This document shows, piece by piece, positions 1-64,000 of a stretch of 64,000 nucleotides of DNA; the stretch's first letter is position 1, and every line of letters starts with the position of its first letter. The stretch is taken from assembly GCA_030062745.1 (NCBI GenBank), contig CP099846.1, positions 5,704,001 to 5,768,000 of the forward strand, given 5' to 3'. The notes under the pieces are model-generated. The model ran no database searches and was not told the origin of the DNA. It was given only the letters and a program-made list of their open reading frames with translations. A program made the translations under genes and the position numbers. Source of the DNA: Capitulum mitella (lineage: Eukaryota > Arthropoda > Thecostraca > Pollicipedomorpha > Pollicipedidae).

Positions 1-146
1 ATTTAAGTCTGCTTAAAAAAGTTTGCCTCCATAGAAAGTGCGCCACCTAAACCTGTTTTTGTCGACTGTTGTACATTTGCCATAATAGATTAAGATGTGG
101 CAAACCAGTAGTGTCATGGGGTCTACCATGATCTCAAATTCTCAAT

Positions 147-175
147 AGAGAGAGAGAGAGAGAGAGGGAGGGAGG

Positions 176-234
<59 letters not shown>
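147..234. repeat. (GA)n microsatellite
   Basis: An almost pure GA dinucleotide run with a short GGGA-type interruption near its left third. It directly abuts the left end of a short hAT-like element. Confidence 0.95.
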
Positions 235-237
<3 letters not shown>

Positions 238-662
238 GTGCACAGGACATCTAGCAGAATATTTGACATTATTCGGTATCCAGTATCCGGCCGGATATTT
301 CTGTAATCCAGCAGGATAATGCCGAATATTTAGCCCCTCCCCGTACGATCGAGACCTTGTTGCAATATCTGCCTACAAAACCGCTTCAGGAACAATGTCC
401 ATATGGAAACCTCACACTAAGTGTAAGCACTAGGGGAATAATTCTCAAAATGTTAACATTTCTTTATTCAATATTTTCCGGTGTGTCAGATCTTTCTTTT
501 CTTTTTCAGTTGAGTCTTATCCTCTTGAAGTCTCAGCAAAACAGTATATGAAAATAGACAAGAATAATGTCCTGTGCCTGTGTCCGGCCGGATATCCGGC
601 ACCCCGATCCGGCACATCCGGTATCCGGCCGGATCACAAAAATCCCGTTCTAGTGCATTCCT
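232..662. mobile_element. Short non-autonomous hAT-like element
   Basis: The left end reads GGGGGTGCAC and the right end reads GTGCATTCCT, which is inverted. Each is followed inward by CCGGCCGGAT-rich sequence. The inner right end (CGGGATTTTTGTGATCCGG, minus strand) matches the left end of the larger element at 1792-4112, so the two are the same family. No transposase is encoded. The left boundary merges with the GA repeat, and I see no convincing target duplication. Confidence 0.55.
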
Positions 663-1791
663 GATTGAGATCAATGACGTATGAATCTCGCCGTCTCCCA
701 GTCTTATGTGCAAGTTTATGGGATATTTTATTAACCAACTGACCAGATGTTTTTGCATCACGCGTAAACATATAAGGGTCCTGAGCACAAATCCAAAAAA
801 ACACTGTCTCATTTGTTTTGCTTAATCTCAGTTATTTTCAAAACCATTATTGGCAATGCGCCTACAGTGCATAAGGTGCAAAAACAAGTCATCCAGGCAA
901 ATACCTAAACAACTGAAGGTTATCAAGGTCCCAGACATGTAGAGCATGTAACTAGCAATGTTATTTCAAGAGCAAAGTCCTGAAACTGTCTTACGCTCAA
1001 GTTGCTGGCTGTGAGAACGCATCAGGCACATGGTATGTAACAATAGCTATACTAGCAGTGCGCTTATTTCACGGAACTAGTAGCGCTATGTCAAGGTCAA
1101 GCGCTATGTCGATCCAGGGCGCCTGTTTAGCTGTGCGTGTGTGTGCAAATTCTTTATTAGTAGTAAAACCAGTAACCACAGAAGTTGGGTCTGCCCAGCA
1201 ATATCTAATGAAATGTGATATAATGCGAGACAGGCGGTTCAGCCCGATGCAGCACCGACATATGCGTGTTGCATTTAGTTTATTTTCAAAAAATGAGCGT
1301 AGAGCATATTTCAGTCCATTTGACTGCACACTTAAATGACGGTTTTCAGGATTCCATTGTGGTTTTTAGATTTTAATCCTGATTTTCAGAATTCGAATCT
1401 TCGTTACCACGATCGAGGATTCGCAAGATTCGAATCTATTCGAATCTATTCGAATATTACGAATCCGAATCCTCAACTATAGTCTCCATATTCATTATAG
1501 GTCCTCTTCATTCTAGGTATCTAAAGTCTGTGATGTACAGTTGTACCTAATCATTGCTTTATCATCAAAATAATATTTTGGGCTGCATGGAGTAAAGTAG
1601 TCAACGTCCAAGCAGGGAAAGCATCCAGAGAGGAGGGGACAGGGGGACAGGTTGCTTGAAAACAATTTGCCTTCGATGGCAATGCAGCCGAACAGATTGT
1701 CGTCCACTTATTGGATGTGGGTCGTCGCACGCGTAATGAAAACGAAGTCAGCACAATGCGCGACCATCTTTCACCGTGCCACATTCACGAC
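663..1791. other. Non-coding stretch, no gene recognised
   Basis: No coding signal that I recognise. Around 1385-1475 the octamer GATTCGAA and close variants recur several times. Short open frames on both strands overlap each other and look like chance. Confidence 0.5.
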
Positions 1792-4112
1792 TAGGGATGC
1801 ACAAGATCGGGATTTCTGTGATTCTGCCGAATGCTAGATATGCCGGATATCCGTCTGGACATCCGGCCGGATACCACATATTATGCTCCCCTATCATTAT
1901 TTACTATGTTTAATGATAAATGCAACAAAAAAGTTTAACCCTATTCCCGGAGGGCTAGACGGTATGGCCGATTCCCGGCAGGGGGGGGGCGGATTCGGCC
2001 CCCCCCCTGAGATCTCGAGAACTACTTGTCCGATTTCATCGCAACAAACGGCAATCGATTTGCCGTCACGTGAACTACATTTTTATAAAAAGAAATTCTC
2101 AAAATTTTGAAATTTGTGGATACGGGGGGGCAAAAATGTCAAAATGGGGGGTACTTTTTGACTTCTTATAACTCCGTTGTTTATGGACCGATTTCGATGA
2201 AACTGGCATCAATCGAGAGATTATGGATAGGGCTTTTACCATGGGTATGCAAATTTGAAATTTTGAGAAAATTCATGGGCGTTCACAGGGTTTCAAAAAT
2301 AGGGGGATTAGTTTTCTAATAACGGAATGAGCAAAAGAGGCCAAAACACTTTTTTAGCTTCTGCTAGTCATGTTATGCTAAAGAAGTACAAATCGCATTA
2401 CATTGTTTGTATAATGTTAGTATAGGCGGTGCCAGGGACATAAAAAAGGGGGAACTGTCATGGTCACACGTTCTTCAGATCAACTTGTGACCTTTGACCT
2501 TAAATGACCTCCAGTGACCTTGGGGTCACCTGGAATGATGTCGTGTGCATTCAATATTATTTGTAAACGTTTTTAATCGATTAAATTCACTCTATTCCAA
2601 AAAAATTATTTTTTGGCTTTTGCGATATAGAATACGCGCACTGACATTTTAGGTCATAGCTCCGTGACCCGACCTGATATCATGCTGAAACTTGGTACAC
2701 AAGTAGAGGGCATCTTTCTAAGTCATATATATTCCGGGTTTGGTATTTGAAAAAACTGCACCGACATTATTACGAAAAAACAAATTTTGACTTTTGACCT
2801 TGACCTGACCTTGTAAAGTGACCTCAGATAAACAAAATTACATATGCACATTGCCCAGCTATTTACTATACATTCATATAAAGTTTTAAGTTCCATCTTA
2901 AAAACTCTGTTTTTGGCAGACATTTTCCTTTTACCCTCAACATGGCCAAAAATGACCTGAGGTGCCTCCCAAAAACGTTGCCTGGCTCCGCCCCTGAGCA
3001 AAATAGAATTTCGAAATTTTGTCATGGCGCGTAGAAGGAATAACTAGGAAAAGTGACCAAGTTTCGTGAAGCTGCGGTAAAAAGCCTGGAATTGGCAAGC
3101 AAAAAACCCGATGGGGGGCGGATTCCGCCCCCCCTGCCGGGAATAGGGTTAAATTGAAAAAGGAGGGATCTAAAAAACTGCTAAACACTGAAGAAAATGT
3201 TATCATTGTGAATCATTCACCCAATGCCTACACTTACTGTGAGGTTTCCATAAGTTTCCTTGTACAAAAAAATAAATAAATGTATAGAAATAATAGTCAT
3301 GGCGGAGCACGCCATCTCTAACTGCATTCAAAGGCTGGGTGTAACCACGGTCCAGAAATTAGGGGGGGTTCAAGCTGGCTGCAATCCACCGAGAGCATGT
3401 GGGGGGGGGGGTAAACTGACCTTGTTCGGTCGTTCCATGATAACGTACGATTGAAATTCCTTTGCTGGATTTGAAAGTTCAAGAAGTTCTGTAGCCAAGG
3501 GGAATTATCTATCTGATACTTTAAAAACTAGGGGGACCAATCACCACTTCTGGCAAACTACGTGGGACATGCCCCCTAGCCCCCCCCCCCCACGAAATTA
3601 CACCCATGACAAAGGCTCCAGAATACGCAGAATGCCGTTATAGCGCCTTGGTAAAACTAGAATGCCTGGTTTGATAAGCATTCCATATGAATACTAAGGT
3701 AGGTTGCTTAACGAGTATTGTCCCTTAATGCATTTGTATCAGAGGATTTGAGAAAGATAGATGTCTGAAAAATAAAAAGATAATACACCACCAAATGGGC
3801 TGCTAAGCTCATACTGGCCTTTGTTTCACAGTTTTGAGCTTGAATCCCATTCTTGCAAAATATGTCTCAACCCTCCCAAACTAAGAAGAGAAAGTGGTAC
3901 TCCAGACAAACCTTGAAACTGCTAGTTACATTGACAGCCTAATATTTCAAGGTACATGTCTCCTGAAACGCTTCAGTAGGCAGATATTAGAACAATGTCT
4001 TGATCGTACACCGGGAGGATAAATAACCGGCAACATCTGGCCGGATCACAGAAATAACCGGCCGGATACCGGATAATCTCTAGTATCCGGCCAGGTCTCC
4101 GGTGCATCCCTA
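1792..4112. mobile_element. Non-autonomous hAT element with 8-bp target duplication
   Basis: The left end TAGGGATGCAC and right end GTGCATCCCTA are perfect inverted repeats of the hAT type. They are flanked by TTCACGAC (1784-1791) and TTCACGGC (4113-4120), an 8-bp target duplication with one mismatch, as expected for hAT. Both subterminal regions are rich in CCGGCCGGAT. No transposase frame is present. A separate TTAA element (1935-3152) is inserted near the left end. Without it the element is about 1.1 kb. Confidence 0.85.
1935..3152 (+). mobile_element. Family A TTAA element (piggyBac-like, non-autonomous), young copy
   Basis: Starts TTAACCCTATTCCCGG and ends CCGGGAATAGGGTTAA: a 16-bp perfect inverted terminus with TTAA at both outer ends, the piggyBac target signature. 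Just inside each end is a G-run/C-run palindrome around a GGATTC core. The interior has no credible gene but carries many TGACCT/AGGTCA half-sites. It is nearly identical, in reverse orientation, to 56276-57495, which implies recent activity. It is nested in the hAT element 1792-4112. Confidence 0.88.
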
Positions 4113-4890
4113 TTCACGGCATCAGATAAAACGCGTGACATAAATCAGCGTAAACAGACTATCTAATTGCATAGCACCGTTTATACACCGCCATTATTCA
4201 TTTTCCGAAATGCGTGTTTTCTGTTTTCAGGGGCGGACATTCACGTTGTGGTCGTCGAGGAGGCGCCAGCTGCCGGATGCGTCACCCTCTCAGACGCCGT
4301 CCTGGTGTGAGTGATAGCTCACAGGGTGATCACTCAGCCCATCAGGGCCGCCAGGAGGGAGCCGCTGCTCTTTGTTCAGAGGCTGTCCTGGATGTCCACG
4401 AGTCTGCGAACACTCCCAAAGTGGTTACGAAGCAGGCTGAGTTGTTGGGCCTCGTCGTAAGCCCCAAGTAAGGTGGAACGAGACCTCACAATGTTGTTGA
4501 TGACGCGTTTGTGCGGGAGCTGGCAGTGCTCGTGCCGCCTCCCGTGTGACCACTGCGGCGGCGCGGCGTGTTCTGAGTTTGTCCGGTTGGCTGACAATGG
4601 TACCCCTTGTCCGATGACCGTTTTAAAGGAAAGCACAATGTTCCGAGATTGGCATTTTGCGTAGATGGATGAGCTGGTCCAGTGGTTTTCAGAACCTCGA
4701 ATACACTGGCGAAAAGAGGGGAAAGACTTGAAAAGAGCACCGAATGTAGTACCGACCGTTTAAGGTTCTACAAGAACCTAGCCTGAACCCCTTGAGGGGT
4801 CTTAAGAAAGCGCTGAAAGGCAGTTTCGAGACCATGTAAGGCTCTCATATGCATTCTTTTTTTGTCCGTAAAGATTCTTTTGAAAGAACT
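4113..4890. other. GC-rich exon-like segment, unidentified
   Basis: On the plus strand, a polypyrimidine tract and TTTTCAG at about 4230 are followed by an open hydrophobic frame (ADIHVVVVEEAPAAGCVTLS). It runs into GTGAGT at about 4308, so it looks like a single internal exon. On the minus strand, 4376-4636 is open and ends LVDIQDSL. I recognise neither, and they cannot both be real. Either may be a fragment of an old retroelement. Confidence 0.25.
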
Positions 4891-6153
4891 TTAACCCAAT
4901 TCCCGGCAGGGGGGCTGAATCCGCCCCCCTCGGGTTTTTTGCTTGCCAATTCCGGGCTTTTTAACGCAGCTTCACAAAACTTGGTGACTTTTCCTAGCTA
5001 TTTTTTCCACGTGCGGTGACAAAATTTCAAAATTTTGTTTTGCTCAGGGGCGGAGCCAAGCAACGTTTTTGGGAGGCACCTCAGGCCATTTTTGGCCATG
5101 TTGAGGGTAAAAGGAAAATGTCTGCCAAAAACAGCGTTTTTAAGATAGAACTTAAAACTTTATATGGGTGTATAGCGAAATAGTTGGGCAATGTGCAGAT
5201 ATAATTTTATTTATCTGAGGTCACTTTACAATGTCAGGTCAAGGTCAAAAGCCAAAATTTGGTTTTATTGCAATAATTTCGGTACTGTTTTTTTTTCAAA
5301 TGCCAAACCCGGAATATATATGACGTAAAAAGAACCCTTTACTTGCGTATGAAATTTCAGCTTGATATCAGGCCGTGTCACGGAGCTATAACCTAAAATG
5401 TCAGTGCGCCTACCCTATATCGCAATAGCCATAAAATGAAAGTTTTGAAATAAAGTGAATTCAAATGATTGAAAACGTTTACAGATAATATTAAATGCAC
5501 ACGAGATCATTCCAAGTGACTCCAAAGTCACTGGAGGTCATTTAAGGTCAAAAGTCACAAGTTGATCTAAAGAACGTGTGACCATGACAGTTACCCCTTT
5601 TTCATGTCCCTGGCACCGCCTGTGCTAACATTATACAAACATTGTAATGCGATTTGTACTTCTTTAGCATAACATGACTAGCAGAAGCCAAAAAAGTGTT
5701 TTTGCCTTTTTTGTTCATTCAGTTGTTCATTGTTGTTCATTCAGTTGTTCATTCTCAAGCAGTTTATCAGTTTAAGCAGAAAAGTAATCCTCCTATTTTT
5801 AAACCCCTGTGAACGCCCATGAATTTTCTCAAAATTTCAGACGTTTGTACCAATGGTGAAAGTCCTATCCAAAATCTCTCGATTCATGCCAGTTTTATCA
5901 AAATCGGTCCATAAACAACGGAGTTATAAGAAGCCCAAAAATACCCCTGATTTTGACATTTTTGCCCCCTTGTATCCCCATCTTTTAAAATTTTTAGTCT
6001 TTTGTAAAAATGTAATTCACGTCATGGCCAATCGATTGCCGTTTGTTGCGATGAAATCGGATTTGTACTTCTCGAGATCTGGGGGCGGGGCGAATCCGCC
6101 CCCCCCCTGCCGGGAATCCACCATACCGTCTAGTCCTCCGGGAATAGGGTTAA
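4891..6153 (-). mobile_element. Family A TTAA element, inverted copy
   Basis: Begins TTAACCCAATTCCCGG and ends CCGGGAATAGGGTTAA. The order of internal blocks is reversed relative to 1935-3152, with the GGGGCGGAGCCAAG block at the left and the CTAGACGGTATGG block at the right. It is more diverged than the 1935/56276 pair and has a small GTTCATT duplication near 5720-5750. Confidence 0.85.
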
Positions 6154-6418
6154 TAGGTTTCAGACTTGTGGTACTTTTTTGAGACCTTCCTCAAAGGATC
6201 GGAAACCCCAGAAGGTTCTCAATTTTTCCTGAGTGGGAGCCTACGCGTGGCATAGGCCTGGTGTTTACTTCAGGAGCCCGTCATTGCCCGGCAGACGTCG
6301 GCTGGTCAGTGTGTGTGATGTTGCGCGACTTCAGATCAATCCTCACTTCACATAAGTCTGTGGTTGGAAGCGGAGATGTCGGTACAATATGCGTTGCAGT
6401 TGCGTTGCGTATGACCTG

Positions 6419-6458
6419 CCAAACATCAGCAGGTCCATTTGGACCTGCTGATGTTTGG
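6419..6458. repeat. Perfect hairpin, 18-bp arms
   Basis: The arm CCAAACATCAGCAGGTCC is followed by the 4-base loop ATTT and then its exact reverse complement. It lies in otherwise unremarkable DNA about 0.5 kb before the piggyBac element. I see no element ends that explain it. Confidence 0.85.
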
Positions 6459-7522
6459 ATTGGCGTCTGATCTCGGGGTAGACTTAAGTCTGTTCAGAAA
6501 AAGCCTTCGTAATTACTCTGAACTCCCAGTAGTCGTCGCAAAGAAACGTGACGATCCCCAGGTACGCTTTGTCATGGTGAATGTTGCTGTGAATGGCACA
6601 AGCAGCTGGTAACGCATCGCGGGTGCTTTGGGTTAAGATACAGTCCGGGTTTCGCAGCTGGGTTTAAAGTGTATGATGCGCGTAAAGTCGGTCTTCCATC
6701 TAATATTGCCCATGATTTGCAGGCGTCTGTGAGTGCGTAAATGTTCTGGACCATCGTCTTGAGCTAAGCTTGGTGTGTCAGAAAAGAACGATTTTCTTCT
6801 GGACCAGTGTTTGTGTTTTGTTCATTCTGAAGGTCGAATAGAGCAGCATTACAGTAATACGTGCATTGCTAGCGTGCGAGAAGCATGCTGGATCTGGATG
6901 CCTCTAGTCATCAAAATGTCACTATTTTCCAGGTATGTCGCCAGATACGTTCTTCAGAAGTGTATACCTGGTAAGCTTAACCCGTTAGCGCCAGCGGGTC
7001 ACTTTTGTCCCCTGACTTCAGAGGCCTGCAGATACCTAAACAGTGAGCGAAAAACCTCCTAATTACGTGGACCACATGGTGGAAGAGCATCAACGAGTAC
7101 TGAACCGGGAAAACGCTTCCGCAGAACAGACATTTCCGGGACTGAATCGTAACAAAGTTGATGGCCATTTTACATTGGCCAGATCTATGTGGTATACCGT
7201 CATAACAATACAACTGTTATAGGCTGTGCGAGAATAGCAAACTCACGTGAATCACATATGCTCGAAGCCAGGATAGTAAGAAGGATATGCAAAATGAAAG
7301 TCACCGAAAATTCGCAATTTCCTGACAGTCAACTCACGCCAGAATAAGAGAGGACATTCTGACCCTCTCGGCTCGCCGTCAGCTGACCGGAAGGCGAGAG
7401 AAAGGGGGCGCAGGTGGACCAGGCGGGGCCGACCGTCAGTCTAGTGTGCCCCGTCATCGGTAGTCGGTGTCGGTGAGACGTCAACCAGACGAAAGAGTAT
7501 TACTGCCCGGGAGGTCATAGAC

Positions 7523-10500
7523 ATGATTATGCATGAAATGGACAGTCAGGTTGATACAGTGAATATACCACCTGAAGACGATGTGAGTGACGAGGGCGAA
7601 GTCGATGAGGGGGCGGCAGGTGTGGCCATGGTTGCCGACGCAGCTGATGCTATGGAAGTCCTCGTCGCAGAAAAAGAGAGTGCAACTCAGGATGAGTCGG
7701 TGCCGAAACGGAGGCGGACTGAGAAGACGGTGCCGGTCTGGACCCGATGCACAGATCCATCGTATTCGCCGTGGAGGGACATATCGAACGGGGCTCGTGC
7801 GAGTTTTCAAAAGACCCCTGAGCAGCTGGGAGGCCACGAGTTTCTGCGGCTGTTGGAAGACATGTTCACCCCTGATATCGTGGAGTGTATCCGGAGGGAG
7901 ACGATGCGATACGCTCCGAATGTAAAGAATGACCCGCTCTTCTCCATGGGTGATACTGAAATGCGCGCATTCATGGGTGTCCTCATCCTTTCTGATCATG
8001 TGACCATGCCATAGTCAGTCCGCTACATAAGTCAGGTGATCCTTCGAATGTGTCAAATTTCCAGCCCATTACAAACGTTCCACTGATCTGCAAAACTGTC
8101 GGAAAAATTGTGCATCTCCAAGTCACGGACTACATGCAGCGGGATCGCTTGTTCAGTGGCGATCAGCACGGTTTTATGTCCCAGCACGCAACGTGTATAG
8201 ACAGCTCTTTTAACTGTCACTGACCATATTCTGCAGGATATGGACCGGTCAGAGGTATCGTGGCTGGCAATGCTCGATCTTAGCAAGTGTTCTGATGCAG
8301 TTGCTCATGACGAGATCTTGGAGAAACTCCAACATCTGCAGATATCTCCAGGATGGTTTTCCAGCTATCTGGAGGCCACACCCAACTTGTGAAAGATAAC
8401 GACAGACTTTCAGAACCAAGAACGCTGCAGATTGGCACGTTCCAAGGGTCGTGCCTTGGCCCCTGCTCTTTCACATCGTCATTAGCGACCTAGCTTGCCA
8501 CATTCCCAGTCGCATCAATGTCTTCCGCAAATGCATTGTTCGGTACGCCGATGACACCCACCTGATGATCACTGGCCCACGGTATAAACTGCCCGCAATG
8601 AGAGCCGCGCTGGAGAATGTGTTGGGCACCGTACACTTGGTTCCTTCGACACGGGATGAAAGTAAACGCTAAAAAAACCGAACTCATGTCGTCAGATAGT
8701 AGCCGGAACCTCAGCATGATCACAGATCAAGGCACAGTGCCCTTCATACAGCAGCCTCTTGCCTCCTCAACCAAGGCTAGAAACCTAGCCGTGATCATGG
8801 ACTCGTGTCTTACGAGAGAGCCGCATGTCAACAGCGTTGTTTCAAAGTGTAACGGCATGCTCATTGGTCTACTGCACGCCAGGAGCGTCCTCCCACCACA
8901 CCTACCTTGTCTCATTGACATTCTGGTGCTGTCTCACATCAGATATTGCTTTCCATTATACGGAAACGCATCTGTATCCCAGTTAGCTCAAATTAAAAAA
9001 GTTTTCAGTTTCGCCGCTCGCGTGATGTCGGATCGACACAAATTCCAGCAGATATCTGATGTGATACGATCACTGAAGTGGCCAACTGCCAATGACCTAG
9101 CCACTGTTGCTGACGTCAACATGCTGCACACCATTTTAAGACCGCAGCAGCCCGCGCATCTGTTTAACAATTTGTCTTACAATAAGGACCACGTCTGTCA
9201 CGTCATCAGACAGTCAAACATGTTGCATGTGCCCCGTGCTATCAGCACCTTCGCCAGCACACTTTTACATACAGAGCTTGTCCGAGTAGAATACCGAGTG
9301 TCATGCATCACAATTTACAACATTCCTCTTTACCGGTATTAAAGCGTACCTTAAAACACAACATCTTGCGATTTTTGTAGTCGAGCGGATGGTGCTGATT
9401 TTTATTGTGTGTTATCATTTTGACTTACCAGTAGTGTGATACTCAAGCTGTCCCGTTTTACGTCTCTTTCATTCTTTTAATCTGCGTACCATTGCTTGTA
9501 TGACAAATGCCACAGAATAGCCCTTTTTAGTGGATGTGGCTGGCTATTTTTAAATACAAACGTACATGCGCAGTGAGAGGGTGTATTAGTGGAAGGCAAC
9601 AGATATGCAGGATAGCAGAATCATCCGAGGGACCATGACCAGAAGCCAGCACATGAAAATAAAGCATTATCTGCATGTCCAGGATAATAACAGCCGAAAG
9701 CCAGGCGAGACAGACTGCGGGTTCAAAGTTCGCCCGCTCACCAGCACGTTGAAAGAAACCTTTTCTAAGTTCGTCATTCACCAGGACAACCTCGCCACAG
9801 ATGAGATGATCGTCCGGTATGACGGCCATCGTGATCTCAAGCAGTTTATCCGAGGTCAGTCAGTCCAGTTTGGCTACAGTCTGTGGGCGATGTGCGGGAG
9901 CAAGCTTTAACTACAGCAATGAAACTCGCCCAGAGCTGCAGAATAAACCGCTAGTAATCCGAGGGTAAGGATATGATCCGCAACGTTAAGGACCCCAACA
10001 GCCACGTTTTTTTACAGTCTCTTCACCTCACGCACCCTGATCGCCGAAGTGGAAAACGACGATTTCCCAGTGAAAACTCACAAAGAGCTGGCCAAAGAGG
10101 GAAGGGGCACCTTTGACACCCTTTCGACAATGAGACAGAAAGCCTGGCCGTCCGCTGGTCTGACAACAGGCCAATGACCACGCTCAACAACCACGATACC
10201 GTCCAGAACCCGTCGACCGTTCGGCCGTAGGATAGGAAGTTGTCCCAGAGGATTAAAGTATGCCAGCCATTGCTGTTCAGGACGCACAACGGCGCCGTGG
10301 GAGGGGTCGACCTTTGCGACCGATACCTAGGTCAGTGCGGGATCGCAGTCTCTGGCGAGAAATGGTACCGGTGCCTGCTAACTCGGCTGACTGACATGCC
10401 CACCGTCAGCAGTTAGTTCCTGCCAACGTCTAGGTGCCCAGCACCAGTGATCTGCTTTCGCAGCGAGACATCGCGGTTACTTACCTACAGGACTCCATCC

Positions 10501-10691
10501 GAGCTGTCCATGTGCCCACCTCCCCTGCACTAGTCCCACAGAACATGCGGTGCGACGGCACCGAGCATCTGATCGGCCGTTTGGAGGGAAGCCGTCGATA
10601 CCGACTCGAAGCCTGCACAAAGAAGACCACAAAGTGGTGCGAAAAGTGTAAAAAGCCCCTGTGTCTGAAATGCTTCACCATGTTTTATTGA
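7523..10691 (+). pseudogene. piggyBac-type transposase (broken)
   Basis: The N-terminal piece, 7523-8014, has an acidic head, a basic patch (KRRRTEK) and the FTPDIVECIRRETMRYAPN block with EMRAFMGVLILSDHVTMP, typical of piggyBac N-termini. It stops where the LINE fragment begins. The catalytic region resumes at 9605-9910 (SQHMKIKHYLHVQD, then DNLATDEMIVRYDG, the domain carrying the catalytic aspartates, then LWAMCGSKL). Further pieces in shifted frames at about 10040-10370 include ELAKEGRGTFDT and GAVGGVDLCDRYLGQCG. The C-terminal cysteine-rich finger is at 10540-10691 (CEKCKKPLCLKCF). Several frameshifts plus the insertion make it non-functional. Assignment to the family is firm; the exact ancestral frame was not reconstructed. 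Confidence 0.85.
8015..9540 (+). pseudogene. Non-LTR retrotransposon reverse transcriptase fragment (Jockey/CR1-like)
   Basis: From about 8033 the plus strand encodes NFQPITNVPLICKTVGKIVH, the usual NYRPISVLP-type motif, then a QHGF motif at about 8165. The catalytic YADD box is in CIVRYADDTHLMITG at 8530-8575, and an open thumb/C-terminal region runs to 9342 (VNAKKTELM, LIDILVLSHIRYCFPLYG). There are frameshifts before 8450. The 5' part (endonuclease and first RT blocks) is absent, as expected for a 5'-truncated LINE copy. It sits inside the piggyBac transposase, so it inserted later. The junctions are approximate and I did not see a clean target duplication or poly(A) tail. Confidence 0.8.
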
Positions 10692-11385
10692 AGGTGAACA
10701 TGAAACATAAACATATGCGGGAAGTGGTAATGTGGTGTCTGGTGGGCTGCGGTACTGCGTTGTTCGTGGGATGCAGTACTGGATGGCCTACACGTGGTGG
10801 TACTGTATTACTCGTCGGCTGAAGTACCGTGTGTTGTCCGCAGGTTAAGTGCTGTGTTGCCCGCTGGCTACTGTACTGTGTTGGTCGCGGGCATTAGTAA
10901 ATAGGTGCTGTGCTGCCAGGGGACAGTACACTTTATCTGCGGGCTGTAGGGCCGTAATGTGTTTGCCGCATGTTTGCGCGCGCACACGCGAGAAAGGGGT
11001 AGATATGTAACCGTAAAGGTGGTCCATTTATTCCAGAATGATTTTTTTGCTCTGTTAATATAAATATGAGTTTTTGTGTAACTGGTTGCCTTTTTAGAGG
11101 TGAGGTAATGGATCAAGATGGGGACAGCGACTGAAACTATAAAAAGGCGTGACTGGTAGCGAAGACAAATGCAGGTGTCGGGCTCTATTGTTTCAGCGCG
11201 CCTACCGTCTGCCGCTGGCCGGACTGGCGTGAGCACTCATCGGGTCATTTTGGTCCCCCAGCATACCTCGAGTTCTACCAAAGGTACACAGTCACAACTT
11301 CCAGGATCTCTTAATCTACGTCAAGGAACGCTACACACGAAAAAATCAGACTTTCCGGTCCACTACAAATAGGTCCAGGGGTTAA

Positions 11386-11999
11386 GTGTGATATGCCATA
11401 AGACGTGACAGTATGTGACAGTTCTTGGAGTCATTCTATAATATACACCAAGATGCATACAGCTTGATTTCATTCACTTAGTGCGAATAGAAAACGGGCT
11501 CAATTTATACGTATTGCTTGCAGAGTAAAGAGATTATCGTACATCATGTCATTGCCAGCCAAGTAACATCATAGCCGAAATGGTATAGGGCAAAGTTGCC
11601 TCTAAAATGCATGTTAATTCTATGACGATGTCGAAAATCTGCCGGCTTTTTAGCCAGTACCAAGCAGGCCATGACTGTATATTAGCCGCCACACCTATGT
11701 ATACCAGTCTCACTGGGCATGCATCCCAGGAAAGGTTGCCGAAAATATGAGGTTTCCAATGACTGGCGAGCAGCAGCCCCCGCTCCTCCACGCAGCACAG
11801 TATGTGACGGATTTGCAGCTTTTACCATTTAGTTCCCTGCACTCTTCAGTGTTCGTTTACGCAGCACTGCAGTGTAAACCTGCAACTGGCGAAAACGCGA
11901 ACGTTTTTTCCCAAGATTTTGTCATCAAAATCGAAACCGAAATGGGTGAAATCTGATGAAAAAATAATGGAGGGGGAAAGGAAACTGAGCATATAGGGC
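11386..11999. other. Non-coding stretch
   Basis: No gene or element end recognised. Short open frames on both strands look like chance. Confidence 0.45.
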
Positions 12000-12837
12000 C
12001 GTTGTCATCGATGTCAGTGACCTCGGTTGACCTTTCAAAGGCCCCAGTGCACGATTCGGATTATCCCAGTTAACTTTAAGGCCTAAGAGCGCCCGATAGT
12101 CTCACTTTCGTGCTAATGTGAAGAACAGGTATGTCAGATTTGGATGGCGGGGGTCGATTGGTGGTGGGTGTCAAGACCTTCGACCTTTCTGATGAAGCAG
12201 TTTGACACTACGCTGATGTGTAGCAGGCACGCAGGGCATTGTGCACACGAAATGGTAGGACAACTGGACAACCGAAAGGCACGAAATCAGTCAATATTTG
12301 TCAAATATCCTTAGGGCATGTTTCCCATGCACCACTTGGCAGCACTGAATTCAAAATATCTGGAAAAGTCTCAATTTGCTCAGAAATATTTTTTGCCACA
12401 CTTATTGTAGATATCTGTAGATATCTACATATATTGCATCTATAAATATCTGGAAATGTTTTGCTACATTTTCGCGAAGATCACCGTGGGCAAACATGGT
12501 TAAAACCGAAAATGTTCCATGTGACCCAGTCAGGCCAAAGGTCATTGCGATATTACCAAAAAATTACTTCATTCATGAAAGCTGAGAATCATCTCTTTTG
12601 AATGACGTTAATCGCACCTTTCTGTGGCAGTCTTTCACCGAGTTATATGCATTTGAATCGTGCAATGTCTGTAAAAATCGGTGATCTTTTATGGCCTGTA
12701 ATATTAACCTCAGAGGTCGCCCAGGGTTACAAATTTGTGACTGGCCATTTTTCGATAGATACTTTGAGCATAACAAATTTCATCAAAATCGAAAGGAGTC
12801 GTGCTCATTGTTGTGCGCTTTGACGTGGAATGACCCA
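12000..12837 (-). repeat. Dispersed repeat R1, copy 1
   Basis: Read on the minus strand it starts TGGGTCATTCCACGTC at 12837 and aligns block by block with 41904-42790 on the plus strand. Shared blocks include TTTCGATTTTGATGAAATTTG, CATTTTCGGTTTT, GATCTTCGC and the AGGTCAC-rich end. The terminal GGGTCATTCCACG is the same as the outer end of the long-TIR transposon at 37174, so R1 may be a non-autonomous relative. No coding capacity. Confidence 0.65.
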
Positions 12838-12852
12838 CTTGACGAATGAACA

Positions 12853-12892
12853 CCTGACGACGCCCGGAGAACTCGCTGGCCGAAACGTTGTC
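12853..12892 (+). other. Hammerhead-ribozyme-like motif, Penelope-type repeat end
   Basis: The conserved core CTGACGA is followed by GCCCGG, an eight-base loop, CTGGCC and GAAAC. The GCCCGG/CTGG arms could form helix II with one mispair. Penelope-like retroelements are known to carry hammerhead motifs in their terminal repeats, and the following GTTGTCTACATAATAACACC resembles such ends. Helices I and III and the cleavage position were not verified, and no Penelope coding region is visible. Confidence 0.3.
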
Positions 12893-14704
12893 TACATAAT
12901 AACACCAGACGAGAACGAAAGTCTGAAAAATTCCTCCATTCGTAACACAAACACTTCACCTCAACCACTCTGCGAGACTCCGCTTATAAAAATGAATGCG
13001 TGACTGAACTGGAATAATGTGCTCATTTTGCTCCCGCATTCATGCACATAGTGGGGAACATGCCTACAAAGACGCCCAACGCCGCGCCGCATCCCTGCCC
13101 CGCTGCCTTCGCAAGCATACCGCAAACATGCCGCAAACATACCGCAAACAGACGCAAGGCAGCCGCAGAGGTAGCAACTTCGCCCGTCTTAGCCAGCGCT
13201 GTAATGTATTTATTCCATGTATGTGTATGTATATATGTTTTTTCACACCATGCATATGTATGAATCCCATGTAATGCAGCGCCCCTGGTGAGCGCTCACG
13301 AAACTGCACCTCGGTCGCCACCAACGCAGCCGATAGAACCCCTTTGAGGCGAGACATTGTACTGCCTCTGGCCGCCGCCGTTGCGGCGTCACCATTGGGC
13401 TCAATACGGAAGGATACTCGATTGCACGGCTGCACGAACCCACTGGTATCAGTTGCGGAGAAATGGAAGTGTTTGTATGGCAACTATTGATTAAAATATT
13501 ATATATTTACGTTGGATATTAATTTAAAATGTTAGATGTTTTGGAACTGTGAACAAATGATTCAGCAATGACTACATGCGTCTAGCCCTGACAGTCATCT
13601 ACCTGTCCTTGAAACGAGAGAGAACTTGGTGCCTGGAATGCTGGACGCGAACATATTCTGACGATTTTCGTTGCGTGACTTCAAGTGGATGGCCAGTGTG
13701 ACCTAGCTTTTTCGCAGATTACAGGCAAAACACCGAAAATAAGGTGTCATGCACTATTTCGTTCCTTTTGTATACCTCTGTCCGAAAAGAGCTCGATATC
13801 ATTTACGAGCTGATAGGTAGACAACGTATGTAAAATAGACGGCCGTATGTAGGACAGTTTGGTGCTACACTTGGGCTGTCCCTAAGGTGTCTGGGAGACC
13901 GCGAGCCGTCACTGATGCATCATCCGTCGCTCAGGGTATGTGAGTTTAGCAGTTGAATGCCAGAATTCGCAAAACACACGACAGGGGATCGGCGGCTCAT
14001 CCCGTGTGGTCGGCCGAAATACGGCTCACATTACGTGACCTCACGACGGCGGTTTTCATGTAGCATGGGCTTTTTGGAGATCAAGGGCCCTTCATAGGCA
14101 AAGGGGCCTCGAAATTTCGTTTTACCCCATGATCAACTACCATCCGCCACCAGTGTGACTAACCTGAAGAACCGTGGTCCCCTCAGTAAAAACGCGTCGG
14201 AATCTAGCAATTCTTTGTTTCTTTTTTCCCGCCTTTCCTTTCCCCGCTTTTCGAGAAAGCGCTAGCATTGGCCATACCAGCCTGTGTCGTCGGAACTTCG
14301 AAAGGTTGTCGAAAGGTTCAATGTCCTTATCGAAAGCATCTGACTGTGGGGTGTAAGATACATGGGACTGACAGGTGTTTAGAAGGTGCAGCTGAAGTGG
14401 CATTATGGTCGGTTGCCAGCTCCATCCCATTTTTGGTTTGACGCCACATACAAACAAGCATATGGGGGCAGATAAGCGCAGCCGTGGAGACAGACCTCAT
14501 AGGAGAAACTGGATGTGAGCTGTTCCGAACCAGTGTCAGCAGACGAAGTCGCAGAAAAATTGGCGTCCAAAGTTTGAAATCCAAATTCACAATGTCACAG
14601 GGGCACAAACAATAAACAAAAATTGCCTTACCTCACTGGTTCCTTAGCACTGCTGATGATCGCATACATGTATCTAAATGCAAAATGTATTGATAGATGT
14701 GCCC
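12893..14704. other. Non-coding stretch with short open frames
   Basis: The longest frame is 13064-13483 on the minus strand (139 codons). It is low-complexity, rich in histidine and arginine, and overlaps a CCGCAAACAT micro-repeat at 13110-13150. A second minus-strand frame lies at 14137-14457. I recognise neither, and neither has supporting splice or start context. Confidence 0.4.
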
Positions 14705-15180
14705 TTTACCCTATTCCGTGCCCCTGCCCGCTATGTACGATTCACTACTGGAGAGGGAGGGGCAGATTCCGCCCAAGACGATCTCGAAAACTGTTGGTCC
14801 GATTTCCTGGCGGAAGACGGCGTTCGATGGTCCATAGTAAGATTTGCATTTCTAAAAAACAAAATGCTGAAAATTTTGAAAAGGGGCATAAGGAAATCAA
14901 AATAAGAGTATAAACTGAGGTTTATTTACATTAGCTTTCTTACCATATTTATGGTCGATTTTGTTCCACTTCATGTCATTCTACCGACAATTGATAGGTC
15001 TATAATATAGGTTAAGAAAAAGTCGATTTTCGAAATTCATAGGCGTATCCAAGGTACATAAAAGGGGTAAACGTTTCCAGAAAATATTTATTCATTCGTC
15101 AACATATGTTAAGCATGGCGAGCTTATTTGTGCTTGGAAAACATTTTCATATGTGTCATGTCATATTATAAACATATGAC

Positions 15181-15985
15181 CAGTGATGGGCATGGTTGCG
15201 TTAATCCGCTAGCCGCTAATGCGAAGCTAACTTTTTTCATAAACGGGTTGGCGTTTCCGCTAACTTTGGAAACAGCGGACCAATTAGCTTCCACAAAATT
15301 TAGTCCCGCTAACTTTAAGTCAGGTAACGTTTTTTTCGCCGGTAAAGTCAATAAGGTTTAACGGTCGAAAACGTTTGTAAGCCCTAAAATCATACAAATT
15401 TGTTCCTGTCTGTTGTGAGCGTTTCTCTAACTGGAAATCTGGCACGCTGTGGGCTGGCCACGTGTAAACAGAAGACGTGACTGATTGACGCAACAGCAGC
15501 AGAACAGCAATATGTAATTCTGCACGCGTGATCTGCAGTTCAGATCAGGGCCATAAAGCGTGCAGGTATGGACACTTGGAACGGCCTTGGGATTCATGAC
15601 ATCCCGGACCACCAATCCCCGAGCCAACGGCAAGTGCATACAAATCGGTCACATTCATCGCTCATTGCCGCCATTTCTATATGTACGAGCAAAAAACTTA
15701 CATCAACGGAAAGCTCATTTCATGCACTTTCCAAACAGGCACCTTTAGGCCCCAGAAAATCATAGTTTTTTGAACAAAAGAACGTTATATAAAGCCTGCG
15801 TCCGACAGCGCTAGGCGGGGCGCCGATAAAATCAAACCGAAGATAATAAATTCATAAAATAAAAGCGCTTATTAACGTCCGCTAAATTTCTCGGCGGTTT
15901 ATAGGTTTAGCGTTATTGAAGTTAACTTCTAGGTTAACGGATTAGCGGTTATTGACAACTTTTCGGGTGGCTGTGCCCACCACTG
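15181..15985. mobile_element. hAT MITE with perfect 8-bp target duplication
   Basis: The left end CAGTGATGGGCA and right end TGCCCACCACTG are inverted repeats with one mismatch. CATATGAC occurs immediately outside both ends (15173-15180 and 15986-15993). Internally, AT-rich blocks with GCTAACTT/AAGTTAAC phrases appear on both sides in inverted orientation. No transposase. The exact duplication and hAT-type termini make this call firm. Confidence 0.93.
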
Positions 15986-16565
15986 CATATGACAAGTGCC
16001 CATAAGTGGATCCAGTTACCTGAAAAAGTGAGGTTACTTTCTAGATGGTGAATTATTGGTAATTGACTATGATATTCAAACATATTGTGAATACTGTTAA
16101 TGGCATAATAATAATAAGAAAGTTCGCATTTTGGAATCTTAAGTGGATCTCATTTTGAAATAACAGAATCATAGACGTAACCAAGGTACATAAAATGTGG
16201 TAATTTTCTGGAAATGTGAGGTTTTTGCCATACGTTCTGAATATGCTGAGATTTCTTGTGTCAAGAAACCATTTCCATTCCATGTCATATTATGTAAACA
16301 TTGTAAGTGCCTATAGGCGGATCCAGGTACCTGTAAAGATGGGTCAATAATTATGTGGTGATAGCTGTGTTTTGTTTCGTAAGCTGAGTCATCATTTCTC
16401 AGGATGAAGCAAAAATATTATACCCCCTTTACATTACCTTGTGGGCACCACTAATCTTTATTTCATTGAAATACATGGTATTTGATCGCAGTATATGTGG
16501 AGCTCACAAAACCAATCACACATATCCATATGTCTCTTAGGCCCTTGTCTAATAACACGTCTCTT

Positions 16566-16601
16566 GTCTAATAACACGTCAAACTGGACGTGTTATTAGA
16601 C
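16566..16601. repeat. Perfect inverted repeat, 15-bp arms
   Basis: GTCTAATAACACGTC, a six-base spacer, then its reverse complement. The left arm is also present as a direct duplicate at about 16547-16561. It lies within the diverged Family A element. Confidence 0.85.
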
Positions 16602-17348
16602 GAAATATTCAACTCAAAACCGATGCCTGGAGACGCTGCTATCAGTACATTGCAACGTTGCAAATATTTCGACCATTTTAATTGTCCATTACATTGTAAA
16701 GGACAATACAATAGTAGATGACCATGTCGCAGGGCGAGATCTCCAGAAGGTGCGATTTCCCTCAAGCATGCCTCCAAAAACGTGTCATGAAACTGCCTCT
16801 GAAAGAGGTAAATTTTTGAAATTTTCCACATGTCGAGAGCATATTTAGGAAAACTCACCAAGCAGCTCCCAAAATCCCGGGAATGCCGCGCGAAAATACG
16901 GAGCGTGGAGGAAGGAGGGGGGGGGGGGCAGAATCTGCCCCCAGCGCGGAATAGGATTAAATCCGTACATATGCAAGCCAACTACCAGTTTCATTTTCAA
17001 CAGACTACGGCCCTGCTGGACGTCGACGGCCCAATGGTGGTTAGTGCCCCTGGACCAATGGTCCCCCACTCTTCGTCCCACTCCTACACCTCTGCACGCC
17101 GTTTGGTCTGAAGGAACCACGGGCACGCATTGTGAACCGAATTCACAAGCACATCGAAAATAGATAAATAGATCGCAATATGTGATAATGATATGAGTAT
17201 GAAAATAAATCAAGATGCAATTAGCCAAATGCTGGAACAGAACAGTAGCCGCACCACATCGGTCTCTGCTTCCGACTCCTGATCCACCTGACATCAGTCG
17301 TGATCTGAAATATTATTCTCACATTGTCAACAATTACGCAAGTAGCTG

Positions 17349-17378
17349 TGCACACACACACACACACACACACACACC

Positions 17379-17420
<42 letters not shown>
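17349..17420. repeat. (CA)n(TA)n compound microsatellite
   Basis: A CA run of about 30 bp is followed, after CTACA, by a TA run of about 38 bp. Confidence 0.95.
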
Positions 17421-17423
<3 letters not shown>

Positions 17424-19488
17424 GTATCAAATGGTGTGTACGAATGCATTTGCATGAAATTCCATATGCTTGACTCTTTCATATCCAAGTTCCCATTTAT
17501 GCCAGACATGTATGATTTGAAATATGAAAGAAACAACATTGGTAGGGCTCAGAAACGTAGCCAGCATCTTCGTAGAGGGAGGGGATCAAACTAAAACAAA
17601 CACGCTTGTTCCACTCTTGGCCTATGATTGCAGACTTCGGGAAATCCATCGCATGGGATACGACAACTGAAGATTTCCAAAACATAGGACAGCATTTTTT
17701 ATTCCTACTGTATTTTAAATACATCACTTGTGATAATGGACAATTTTTGGAAATCTATGGCCATAAGGAGGATCACTTGACTCCTCTAACCCCTCTCTGG
17801 CTACCCTGCTGGTAGGGCTCGGAGGAGCATTGGTAGGGGTCAAATCAACATTCATAGGGCTTGGTCTCTGCCAGGCCTATAGAAAACGGCATCCGTGGAA
17901 GCAGGTACAGTGCACGAACATCTGCAGACCTCGGGCTAAACCCACTATTGGAATGGTTATGAGCAGTATCCCTTTACTGAATCGTGTTCCCAGCCAAAGT
18001 TTGACCCCATTGGCAGTATTGGAATTGTCCGAGGCAACATTTATTTATGATTTCGGAGGGACAGCTTGTTAGACTTAGCGATCCATGATCTTGTGTCTAA
18101 TTTCACGTTCTTCAAGCCCGATCGGTTTTCTGACGTTTGTAATAGCATGCCTTTCAGAGTGCCGGCATTTTATCGACTGCTTCAGGCGTACATCAGGCGA
18201 GCAAGGGTGAACAGCGCTTAGGTACTGAAATACCTGATTTGCCACAGCCAGATTCGTCTCAGAGCAAAAGTAACAAAAGCAGTTCACCTCGTCTGACATT
18301 AGGAACTTGCATGTCAGCTATGTGGCTGATGTTTGTGCTGTTCCCAATAGTTTATTTGAAGCAGAGGCATGGAAATCTAAGTAGTGCCCAAGAACCGTAT
18401 GTATGACTCAGAATATGATGTCATATTGCTCGATTTATGATGACTTGGTTCGTAATTTTTGTGTCAAAAGGTAATTGCTTTGGTTAGATAGGAAACTAAA
18501 AATTCGGGCCAGACACGTGGTTACTGTTTTTTTTCTCGTTGTCTGAAATGGTTTCGGTGGAACAGTTTTTGTTTCCGTCAGTGTAGAGTATCAGATCCAA
18601 ACACGACCTCCGCCACTGAGATTATTTTCGTTTGTTATGTCGCGCCCTGAGTCATTCCTGTGCGTTGTCCAGAACCGCGTGCCTTTGTTTCCTTCACAAC
18701 AGGTCGATGACAGTGGCCCGGCACCTCGCTCAATCATCACTTAATCACACAATCACACAACAATCGCTGCAGTGTCCAGCCGGTGTCACACGACGTACCT
18801 CTCCCTGGCGGCTCTCAGTGCCATAAAACTGAGGGCTGCTCCGGCAGACCGACGCGTCCCCAGCACGTGCTATGTATGTGTGTACATGGACGTCTTGGCG
18901 GCGCGACGACGAGTTTCCTCCGCGTCGGTGACGTCACTGCGCCATGAGCTGACGTCAGTACCGGCCAGGTCCGGATCAATAGGTCGCTCGATGCTAAACC
19001 GACGCTCCAGTTCTCCCAGCGCTACCTGTCACCGCCTGTGGGTACCGCCGGCGACAGGTGTGGGAAGGCTGCATACCCAGGGCGCTTGGCTCGGGCACAC
19101 CGCACGTGGCGACCATGTGCATATCTGTGTGCATAGCTACATCCATTCACGGAGATACTCAGGGCACGTGCTTCCCCCTCCCTACCCCAGGGACCCATGT
19201 GCTCCCGCTGAGGGGTGGCATCCCCCAGATAACACTGGGGTGAGGTTTTATTTACAAACTCATTCATTGCCATTGTCCATTTAGCGGTCGGATAAATTCA
19301 CAGCCGACTGGTCGATCAACCTGACCTCATGAGCCCTCTCCGGCTTTGACAGGGAGTGAGAGGCCGCATACTTAGGGGTCCACGTAGGCGTCCTTGAGGC
19401 TTTTAGAATACGTTCATGGGATGCTTTGTGGGAAATTACTTTTAAAAGTACTTTGGGGCAAATTCCTCGTTAAACTGGGACTAGACCT

Positions 19489-19515
19489 TTTCTAGGTTAG
19501 GTTAGATTAGATTAG
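19489..19515. repeat. Degenerate (TTAGG)n-like interstitial tract
   Basis: Five consecutive 5-mers read TAGGT TAGGT TAGAT TAGAT TAGGT, close to the ancestral arthropod telomere repeat TTAGG. It is too short to argue for a former telomere, but is weak support for an arthropod source. Confidence 0.4.
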
Positions 19516-19888
19516 GTGAGTTTTGAGGTTAGGTCACGGTCAATTTTTATTTCCGGCACCTAATCCGTGTGTGCTAACTCATCATCAGGTCTTAGGTTAA
19601 CGATCACCTGGTTCATTTCATATTTTTCGTGATGAATGGATAATTTTGGACACATCATTATTACCATTTGGTTGACTATACCATGGTCCTACGTCATCAT
19701 GCACCATGTCAGCTGATATGGTTACGACACTGTAAGGAAGTGGAAATCACTTGTCATTTGTTGGTCCAGAACATATTATATAGTGTTACAAACTTTCATT
19801 ATACATGTATATACTAACACGCGAATGAACAACTGGTTTACGTTGCTCGTGATTCTCAACGTTTCCTTTCATGACTGTCAGGTCCTAC

Positions 19889-21118
19889 ATAACCCTATTC
19901 CAGGAGGGCTAGACGGTATGGCCGTTTCCTGGCAGGGGGAGGGCGGATTGGCCCCCCCCCTCCCCGATATCTGGAGAACTACACATCCGATTTCATCGCA
20001 ACAAACGGCAGTCGATTTACCATGACGCAAACTACACTTTCACGGACAGACTTTTTCGAAATTTTGGAAGGGATGCATACGAAGTGTCAAAAAAGTGAAG
20101 ATGGGGGATAATTTTGGACTTAATATAACTCTGTTGTTTATGGACTGATTTTAATGGGATTGGCATGAATCGAGAGGTTATGGATGGGACTTAAGCCATT
20201 CGTCTATGCATGCAATTTTCTCCGACATGCATAGGCGTTTACAGGGTTTCGGAAATGGGAGGACCATTTTCTCAAAAACTACATTTAAAAAAGGTTAAAA
20301 ACACCTTTTCAGCTTTTACTAGTCACGTTATACTGGAAACGTACAAAGCGTATTACAATGTTTGTGTAATGTTAGCATAGGCGTCGCCAAGGACATGAAA
20401 AATGGGGAAGTGTCATAGTCGCATGTCCATCAGGTCAACTTACGACTTTTGGCCTTAAATAATCTCCATCGACCTTACAGCGGCATGGAATGATCCTTAG
20501 TGCATTTCATATTGTTTGAAAACGTTTCCAGTCATCTGAATTTACTGTTTTCTAAAATTCCTGTTCATAGCTGTTTTGACACGCTCATTGACAATTTTAG
20601 GCGACAGCTCCGCGACCCGATCTGACATCGACCTGAAACTGGGTACACAAGTAGAGAGCGCCTTTCTTCGTCATGTGTATTCTGGGTTTGATTTTTGGAA
20701 CAAAACACACAAAATTGTTGCTATAAAACCAAATTTTGGCTTTTAACCTTGACCTGACCTTGTAAAATGACCTCTTAACAAAATCATTTTTTGTGCTTGC
20801 CCAGCTATTTACCTATGCATCCATATTAAATTTTAAGGTTTGTTTTCAAGACGCTATTTTTGGCAACCAGTTTCCTTTTACCTTCAACAATGCCAAAAAT
20901 GACCTGAGATGCCTCCCGAAAACGTTGCCTGGCTCCGCCCCTGAGCAAAATGGAAATACGGAATTTTGTTACAGTACATTACTTTAACAAAGTCATTACT
21001 ACCTAAGAAACAGGTGGGAAAGCAATCAAAGTTCGTAAAGCTGCGTCAAAAATACTGGAACTGGCAAACATAAAACCCGAGGGGTGCGGATTCAGCCCCA
21101 CGCCAGGAATAGGGTTAA
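19889..21118 (+). mobile_element. Family A TTAA element
   Basis: The left end ATAACCCTATTCCAGGAGGG is followed by CTAGACGGTATGG. The right end is GGAATAGGGTTAA, with the left TTAA mutated to ATAA. Block order matches 1935-3152, including the TCATCGCAACAAACGGCA and GGCTCCGCCCCTGAGC blocks. It is older than that copy, judging by scattered substitutions. Confidence 0.82.
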
Positions 21119-22972
21119 AGGGAGCGACGATTTGTTTATCGCTGGCTCAATTGTCATTTGATCATCCACGACTGGAGCCATACAGATTAACTTCGTCGGC
21201 CCCCATTATGAACTAGGTGTGGTCATTCAATCCGGTGAAACTCGCGGTGGATATAGATATTGTCGTGAACTGAAATGCCGTGTCTTGTGCTATTTTATGA
21301 TCACATAATGAAACCCATCAGATGCTGTTGAATTCATACCTTGCTAATATTCGCTAAGGCCAGGGCATGGGGTTTATGGGCGAAGCTAAAATTTCACGCC
21401 TGAATGGATATTTCTCTTTCTCTCAATCATATTGTACGGAAAACTGGCGTAATTAACGTGACCGTGACTGATAAACTGCACAAGATGTTCATTTCTGTTG
21501 TTCATTTATCCCTTTCCACTACAAATCCACGCTTATATCAAGATGAGGTCCATATACCGGGATGAAGTTGGACGCGTGACCTGTGGATTGTGGACGGGAC
21601 GGCAGGCTAGTGACGACCAAGCCGGAGGTTTTATCGCCGCCATCCTCGCATGAGCTGGCTTGATAGCCACCGGTTGTGCAGCGTCATGCCGCTTCGCCAG
21701 GCCCATGGCCTGTGGTCGGTGACGGAACGGTACCGTTCACTCGCCGGTAGGTGAGAAGCACCTTCTGAAGTTAAGATTTTGTCGCCGTCATCGTCGCATG
21801 GGGGGCTGAAAGTTTTTTGAGGCCCAAGGTTTGCCGAGCCACGAAGCGGAAGCCCCGGAGGCCGAGGCCAGGTCTCCATAAGGCTCCCGGATATGCTGCC
21901 TGATGGTTGGTCCCATCAGGTCTGGCGCGCTGACTGCCGTCAGTTGACGGAACTGCGCGGTCCACTCCACGACGCGGAGAACATCGCCAACGGGAGATGA
22001 GATTTCCTGCCACCCGCTGCCAAAAAGGCTATCGCTGGAGGATGGTGTCTAATGCTAAGTGAATAAATAAGAGGACTGACTGAGAATGGCCGGTAACACG
22101 GAAGCTGAAAAGCTGTGTGCAGTAACCCTGTGTACGAGGAAAACCTATCCGACATGTCGGAGGCACAATTACGTAAGGTTAAATTAATCTTAATCTTACA
22201 ATACACCTGCCTCACTGGAGACTATTATTTGAAACTCTGATCCCGCCATTTATGGAAAAGGGGGCTGACGAGCCTTACAAATAAGGGAGCCAGTCCCAGG
22301 ACGGCGCCAACAGGGAGAATGACCACGCCGATGGTATCGGTGGCGAGTGAGATCCCTGAGCCGTGTGGCTCACACCACGTTTGGGACAGCTCTGGTATGC
22401 GTCCGGGCCACCCTAGGGGCAAGGATGGAAAAGGGGTGTGATACGGACTTAAGGGTCCGAGGGCTCCAGAGCCGGCATGATTTGGCGAAACTGCTGTGGC
22501 TGGATTGTACAAGGCAATGGGCATTCACCCACCCTGGAGGCATCACGGTATTTCTGATAACCCTAAACTACTGGCGGGATGGCAAAAACACCTGTAATGT
22601 GTTTCTTTTGTGTGACATATGGCGGGGGTATACCGACGGGTGACTGATAAGTGGGGATAGGTGGGATTAGGCACCAGTGGAGGTGGATAGGTGCTTTGGT
22701 TGAATTAGCGGAAACACCTTGCCTTGAAAAGCGCGAATTACATACACCACAAAAGCAACGTCAATCAAACTGAATTTGAAAATACACCAGCCTTTGAATG
22801 CACGTTTTACGATCTCAGTCCAATCAGTCGCCAAATGACCGTGGACTGGGCGTAGCATGGGGAACATCATCCCTGCTGTCGCCTAGACGTCACCGTTCAT
22901 TTTCATAGTTTTAACCCTCGACATAAGAAGCAAACCGTCCACACGCTGATCAACTCTGACCTGTTTCATTCT
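21119..22972. other. Unidentified repeat-like stretch
   Basis: No gene identified. 21560-22540 is moderately GC-rich with overlapping frames on both strands. Around 22150-22205, AAGGTTAAATTAATCTTAATC resembles the A/T-rich 3' end of a LINE, but no reverse transcriptase precedes it, so this stays a guess. Confidence 0.3.
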
Positions 22973-23684
22973 TTCACCCTTGCCGGACGGAAGAGATTGT
23001 CAATCGCACCGAAGACGAGAGGGTCGACATCCCCCCGCCATTTGGCTCCTAATTAAGCTAGCGCCTCGGAACGGAAAGCAATCGATAACTCCGTTCCCAA
23101 GGAATCTAAAGGTATCCAATGTCACTCCGTCAGGTCAACCAGTGGCCTGTTAGGTCAGGTCAAACTTTATGCCTGGGAACAATAAACCGATTTTTGGAGC
23201 TAAAAACGACACCAGGCCAAATAGGCCTAAAATCGCGTACTTTATCATATCCAGTGCCACAAAAACATTGTAGAAGCGTTCTAAGGTGAAAAAGGTTATC
23301 TGAGGTCATTGACTTTCTTTAACCTTTGAAAAAGTCATTGACCTATTTAAAGTGATCTGTCCGCATGTGAAATACCATTCTAAACCGATTTCATGCCCGT
23401 GATCTGCGGTTCATGCATTTTTATTGCCCTAAAAAAAAGAGAAAAAAGAAAAACATTTGGCGCAAAAACCGCTCTGTAAGTCCTCGGTAATGACGTCATA
23501 GTCCGGTCAGCTGGGATCACCTGGATCACCTACCACCACTTTCTTTTCAAAAGATGTACAACGAATACATCATTAACTATGCCAAATTTCACGGCGATGT
23601 CATGCGCCGTTTTGCCATGGTCCCAGAAACACTGCTTAGGGGAGGGGGAGGTGGCATTCCCCTCCTCGGCCGGCAAGGGCTGAA
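22973..23684. mobile_element. Family D TTAA-like element, short
   Basis: The left end TTCACCCTTGCCGG and right end CCGGCAAGGGCTGAA are inverted repeats. Both are followed inward by G/C-run palindromes (ATCCCCCCGCCATT and GGAGGTGGCATTCCCC). The outer TTAA is degenerate (TTCA and TGAA). Internal sequence (GCTCCTAATTAAGCTAGCGCC, AATCGATAACTC) matches 59860-60240, where the terminus is an intact TTAACCCTCG. No gene. Confidence 0.6.
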
Positions 23685-24450
23685 TGTTCCGTTGATGGCA
23701 GTGGCCGCATTATGCAACTCGTTTGTGTGCAGGCGTCCCCGTTCACGGCAGGCGACGGCCCCACGGCTACGGACGTGGGCGTCCACAGCTGTGTTCGACT
23801 GGCGACACATTCGGAGGCCTGCGACGCCCTGGCACGGGTTCAGGCGTGTTCTGGCGACTTCATGCATCTATTTGGCCCATTTTGCTTAATGTTGCAACAT
23901 TTTACACGATGTTGCAAGGGCCAATATTTCCGCAACAGTCTTTCGAAGCATCAAATGGACACCGCCAGCGTCCCCTTTGAGGCCTGAATCGATCAAATAA
24001 TATCTTGTTTCGAAACTGCAAAAATATTGCAACGCTGCACGAACACCATATGGCAATTACAAGTCACAATTGTCCGCCATTTTTGATCCGGGTCGTCTGG
24101 GGCGCGAGCACCCAAGACTCGGTCATTTATCAAATCGTAAACGGCGTCAGGCTAGCACAGAGCCCTTACTTTCCCAAGTACGGTGTGTTCACTGTGATCG
24201 GTGCAACTGGCACTCTGCGCACGGTATTGTCTACGAAGAGCATTGGTGAGTACTGAGTATTCGCCAGTACACTCCCATTCTTTTACAAGACCCCGTTTCA
24301 CCACCACCGTGCTACACCCTGTACCGCGTAGGATGTCAGCTACACCGTCACGAACCTGAGCTTTCGTCACCGGCATGCTCGTCCTCCTTTTTATCCGTTG
24401 ACACACGCTGGCATTGTTCACAATGGGCACTGTTTTGCCGTTGACCAACG

Positions 24451-25669
24451 TTAACCCGCGCCTGACTGTCGATCGGCACCATGCACGCCCGACTGGGGTG
24501 TGCGATTGACCGCCCCCTTCTAACTCACGAACGGTTGGTCGCACGATAAAAATAAGCACACGGTTGGAAAGCTTGTGACGAGTAGACCTCGAAAATGGCC
24601 TCATTTTTAGTTCTGGATAATATGTAAGCCATTTACGCCCTACCTATATTTTCTCAAAGCCGCCTGCATGAGACCGATAAATGGCCTGGATCTCATGGGC
24701 TGTAATTAATGACGTCTTGATAAAGGCACCAGCGGGAAGGTAAAAGTCCGCAGATGCCGATACATGTCTAATTTCTCTGATCTGATGTCTGATCTGATAC
24801 GCGGGAACGTTGACTTAAAGACATGTCGATTTTCGCAACGATGCACGGCGGATGCCGTATACGAACACGGTATAAAATTAACTGGAACTAATTTTAGCGT
24901 TCTTTATTCTTGCGAATTATGCCTTTCCAAATATTGCCTCTTGGTCCTAGTGGTTCTTGTGATGATTTATCTTGCTGAAATGTTGAACAATTCAGTAGTT
25001 AACAATCTACGCAACTGTTGGAGCTTTATTGTCGGGAGCCTGTTTCTCTATAACATTTGCAGTTTTTTAAACTTTTTATTTTTTTTAGTATTACTCGCAA
25101 CTGTGCGTGCCAATTTTACCATTTTCTACCCAATCTGAGTCATTCCTCGCCGATTTTAATGGCAGTGCATTTTAACTCATGACGGTTACTTGTGACCTGA
25201 CCTCAGGTCGGTGCTTGGAGGCCACTGAAATTGTGCCCATTGACGGCAAATGGATGTCTGGATCTCCCCACACTCAAACTGTTATAAAAAGATCCGTCAA
25301 TTTTCGAAAAAAATTACATGCACTGAAAACGGGCTTGACCTTAGGTCAATGACTCAGACTTTCCCGGAAAATCAGAAATAGCGGATTTGTTGTATTTATC
25401 AAAATGTCTAGTCCTTGAAAGTTTTATTGTAATATCATGTTCGCGAAAAAGTTACAGGGCGTTAAACCTTTCTGGACATAGGTCCATTTGACCTGACCTA
25501 GGTTAGACACCTTATTTGACTTTAGGTCAAAAATTTTGTACAAGATGTAAAAATGGTCAAGCAAAAGATAGACAAAGTGTCGTGGCGCTGCGTTTGTTCG
25601 TTCTCTGGCAATCTCTGAAAAATCTCAGGGGGGAGGTCAACGGCCTCCCCCAAGTCGGGGTCGGGTTAA
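24451..25669 (-). mobile_element. Family B TTAA element
   Basis: Starts TTAACCCGCGC and ends GTCGGGGTCGGGTTAA, with TTAA at both ends. The left part is the reverse complement of the right part of the copy at 31977-33206: CCGTTCGTGAGTTAG, AAGCTTTCCAACGG and CTCATTTTTAG blocks. Many TGACCT/AGGTCA half-sites lie in the right third. No gene. Confidence 0.82.
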
Positions 25670-25849
25670 CTCATGCTAGCGTATACACTCCGGTATATGC
25701 ATCTCCGTTGCCCGAATTTGCTTCACAGGAGCCATCCTATACGTGGGTGACGTCACAGCTGCTTCATGTCCGGTCTGACTGCATTCTCGACCGATCTCGC
25801 TCGATCCCTCGCTCCCACGTCCATCAATTCGTGTCGTCTATGCAGCCGT

Positions 25850-27600
25850 TCTACGAGCGATCCATTTCCTTTCAGTTCTTACTTTGCCACGTTCGGGATT
25901 CCCCTCGGGCCGACCTCGCCCGGAAACTGCATCGCGCCAGGTCGACGATCTCGCTGACTGCACTCGGCTGCCCGGTGTCGCACACTGTTGCAGCTGTAAC
26001 AGCGCATGCGCTTTGGTCTCGCTATGGAGGGAGTCGGACGGCGGGTCCCTGCGTCCATCGCGTCCATTCTGGGCGGATGATTTGCCATCCCCCCTCCGTA
26101 CATACGTCGACGCCCTGAATCGATCGTGAGCGACAAGGTAGTCTGAGGGCCCTCGTTGGCGAAAATGGATGGAGAGGTCCATAGGGCAGGTATTCTTATA
26201 CAGTTCTTTAACCATAAAGCCTCATGTCTCCTCAAAAGACTTGGATGTTTGCGACATCTCAACCCATCTGATGAAGTATCTATTCAGTATGGGTCCATAC
26301 TGCTTTGGACCTTTCCTTGCCTCGGGCTTTGACTTACGGAACTTCAAGCGAAATACCGTTCTCCGTGTAGCAGAGTTTTCTGCTAAGCGTGAAAGTTGGA
26401 CTATTGGCGACCTCGTTTGTGTCGATTATGTTCTTCTTTAGTACAGTTCTGTTTTCACAAGTTCTTCTTGCCGATTCTCTGTTTACTCTTCAGACACACA
26501 GAGCTTCCACTTTCAGCATCTATACTCTTGACGTCGAACATTGACCACTCACAGCACCAGCACTTCACTACGTCACGAGCGTTACAAGGTCCACCACATG
26601 TTGAGTCGATAGATACACCGACAGCTATTAAGCGAAAACCGGCCTTGCTTATATACTACCTACGTACGGAAAAGATGAAAGGGGATGGTGCAATTATGAT
26701 ATCATATACAACCAATCAGGAGGCGTTTTGCAATCCGAATATTCCAGAAAGACTAGCGTGAACGCACGGAGAACGCACGGAATTCAGAGAACTGGCTAAT
26801 ATAAAGCGGAAGCAAGAGCTCAGAAGTTTCTGCAGGTGTAAGCTATCTTAAGGTTAGAAAAAGAAAGTATTGTTTAACATTACGGATATGATTCACCTAG
26901 GGGCACCGCGGCATGATTGATATACCTGAGGCGTTAATGCCTTCTCAGACGTCTTTGTCTGATTCCTTTCGGTGCCGACTGTGGGAACTGGAGTTGAAGG
27001 CATCTGGCAGCCTTAGACAGTCTTCACCAACCAAAGGCGTTTGAAGGGAAACCTCTACGATTTAGAAAAAATAGAAAACATTGAAATTTGAAGGTTTTTT
27101 GATAGAGAACTTTAAAGCCCTGAACGTGAACTTTCTTACACTCCGTCATATGATATCGGAACAGAAGCGCCTTTTCCATATTTCTAAAATCTTCGGTATC
27201 CTCGTCGGAGATCCTAGAATATATCTCTGGAGCTTTTCCCGTAAATAGTGCGCTTAATCTCGTCTCTCAGCTTTCTCTCGGCTATTGCAAGTTCTCCGCG
27301 AAGCGCTCAAATCGCTGGCGGTAGCAGTGTTTGTAGCAGTGTAACAGTTACATCCACACCACGCTTCACATCCACAAACGGTGGTCATTTCGGACATGAT
27401 GTGGCATCAACTGGGGCAACGTCTTCTTCCCTAGCTCCAACGACTTGGGCCACCTGCAGCTCCAGGCTTTTCCTTTCCAGCTCATGTGTCCGCATGCGCT
27501 CTCATTCCTCGTGCTCCTTGCGCTCAATCTCCCGTTCACGCTCCTCTGGGGGGGGGGGGAATTTCGGCCAGTCGAATTAAGAGTGAAATCGATGCAAAAT
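25850..27600 (-). pseudogene. Ty3/gypsy-like gag remnant
   Basis: Read on the minus strand from about 27600, a charged coiled-coil-like head (EREIERKEHEERMRTHELE, interrupted by a stop) is followed by PKWPPFVD. About 1 kb further on comes the gag core (NRYFIRWVEMSQTSKSFEET, then LMVKELYKNTCP and RGPSDYLVAHDRF). Last, at about 25950-26000, is a CCHC zinc knuckle, CYSCNSVRHRAAEC, with C-x2-C-x4-H-x4-C spacing. Order and spacing match gags of invertebrate gypsy-type elements. Pieces lie in different frames with stops, so it is dead. No protease, RT or LTRs were identified. Confidence 0.7.
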
Positions 27601-29980
27601 CTGGATATTTTGCCAACCTTGTTCTGTCTGATCTCGTCGGAGTTCGGTTTTGGCGGGCTGGTGTGACGAGACTGGCGGTCGCACGTCGCTGAAACTTGGC
27701 CATCTCAGGGGTTCGGTGGCACAATGCATTGTATTAAATTTTCGCTATTTTGGACGGCGAGGCTGCAGGCAACACGCGCATGACGCCCCCAGAGAGTGTG
27801 CATGTATTGTGGGAAAAATCCAACACATTTTCGAAAAATCTAGACGCGCGCCGCTTGCGGGCGCTCAACCTCGGAAACTGCGGGTCGCACCAACACAAAG
27901 CCGGGTGCGTTCGACAACGAGTCTATTGGAGAACTACATTGCACGGAAGAGGCTAAGTCGAGACCAGCACATGGAGCGTGCTGCCCGCGGGAACAAGAGC
28001 AATGCCCGTTTTGAAAGGCCTCCAAAATGAGGTCATGATCTCGGCAACCGTTAAAGAAACGAACCCGAGGATACGATGACCAACCACAACAAGGTAGCGG
28101 CAGGAAACCATTTAGTGGAGTCGACCTGATCCTCCGCACGGGGTAGCCGCGGCGCGCTCTCAGAATGGTTTAGACTAGGATTTGGAATGCAAAGGCGTCA
28201 ATGTCTAACACGAAATTGACACCACCGGAGAGCTCTTCCAATGCAGTTCCGATCATGCAGAATACTAATCAGGTGTGCTGCGGCCGTTCTGGGAAAGCAA
28301 CGCCTCGTCAACCAGCGCTGGACGCGCTTTAGTCCATTTTTAAATGAGACCGAGACCATTGCCAGCCTGCGACACGGCTTCCCAGAGCCTGATCTCACCA
28401 ACCGTGGGTCACGCCGAGACGAAATCAGCCCGACACAAAATCAGTTCGAGAACATCACCATGTAAAGTGACGCACGCGGTAACCAGCACGTGACGCATTT
28501 CAGTCACAGGAACACTACAAAAGCCATTTCGCATTACCCTATTCTCAAAATAGGGCAAGGCTAAATTAACATTTATTTGCAACGATCTGACGACTATGTA
28601 GCCCCACGTCACAAGGCACCGACTGCATATCATTCCATAGGACCGACCTCATCCGCCAAACGGGGTAGTCGCGGCACGCGCTCAAAGTTGGGACGTTTTC
28701 GACTTCCGGGTTCTTTGTGTTTGCACTGTGATTGCGATGACATATAGGGTAAGATTGTTAGCGAAATTAAGACCAATGGAAAGAACAGATTTTTGTCATA
28801 TTGGCGCGGTTATAAAAACTATAAATTCACCTACGTTTGCTGCTATGACGCGTCAGGTAAACTGGTGCCTCGCCATTTTCTTTTTTTGGAGCATCGATGT
28901 ATTTCAGGCATTTGTGTTCGATTAAAAATTGTGGCAATGCCATTGGGAGCATGCTGTTAAAAATGCTGCCACTTCATTCCTCAATCAATTATAAACACGT
29001 CAGTAAAACAGAAGCGGCAGATTTAAATTCTACTTAGGGGGGGGGGGGCAAGATTTCCAAGTCGGGTATAGTTAAATAGTTATAGATTGGTAGGTACCTG
29101 TTCACTGCGTAGATAAAAAATAACAGGTAATTTTATAATGGCGCCAAAATATCTGTACACACGATGTATATGCAAATCAAGCAGCCTAATAATGCGCAAA
29201 AAGTTAAAAGTAAGTTATGCGTGAGCATATCTAAAGCCCCGTCGCGTGAGGAGCTACGGCTGTTCCGCTACCTGCTGCCTAGTGGGTGAGACGGCCGTCC
29301 TGTATTCCAGTGAAGAGCCTCGCACCACGTGCATAAAAGCTGTGGAAACATATATTTGGCGATCACATGCTTTTCAGTTCTGAGGCCAAACTTATCGCAA
29401 AGCACGGGTGGAGTTTTCGTGCTGAAGTGCACATCTTCTCGCGTTAGCCTTGCAACAACACAACAAATGGGTGAATACTTCAACCAGTCTGTTCATTAAA
29501 TTCATTTCCTTCTTGAATTATTGAGTTGCCTTTCTAACTACGACATGAGCGCAAGGAAGCCGCAAATGAGGTCAGTTTTTGGTCGCCATCCTCCAATATT
29601 TCGGAGCGTTCCAGTAACAGACATTCGATGTGCGCAAATCCTGCTACTTAATGTGCATGTCCGCATTTATTGGCGCAGAAGTACACATCCAGGCGCACTG
29701 CGTGCACAGCATATCGTGGTTGTCCATACTCACGGTAAACGTACCAAAAACCTATCCGTATCGAAATTATGTAAGCCCACCTGTACGCTTCCAAAGCGTA
29801 ACATGCATTATATGCAAACTATGCATAACATTCTGCAATGACCAGAGTATTATGCAAACACAAACCAGCTTGTGGGAACAGTTAACCTCCCCCCAGCACA
29901 CAAATATAAGCTTAATCCTAAGCAACACGAAAACTCGACAGTCGAACGGCAGCATCACAGGTACAGCAGCTCCAGTCAAA
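27601..29980. other. No gene recognised
   Basis: This stretch is upstream of the gag remnant on the minus strand and may include its 5' untranslated or LTR sequence, which I could not delimit. A phrase containing ACGGGGTAGYCGCGGCRCGCGCTC occurs at about 28136-28160 and again at about 28661-28685 in direct orientation. A G-run sits at 29038-29050. Confidence 0.4.
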
Positions 29981-31660
29981 TCAAACTCTTCCGAAAACCG
30001 TCAACTTTTTCAGTGCATGATTTTCCACAAACTCACGCAGGATGACCTTGAGATCCAGCCTTCTTGCGTGATCGCCGTGCATGGCGAGGACGATCAGGTT
30101 TGGTAGCCTCCCCTGGCTCATCATGGATCGCAACGGCGTCTTGATCCGGTACAAGGTGCTGATCGAACTTTTCGCCGTTGCACCACCCATGGAAACGGCC
30201 ATGATCAGCGCTGCCAGACGCAGCACATCCGATAGCATTTCTTGGCACAAGCGACCCTGGCTCATGTGACGTCCACAACATGGCTGATCGAGTTAGCTGG
30301 CTGCAGCACTGTGGCACATCGGCGCATGGAGGTCAGCTGCATGGACAGAGCATCAGGGTCGATGTCTCCTGAGCTATCCTGGTGGACGTTGTTTTGCGAT
30401 GACGTAAAAACTTTCCTGGCATTGCCAGGGCTGATGTTCGCTCGACTCCCTAGCAGCAGGTCCTCTAGCTGCTCCAGACGTTCCAGATCAGGCTGCTTGA
30501 ACCGCCGCCTGACTTCATTTGTTACCAGGTCCATCGCTTCGAAGAAGCAGCGTCTGAGCAAGTCTTTGGCGGTGAAGACCGTTGGCGCTGCTGTATTTGC
30601 ATGGTGCTCCAGTCGCTTAGGCGGGCGGACTGGACGTGGGTCCTTTGCTGGGTCGACGGGGCTGCCAAGTGTCCGAGTACTGTCGTGGCGTTCTTCCCAC
30701 AGCTCTTCAAAGCCGAACTCTCGCAGATTTTCCAGCGTGCTGAGCAGCATCGTAGCCCCCTTACGGACATCTCCTCAGCTGACCCCAGGGCGCTGCAAAG
30801 CCTTCCCAAAAAACTCACATGAGCGAACATCCGCTCACACATCATCAGAGATAGTGCCGTCTCAAAGCTCCGGAGATAAGAGACAATGCCTCGCACTCTG
30901 TGACGGACATCCGGCGACGCGGACTTGTCTGCTTCCATATCTTTCAGTGTCAAAAGAATTGTATCATATTCCTTAAGAAATCGTCTGAAGGCCAGGCATC
31001 TCACTGTCCATCTGGTGGGACAGAGAGATATGAGCTTGTGCGGTGTGGTACGTTGCAGTCCCGCGTCGTCTTCGTCGTGTTGCAGGCGCAGATCGAGAAG
31101 ATGGTCCTCAAACAGCTGCTTCCTTTTCGTGGTCTCGAGTACTCCCACCACATCCCGAACTGAGTGTTCAGAGCATCACCAACCTGGGACACCTCGCTGG
31201 CCTCTTCCACGAGGGCCAGGTCGAGGGAATGATTTGCGCAGAGCACGAATATTAAGCGGAGCTGATCTTCGGTTAACCTGGCCTGCACTCTGGACACTTT
31301 TCCCGACATGGTCGATGCTCCATCGAAATAATGCCCTCTTAGCTTGTCCATTTGCTATCCAATTGCTCCTTTTCTGCAGCCACGATTTCATCTCGGGGTT
31401 GTCATGCTTCTTTCGTCTAGCATGGTCATTAAATTCCTTAAACATGATCACCTTCATCGTCGCAACTCAAGAATGGGTATTCTTTGTACCATTGACAGCG
31501 AAACCTTCGGCCGTTGGTTTCTGGAAACGGCGCATGCGTTGGCTGATGAGGTTCTGAGAAGGACCAAAAGCAAGGGTCAGGATAAATAGAAAACGTCGAA
31601 GGACCAGGATAAGGACAGTGTCCTTTGCGCTCATTCACGGAGTTTTGTGCGCAGTTCATC
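29981..31660 (-). pseudogene. hAT transposase, ZMYM1/TTF-type (broken)
   Basis: Read on the minus strand, the head has the TTF-type zinc-finger entry (FPETNGRRFRCQWYKEYPFL, about 31520-31460). The hAT catalytic core follows: RGHYFDGASTMSGKVSRVQA at about 31350 and CANHSLDLALVE. Next come LCPTRWTVRCLAFRRFLKEY, then ALSLMMCERMF. The C-terminal dimerisation region has LAALIMAVSMGGATAKSSIS, RIKTPLRSMMSQGRL and LDLKVILREF (about 30230-30010). The N-terminal finger and catalytic core are closer together than usual, suggesting a deletion, and at least three frame changes occur. Terminal inverted repeats were not found. Confidence 0.82.
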
Positions 31661-31976
31661 TTGTAACTTTAGCTTCCGAACAGGCTCTTTCTGGGCCGAC
31701 GTTTTCAAGGGTTCGATGATCTACGTCGATTCATAATTGAGGTTCGACTGCTATGGACATTTTGTGTCGGTGGTAATCATGACAAATTCCAATAAAACTG
31801 CCAACACTCTAAACTTGAACTTATGCCCAGGCACTGCGGTACGCAGTGTTCGCGGAGTCCGCAAAAAGTATGCATTAGGCCCAGAAATAGAGAATTAAGC
31901 TAATTTACTGAACAGATAATCTATCGCTTGTAAATATGGAGGCACACTTCACGCATACTGCCTTTGTTTATACACT

Positions 31977-33206
31977 TTAACCCGTCCCGACTGGGAGGGC
32001 AGTTGACTGCCCCCCCCCCCCGAGGTTTTTCTGGGATTGCGAGAGAACGAACAAACCAGAGTCACGAAAATTTGTGTACCTTTTGCTTCATCAATTTTAC
32101 ATCTCGTGTCAAGATTTTGACCTCAGGTCAGGTCAGGTGCCTGACCTAGGTCAGGTCAAACAGATCTATGTCCAAAAAAGTTTAACGCCCTCTAACTTTT
32201 TCGCAAAACAAGATATCTCAACAATACTTTCAGGGATCAGTGAACGTGATAGATGCAACAAATCTGCTACCTCAGATTTTTTGCAATTTTCGGGGTCGTT
32301 GACCTAAGACCAAACCCATTTTTAACACATATCGTCGTTTTTGTCGGAAATTGATGGAATTTTTCATAACATTTTTAGTATGGAGTGAAGCAGACATCTA
32401 GTTACCGTCATTGGGCAAAATATCAATGACTTCCACCCATTGACCTGAGGTCAGGTCACGAATGACTGTAGTCAACCAAAATGTACAACCGTCAAAATCA
32501 TCGATAAATTTCTCAGAATGGGTAGAAAATGGCAGAACTAGCTTGCACAGACGTAAGTAATACCAGGAACTTCAAAAAGTTTGAAAAAAAATTCATGTTT
32601 TCAAAATAAAAAGGCTCTCGCGAATAAAGCTCCGCTAATTTTGTAGATTGTTAACTAATACATTTTTCCAAAATTTAAGCATAAAAAACCATCACAAGAA
32701 CCTCTAAGATCAGTAAAATATACAAAGATTGTCTTTTTTCGCAAAAATAAAGGAACGCTAAAATTAGTTCCCTCAATTTGTTACTGCATACGGCAGCAGC
32801 GCACGCCTACAGCTGCCGCTAGAAATGCCGTGTCTTTAACTCAACGTTTCGGCGTATATATTGAAGAAATCTGGGGAAATTAGACGTGTATCGGCATCTG
32901 CGGACCTTTACTTGTTTGCCGGTGCCGTTACCTAAGCGTTTTCAGTCACAACCCTTGAGATTCAGGCCATTTCTCGGTCTCATGCAGTCGGCTATGAGAA
33001 AACATATATATAGGGCGTAAATTGCCTGCGTATTATTTAAAACTAAAAATGAGACCAGTTTCGAGCTCCACTCGTCACAAGCTTTCCAACGGTTTGCTTA
33101 TTTTTATCGCGCGACCAGCCGTTCGTGAGTTAGAGGGGGGGCAGCAAACTGCCCCCCCCCCCAGTCGCCCATGTTCGAAACGGACCGACGGTCGTGCGCG
33201 GGTTAA
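31977..33206 (+). mobile_element. Family B TTAA element, full-length
   Basis: Starts TTAACCCGTCCCGACTGGG and ends CGTGCGCGGGTTAA, with TTAA at both ends. Subterminal G/C-run palindromes are GGGCAGTTGACTGCCC at the left and GGGGGGCAGCAAACTGCCCC at the right. Inside the left end is a dense cluster of AGGTCA half-sites (about 32118-32160, with CCTGACCTAGGTCAGG as a palindrome). No gene. Confidence 0.87.
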
Positions 33207-34161
33207 AAACGGAAAACGTCATCGAGAATATAATGCCTGCTTTTGTGAATAATCACATCAAATCATATGAAAAATAGTGAGTGATATGATGAAGTGTTTA
33301 CCTCAATGCGTGACGTTAAGTACCGACCTGCAGTGAACCATAAACCATGACCATGTGCTAGATGGTGTTTTTTTTCGCCTCAGGTCAATGCTAGTGACGT
33401 GATCCGTGGTTTTCCAGATACCAGTGCTTTTCCATCTCGTTTAGCTACTTCTGCTGTAAATCCCCATTGACCGCGTGGAAGACATCATTTGCCGCTCGCA
33501 TTTTTTGCCACCCATAGACAACATTTTAAAGTTCGTCAACGAGATAGGGTGCTTCGTCCACGTGGTGGATGTCCTAGCAGTCTCATGACCAGTCCTGCCC
33601 TGAAGTAGGCCGTGACGTCGGATTCGCCGGTTCGAAATCATCTGCCAACTCTATGTCCCTGAGATGCCGTTAGGGTGGGCAGAGACCACCAAGACTCCGA
33701 CAGTCGTTGCTTTGGTGGTAATATGCCTACGTAATCCTCTTCCTAACGGCCATGCGAACTGCAATATGCGGAGAGACATGCAGAATATTTATGCATAAAT
33801 AGACTGGGAGAAAATTTGGCTAACTTCAGGCAGAGCAGAGCAGCAAAGAAAAGTGGAAGCATGGCAGGCGTACAATTTATGATACGCCTGGCATAACCGA
33901 CATCATCAACAGATCACTGCTGTACAGTGAAAGGTCTTTTGAAAAAAATTAAAAAAGCGAAATCGGCAGGGTTAATCCAACTATTCATCTTTACTGCAGC
34001 GTTGTAAAATACCAAAACGATCTATATATGGCAGCAACTTTGGCCAAGCCAGAAACAGTGGCTTGGCCAAAGTAGCATGTAACCATCACAGCCTGTTGAG
34101 GCAGGTGTAACCCTGATGCCCTGATAGGACTAAAAGCAGCATCTCATTAAGAGAAACCAAT

Positions 34162-34210
<49 letters not shown>

Positions 34211-34228
34211 TAATGTGTTATATAACTG

Positions 34229-34284
<56 letters not shown>

Positions 34285-35232
34285 TCTCTAAATATTGTAG
34301 CAATGGCTAGAATATTTTATTTTAGCCATGACTCTTCCCAGGGGCATACAGGAATTACTTCAGGGTGGAACACATTCTCACTGTGCCATAAAACAGGTTG
34401 AAATTTAGCCAAACTACATCAAAATACATGAAATGCGTGTAAGAGAACATACATAGGGAGTGTGCATCCCATGACCCCACTCCCCCTTAAATTTGCCACT
34501 AGCTTCTTGCTTTTCTGCCAATATAGGTGGGTACTAGCTACTTGTATCTGTTGTGGAACCAAGCATCTGTAGTACCACCCAAGTTATCTGCTATGTGCAC
34601 CCAGATGCTAATGTGACTCAGTGCCTGCTCCCTCCCCCAGATACCTTCTTCCTACTGGAAGATGATGTTTGTGATCATGGTGCATTTTCCTAAGGGTGGT
34701 TGGAGAGGCTGCAGCCTACCCTGATCCAACATCACATTAATCCTATTAGCCCAGCAGTCAGCCTCCCCTCGCCTCTCCCGTCGAGGAATGTAAGAAAAAT
34801 GATTACAAAATATTACTGTGTCAGGGCACTGTCATCCCAAAAATGAATAAATCCTTGAATTTTCTTCATGCGTCATCAAAGTATAACAATAAACTTTCGC
34901 AAAAGACGGGGTAAATGCCCCACCCCTTTTTCCTACAACTAAGTCTTCACTAAATCAAAAAAAAAAATCGGCGGATATATCCACAAAAATTGCTTCCTGG
35001 GCCCCTGGGCAGCCTGCCAATGACTTCTGACTCAGCGTCTCCTACCATCTTCCTTCCCAGTATATTTTGCAAAGCTCCGCCTATTTGCAGTTTTGCATCC
35101 ATTACATGTTCAATCTCTGAATAAAGAAAACACACAGCTCTGACACACTGCAATGGAGATTATCTGATCAGGCGCCTCCGTGTCATTCTGTCACACCTGT
35201 ACGTGCCATGTGATCCAGTCGTCCGGGCGCCA
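33207..35232. other. Non-coding stretch with microsatellites
   Basis: No gene recognised. It contains two long AT runs. Short frames near 33441-33641 (minus) and 34950-35153 (minus) have no recognisable features. Confidence 0.45.
34165..34280. repeat. Two (AT)n microsatellites
   Basis: AT runs at 34165-34208 and 34231-34280 are separated by a 22-bp unique spacer. Confidence 0.95.
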
Positions 35233-36535
35233 TTAACCCCCGCAGTGGAAGGGCGTTTCGCACTAACGCACACTGGAAGGGGTTCTAAAAGTGCCCCCGC
35301 TCCGATTTTGGAAACGGAAAGAGCTAGAGACATCAGTTTTTTTGAACATGGTAGGGCGATAGGGATTTACATTGTGTGCAATTTTCACGACCCTAGTTTG
35401 ATATCTTCAAGGTCAAATGAGGTTGAAAAGTACACCTTAGACACTTTCTCGGCCGTACAACTTTTCGAGCGAAACGGTAAAAGGATGTACGTTTCGCCGT
35501 TGAAACGCAGATTACGACAACTTCGATTCATCTGGCGTCTTGACTGAGCATTTTGGGTCGAGGTAATGTCAGGTCATTGACCTATGGCGTCATTTTTTAT
35601 CTTTTGCACATCAGATTCGAACAACACGGACAGTTTGAGAGTAAATAAGGGCGCAACATCTATCTTTTGGCGTATTTGCAGTGAAGGTTTCCAACATCGG
35701 TACATTTGGTCACTTCCAGCGTTTATATTTATGTATGTACTCGTATGTGTATGTGTATATGTATATACATGTGAGTATCAATGTGCCAAAAGTGTTTTAG
35801 TAGGGTCTTTGAATGCATATTTCATACAAATCGACATATTGCAAAGCCAGTCTGAACCAGATCACATAAACAATTGCCTTGACCTGAAATGACTCTGGTA
35901 TATATGTATGCATATTCATGTGCGCACACGTGTTTTTATTCGGGTCTTTGAATCCACATTTCATACAAATCGATATGTCGCAGAACAAATCTAGACCAGG
36001 TCACAAGATATTTGACCTTGACCTTTAATGGCCCTGACCTTCGCTGACCTTGGTACATGTAAGAGTATCAGTGTGCGCACACCTGTTTTTATTAGGGGCT
36101 CTGAATGCATATTTCATACATACTGACATGTTGTAACGCAAATCTGGACCACGTCACAAGCTGTTTGACCTTGACCTTAGATGATCTTGACACTTACTGA
36201 CCCTGGCTATGGTCCTGGTACATCCATCACTTATGCCCGAATGACATTGCCTGATTGTGTTCACACGGTAATCTTAAGTAGAACGCTGGTCTTTCACAAA
36301 ACTCTCATTTGTCAGCGACAACCGTCGCTTTCGTCATGCTTGCCGGACTTCAAATGCTTGAAACTTCAGAAATTTTCGGCCTATTTCCGATTTTTTTTTG
36401 CGTCATTCGACGAGTTATACAATTGCCATAAATGTCACAAAGTAGCAGCAACCAGCTCCCATCCGTTCTCGAGACATTCAGGAAAAACAGGGGGGGGGGG
36501 GGCACAGGAAGGCCCCCGTCCAGTGCGCGTGTTAA
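35233..36535. mobile_element. Family C TTAA element
   Basis: Starts TTAACCCCCGCAGTGGAAGG and ends CCAGTGCGCGTGTTAA; TTAA lies at both ends with a partial inverted match (CACTGG/CCAGTG). The right subterminus has a long G-run and GGCCCCC. Internally, about 35765-36205 holds three ~150-bp direct repeats, each with TTTCATACA and CTTGACCT-type half-sites. Its right TTAA is also the left TTAA of the next element. Confidence 0.72.
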
Positions 36536-36942
36536 CCCGCCCCCGACTGGGGAACGGTTGACCACCCCCATGAGGTTTTTCTGGGATTGCGAGAAAACAA
36601 ACAAACACAGCGCCACGAAACTTCGTGCACCTTTTCCTTGATCATTTTTACACCTTGTGTCAAAATTTTGACCTCAGGTCAAGTCAGGTGTCTGACCTAG
36701 GTCAGGTCAAACAGACCTATGTTAAAAAAAGCTTATCGCCCTGTAACTTTTTCGTAAAACAAGATATCACAATAATACTTTCAGGGATTAGTGATCTTGA
36801 TAGATGCAGCAAACCTGCTATCTTAGATTTTTCGAAATTTACTGGACCATTGAACCCGAGATCCTAGAGAGGGAGTGTATATCCGCCCCCTCCCCCCCGG
36901 CCTGGCGAAGGACATTTCGAGGCCCGGCCGGGCGCGGGTTAA
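36532..36942 (+). mobile_element. Family B TTAA element, internally deleted
   Basis: The left end TTAACCCGCCCCCGACTGGGG and about 300 bp of left-part sequence match 31977-33206 (GACCTCAGGTC, ACAAGATATC and TTTTTCG blocks). It then jumps to a C-run and GGGCGCGGGTTAA at the right end. About 0.8 kb of the usual interior is missing. It shares TTAA 36532-36535 with the Family C element, so the two lie head to tail with no bases between them. Confidence 0.72.
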
Positions 36943-37173
36943 AAAGGCACTGGTACCTTTCCGTCGCGCACCTTCTCGGTTTTTCTGTCTGTCTTCGCTC
37001 TTCAGGGCTTACTGCACACATTGAAATAATTTGTCCTCTTCGAACTGAAGCTTTCTCCCCGCTTCCGAAAACTGTTCAAAATTTGAAATCCATACTCACG
37101 CTCAAATACTTCGTCTGTATATGGTTCTCTCACTGTCTACTGCTTCTTTATCGCAGCTCAGTATTCGCTATAT

Positions 37174-37763
37174 GGGTCATTCCACGCCAACTCAACCAAT
37201 AAAAGTGCGATTTTACACGGCACCCCCTCAGATTTTTACGGCATTAAGTCCTATGGGGTTCTTCATAGCCCGGATCCCGAATATCGGGTCGAAATCGCCC
37301 TCAAGCAAATAGTTTGGTTGCTACAGTGACGTCAGTTTATGACGTCACACAGTGTTTAGCAATCTTTGAAGCGTTGTATCTCCGAAAGTTGATGAGATAT
37401 CTCAAATCGGTGTTCAGTATTTCAGAGACAATTGTTTGACATTTTATTTGTGCACCAGTTTTGTATTTTCGACTTCTTAAAAATATATTATGTTATCGAT
37501 TAAAAAATATAAAGTTAAATTTCAACACTTATGTGGTCTTCGATTTTCTTGAAAATGAGATATATGAAATCTGCACGTTTTTTTACCCTGGAACCGTCGA
37601 GAAAATAATGGGTATCGCATAACAACATATCCTAACGTCCCGCGTTCTCCTGTGGCTTCTCGCCAGACACTCGCCGGAGCGCCGCGCCGATCACCGCGTC
37701 ACTAAGGTGGCGCTCGGCGCGGCCGCGGCGGCCGAATGGGAGTGGAGCCTGGGGGGAGGGGAG
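37174..37763 (+). repeat. Left terminal inverted repeat of the long-TIR element
   Basis: It matches the right repeat in order. Shared blocks include TCAGATTTT, GACCCGATATTCGGGAT, TGACGTCA-type sites, CTCCGAAAGTTGATGAGATA, ATATATGAAATCTGCA and GGGTATCGCATAACA, then the GC-rich GGAGCGCCGCGCCGAT and GGTGGCGCTCGGCGCGGCCG. Base composition switches sharply from AT-rich outer to GC-rich inner sequence. Confidence 0.92.
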
Positions 37764-38074
37764 TTGTCGCCGTCTTGTTTATGATCACCCCTTTGACCAT
37801 GATTGCTTTGGAATGTAAGGAGTTGACAAATTGTGTGAATATTGGATGTAGACCAACGTGGACCGTTTTACCACTAGACATCGCTCCGCCTGCCCTAAAA
37901 TGAATTACTAAGCGATGTTTGACAAAGTTCACTGTGTGTTGATCACTGTATTCTGACAAGCATGCGCACGTCGACTGAAAAAATTATCATGACATGGGTA
38001 CCGCACAGACACGATCTTCCTGTCGCATTACCTCACTGTTACGAACAGAGAACTGACGTATCCACATCATTCCA

Positions 38075-41000
38075 TCACACGGTCTGAAACCTTCGGCTCG
38101 AGATGCTTGCCGATGTTTTGTATGCGTCCACCGTTGTTGAATTGACAGGCCTAAAGCAGCGAAATCCCCTGGTGCCTTTGATTTGTCTGGCTTCATCAAA
38201 TCTACTCTTCAGCTTGGAGTCCTTTTTGGCTATGTCGGGCTCCGAGACGAAGAAGTAGAAGAAGTGAATGCCTAGAACAAATATTATTCACAGCTCTTAG
38301 TAGCCTATTAATATTTCCAAATCCAACAATGCACGAACTTAGTCAGCAGCTATTATCGGTTACGCAGTACAGTATCGGAGAATACAGCTGTCCAAAAAAT
38401 GTTAAAAATTTCTGCTGAATCGCAAAGTTATCTGACTATAGGTCAATTGATTTACTGAGATTACACCTTTTGTAGCTTAATGTTTTTGCAAGTTTTTCCT
38501 ATAAGACATTATCACTAAAATATCGATGAAATCAATGTGAGATTGTTCAGGCTTAAAGAAAACAACATTTGCAGTATAGAATGTTATTCATTGTGTCTTA
38601 CCATGCACTGAGGTTTTGCAGAAGAGGAACATGGCCTCCGGCGTGCAGATCTGGTCTGCCTCTGGTCTTTGCAGGCCGGCACGAGCTGTGAGTCTTTTTG
38701 TGGTGCCACCGATGCCGTCACATGGCCCTTTGCCGTGACAGATGGCAAAGAAATGCCACTCACACTCTATCCCGAAGTCTTCTTTGTGCATGGTCATGTT
38801 CCTGATATTAAATTTGTTCTTGTACTGTGAGACGGCACCGTCGGTAAAGTAGTGAACTTTGCGTACGACTGGGTGTCGAGATTTGACGCTCTCCAACACT
38901 TCACATTGGAACGCAAAAACAGCTTGTGTACTGTGTTTCAGGCTGTCACTTATTATACAGTAACTATCACGATGCACTTCGTCGCCAGATTTCGTATACA
39001 CTACGAAAGGGTGTACGGTCGCTTGGGCATTTTGCCAATAAAATCCCTGAATTGCGTCTTGTACGACGAAAGAGTAATTTTCAGCAAAATCACCCATAAC
39101 TATCGCCTCTTGGGCGGTTAGCCTGCCTTTCAGCTCCTTTAGATGAGTGTTTTGTGCTTGTGCAATGTAGTGATGGGGCCGAAGTCGTGCGATAGAGCTT
39201 ACTAAGGTGTCTATAAACTCGTCCCTGGTTTGTCGTACAGAGGCAAGAGTTGTTCGATCTGTGCTCAACCACTGCTTGTATTCTACTTCCTCTACGCCCA
39301 AGGCCTCTTCCTCGTCTAAGAATGTTCGAAGTTTCCCGTCCCCGGGACATTCCTTACATTTGCCAAGCATGCACGTTTCTCTCTGAAGACCGCAAACTGT
39401 CATTTTCATGAGGTCGTCAGCGCTAAGATCTGGGCGTACTGACTTTAGCATGAGTTTTGGATTTTGATGGTGGACGCAAATGCATACAGAATGCGTGCCA
39501 CTTGCTCCTGCCAAAACGCAACATGGCGGCCTGAGGCTGGCAAATACTGAAAATCCTACGGGCTCTGCAGTTTCAGATTTATACTGTTGGTAAATTTCTC
39601 GTATATTTGAAAGCACCAGACGTTTCTGGTGGTGACGTTTTTCCCCATCAGGATCACGTACGCTGACCGTGTCTTTTTGGCCAGGACACAACCTGCTAAT
39701 ATCGTCCCGTTCATAAAACTGTTGGACTTTTTTCTTTTTCTCGTCTGAAACGGTAAACGACGGCTTCTTTGGACCTGGCTTGGCCATTACACCTTTCGCT
39801 GCCTTTAGCGCTCGACTTCGTTTCACCATATGAATGGTGGCGCCAAACCTCTCGGCTGTTTTTTCGATCGTGAACGGTGATAATGTCAGAATTTGGAGCT
39901 TGGTTGCTATGAAGATGTAGGATGATTGAATTTATCAACCAGCTCAGTCATCATTTTTTCGTACAACTCTATGTTTGGAACCGCCTCGTCGCCTCTGGAC
40001 TTTTCTTGGTCAGAATCGACTTCAGTACCATATGAAGCTGATAGACGTTTTGCCACCGCAGTTTTCACAGATGCTAGTTTGCTTCAGCCTTTCTGTTTCC
40101 TTTGGTGCGCTTTCAGCCCGCCTGAAACAAAAGAGAGAAGGGTTCTTTTCTAAACACTTCTAAACCGACTGTACATGTTTTGAGACTCCTTTCAAAAGAT
40201 TCGATTTTCTACATGTCCATTATCAAATAACACCTGATGCGGAACCTATATAACGTACAGAATGCTAAAGATGTTCTAGCATTCGAGTGGTTTTAAGTCA
40301 AAAACCCCACGGAAAGCGTTAGGAGAAGTGAACTAGTACATCCGCATATTGAGCACCCTATGTGAGGACAGCGTATTTATTCGGACTCTGATACTGTCAG
40401 TACAAAAAAAATCATGCCGTGCTTTCGAGAACGCATGCCCATTTGTTATACGAACAGGGTGAAAGTGATGATTGTTGACATAGAATTGATGCAATACGAC
40501 TTTAAATCGTGCAATTTTAATGATCTTGGAAAATATTCATTCAGGCTAACAAGTGGGAAGTGTTGACAACAGCCACCATTTTAGACTTTCCAGTGCTCTT
40601 AGTTAGGTGTCTACCAAAATAAGCAAAAGTCGCCGCTTGCATGAAGTATGGACATGTTGTACACAAAAACAAGACCGGCATTTCAGTGCGACCCACCTGT
40701 TCGAACGGGTGTTTCACCGAACACGTACATGATTGTATCTAGTTCCTCAGTCGCAATATGTTTCATTGGCGTTCCTTCAGTTTCCGAAGACGACGGCACT
40801 GTTGAAGGGGTAGATGATGAAGCTTCTTTGTCTTCCGGATTCACGTCAGGGACCTTGTCTCTTGTTGCTTGCTGGCCAGATGGACCTGGCTGTGGTTCGT
40901 CATGTCCACGGGCGTCAGAGTCTCTTTTAGGAATTAGTTTCCTGTTTAGACACACTTTATCGCCAGGTGATAGAATGTCGTGTAACGACTTGTGAGCTTT

Positions 41001-41246
41001 GATGAATGATGCCGACACCGGTCTAACAGAGCTATAAAACTTTTTACTATGGGGCAAGCCGAAAGGATTTGAGCAGAGTTTTTGCTTTTCTCTGTAACTG
41101 GACTTCATTTCACACCAATGCACTCTCGCGAATGAAACACAAAGGTCCGTCGCCAGAGCCTCACTGCACACGACTGTCGGTGTTCTACAACTGCATGCGT
41201 AATGGGAGACATCGTCGCTTCAGATGGTAGACCGACACTTGAGCAT
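38075..41246 (-). pseudogene. Putative transposase of the long-TIR element, three exons, interrupted
   Basis: Proposed minus-strand model: exon 1 41246-40697 (ATG at 41246; donor CAG|GTGGGT), exon 2 40121-38602 (acceptor TTTGTTTCAG; donor CATG|GTAAGA), exon 3 38271-38075 (acceptor TTGTTCTAG; stop TGA). Junction phases agree, giving about 755 codons. Exon 1 has a cysteine cluster (HYACSCRTPTVVC) and a PEST-like serine-rich tail. Exon 2 has an HTH-like segment (TIEKTAERFGATIHMVKRS) before the catalytic-looking domain. Exon 3 continues IHFFYFFVSEPDIAKK. Lesions: in-frame TGA at codon 9, in-frame TGA early in exon 2 and a frameshift/TAG near 39905, so this copy is probably inactive or contains assembly errors. 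The protein type recalls uncharacterised proteins common in cnidarians and arthropods. Confidence 0.75.
38588..39829 (-). CDS. Intact 413-codon catalytic-domain ORF (exon 2 of the long-TIR transposase)
   Basis: This is the longest uninterrupted frame in the window. Residues 36-75 include YERDDISRLCPGQKDTVSV and QKRLVLSNIREIY, and 100-125 include CCVLAGASGTHSVCICVHHQ. A cysteine group follows at 145-160 (TVCGLQRETCMLGKCKECPG). The RNase-H-like candidate core has VMGDFAENYSF (Asp246), then VHYFTDGAVSQYKN (Asp329), then HFFAICHGKGPCDGIGGTTK (Asp370), a plausible DDD metal triad by pattern only. The last 13 residues (after SVH) read past the GTAAGA donor at 38601 and are probably intronic. The frame is open upstream of the first Met into IEKTAERFGATIH, so the real protein begins earlier. 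Confidence 0.85.
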   Translation of the reverse strand: MVKRSRALKAAKGVMAKPGPKKPSFTVSDEKKKKVQQFYERDDISRLCPGQKDTVSVRDPDGEKRHHQKRLVLSNIREIYQQYKSETAEPVGFSVFASLRPPCCVLAGASGTHSVCICVHHQNPKLMLKSVRPDLSADDLMKMTVCGLQRETCMLGKCKECPGDGKLRTFLDEEEALGVEEVEYKQWLSTDRTTLASVRQTRDEFIDTLVSSIARLRPHHYIAQAQNTHLKELKGRLTAQEAIVMGDFAENYSFVVQDAIQGFYWQNAQATVHPFVVYTKSGDEVHRDSYCIISDSLKHSTQAVFAFQCEVLESVKSRHPVVRKVHYFTDGAVSQYKNKFNIRNMTMHKEDFGIECEWHFFAICHGKGPCDGIGGTTKRLTARAGLQRPEADQICTPEAMFLFCKTSVHGKTQ

Positions 41247-41319
41247 TGTCGCTAACAAGACACCTTTGGTTCGTTGTCAGACGATCACGTAGGTGATCTG
41301 TCGCCTCCTCCTCTTCTCC

Positions 41320-41899
41320 TCCCCTCCCCCCACCAGGCTCCGTTCCGACTCGGCCGCCTCGGCCGCGCCGAGCGCCACCTGGATGCCACTATCGGCGCGG
41401 CGCTCCGGCGCGTGTCTGGCGGGACGCCCAAGGAGAACGCGATACGTTAGGATATGATGTTATGCGATACCCATTGTTTTCTCGGCGGTTCCTGGGTAAG
41501 AAAACATGCAGATTTCATATATCTCACTTTCAAGAAAATCGAAAACCACGTAAGTGCTGGAATTTAACTTTGCGTTTTTTATTTGATAATATAATATATC
41601 TTTAAAAAGTCAAAAATATCAAACAAACACACAAATAAAACGTCAGACATTTGTCTCTGAAATGCCGTTGACCGATTTGAAATATCTCATCAACTTTCGG
41701 AGATACACCGCTTCAAAAATTGCTTAACACTGTGTGACGTCATAAATTGACGTCACCGTAGCAGCCAAACTATTTGCTAGAGGGCGATTTCGACCCGATA
41801 TTCGGGATCTGGGCTATGAAGAACCCCTCAGGACTTAATTTCCTAAAAATCTGAGGGGGTGCCGTGTACATCATTGGTTGAGTTGGCATGGAATGATCC
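41320..41899 (-). repeat. Right terminal inverted repeat of the long-TIR element
   Basis: Reverse-complement partner of 37174-37763, with scattered substitutions and small indels throughout. The GC-rich inner part lies about 75 bp upstream of the proposed start codon of the minus-strand gene and may act as its promoter. Confidence 0.92.
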
Positions 41900-41903
41900 A
41901 TAT

Positions 41904-42790
41904 GGATCACGTCAGATCGCTTAAGAGCTGACTGATACCTTCCGATTTCGATGAAATTTGGTGGGCTCATAGTATCTGTAGAGAGGTCGGCAACTACCAT
42001 TTCTTAGCCCTGGGAGACCTATCAGGTCGAAGTTACAGGTCATGAAAGGTCACCGATTTTCCGGATATTGCATGAATCGAATGCCCACGACTCAGTGATA
42101 CCTCGTCAGAGAAAGGAACGACTGGCGAGCCTGGATGCAGAAATATTCCAGTTTTCATAAAAAGGTCATTGTTTATTGACAAAGCGATGACCTTTGGCCC
42201 TACTGGGTCAAATTAAGCATTTTCGGTTTTGACCATATTTTGCCCCTTGATCTTCGCAAAAATGTAGCACAGTAGGTGCCCTAGTATCAACAATAACCGT
42301 GGCAAAAAAATAGTTCTGGCCAAAGTCCAACTATGTCTGGACGTCTCAACTTATGTAATGCAAAGCCGCGATTGAGAAATGTCCTCTAAGACTATTTAAT
42401 GAATGCTGTTTCACTTCGAACCTATCGTTTGTCCGATCATGCTACAATCTGGTGTGCACAATGCCTTGCCTCTGTGCTACACATCAGCGTGGCCTTAAAT
42501 TGTTTGACCTAAAAGGTCAAAGTTCAAAGATCCTGACATCTCATCATCACCTGTCATCCAGACTTTACTCCTATCTTTTCTCTATTTTTTAACGAAAGTA
42601 AATCTACTCGATGTTCTTGGACCCCAAATCCAACTTAGAAAATCTTAGCCGTGTATCGGAACCATTTGAAAGTCAGCCGAGGTCACCGACATTGTTTAAC
42701 CTTGGAAGGGCTATGATGGGCTTGGATTTAGTTTTTCTGGGTCAATGATTCCGAATTTCACAAATATTTCTCAGTCATCAGATTGTCCAC
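41904..42790 (+). repeat. Dispersed repeat R1, copy 2
   Basis: Reverse-orientation counterpart of 12000-12837. GATTTCGATGAAATTTG, CACCGATTTT, GCATTTTCGGTTTTGACC and TTGATCTTCGCAAAAATGTAGCAC align, as do the closing CAGCCGAGGTCACCGACAT blocks. It abuts the right end of the long-TIR element, which appears to have inserted at or near R1's own terminal motif. Confidence 0.65.
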
Positions 42791-45439
42791 ATATCCGAAA
42801 TTCCTTCACTATTCCTAGAGAGCGTTGACGTTTTAGCAATGACGTCATACATTGAATCTGCCTTCCAATAGACACCAGTTACAACAACACCATGTTTTCA
42901 GGAAAGAGGGTCACAGTATTCACTAGTCAGCACAATCAACACAGTGACATTACGGAAGATCATTTGTTCTGTCGCCCTTCCAATTAACCTCACCTCTCTG
43001 TTGTCGCCTGCCAGAGAACCGCGAAGCATGCATCATCCCTGGGCGTGAAGGATACACGTTACGTATGTTCGTCATCCTTAGCACCGTGCGTACATCTGAG
43101 AGCCTTTCAGGGACTCTTTGTCTTTCGAATAATTGACCTGGTCGAAATATTCCACGCACTTTGAAACATCAATGTCTTTCAAAAAGATATATGTTTTTGA
43201 GACTGTGAGACTTTATATATGTTGAGGTAGATCTCTCGCACGCTGAAACAGCAATGTTTCTAAAAAAAACTATACCTTTTTAAGAACTTTTAAAAAACTA
43301 AACTTTTTAAGATACATTTGAGACTTTTAGAACTTACATAACTTATTATCGTACAAACTCCGTTGCAACTGCATATATGCAGTTGCAACGGGGTTTTTAT
43401 GACAGTCTTTTGGACTAGCTCTCGCCGTTAGTCTAAGTCTACATTCTATTCCGTCACAATTGCCCTTAGCATGTGAGGTTGCGAAAAAAAGTCTTTCAGC
43501 ACCCACACCGAGTCTACCTTGTGAAACGATATGTTCTCGAAGCTATTTCATTTTTAGTATCGGGCGGTACTACCATCTGGAAACTAGTAAATCTTTCTCG
43601 GACGTGTACCGATCTTGCCCTCTATGCAGTCAATCGGTTTCCTCCGAAACAAATGTACAGCTACAGTGTCGTCCATCGAAGAGCCTGATATGGCTGCGTA
43701 TGACAAATGGTGGACATCGCTGCCCGGAGACCAGCACCCTTCACATTTGTTTTTTTACACGCAATACGCCCTTTTATTGTTAATATTCAGATATGAGTCT
43801 GTTTTCGGGTATAGCTGCCCCTCTGTCACCTCCTCCCACAAAACTAAAAAAATCATTTGATTAATGGTCGTCCATATAGGGCGGAGTGACCCACCCGCAC
43901 AGGGGCACGGGCACTACTCTTCACTTGGGATGACCGAGAAACATTTTGGGGCAATCTTTCCAGTCAACGCCCATAGGGTCAAGGCTAAATTTCCAGTGTT
44001 GAGGGGGGCTGCGCCCCCTGTCCCCATGGTTCCCGCGCCTATGCGCCCGCAAAATGCCGTAGCGCACATTGAAACGACAGGTCAGCTAGCCAGGGAGCTC
44101 CAGTGCCCAAGCCCTTAACTACTTAAAACTGCTTATTTTATGTCGCCATTGCATGGCATACAATACACGCGCAAGTAACTTCACAGCGCAATGAATTTTC
44201 ATAAGCTGCCCTGACGGGATGCCAAAGTTTTTTTTGCACTCTTAACATTGCTATAAAATATCTGAAACAAAGTTTACTATTATTTCAGCAATAAACGTCA
44301 CAACTTTCACAGCGTCGGATGTGATAACTACCAACACTCATGTGAAACTCACTACTCCTGTTCCATTCGGACTGTTCGCCGTTGAACAGCTTCACCATTC
44401 GCCAGGCTGTTGAACTAAGCTTGATCACCGACGTCGGTGGCGTAAATAGCCAGAGTCCTGCAAACGGTGATCCTGAGTACTAAGTATCACCCAGAGTCCA
44501 CGCTCCCCCGAACATGCACAGCTTTACTATTCGCAGCATAACACTGACGTTATCGGCGTAAATAGTTAAGTCTGTAAATGGAGAGCCTGGATTTGTCACT
44601 GATCCAGCCGTTGCGATTGTTTTCAATTGCTTTGCTGAAGCGCAGCATTTGTGTCTGTTCTCTTGGCTGTTTCTCTCAAAACACGTTTCCACTCCGTCAC
44701 ACATTACCTCCAACACCTGTCTCGGATGGGCGTGAAGTTATGTCGTGGAAGGTCACAAAAGTTGAAACCTCATGGTGTCTCAATTTACTCGTCATCCGCA
44801 CGGCTGTCGGATGACGTCTCGACAAATCTCCAAGCCCCCGTTTGGTGTTTTTCATCTCAAATCAATGGGTCTCAGATCGGTCCCGTATTCCGCGCAAAGA
44901 GCTAGTGGGCGGCGCACGGGGTCATCCGATCGCATTACTGGACACCCCGTCGTGGGGACAAGTGAGCTGTGTGAATTTTGTCAGCTCACTGTTATGCCCC
45001 GTTCGACCTGGCATTGAGTTAAAGGCCGAATACACTGACGACGGACACATTCGCCCCAATCAGTACACTGGATGTACATCAACACACACACGAATATCAG
45101 TAGCGGAGAGAGCTCTGTAGAGATGGGGAGGAGGAAACGTGGTTTTTATCTCGTTTCTCTGCATGCACCACCATCGGGCTAATGTTAAATGTTGCCCAAA
45201 GTTGGAGGCAGATGCCCCTCCCCGCCCCAACGGTTCTTACGCCCCTAACAAATATGCTTGGAATCCATATGTTAACGCCAATCTGCGTTCGACGTGCAAC
45301 ACGGCGCTGAATACCAGTTCGCAGTTAGGACTTCCTTGTAACAATGCACTAGTCTAATGTGGGCAGGCCTGGGGCCAAGTGTCCACATTTCCACTGTCGG
45401 TGAAAGTGAAAGTGTGAAATACCCTCTATAAGTCTATCT
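42791..45439. other. Non-coding stretch with a perfect palindrome
   Basis: No gene recognised. 43361-43392 is a spacer-free perfect palindrome with 16-bp arms (CCGTTGCAACTGCATA and its reverse complement). GGCGTAAATAG with flanking similarity recurs at about 44439 and 44550. Frames at 43460-43860 and 44578-45120 overlap one another and show no domain. Confidence 0.45.
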
Positions 45440-45890
45440 CCACCGTGACAGAGGCCCCTCTGGCAGTCTCCTAGACCCTTTGGCCTTTCTGGGGCTGTCT
45501 GGATGATTCAAGATTCAGTAGTTTCAGGGGCCCCTTTGGTCGTCTCAGGGACCCCTATTGCTGGAAAACGCTAGTTAGCAATCTCAAAGATCCCTCACCA
45601 GCAATCTCAGTGGACCCCTTCTTTTTCTAGGTGTCTCTCTTATCGCATCTGGGAAACATTTCTGCCGTCTCAGCGGCCCTCTGGCAATAAAGAAGACCTT
45701 TCGGCAATTTCAGGGTGCCTATGCAGTGTCATGGATCCTCTGAACGTCTCCGGTGGTCCTTCTGGCTGTGTTATGGGTCTGTCTCTGTTACATGAGGTTT
45801 GTCTGGTAGTCTTAGGGCCCCTCTAGCCGTCACAAGGGACCTTTCCTGGCGCTTCAGGAGTCTCACTGGCAGTCTATGGGGACTTTTCCC
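45440..45890. repeat. Degenerate ~30-bp minisatellite
   Basis: Repeated phrases of the type GTCTCAGGGGCCCCTCTGGCA recur, heavily diverged, roughly every 25-40 bp. This is an old tandem array and is not coding. Confidence 0.6.
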
Positions 45891-46459
45891 GTGCCAGGAG
45901 CCCGCCTGACACTCTCAGAGGCCGGCATCACGCCCGAAATTTTCCCCTCGACCGGCGCATTTCCCTCCCTCGACTGGGCGTCACACCCAGAGCGCGAGCT
46001 GCTTCACTCAGCATTAAGGTTGTGCTCCCGATGGTGGGTCACGTCGTCGTCGGAGCTTTCGGGAGCCTTGTCCGAAGACGGTGACCCTGACGAACTAGGC
46101 TGAAAAGGGAGCTGCGGCTGTAGCAGCCCCAGCTGGCTGGGCCGCGTGGGAGGCCTTTTACAGACTGTCTTGCGGCATTGCGTGCAGAACTATTTTGTGC
46201 AGTCCAGTCCAAGGTCCGGATGCCAGCCTGTCTCTTACAAATCGCGCAGCAGCCCTTTTCACAGTTCTGCGCGGATGTACCCGCAGTGCCGTGAATAACT
46301 GAATTCTGCAGAGGTCCGGCCCGTGCTACGTGGCACGAGTCACACGTTACGAATCATTTTGTAAGTTGCATCACAATCTGTCCGCCGAGTCGCGCACCCA
46401 GTGATGCCACTTAAGTCGCGGTCGGTCGGTGCGTTCGGGCGCTAGAGGCTACGAAGCTT

Positions 46460-46461
<2 letters not shown>

Positions 46462-46495
<34 letters not shown>

Positions 46496-46503
46496 GCACG
46501 CAG
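46462..46503. repeat. (CA)n microsatellite
   Basis: A pure CA run of about 30 bp grades into CGCA units. A short direct duplication of GTGAATGAAATAAAGGTC follows at 46605-46655, with AATAAA in each copy. Confidence 0.9.
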
Positions 46504-47000
46504 ACCTCGATCTGGACTTGTTTTCGAACGACTGCCATGTACGCAATTACATCTGCTAGCATACTTCGCACTCTATCAGCTCCTTCGATTCTGAGCAGCT
46601 TTCCAGTGAATGAAATAAAGGTCCAAATCCAAATCCAGTGAATGAAATAAAGGTCTCTGTGACACATTCAAAACCCACGCATAAGCAGCCCACGTTGCCG
46701 TCGATATGAGACGGCCATCATTTCAGGCCTACGGGCATCACGATACCCGTAGACCAGTTTCCCCACACGGGTCCGCCAGCGGAAGCCAAAATGGCGGAGC
46801 ATCTCTCCACAAAGGCTGGCAACTGTCCAAGATGTTATCCCTTCACACCATCTTAGATGATTAAAATTCAAGGTCTGTCTTCAAACCGGTTCCAGTGACG
46901 TCTCCTTGATGACAAAGCAATGTCGCGCCGACGAAAGTGAAACAGAGATCACCAATGGCCAGGGGACACAGTGGCAAGTCCAGCCAAGCCATCTCTTCAC

Positions 47001-47346
47001 ATCACCGGTGATCGTTCCTCATGCCACATGTGACGGTCCAGCTCCACAGACCACCGGTGACGGTTCCGCTCCTCAGACCACAGGTGACGGTCCAGCTCCT
47101 GAGACCACCGGTGACGGTCCAGCTCCTCAGGCGGCCACCGGTGACGGTCCAGCTCCTCAGGCCACCGGTGACGGTCCAAGTCCTCAGGCCACCGGTGAAG
47201 GTCCAGCTCCTCAGGCGGCCACCAGTGACGGTCCAGCTCCTCAGGCGGCCACCAGTGACGGTCCAGTCCCTCAGACCACCGGTGGCGGTTTAGCTCCTCA
47301 GGCGGCCACCGGTGACGGTTCCGCTCCTCAGACCGCCGGTGACGAT
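47001..47346. repeat. 24/27-bp minisatellite overlapping the MCMBP stop codon
   Basis: About thirteen units of GGTGACGGTCCAGCTCCTCA plus GRCCACC or GGCGGCCACC; unit length alternates between 24 and 27 bp by a GGC insertion. Because both lengths are multiples of three, the array is open in translated frames on both strands (for example 46906-47397), but that is a consequence of the repeat. The proximal units include the MCMBP stop codon (47328-47330) and so form the beginning of its 3' untranslated region. Confidence 0.9.
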
Positions 47347-48530
47347 TCGAGTCGGTCCAGCCGCTGGCGGCGCTGCTCCTCCAGACGGCGGGCGTGACGC
47401 CACACGTCCTCGGTCAGCTCCGCGCGGCCGCGAGGCAGACTGAGCAGCCGGGTCAGCACCAGCAGCTGTCGCAGGTCCTCCGTCTTGACCTGTGTGCCGG
47501 CCTGCTGCCGCCAGCTGACGAACTCCTGCTGCACGGTCGCCTGCAGCCGCTCCGGCACAGAGTACGGCAGGAGGCGTGCTTGCGTCAGGTACCTGCCGAA
47601 CACGGGACAGTCCCCTCAAACACAGACACCAGCCTGACGTCAGGGACCTGCACGACACATGACGGTACCCTCAGATACAGACATCTAACGTCAGGCACCT
47701 GCCGGACACAGGACAGTCCCCTCGAACACATTTACATGGGGCATCAGGTATCTACAGGACAGGGAAGGCCCTCAAATACAGACACCTGACGTCAGGTACC
47801 TGACGAATACGAGACGAGACCATCAGATACACAGACATCTGAAGCCTGCCAAACAGGAGATGGTCCCCTCAGACACAATGACATCTGACGTCAGGTACCT
47901 GCAGTACACGGGACAGTCCCTACAGATACCCAGACACCTAGCGCCGGGTATCCGCCGAACACGGGGCAATCCCATCAAATACACAAATATCTCACGTCAG
48001 ATACATGCAGGGCAGGGACGGTCCCGTAATGTCCGTCGCTGTACCTAGTTGGGAGTCTCGTGGGGCAGGGACAGTGAGAGGTACTGCATCTACAAATCTG
48101 GTGCAGCAAATTCGTGACATACCCAGTTGGTAATCTGGTGCAGTGGTGACTGTGTGAAGTACCTGGACACGAATTTGGTGCAACAGGGAGAGTGCAAAGC
48201 ACCGTACCTGCGGACTGGGTCCAGCAAAGATGGAGTAAGGTACTGCTCCAGTGCGCCCTGCTGGTCGGCCAGCTGATCGGCCGGCCGGGAAGGCTCCAGT
48301 GGCAGGCAGCAGTCGTGCGGCAACAGCGAGCGGCCCTCGGACAACATCAGCACCGGCACGTCGGCCGTGTACGCCAGGTTGTGGAAGTCGAAGTCGAACC
48401 CGACTTCCTGTCACATGAAGAGGTGGCCGAGCGACGCCAGGTTCTTCATGCCATGCTCGTCCAGTTGGTCTGCCGACAGCCGCAGCGGCATTACAAACCG
48501 AGCGAAACACACAGACATATTTATTTATCC

Positions 48531-48565
<35 letters not shown>

Positions 48566-50035
48566 AATCTATCTATCTATCTATCTATCTATCTACCTAT
48601 CTATCTACCTATCTATCTATCTAACTATCTATCTGTATATACGTATATATATATATATATGCAATACATATGTATGTACATATATGCGCTTCAGCGGTAT
48701 GTCAGAAAACATAGTATTCATCGTGCTACACATTCACTGCATCCTGTACTCCAGGCCCGCTCGCGTGTGCCGTGTGAGTCCGCGAGGCACCACCGGTTCA
48801 TATTTAACCAACGTAAAATCTATTCTTTTCCGTTCAAAAAAGCAACGCAGGCGAATAGGGTAAGAACACTGCAGCAGCAGACCACTTCGTTGTTACGACA
48901 AGAACTACTCAGCAGGGCCGCGCCGAGCAGCGAGAGCCAGCGGCCGGCCTGCCGACACGGCGCTCCTACCCTGCGTCAGCGCCGTCTCGTCCAGCACCAG
49001 GTGAGTGCTGGAGCTGAGCTGGAGCGCGCCCGACACCAGCACGTTACGCCGGTAGTCCTTCCGCGGCACCAGCGTCATCCGGTTCATGTTGTCGAGGGAG
49101 AGTGGTACCAGCACCGCCTTCTCCGTCAGCCGCTCCAGCAGTCTGAACAGCCGGCCGGCGAACAGGCCGCCGGCGGCCGGCACCGCGGACAGGTTCAGCG
49201 CGAACCTGCCCAACGCCAGGACGTCGTGCCTGGCGTACACGGACGACAGCAGGTGGCAGAGCAGCAGCTCGGCGGCCAGAGTGTCGCCCAGCAGGGCCGT
49301 CTCCAGCACGGTCAGCACCTGGCGGCGAGCGGCGGTCGCCTCGGCTGCGGCCGGCGGCGCCGTCTCCGGCCCGAGCAGCGGGTTGCTGTGCTCCAGCTGG
49401 CGCCAGCCCAGCGCGTGCAGCCGCGGCGTCACCGACGGCGGCGGGTGGTGCACCGCCAGCTCGTCCGCCTCCATGGCGTCCCCGGCATCGGCCGGCACCG
49501 CGACCAACGTCGGGTCCAGCGACAGCACACCCACGAACTCCATCGCGCCGTTCAGCGATAGCTGGTGCTCGTCCTCGTAGATCTTCACCAGGCAGGCCAT
49601 GGCCTCATCGTCCGGGAGCGGCATATTGGTCCCCGGCGGCGACGTCACGGCGGCGGCGGCGGAGTCCGGCCTGCCCCTAGGCGCCGCCGGGTCCTTCCTT
49701 GAACTACTTATCGGCTTTCTCGGCCCCTTTGGCCGCGGCCCCCTCCATTTCTCAGTCGTCCTCCCGAGGCCATCTGGGGGCCGCTGGCGCCGGCCGGGCC
49801 TCGCCGGCATCGGCCCGCTGGGCCAGCGATCGGCATGGCGCACCCATAGCGTGTAGCCTGGCACAAAGACGCAGCGCAGCGTCTGCCGGTCGCCGGTGAC
49901 GGCCAGCGCCGCCTCGAGCCGCTCGTCCGGCCCGCAGCCGACCACGTCCCGGTAGCGGCCGCAGCCGGAGTGCACGGCGCTGCCCGGGCCGCGCACGCCG
50001 TACGCGCAGCCAGGCGTGCGCCGACGCGGCGTTCA
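47328..50035 (-). CDS. MCMBP: MCM complex-binding protein (MCMBP), three exons visible
   Basis: MCMBP binds MCM2-7 subunits in the nucleus and helps their assembly and unloading in DNA replication. Minus-strand exons: about 50035-48970 (donor CAGG|GTAGGA), 48469-48208 (acceptor GGCAG, donor CAG|GTACGG) and 47592-47328 (acceptor CGGCAG). Phases agree. Diagnostic blocks in order: GCGRYRDVVGCGPDE; MACLVKIYED; EFVGVLSLDPTL; LLLCHLLSSVYARHDVLALG; NMNRMTLVPRKDYRRNVLVSG; LVLDETALTQ; MLSEGRSLLPHDC; then the C-terminal DLRQLLVLTRLLSL and WRHARRLEEQRRQRL. All match the family over its C-terminal three quarters. The N-terminal ~100 residues upstream of 50035 are unresolved (frames change between 50035 and 50200; a possible start lies at 50196). 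Codon third positions are strongly G/C. An in-frame TGA at 48411-48413 replaces a Trp conserved in the family. Confidence 0.9.
47593..48010. repeat. Intronic ~55-bp tandem repeat
   Basis: Within the MCMBP intron, about seven units of the form GTCAGGTACCTGCCGAACAC, GGGACAGTCCCCTCA and RATACAGACAYCTGAC are strung head to tail. Each contains a copy of sequence resembling the adjoining splice acceptor plus exon start (GTACCTG read on this strand). From 48040 to 48205 a second, poorer ~50-bp repeat (AATCTGGTGCAGYA) fills the rest of the intron. Confidence 0.8.
48525..48660. repeat. (CTAT)n and (TA)n microsatellite
   Basis: About 26 CTAT units with a few CTAC and CAAT variants, followed by a TA run. 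It lies in the MCMBP intron between 48470 and 48969. Confidence 0.95.
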
Positions 50036-50478
50036 GCGGTCGGCGGGCGAGCTTTGTCAGCGCGGTGGCCGCCCCTCGCTCGGCGTCAGTGGCGGTCCGG
50101 CCGGCCGCCGGCTCGGCGCACCAGCCGGTCCAGCGACGCCGCCAACCAGGTGTCCCCATCAGCTGCTGTCTGCTCAGCACCCTCAACAGGCATTGCTGTA
50201 GCACCAGCTGAAGACAAACTGCTTTGTTTAATGGACACCCTACAGCTGTTGGTCACCGGAAGCGGCCTGTGAAAGGTCTGATTCAAGTTTGAGAATATAT
50301 CACAGAGGAAGGCCTTCCTTCTTGCGATATGAAACTAATCCAATGAATTTTAACCAATAACAAAGGGTTGTTTGTATAGATCAGGAAAAATTATGTGATC
50401 CAGAGCAACATTCAACTGTTCTATGGAGACCTGACATCCAGCATATTTATTCACATATAGTCACACTACATCCTATCA

Positions 50479-51680
50479 TTACCCCTATTCCCGACAGGGG
50501 GCTGAATCCGCCCCTTCGGGCTTTTTGCTTTCCAATGCCAAGGTTTTTGGCGCGACTTCACGAAATTTAGTGACTTTTCCTAACTTTTTTCTACGTAATG
50601 TGACAAGATTTTGAAATTCCACTTTGCTCAGGGGCGGAGCCAGACAACGTTTGTGGGAGGCACCTCAGACCACGTTTGGCCCTGTTGAGAGAAAAACGAA
50701 AATGACTGCCAGAAATAGCTTTTTTAAGAAAGGACTTAAAACGTTGTATGAATGTACAGAGAAATAGTTGGGCTATGTGCACATACGATTTTGTTTGTCT
50801 GAGGTCACTTCACAAGGTCAAGTTGGGGTAATTTTAGTAATTTTTTGGCTTCACAGGAATAATTTTAGCGCTTTTTCTAAAATTCAAAACCCGGAAATTA
50901 TCTGACGTAGAAGGGTGCCCTCTACTTGTGTACCAAGTTTCAAGTCGATATCAGGTCGGTTCACGGAATTAAAATGTCAGTGCGCGTACCCTATATCACA
51001 GCAGCCGTAAAATGAAATTTCGGAAATAGAGTGAATTCAAATGATTGGAAACGTTTTCAGATAATGCTGAATGCGCACGAGATAATTCAAAGTGACTCTA
51101 AGGTCACTAGAGGTCATTTAAGGTCAAAGGTCGGAAGTTGATCTGAAAGACGTGTGACCATGACATTTCCCCTTTTTCATGTCCCTGGCACCGCCTATGG
51201 TTACATTATACAAAGACTGTAATACAATTTGCACTTCTTCAGCCATAAAATGACTAATAGAGGCCAAAAAAGTACTTTTAACTTTTTGTTTATTCGGTTT
51301 CTGAACAATTAATCGCCCCATTTTCAAAACCCTTTGAACGTCTATGGATTTTCTGAAAATTTGAGACGTATGGACCAGCGCTGAAAGTCTCGTTTATAAT
51401 CTCCGATTCATGCCAATTTCGCAAACATTGGTTAATAAACAACGAAGTTATAAGGAATCCAAAAATATTCCCATTTTTGCTTTTTTGCCCTCTGTATCCA
51501 CCCTTTTCAGAATTCTGAGAACTTCTTTTCTTAAAAATGTAGTTTACGTCATGGTAAATCGATTGCCGTTTGTTGTGATGAAATCGGATGTGTGGTTCTC
51601 GAGATCTTAGGGGGCCCGAATCTGCCCCCCCCCCCGCCGGGAATCGACCATACCGTCTAGCCCCCCGGGAATAGGGTTTA
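50479..51680 (-). mobile_element. Family A TTAA element, inverted copy
   Basis: The left end TTACCCCTATTCCCGAC has a mutated TTAA; the right end is CCGGGAATAGGGTTTA. Block order is as in 4891-6153, with GGGGCGGAGCCAGAC at the left and CTAGCCCCCCGGG at the right. The right end lies about 10 bp from the left boundary of the foldback-like element. Confidence 0.82.
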
Positions 51681-51689
51681 GGGATGGGT

Positions 51690-53825
51690 GTCCTGACAAA
51701 ATGGCGAAACGTAAAAATGGCGAATGCTTTTTTGGCGAATGTCAGATGGCAAATGCTGAATGGCCACATGTAAAAATGGCGACTGGCCAAATGGCGAACG
51801 GCAAAATGGCGATATGTGAAAAGGCGACATACCGAAATGGAAAAGGGTCAAGTGGCGAAAGGCAAAATGACGACCTCGAAAAAGGCAACATACCAAAAAG
51901 AAGGGGCAAATGGGAATGACAAAATCGTAGCATTTTTTTTTAGAAAAAATACTCAAATTGTCTGCGTGGATGACTTTGGGATCAGATTAATGTACCTAAG
52001 CCTCAATGAACCTTAACCCTATTTCCGGCAGGGGGCTGAATCCGCCCCCTCGGTTTTTTTGCTTGCCAATTGCAGGGTTTTTGACAGAGCTTCGCGAAAC
52101 TTGGTCACTTTTCCTGCGTATTCTTTCTACGTAGTGTTACGAAACTTCGTAATTTTAATTTCGTAAGAAGCCGAGCCTAGCAAGTTCTTTGGGAGCCACC
52201 TCAAACCATTTTTGGCCCCGTTGAGGGTAAAAGGAAAATGGCTACCAAAAATAGTGTTTTTAAGATAGAACTTAAAACTTGATATAGGTGTATACGTAAG
52301 TAGTTGAGCAAGTATACAAATGCAGTTTTGTTAATCTGAGGTCACTTTTCAAGGTCCGGCCAAGGTTAAAAGTCAAAATTTGGTTCTATAGCAGTAATTC
52401 TGGCGTTATTTTTCCAAACGCCAAACTCGGGATATGTATGACGTGGAATAGTGCCTTTTACTAGTGTACCGGGATTCCGGTTGATATCAGGTCGAGTCAC
52501 GGAGCTGTGACCTAAAATGGCAGTGCTCGTTCCCTATATCATAACAGCCGTAAAATGGAATTTTAGAAATAGCGTGGATTCAAATGATTGGAAACGTTTT
52601 CAAACAATGTGAAATGCACTGAAGACCATTCTAAGTGACTCCAAGGTCAATGGAAATAATTTAAGATGAAACGTCATAAGTTGACCTGATGAACATGTGA
52701 CCATGACAGTTCCCCTTCTTCAAGCCCCTGGCATTGCCTATGTTAAAATTATATAAACAATATAATATGATTTGTATTTCTATAGCAGAACATGGTCAGT
52801 GGAAGCTAGAAGTGTCTTTGACTCTTCTGTCAATTTAGTTTTTTTGAAAAAAATTAATCCTCCCATTTCCAAAGTCCTGTGAACGCCTATGAGCATTCTA
52901 GAAATTTCAAATGTATGGACTAATGGTAAACCTCCCGTCCATAATTGCTCCATTTATGCCAATTTCATCAAAATCGGTCCATAAAGAACAGGCTTATAAC
53001 AAGTCCAAAAATATCCCCATTTTGACTTTTTGCCGCCCTCTGTGTCCATCCCTTTCAAAAGAAAAGTGTACTTAACGCCATGGTATATCAATTTTTTGTA
53101 GGGGAGGGATGGACATTGACAAGGGATGCCAAATGCCGTTCGGTCTTGCTTCTGGCCGCATTGTTAGACCCGAAGAGAGGAGAATTTCCGTAGCAGCCTC
53201 AAACTAACTACATTGGGATGAGGTCTAACATTTGGGTCCCGTGGCATTGGGCTTGGGTCCCGAAGGAGATGAATTGTTATAAAGTGGCCAGCTGGCAACT
53301 GGCTAGAGATATATCACCTGGCACGGTGCGACCGTGTCCATTTATGAAGCGTTCCGCCATTTATTCGGTCGACACTTTTGCATGATTCTTTTTTAACCCA
53401 CTGCCATTTAGACGGACATGTATCCTTTTTCACACGTCGCCAGTTATCCATTCGCCATGTAGCCTGTTGTCATTTTGACATGTTGCCTTTTTCACACGTC
53501 ACCATTTGGCCATTCGTCATTTAGCAATCCGCCATTTTGGCATGTCACCTTTTTGCAAGTCGCCATTCGGCCATTCGTCATTTCGCAGTTCGCCATTTTG
53601 GCATGTCGCTTTTTTACAAGTCGCCATTTAGCCATTCGTCATCTATCAGTTCGCCATTTTGGCACGTCGCCATTTCACGTGTCACCACTTGGCCATCTGC
53701 CATGTGGCCGTTCGTCATTTCAGCATGTCGTCATTTTTATATGTCGCCATATAGCGCCCGCCATCTGGTATTCGCCAAAAAGGCATTTGCCATTTTTGCA
53801 TTTCGCCATTTATCTTAGTACCTAA
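51690..53825. mobile_element. Foldback-like element with tandem-repeat inverted ends
   Basis: The left arm (about 51697-51930) is a string of short units around AAATGGCGAA. The right arm (about 53400-53815) is a string of the reverse complement, TTCGCCATTT. The outermost 30 bp match as an inverted repeat (TGACAAAATGGCGAAACG at the left; read inward from the right, AAGATAAATGGCGAAATG). Inverted ends built of short tandem repeats resemble Drosophila foldback elements. The centre is occupied mainly by a Family A insertion (52013-53085), so the original core is small. The outer limits are approximate, and open frames inside the arms are repeat artefacts. Confidence 0.55.
52013..53085 (-). mobile_element. 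Family A TTAA element, right end lost
   Basis: Starts TTAACCCTATTTCCGGC, followed by the G/C palindrome and the usual interior. It runs to about 53085, where similarity ends inside the block that should precede the right terminus (AACGCCATGGTATATCAAT). The right TTAA and palindrome are missing. Nested between the arms of the foldback-like element. Confidence 0.75.
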
Positions 53826-54749
53826 GGGATGAGTATGTAACTAAAAATTGCGTCGAAGCGTTGTTTAATGCTGGTCAGCAATTTCACCACAATAATGCAA
53901 TGTTGTCTGGCGAGAACACCATCTGCAAAACGTTTTTGTTTTCAATTACAAATAAGCTCCAATAGCACCAGCCTTTTCCTTTTCTTTTCTATCCTTGACT
54001 ATGGCATACCGTCCTCAGGGCACCACCTCGCATATCTACAGAAAACGCACGCTCGTCAAGCTAGTAGCAGATTCATATCAATGTGTAGATTGATGTTCGG
54101 GACTCTTGCGATCTCGCTGAAAATTGACACGTTGATAGAACATAGCATAGGCATCTCAAAACTTCAAAAGCTAACGTGAATATTGAAAACTTTTTGGAAT
54201 ATCAGAGGTCAGAGTTCAGAGCCATTTATGCCGACTTCTTCGATTGAGTTGAAAATTTGTACACTAATAAAGGCTGATCTAAGCATTACAAAACCAGAAC
54301 AGCTAAAGTGGCAACTTTTCACTTTTCGAGATATCAGGAATCAAAGTTATATCATTCTATGGACTGATATTCAAAACTCTCACGATCTGGCTAAAAATTG
54401 GCACATTTCGGCCTTGGCACGTAGGACTTGGCCTATGCATCTCAAAAGTCCAAAAACCAAGGTGGATACTGAAAACTTTTTAAAACATCGGAGGTGAAAG
54501 TTCAAGGACATTCAAGCGAACTTAATAGATTTTTATACATACAATTGTTTAAGATATTTTGGAAGGTTTTTAAGGTCCACCTTAACTATTAGACTTTTAA
54601 AAAGTTTGATCAGCGTGCGAATCTTCAGTCAGATGGTGAGAGTCTTGAATATTAATCTACAGAATGGTAGAACTTTGATCTCTAACATCTCAAAGTGTTA
54701 AATGTCCACCTTGGCTGTTGTGGTCTGAGAATGCTTAGATGAACCTTTG

Positions 54750-55970
54750 TTAATCCGCCCCCGACTGGGGGGGCAGCTGACGCCCCCCCCCCTGAGGTTT
54801 TTCTGGGATTGCGAGATAATGAAGGAACACAGAGCCACGAAACTTTGTGTACCTTTTGTTTCATCATGTTTACAGACTGTGTCAAAGTTTTGACCTCAGG
54901 TCAAGTCAGGTGTCTGACCTAGATCAGGTCAAACGGACTTATGTCCAAAAAAAATTAGCGCCCTGTAACTTTTTTGCAAAACAAGACATCACATTAATAC
55001 TTTCAGGGTTTAGTCATCTTGTTAGATCCAACAAATCTGCTATCTCAGATTTTTCGGAATTTTCGGGGTCATTGACCTAAGGTGAAGCCCATTTCTAAAC
55101 ATGTCGTTTTTTCGGAAATTGACGGAATATTTCACAACATTTTTAGTGTGGAGTGAAGCAGACGTCTAGTTACCATCATTGGGCAAAGTATCGATGACTT
55201 TCCAGCCATTGGCCTGAGGTTAGGCCACGAATAAATGTAGTGAGCCAAAATGTACCACTGTCAAAATCGACGATGAATTACTCAGAATGGGTGGAAAATG
55301 GCAGAACTAGCTTGCACAGACGTAAGTAATACCAATAATAATATAATAAGTAATAGCATATTTTGGAAACAAACAGGCTCTTGACAATGAAGCTCCGTCC
55401 ATTATGCAGATTGGTTACTAAAAAATTTTTCCCAAATTGAAGCATGAAAAACCATCACAAGAACCATGAGGATCCATAAAGTTTACATCGACAGACTTTT
55501 TTGCGAACCTAAAGGAACGCTCAAATTAGTTCCCGTTAACTTCGTACTGCGTACGGCTGCGGGGCACGCCAGCGCAGTAAGAAAATTGCCTTGTCTTTAA
55601 TTCAACGTTTCGGCGTATATATTGAACAAATTCGAGAAATTAGATGTGTATCGGCATTTGTGGATCTTTACTCGTGCGCTGATGCCTTTCCCTATGCGTT
55701 TTCGGTCACAGCCGAAAATTCGAGAGATTCAGGCCATTTCTCGGTCTCATGCAGTCTGCTATGAGAAAACATATATAGGACGTAAATTGCTTACATATTG
55801 TCCAAAACTAAAAATGAGACCAGTTTCGAGCTCTACTCGCCACAAGCTTTCCAACGGTATGCTTATTTTTTATCGTGCGACCAACCGTTCGTGAATCAGG
55901 GGGAGGGCAGCCAACCGCCCTCCCCCAGTGGCGCATGATCGTAACCGACCGACAATCGTGCGCGGGTTAA
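54750..55970 (+). mobile_element. Family B TTAA element, full-length
   Basis: Starts TTAATCCGCCCCCGACTGGG and ends CGTGCGCGGGTTAA. Block order is as in 31977-33206, including CCTGACCTAGATCAGG and the closing GAGACCAGTTTCGAGCTC block. It lies in the tandem array; the flanking array text (AACCTTTG and TGTACAAATTTTTAGCTCAG) joins across the element as in intact units. Confidence 0.88.
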
Positions 55971-56275
55971 TGTACAAATTTTTAGCTCAGTCGGAGACGT
56001 CTGCTTAGATGACCTTGAACTTTGACTGCTGATATTTCAAAAAGTTTTCAATATCCACCTTAACTTTTGAAGTTGTAAGTCTAAACTATGTTCTATCAAC
56101 GTGCCAATTTTCAGCGAGATCGTGAGAGTCTTCAATATCAGTCTACAGAGTAGTATTAATTCGACCTATAGTGTTTCAAAAAGTTAAAAATGTCCACCTT
56201 TGCTTTTGTGGTTTTAGAATGCGTAGGCCAGCCTCTATACGTGTACAGATTTTCAGCTCAAGTGAAGAAGTTTGT

Positions 56276-57495
56276 TTAACCCTATTCCCGGCAGGGGGGG
56301 GGGCGGAATCCGCCCCCCCCTCGGGTTTTTTGCTTGCCAATTCCAGGCTTTTTGACGTAGCTTCACGAAACTTGGTGACTTTTCCTAGCTATTCCTTCTA
56401 CGCGCCGTGACAAAATTTCGAAATTCTATTTTGCTCAGGGGCGGAGCCAGGCAACGTTTTTGGGAGGCACCTCAGGTCATTTTTGGCCATGTTGAGGGTA
56501 AAAGGAAAATGTCTGCCAAAAACAGAGTTTTTAAGATAGAACTTAAAACTTTGTATGAATATATAGCTAAATAGTCGGGCAATGTGCATATGTAATTTTG
56601 TTTATCTGAGGTCATTTTACAAGGTCAGGTGAAGGTCAAAAGTCAAAATTTGTTTTTTCGCTATAATTTCGGCGCCGTTTTTTCAAATGCCAAACCCGGA
56701 ACATATATGACGTCGAAAGATGCCCTCTACTTGTGTACCAAGTTTCAGCTTGATATCAGGTCAGGTCACGGAGCTATGACCTAAAATGGCAGTGCACGTG
56801 CCCTATATCGCAAAAGCCAAAAAATGAATTTTTTGGAATAGAGTGAATTTAATCGATTAAAAACGTTTACAGATAATATTGAATGCACACGACATCATTC
56901 CAGGTGACCCCAAGGTCACTGGAGGTCATTTAAGGTCAAAGGTCACAAGTTGATCTGAGAAACGTGTGACCATGACAGTTCCCCTTTTTCATGTCCCTGG
57001 CACCGCCTATGCTAACATTATACAAACATTGTAATGCGATTTGTATTTCTTTAGCATAACATGACTAGCAGAAGCTAAAAAAGTGTTTTGGCCTCTTTTG
57101 TTCATTCCGTTATTGGAAAATTAATCCCCCTATTTTTGAAACCCTGTGAACGCCCATGAATTTTCTCAAAATTTCAAATTTGCATACCCATGGTAAAAGC
57201 CCTATCCATAATCTCTCGATTGATTCCAGTTTCATCGAAATCGGTCCATAATCAACGGAGTTATAAGAAGTCAAAAAGTACCCCCCATTTTGACATTTTT
57301 GCCCCCCTGTATCCACAAATTTCAAAATTTTGAAAATTTCTTTTTATCAAAATGTAGTTCACGTCACGGCAAATCGATTGCCGTTTGTTGCAATGAAATC
57401 GGATAAGTAGTTCTCGAGATCTCAGGGGGGGGGCCGAATCCGCCCCCCCTGCTGGGAATCGGCCATACCGTCTAGCCCTCCGGGAATAGGGTTAA
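56276..57495 (-). mobile_element. Family A TTAA element, young inverted copy
   Basis: Starts TTAACCCTATTCCCGG and ends CCGGGAATAGGGTTAA. Near-identical to 1935-3152 in reverse orientation. It is flanked by array text GAAGAAGTTTGT and ATGACCTTGAACTTTGA, which are contiguous around a single TTAA in intact array units (for example near 62333). Confidence 0.92.
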
Positions 57496-58679
57496 ATGAC
57501 CTTGAACTTTGACTTCTGATATTTCAAAAAGTTTTCAATGTCTGCCCTAACTCAATGTCTGCCTTAATTACTGTGAGCATTGATTTAAGTGGTGTCTTAA
57601 GGACGTCTTTCACTTTTAGGTGATTTGTGTGGTCTTCGTAGCGTATTTATGTTTGGTCTTACTCGAGAAAATGTGTTGTTACGGACAAAACCAGCATGCA
57701 AGCGCTTGATGCTGAGCTGTTCATCTCCAAGGGGCGAGAACAGGTGTCCTGAACTACGGACTTTGATGAACGTCGGCATGACCACGCAACAATATCTCGT
57801 GTTCGATATCTCGTGCTCATGCATAGACTACATGTATAAACTCAAAGGTTCGTTCTTCGCTGCTGGCTGCGCATAATGCGGACGGATTTAGTGCTGCCGA
57901 ATTTATGATCGACGCTTCATGCTGCTGATCATAAGTAGCCAATACCACAAAGCACGCAACCTTAACGGTTATGTCATAGGGAGCCATGTCATATATGTCA
58001 TATGTCATATGTCATAAAGCTGAGTATTCGGCCTGGTTTTCGTTTTTGAGTATTCGGCACGTACGATCCAATATTCTGTCCGAATATTCGGAATCATGAC
58101 ATTGATTGCCAAATGCATACCCAGCCGAGTGCAAACGGAACATACTCAGACAAATTTTCCATTATGTTGCTGATCGGAAGGATGTCAGGCCAAGGAAAAA
58201 GATCAGTGTCGAAGGCCAACAAAGGGAATCCGTCATTTTCTTCTCTACGTGTATAAGTCATCTTATAGGAATGAACCTCACGAAATTCGCCATGTTTCTA
58301 GCACAAGCGTGGAAAATTGCGGCAGTCCCTCACGAATTTCGTGAGGCCCTTAGTGTTACACATACGCTGACGTTACAAAAACGCCAACATCATTCAGTAC
58401 AAACCTTTCGATCTTAGTGCTGCACGTTTCTTGTGAATCGCTGTTTTGAATATTGCCCTGTAGGGGTCCGTTACAGCAGTGGTGTGCGCCCTCTGTCTGG
58501 AACTCAAACCCGGTGTTAATCGGCCAAACATGGCAACAGGCCGGAGATCGTCGGCAGCAGGCGGCGTCCAGCCCGCACCTGCCGGCGGCGCTGCTGCTGC
58601 GCCGGCTCGCCTGCCATCTACAGACAGCCAGGCGGGCGACGGCATCTGACCTCGTCTCGTCCGTCCCGGCGGCCGGCTG

Positions 58680-60626
58680 GAGGCGGCCGACACGCAGCGC
58701 TGCCGCGACTTCACCCTGCACCCGGGCCGGACGGCGGCCGGCCGGGCACCGGGTCCAGTGTCGGCTGGACGCCGAGCGCCGGCTGGCCTGCATCCGCCAC
58801 CGCGCGGCCACGCACCTGCTGAAGGCGGTGGTGTGGCGCGCGCTGGCCGCCGCCACAGACGTCCAGCGCTGTGGACGGCGACCACCTGCGCCTGTGGCCA
58901 GCTTCCAGGGCGCCATCAACGCCGACCGGATCAGGACGGGACGGCAGGTGGCGCGGGGGCCGACTGGCTTGATAGGTGTGTTTATCGTCAATGCTTAAGC
59001 TCATAATAGTGCTTCTTTACTCTTTGTTGCTGGAAACTGACCGCATTATTTAGCAGTCATTCTCATTTTCGCATAGCCTGAAGCCAGCGACACTGTCACG
59101 TGTCGTGAGAAATGCCCTTGAGCATTCAATGCATGTTTTCAGTATGCCGTTTATCTACCCGTGTTGGTTTCTCCGGGCCCGGCAGGTGTCCGAGTGTGAG
59201 CGCCTCGTCTCGGAGTGGTCGGCGGCGGCGCTGGCTGTGTTCTATTCAGGGCTGACGCTGAGGACGGCGCTGCGGGACGGCGGCGTCATCCTGCTGTCCG
59301 GCGCGGTGAGCTCGGACCCGGTGCGACTTGTGCGCGTGCCGGGCGTCTCGGCCGAGCCGTGCTGCGGCACCTACCTGCGACGCACTGACGACCTGGCCGG
59401 TCTCTGTGTGATGGAGCGGCGTTCGGGCGGCCTGGGCGTTCGCACGCTGCGGGCCGTGGCCGGGCCGGCGGCGCGGGCTGCCCACGAGGCCGGCCGGCGC
59501 GCTGCAGGTCGCCCGTCCGTTGGCGGTCGGTCAGCGGACGTCGGCCGAGGCGCGCCCCATGGCGGAGGCGGCGCCGTTCCTGCGGAGCTGCAGCGCGTGC
59601 TGGACAGGGTCGGAGACGCCGTCAAGGCTCGGCGGGAGAGAGATGTAGTGTAGATGAGGGTGATGAGGGTGTGATTCCGTCTTGTGCTTTTGTACGTTAC
59701 AGAAACTGTTCATGACATTGTTTGTTTGAAGCGTTTTGGTGCATCGCTGTACAACACTATCCCAGCACCTCATTCCTCCGTTATTGCCTACTTGACGTTG
59801 TGTTATCCCGGACACCATTATATGTAGGACATTGCCTGAGAGTCTCAACTTCTCGAAACTTAACCCTCGCTGGACGGGAGGTATTTTCATTCGCACCGAC
59901 GATGACGGGGAGGGGTGGTAGACATTTCCCGCCTCTCGCCATTTGCCTCCTAATTGGGCTAGCGCCACGGGTCAAAAAACAATCGATAGCTGTGTCCCCA
60001 AGGAATCACACTGTCCCCCGCCTGACCCTTTCAGGTTAACCAGTTACCTTCCAGGCCAATTCAAGCTTTATGTTCGGTAACATTGAGTTGATTTTCAGGA
60101 GTTGAAACGGCTCATTTGGGGTCAGATAGGCCCAGAATCGTCTCCATTATGATATTCAGCATTAAAAACTAGTAAAGGGACGTTGAAAAGTCAGGGAAAG
60201 TCATCTTCGGTCTTTGCCCTCGTTTGACTTTGAAAAGGTGCGGTACGAGGAGCTTCCAGTTACACAGACAATGCGACGCGTCTGTAAACGTGCGTGTCGA
60301 GATCCAGTCTGTCGTATGCACATCCAGAAAAATAATCAGCCTAGTATCGTCCGAGCCGAGATGCCACAACGTGCCGGCCTGGTCTGTTACAGGGCGCTGC
60401 GCCGCTGTCGGCCGCCGCCCGGCTGGAGGGGATCGCGGACGGTGTGGCCGGCGAGCCCGTCACCTGGTCCGACCCGGTCCGGACCGCCGGTCTGGCCATC
60501 ACGGCCCGACTCGGCCGGCTGGTCGCGCCACTGTTGATGCGGCTTACGGACTGCATCAGCGCTGCCGTCAACCGAGTCAGAACAGAGGTTCGGATCACGG
60601 ACTGCATTGGCGCTGCTGTCAACTGA
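58680..60626 (+). pseudogene. AARS2: Mitochondrial-type alanyl-tRNA synthetase, 3' half (damaged)
   Basis: AlaRS charges tRNA-Ala and hydrolyses mischarged products in an editing domain. Pieces on the plus strand: DTQRCRDFTLHPG (about 58690-58730), GHRVQCRLDAERRLACIRHR with ATHLLKAVVWRAL (58745-58850), SAVDGDHLRL in a shifted frame (about 58870-58900), ASFQGAINADRIR (about 58900-58940). After an intron ending CGGCAG at 59185 comes VSECERLVSEWSAAALAVFY through SDPVRLVRV, EPCCGTYLRRTDDLAGL and GVRTLRAVAGPAARAAHEAG (59186-59500). A last exon starts after TTACAG at 60393 (ARLEGIADGVAG, ITARLGRLVAPLL) and stops at 60626. At least three frameshifts occur. The editing-site metal ligands are altered: HHTATH-type reads HRAATH and CCGTH reads CCGTY. 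The class II catalytic half is absent upstream. Probably a partial duplicate or decayed copy; assembly error is a weaker alternative. Confidence 0.75.
59860..60240 (+). mobile_element. Family D TTAA element, 5' fragment in AARS2 intron
   Basis: Starts TTAACCCTCGCTGGACGGGAG. It follows 22973-23684 through GCCATTTGCCTCCTAATTGG, AACAATCGATAGCT and CCCAAGGAATC, and fades out at about 60240 without a right terminus. It lies between the second and third AARS2 segments. Confidence 0.65.
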
Positions 60627-60760
60627 GGAATAACAGAGAGACTGCCTTGGAGTTTCCGTTAACTAAAAGGAAACGGAGGAACGGCTGCAGGACAGAGTCA
60701 GCGCTGCCGCAGCTGAGATAGAACAAAAGGCTGGCTCGTGTACTGCATCAGCGCTAATGG
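60540..60760. repeat. Short degenerate direct repeat (ACTGCATCAGCGCTGCCGTC)
   Basis: The phrase recurs with changes near 60549, 60601, 60690 and 60740. It provides the last codons of the AARS2 remnant, so the original stop may have been displaced by the repeat. Confidence 0.55.
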
Positions 60761-61129
60761 CAGACAAAAAAAATCGTTTTTCAGCACCGTTGCGATGTCG
60801 CAAGTGATATGATTCGTGTGCGATGAGCAGATACGATGCCTTCTGTAAACGTTCAGCAGTCGATCATGGAAATAATAGTGCATATGGTGATGTAGTATGG
60901 TGCATATGGTGCTATCGATCTGTTTGCGATGGCTGATTTTCGAGAGAAAGACCATCAGCCCAGTGTTTATGGCAGCGGGTTGTCCTTAGCGGTAACACCA
61001 GTTGATTTCATGCCGGATGAAAATGCTCCTTGGGTAAATAAATATAAGGTTTTGAAATGTTGCTGTCAATGATTTATAACATCATAAACTGAAGCTCACT
61101 GAAAGACTACACATTCGGCTGAACCGTCC

Positions 61130-61260
61130 GGCACTCGGCGTCTCGATCAAGGGATTCTCGGTAAGAACGGCGTCTCGTTCAGAGAAATCGCGGGAAAATT
61201 GCAAGCATCGATCCGGAGGAGCTCAGCGACGACCGCGCTGGCTGGAAGCGACGACTGACG
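61130..61260 (+). pseudogene. Possible Tc1/mariner helix-turn-helix fragment
   Basis: One plus-strand frame reads NGVSFREIAGKLQAS, like the first helix-turn-helix of Tc1-type transposases. Nothing else of such a protein follows, and no TA-flanked termini were found. It could be chance. Confidence 0.25.
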
Positions 61261-61639
61261 CCGCCGAACAACAAACAGTAGTCCGAGCAGGGTGCGGACG
61301 AGCACCACCTTCCGACAGATACAGTGAAAGCAGTTATATCAAATGATAGGCTCATGACGAGGCAGGTCGCCGGCAGTGCAAGAAAAACCTCATGGGGTGG
61401 TGGAGTGGTACTTGCCACCCCACAGCGAGGGCCAGTGGACGGAGCTACGCAAAAATAGGGTGTTTCAAACTTATGTTTAAATGGTCCGCACTCATTGTCG
61501 TAGGAATACCCAGGAAAGGGAGGAAGGGGTAGGCAAGCAAAGCCACTTTTTCCACAGGGCTAATGTTATATTTCTCAAAAAGGGGAGAGGGACATGGTCC
61601 CGGTCTCCCTCCGTTCCTACGTCCATGTCTGTACTGATT

Positions 61640-62690
61640 GACGTTTGACATGGACATTCAGTATTTCAAAAAGTAAAGTTCTGCATACCCGTCTTAGCGT
61701 ATTTTACTTCCGAATACTTAGATCAAACTTCATCAGACCGTAAATTTAAAGTTCCATCGATAATGATCCTCTTTAACGACCTCCGAATTTGACCTCACGT
61801 ATTTAAGAAAGTTGGTTCCAAAAATAGCATCCTCACCTTAGTTTTCTGACTTTTCAGATACTTAGGCCAGGCTCAGTCATCCTGCCAATTTCCAGCCAGA
61901 TCGTGGGGATCCTGAATATTAATCCACAAAATGGTGTAACAGTAATCTCTGATATCCCAGAAGGTTCCAACGTCCGCCTTAGCTTTTTGGGCTTTAAAAT
62001 GGCGAGATCATGCTGCAATGGTCTACTAATTTCCAGCCCAACCCAAAAAGTGGTCCGTTTTAATAACCTTGAACTTTGACCTCCGATATTTCCCAAAGTT
62101 TCCCATGTCCACCTCAGCGTTTGGAGTTTTGAGATCCTTAAGCCAAGTTCTATCGGAATGCCAATTTTCAACTAGATCGTAAAAGTCTTGAACATCAATC
62201 TGTAGAATGGTATAACTTTGACCTCTGATATCTCAAAAAGCTACAAATGTCCACTTGCGCTTTTGTGGTTCTAGAATGCTTAGATCAGCCTTTATTAGCG
62301 TGTAAATTTTCAGCTCAGTCAAAGAAGTTTGCTTAAATGACCTTGAACTTTGACCTCTCAAAATTCAAAGTTTGTCTCAAAGTTTGATCTCTGATATTTC
62401 AAAAAGTTTTCAATGTCCATCTTAGCTTTTGGAGTTTTGAGATGCCTAAGCCAAGTTCTATTAGTTTGCCAATTTTCAGCCAGATCGTGAATCTTGAATA
62501 CCATTGTATAAAATGGTATAACCTTGACCTTTGTCATCCCAAAACGTTACAAATGTCCACCTTAGCTTTTGTGGTTCTAGAATGCTTAGATCAATCTTTA
62601 AAAGTGTACAGATTTGCAGCTCGATCGAAACAGTCTGTTTAAATGACCTTGAACTTGGACGCTAATGTTTCAAGAAATTTTCATTGTCCA
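61640..62690. repeat. Degenerate tandem array, second block
   Basis: Same array as 54090-57600. Unit markers (CCAATTTNCAGCCAGATCGT) occur at about 61891, 62161 and 62469, giving a 270-308 bp period. Several units contain the intact TTTGCTTAAATGACCTTGAA phrase, the empty-site version of the Family A insertion site at 56276. Confidence 0.82.
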
Positions 62691-62694
62691 CCTT

Positions 62695-63215
62695 ACCCAG
62701 CCAGCAGTCCCTAATGGGACCCATGTGGGCTGCATGTGGGGCAAGTGGGATTATGTGGCCATGGGCTGCAGGTGGGCTCTTATCTGGGCTTCATATGGGA
62801 CCTAGATGGACTGCCCATATTTTGTGATGTTCTTTTGATACACCTGCGATATATGCGATTTGTGCGTCCTCGTTGCGTACTACGCGAATAATCTCCACTG
62901 GCACCAAAATTGGAATGAATACTAATGTGGGCTTGATATGGGCTACATGTGGGCCAGCTGGGCTCATGTCAACATGGGGTGCAGGTGGGCTTGTATTTGG
63001 GCCCCATATGGGACCCAGATGGGCTGCCCACATGCTATCATTCTTTTGATACGCCTCGAGTGTTTCCGATTTGTGCTCCTTTGTTGCGTGATACCCGATA
63101 ATTCTTTACAAATGGCAAAAAGGAATAAATGTAAATGTGGGCTCCATATGGGTTACATGTGGGTCAACTGGGCTCATGTCGACATGGGATGCAGTTGGGC
63201 TGGTGTATGTCTCTA
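62695..63215. repeat. Tandem ~210-bp repeat rich in CATATGGGACCCAGATGGGC
   Basis: Three units (about 62705, 62930 and 63138 onward) carry GTGGGCT, ATATGGGACC, TGGGCTGCCCA and TTCTTTTGATAC in the same order; the third is truncated. The GGGCCCATATGGG-style phrases are familiar from repeats in fish and marine invertebrates. Spurious frames rich in Met, Trp and Gly arise from it. Confidence 0.8.
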
Positions 63216-63858
63216 CTGAAAGTAAACACACTCCATTGTTAAAATGGCTCTTCCGAGTCTCGCTTCAAAGTCAAAAAGAAGGGCATGTTAAAAACGACAC
63301 TCCGGAAACACACAAATAAAAACACATAAAAGTACACAAACAATAAAGTTCAGATCCAGCACTCCCAATTTAAGTCTACTGTAACTGGTAAAAACGTAAT
63401 CCAGATGACTAAACGGTGACGTCCTCAAGGTCAAAATAGTGCATACATTGAAACTGATCAACTGTTCATATTCACGTCTTCAAAAGTAGTGCAGTCGATA
63501 TTTGCCAATATTCGTTGTTTGAGCACTATATAGAAATGTGAAACACTTGGTGTATGCAGGAAAACTGATGCACTTCCAGTTACGTAACAACTGCAATGTT
63601 CTCCATAGAAACCTAGAATGCAAAGTAAATGATCGTGGGCATTACTCCTCAGAAGGTGAAGGATATCTGTGAAGACATAACGCTAAACTGAAAGCACCTT
63701 GTGGTTATCTAAATAATGACGTAAAAATTTGGTGCCTAGCGAGGTATTTAAGACCATGGTGACAGTTCACGTACTTCACAAATCGTAGCCCCAAAAAAAT
63801 CGAAACTAAAAATTCAAGCCAGCCTATTTTAGAATGACTTGTCACAGTAGGTACTCAC
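63216..63858. other. Non-coding stretch
   Basis: AT-rich and no gene seen. If the minus-strand exon at 63859-63955 is real, this is its downstream intron. Confidence 0.45.
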
Positions 63859-63955
63859 ACAATCACCGACGACGACTCGATCTCCGCAATGTAGTACAGA
63901 ATCACAGAAAGCACGAGGTTCCACAGCCATGCGCAGTAGTGTGGCCGGGAGGGCT
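63859..63955 (-). CDS. Candidate internal exon of a membrane protein
   Basis: On the minus strand, TTTTCAAG is followed by an open frame reading PHYCAWLWNLVLSVILYYIA and then EIESSSVI, ending at a good donor GT|GTGAGTACC (63858). The hydrophobic stretch is long enough for one membrane helix. I do not recognise the protein. The rest of the gene would extend beyond the window to the right (5') and possibly into 63216 leftward. A chance open frame of this length is quite possible. Confidence 0.35.
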
Positions 63956-64000
63956 CTTGAAAATGGCCGCCAAATGGTTACAGATTATGGCATGCTAGAT

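Follow-up and report, generated by a model that had tools for sequence, protein, structure and literature searches.

The window analyzed here is a 64,000-nucleotide stretch of the Capitulum mitella genome. At positions 37174-41899 it contains an element of 4,726 bp that ends in inverted repeats of approximately 590 bp and carries a single gene. The gene lies on the minus strand and has three exons separated by two introns (40696-40122 and 38601-38272, minus strand) that read as GT-AG from the sequence. The features are as follows, in window coordinates.

37170..37173, unstranded: target-site duplication ATAT, left copy; ATAT stands before 34 of the 40 left ends and occurs once in empty sites
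37174..37763, plus: left terminal inverted repeat, approximately 590 bp, begins GGGTCATTCCA; from inverted-arm search and global alignment; recurs across the genome
38075..38271, minus: exon 3, C-terminal, ends in a stop codon; P0003 match
38602..40121, minus: exon 2; splice sites TTTCAG and CATG-GTAAGA; matches to relatives
38603..39907, minus: open 435-codon stretch, used in the alignment and fold prediction
38717..38719, minus: third predicted catalytic Asp, D397 of the 435-residue stretch, in GKGPCDGIGG; D in 231 of 235 sequences, with three gaps and one Ser
38840..38842, minus: second predicted catalytic Asp, D356, in FTDGAVSQYKN; D in 235 of 235
39089..39091, minus: first predicted catalytic Asp, D273, in GDFAEN; D in 234 of 235
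40697..41108, minus: exon 1, open frame; donor GT at 40696; weak P0224 match
41310..41899, minus: right terminal inverted repeat, approximately 590 bp; from inverted-arm search and global alignment
41900..41903, unstranded: target-site duplication ATAT, right copy; ATAT follows 23 of the 25 right ends read

The element ends and the gene between them

The inverted-arm search paired 37170-37200 with 41873-41903, 37214-37691 with 41391-41868, and 37705-37759 with 41326-41380. Globally aligned as inverted copies, the outermost 590 bp of the two ends were 84% identical (score 416). As a control, 92 inverted pairs of equally long segments drawn at random from the window had a mean score of -60 and a maximum of 14. 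These values bear out the initial annotation of this DNA, which described inverted repeats of about 590 bp around one multi-exon gene. That annotation also called the transposon complete. Both ends and the outline of the gene are indeed present, but the reading frame is interrupted within exon 2, by a TGA close to 40085 and by the loss of 1 nt at approximately 39908, which rules out a frame open throughout exon 2 in this copy. Because of these lesions, the window copy, while complete in outline, is probably not autonomous.

Exon 2 encodes a helix-turn-helix-like region, Cys/His clusters and a predicted RNase-H core. Three relatives (P0002, P0003 and P0020) matched exons 2 and 3 separately, with the exon 2 matches split over two frames by the 1-nt deletion. 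The exon 3 region (38278-38108) matched the C-terminal part of P0003 with an E value of 2e-7. Exon 1 encodes an N-terminal region with a CSNPF...VC motif and Ser/Pro-rich sequence. It is less secure: its only support is the open frame itself together with a weak match (E 0.034) to N-terminal sequence of the relative P0224, and its true start may lie further upstream than 41108.

Elsewhere in the window, 48905-50032 (minus strand) is part of a gene for an MCM-binding protein (Pfam MCM_bind, E 2.4e-86). An open frame at 30522-31175 (minus strand), which had no Pfam match, presumably resembles a piece of a hAT/ZMYM1-type protein. Related repeats occur in both orientations at 1983-6087 and 50508-57449 and are up to 97% alike.

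Dispersed copies and target site

A search of the genome (477 Mb, 16 contigs) with the left end identified, from 83 candidates, at least 40 scored places with 89-100% identity, the window included. The 4.7-kb element is thus present in about forty or more copies. We read 20 of the 39 other copies in full and, for the remaining 19, the left end with approximately 200 bases outside and 60 inside. Both ends were kept in 18 of the 20 copies; L022 and L025 had the left end only within the fetched stretch. Twelve copies aligned end to end in one piece (94.4-98.1% identity), and six aligned as two pieces owing to inserts, deletions or other breaks. A host gene family lying by chance between inverted repeats would be compatible with the broken copies and the introns, which could mark decayed gene duplicates. 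However, the gene and the ends recur jointly, with identical borders and a duplication, in different flanking sequence; this rules out a host gene between chance repeats, a reading that we regard as extremely improbable.

The ends of the element are GGGTCA.../...TGACCC, with ATAT flanking them on the outside. ATAT directly preceded 34 of the 40 left ends, and the exceptions read TATT, ATCT, GTGT, TGGG, GTTC and ATAA. By eye, ATAT also precedes GGGTCA in the copy that reads TGGG (L041, letters ...ATATGGGTCATT...), which attributes this exception to an indel in the element end. On the right, ATAT followed 18 of 19 ends in a first set (exception ACAT) and five of six further ends (exception ATAC), with the right end of L047 outside the count.

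Two insertions, L033 and L040, occupy the same position in two copies of one host repeat, and six uninterrupted copies of this repeat (window 24513-24834, 32807-33204 and 55581-55971, together with those at L015, L016 and L057) contain the tetramer a single time. It reads ATAT in four of the six; the others are L015, with ATAC, and the window copy ending at 24834, with ATAG. Two additional bases adjoin it in the copy at 32807. Four more matches that span the site, L026, L010 and L019 (shorter) and L008 (same place as L015), were left out of this alignment. For the L013 insertion, the empty counterpart at window 35560-35952 is best fitted by a single ATAT, in a TA-rich tract where chance indels are possible. 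Because the uninterrupted host-repeat copies hold the tetramer once, ATAT is a 4-bp target-site duplication, and the borders of the element at 37174 and 41899 exclude it. The same empty sites rule out two other readings, one in which ATAT belongs to the inverted repeat and one with a 2-bp AT duplication. The initial annotation had looked to further copies with the same ends and target duplications as a check, and many were found, with the 4-bp duplication visible against empty sites. The dispersed host repeat that holds L033 and L040 either was duplicated together with its insertion or received both insertions at the same site.

Sixteen of the 40 insertions border alternating AT runs of at least 12 nt, compared with 54 of 433 ATAT positions in the control, this one window, where the positions are concentrated in a few long tracts. 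This suggests that the element favors TA microsatellites beyond its ATAT requirement, entering them approximately three times as often as expected from the number of ATAT sites.

A frame of the length of P0001 was open in five of the 20 other copies (L012, L016, L017, L019 and L020), counted over that frame and apart from exons 1 and 3. Core dN/dS averaged 0.51 over 66 pairs from 12 copies, including the window copy and three copies that carry stops (L009, L023 and L026), a value consistent with constrained source copies together with copies that decayed once inserted. Three copies, L010, L011 and that of the window, have the same stop codon and the same 1-nt deletion in exon 2, and their immediate flanks differ, which disfavors duplication of a larger segment. 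From the common lesions and the differing flanks, we infer that the transposase of other copies probably mobilized this broken line in trans. L011 has, besides the ATAT duplication, a 15-nt direct repeat (ACGAAAGACAGCCGT) outside both ends, directly adjoining the right end and 7 nt further out on the left.

The encoded protein and its family

Three aspartates spaced D-82-D-40-D are each kept in at least 231 of 235 aligned sequences, and the alignment also contains conserved Cys/His clusters, which probably bind zinc. The aspartate motifs and cysteine clusters had been pointed out in the initial annotation, with the aspartates numbered 246, 329 and 370; counted from the Met at 39829 they are residues 247, 330 and 371, so that numbering was one low. 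In the predicted model, D273 directly follows the strand 267-272, D356 directly follows the strand 350-355, and D397 lies at the start of the helix 395-412. Together with a VIA-align comparison, the model predicts an RNase-H core in which the three aspartates occupy the catalytic positions, as the annotation had expected. The conserved triad together with this predicted core makes it very probable that the gene product is a DDD transposase.

The best VIA-align matches were integrases, with 7-14% identity over the aligned part among the best 50 listed, a range that covers the retroviral integrase and Mos1 mariner cores. Mos1 duplicates TA, whereas this element duplicates ATAT and has different ends. 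The best 50 entries listed contained no piggyBac, hAT or RAG structure, an absence that excludes nothing. Elements of the Ginger, piggyBac or Kolobok type leave duplications of approximately 4 bp, so that the duplication and the predicted RNase-H core would suit any of them; Kolobok targets TTAA. In the part of the source available, Ginger1 is described as leaving 4 bp (PMC10045372), and the integrases among the best structural matches also point in that direction. The target of piggyBac is given as TTAA in the available portion of PMC7351741. Here, in contrast, the target is ATAT at 34 of 40 insertions, with no TTAA among the six exceptions, and the Pfam families listed for the protein family include no integrase or transposase model. 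We therefore consider an origin in any of these three groups very unlikely.

The protein family is widespread in animals, with Hydra, a fish and a frog among the named holders, and most of the named records listed label its members uncharacterized, much as the initial annotation had stated for invertebrates. For example, LOC124809907 of Hydra vulgaris (P0182), an uncharacterized protein, belongs to the same family with 42% identity over the core. By eye, 11 of the 14 relatives shown have a C-terminal extension. The window gene terminates ahead of this extension, as do P0002 and P0003, which are close to it, and the P0001 frame closes where exon 2 does. Public records give two Nymphon striatum relatives (P0181 and P0208) the name ARL14 effector protein; these are probably misannotated transposase genes. 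Another relative, P0128, was deposited under a Sedimenticola metagenome bin and probably represents DNA of the host animal that was binned with a symbiont.

The window stretch matched no Pfam model. Among 83 family members, 36 Pfam families had any match (25 of them listed), and none matched more than three members at E <= 0.1. NCBIfam gave no match above cut-off for the four members searched. The Pfam, NCBIfam and PDB sequence searches returned only single, weak, chance-like matches, including DUF1539 (E 0.00038, one of the 83 members) and centromere protein U (E 0.035). P0181 also matched Lipocalin (E 1.8e-5), in a part of the protein beyond the core; this match probably reflects a gene fusion. 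Scans of genome contigs with three short peptide patterns confirmed no prokaryote relatives, and scans of viral contigs with two such patterns confirmed no viral relatives. A text search found neither the six protein motif words nor phrases for Sola transposase in the papers covered. The end letters matched 88 papers, of which the 20 listed concerned unrelated subjects; these matches appear to be chance-like, perhaps primers.

Placement among transposons and proposed mechanism

The founding paper on Sola is reportedly that of Bao et al. in 2009, and Yuan and Wessler are said to have surveyed catalytic domains in 2011. In the available part of a published description, Sola elements have a DDD transposase, a 4-bp duplication, a size of 2-9 kb and terminal inverted repeats of 11-1124 bp (PMC10741241). 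Sola1-3 are listed as one superfamily in the portion seen of another source (PMC4455052), and an excerpt on curated bivalve consensus sequences gives Sola1 an average of 5,445 bp (PMC10294476). The element has a DDD triad (conserved in 234, 235 and 231 of the 235 sequences), a 4-bp target-site duplication, a length of 4,726 bp and ends of approximately 590 bp. Since every feature examined fits the Sola description, as far as the text available gives it, the element is probably a member of the Sola superfamily, a likeness drawn from published description and features rather than from a reference sequence. Sola has been described from bacteria too, whereas no prokaryote relative of this family was confirmed, a mild point against the assignment.

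A DDD transposon of an unnamed superfamily outside Sola would work by the same mechanism in a separate lineage. The absence of any Pfam family matching more than three of the 83 members, of an NCBIfam match above cut-off for four members, of the motif words in the literature search and of confirmed prokaryote relatives would all agree with such a lineage. However, the ends, the size, the 4-bp duplication and the DDD triad all fit Sola as partially described, and Repbase would be unlikely to have missed a family so common in Hydra and other animals. We consider a separate superfamily fairly unlikely. It is unlikely, too, that the family is a DDD lineage outside the named superfamilies spanning cnidarians, arthropods, echinoderms, fish and frogs and marked by an ATAT target and an excess at TA microsatellites. 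Thus the earlier proposal of a transposase is supported, while that of a distinct, undescribed superfamily gives way to the fit with Sola, and in all likelihood the element adds a member to a known transposon group rather than founding a new one.

We favor, at a probability of roughly 0.75, a cut-and-paste DNA transposon of approximately 4.73 kb with a DDD transposase, for which Sola is the best-fitting named group. Three conserved acidic residues in a predicted RNase-H core, inverted repeats common to dispersed copies and a target-site duplication of fixed length relative to the empty site are all in keeping with this mode of transposition. The transposase, with its helix-turn-helix-like N-terminal region, Cys/His clusters and RNase-H core, would bind the long inverted ends and cut at GGGTCA.../...TGACCC, allowing excision. 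It would then cut ATAT with a 4-bp stagger, in many cases within TA repeats, and attach the ends there, and gap repair would duplicate the tetramer.

These data indicate that a family labeled uncharacterized across many animal genomes, without a fitting Pfam model, encodes a DDD transposase, and with this identity gene catalogues could mark the family as mobile DNA. The family is well delimited: its ends are exact, empty sites are available for its ATAT target, several copies have open frames, and a broken sub-lineage apparently moved in trans. These properties make its activity testable. If the element is a Sola transposon, the main result would be the link between an unnamed protein family and a named transposon group.
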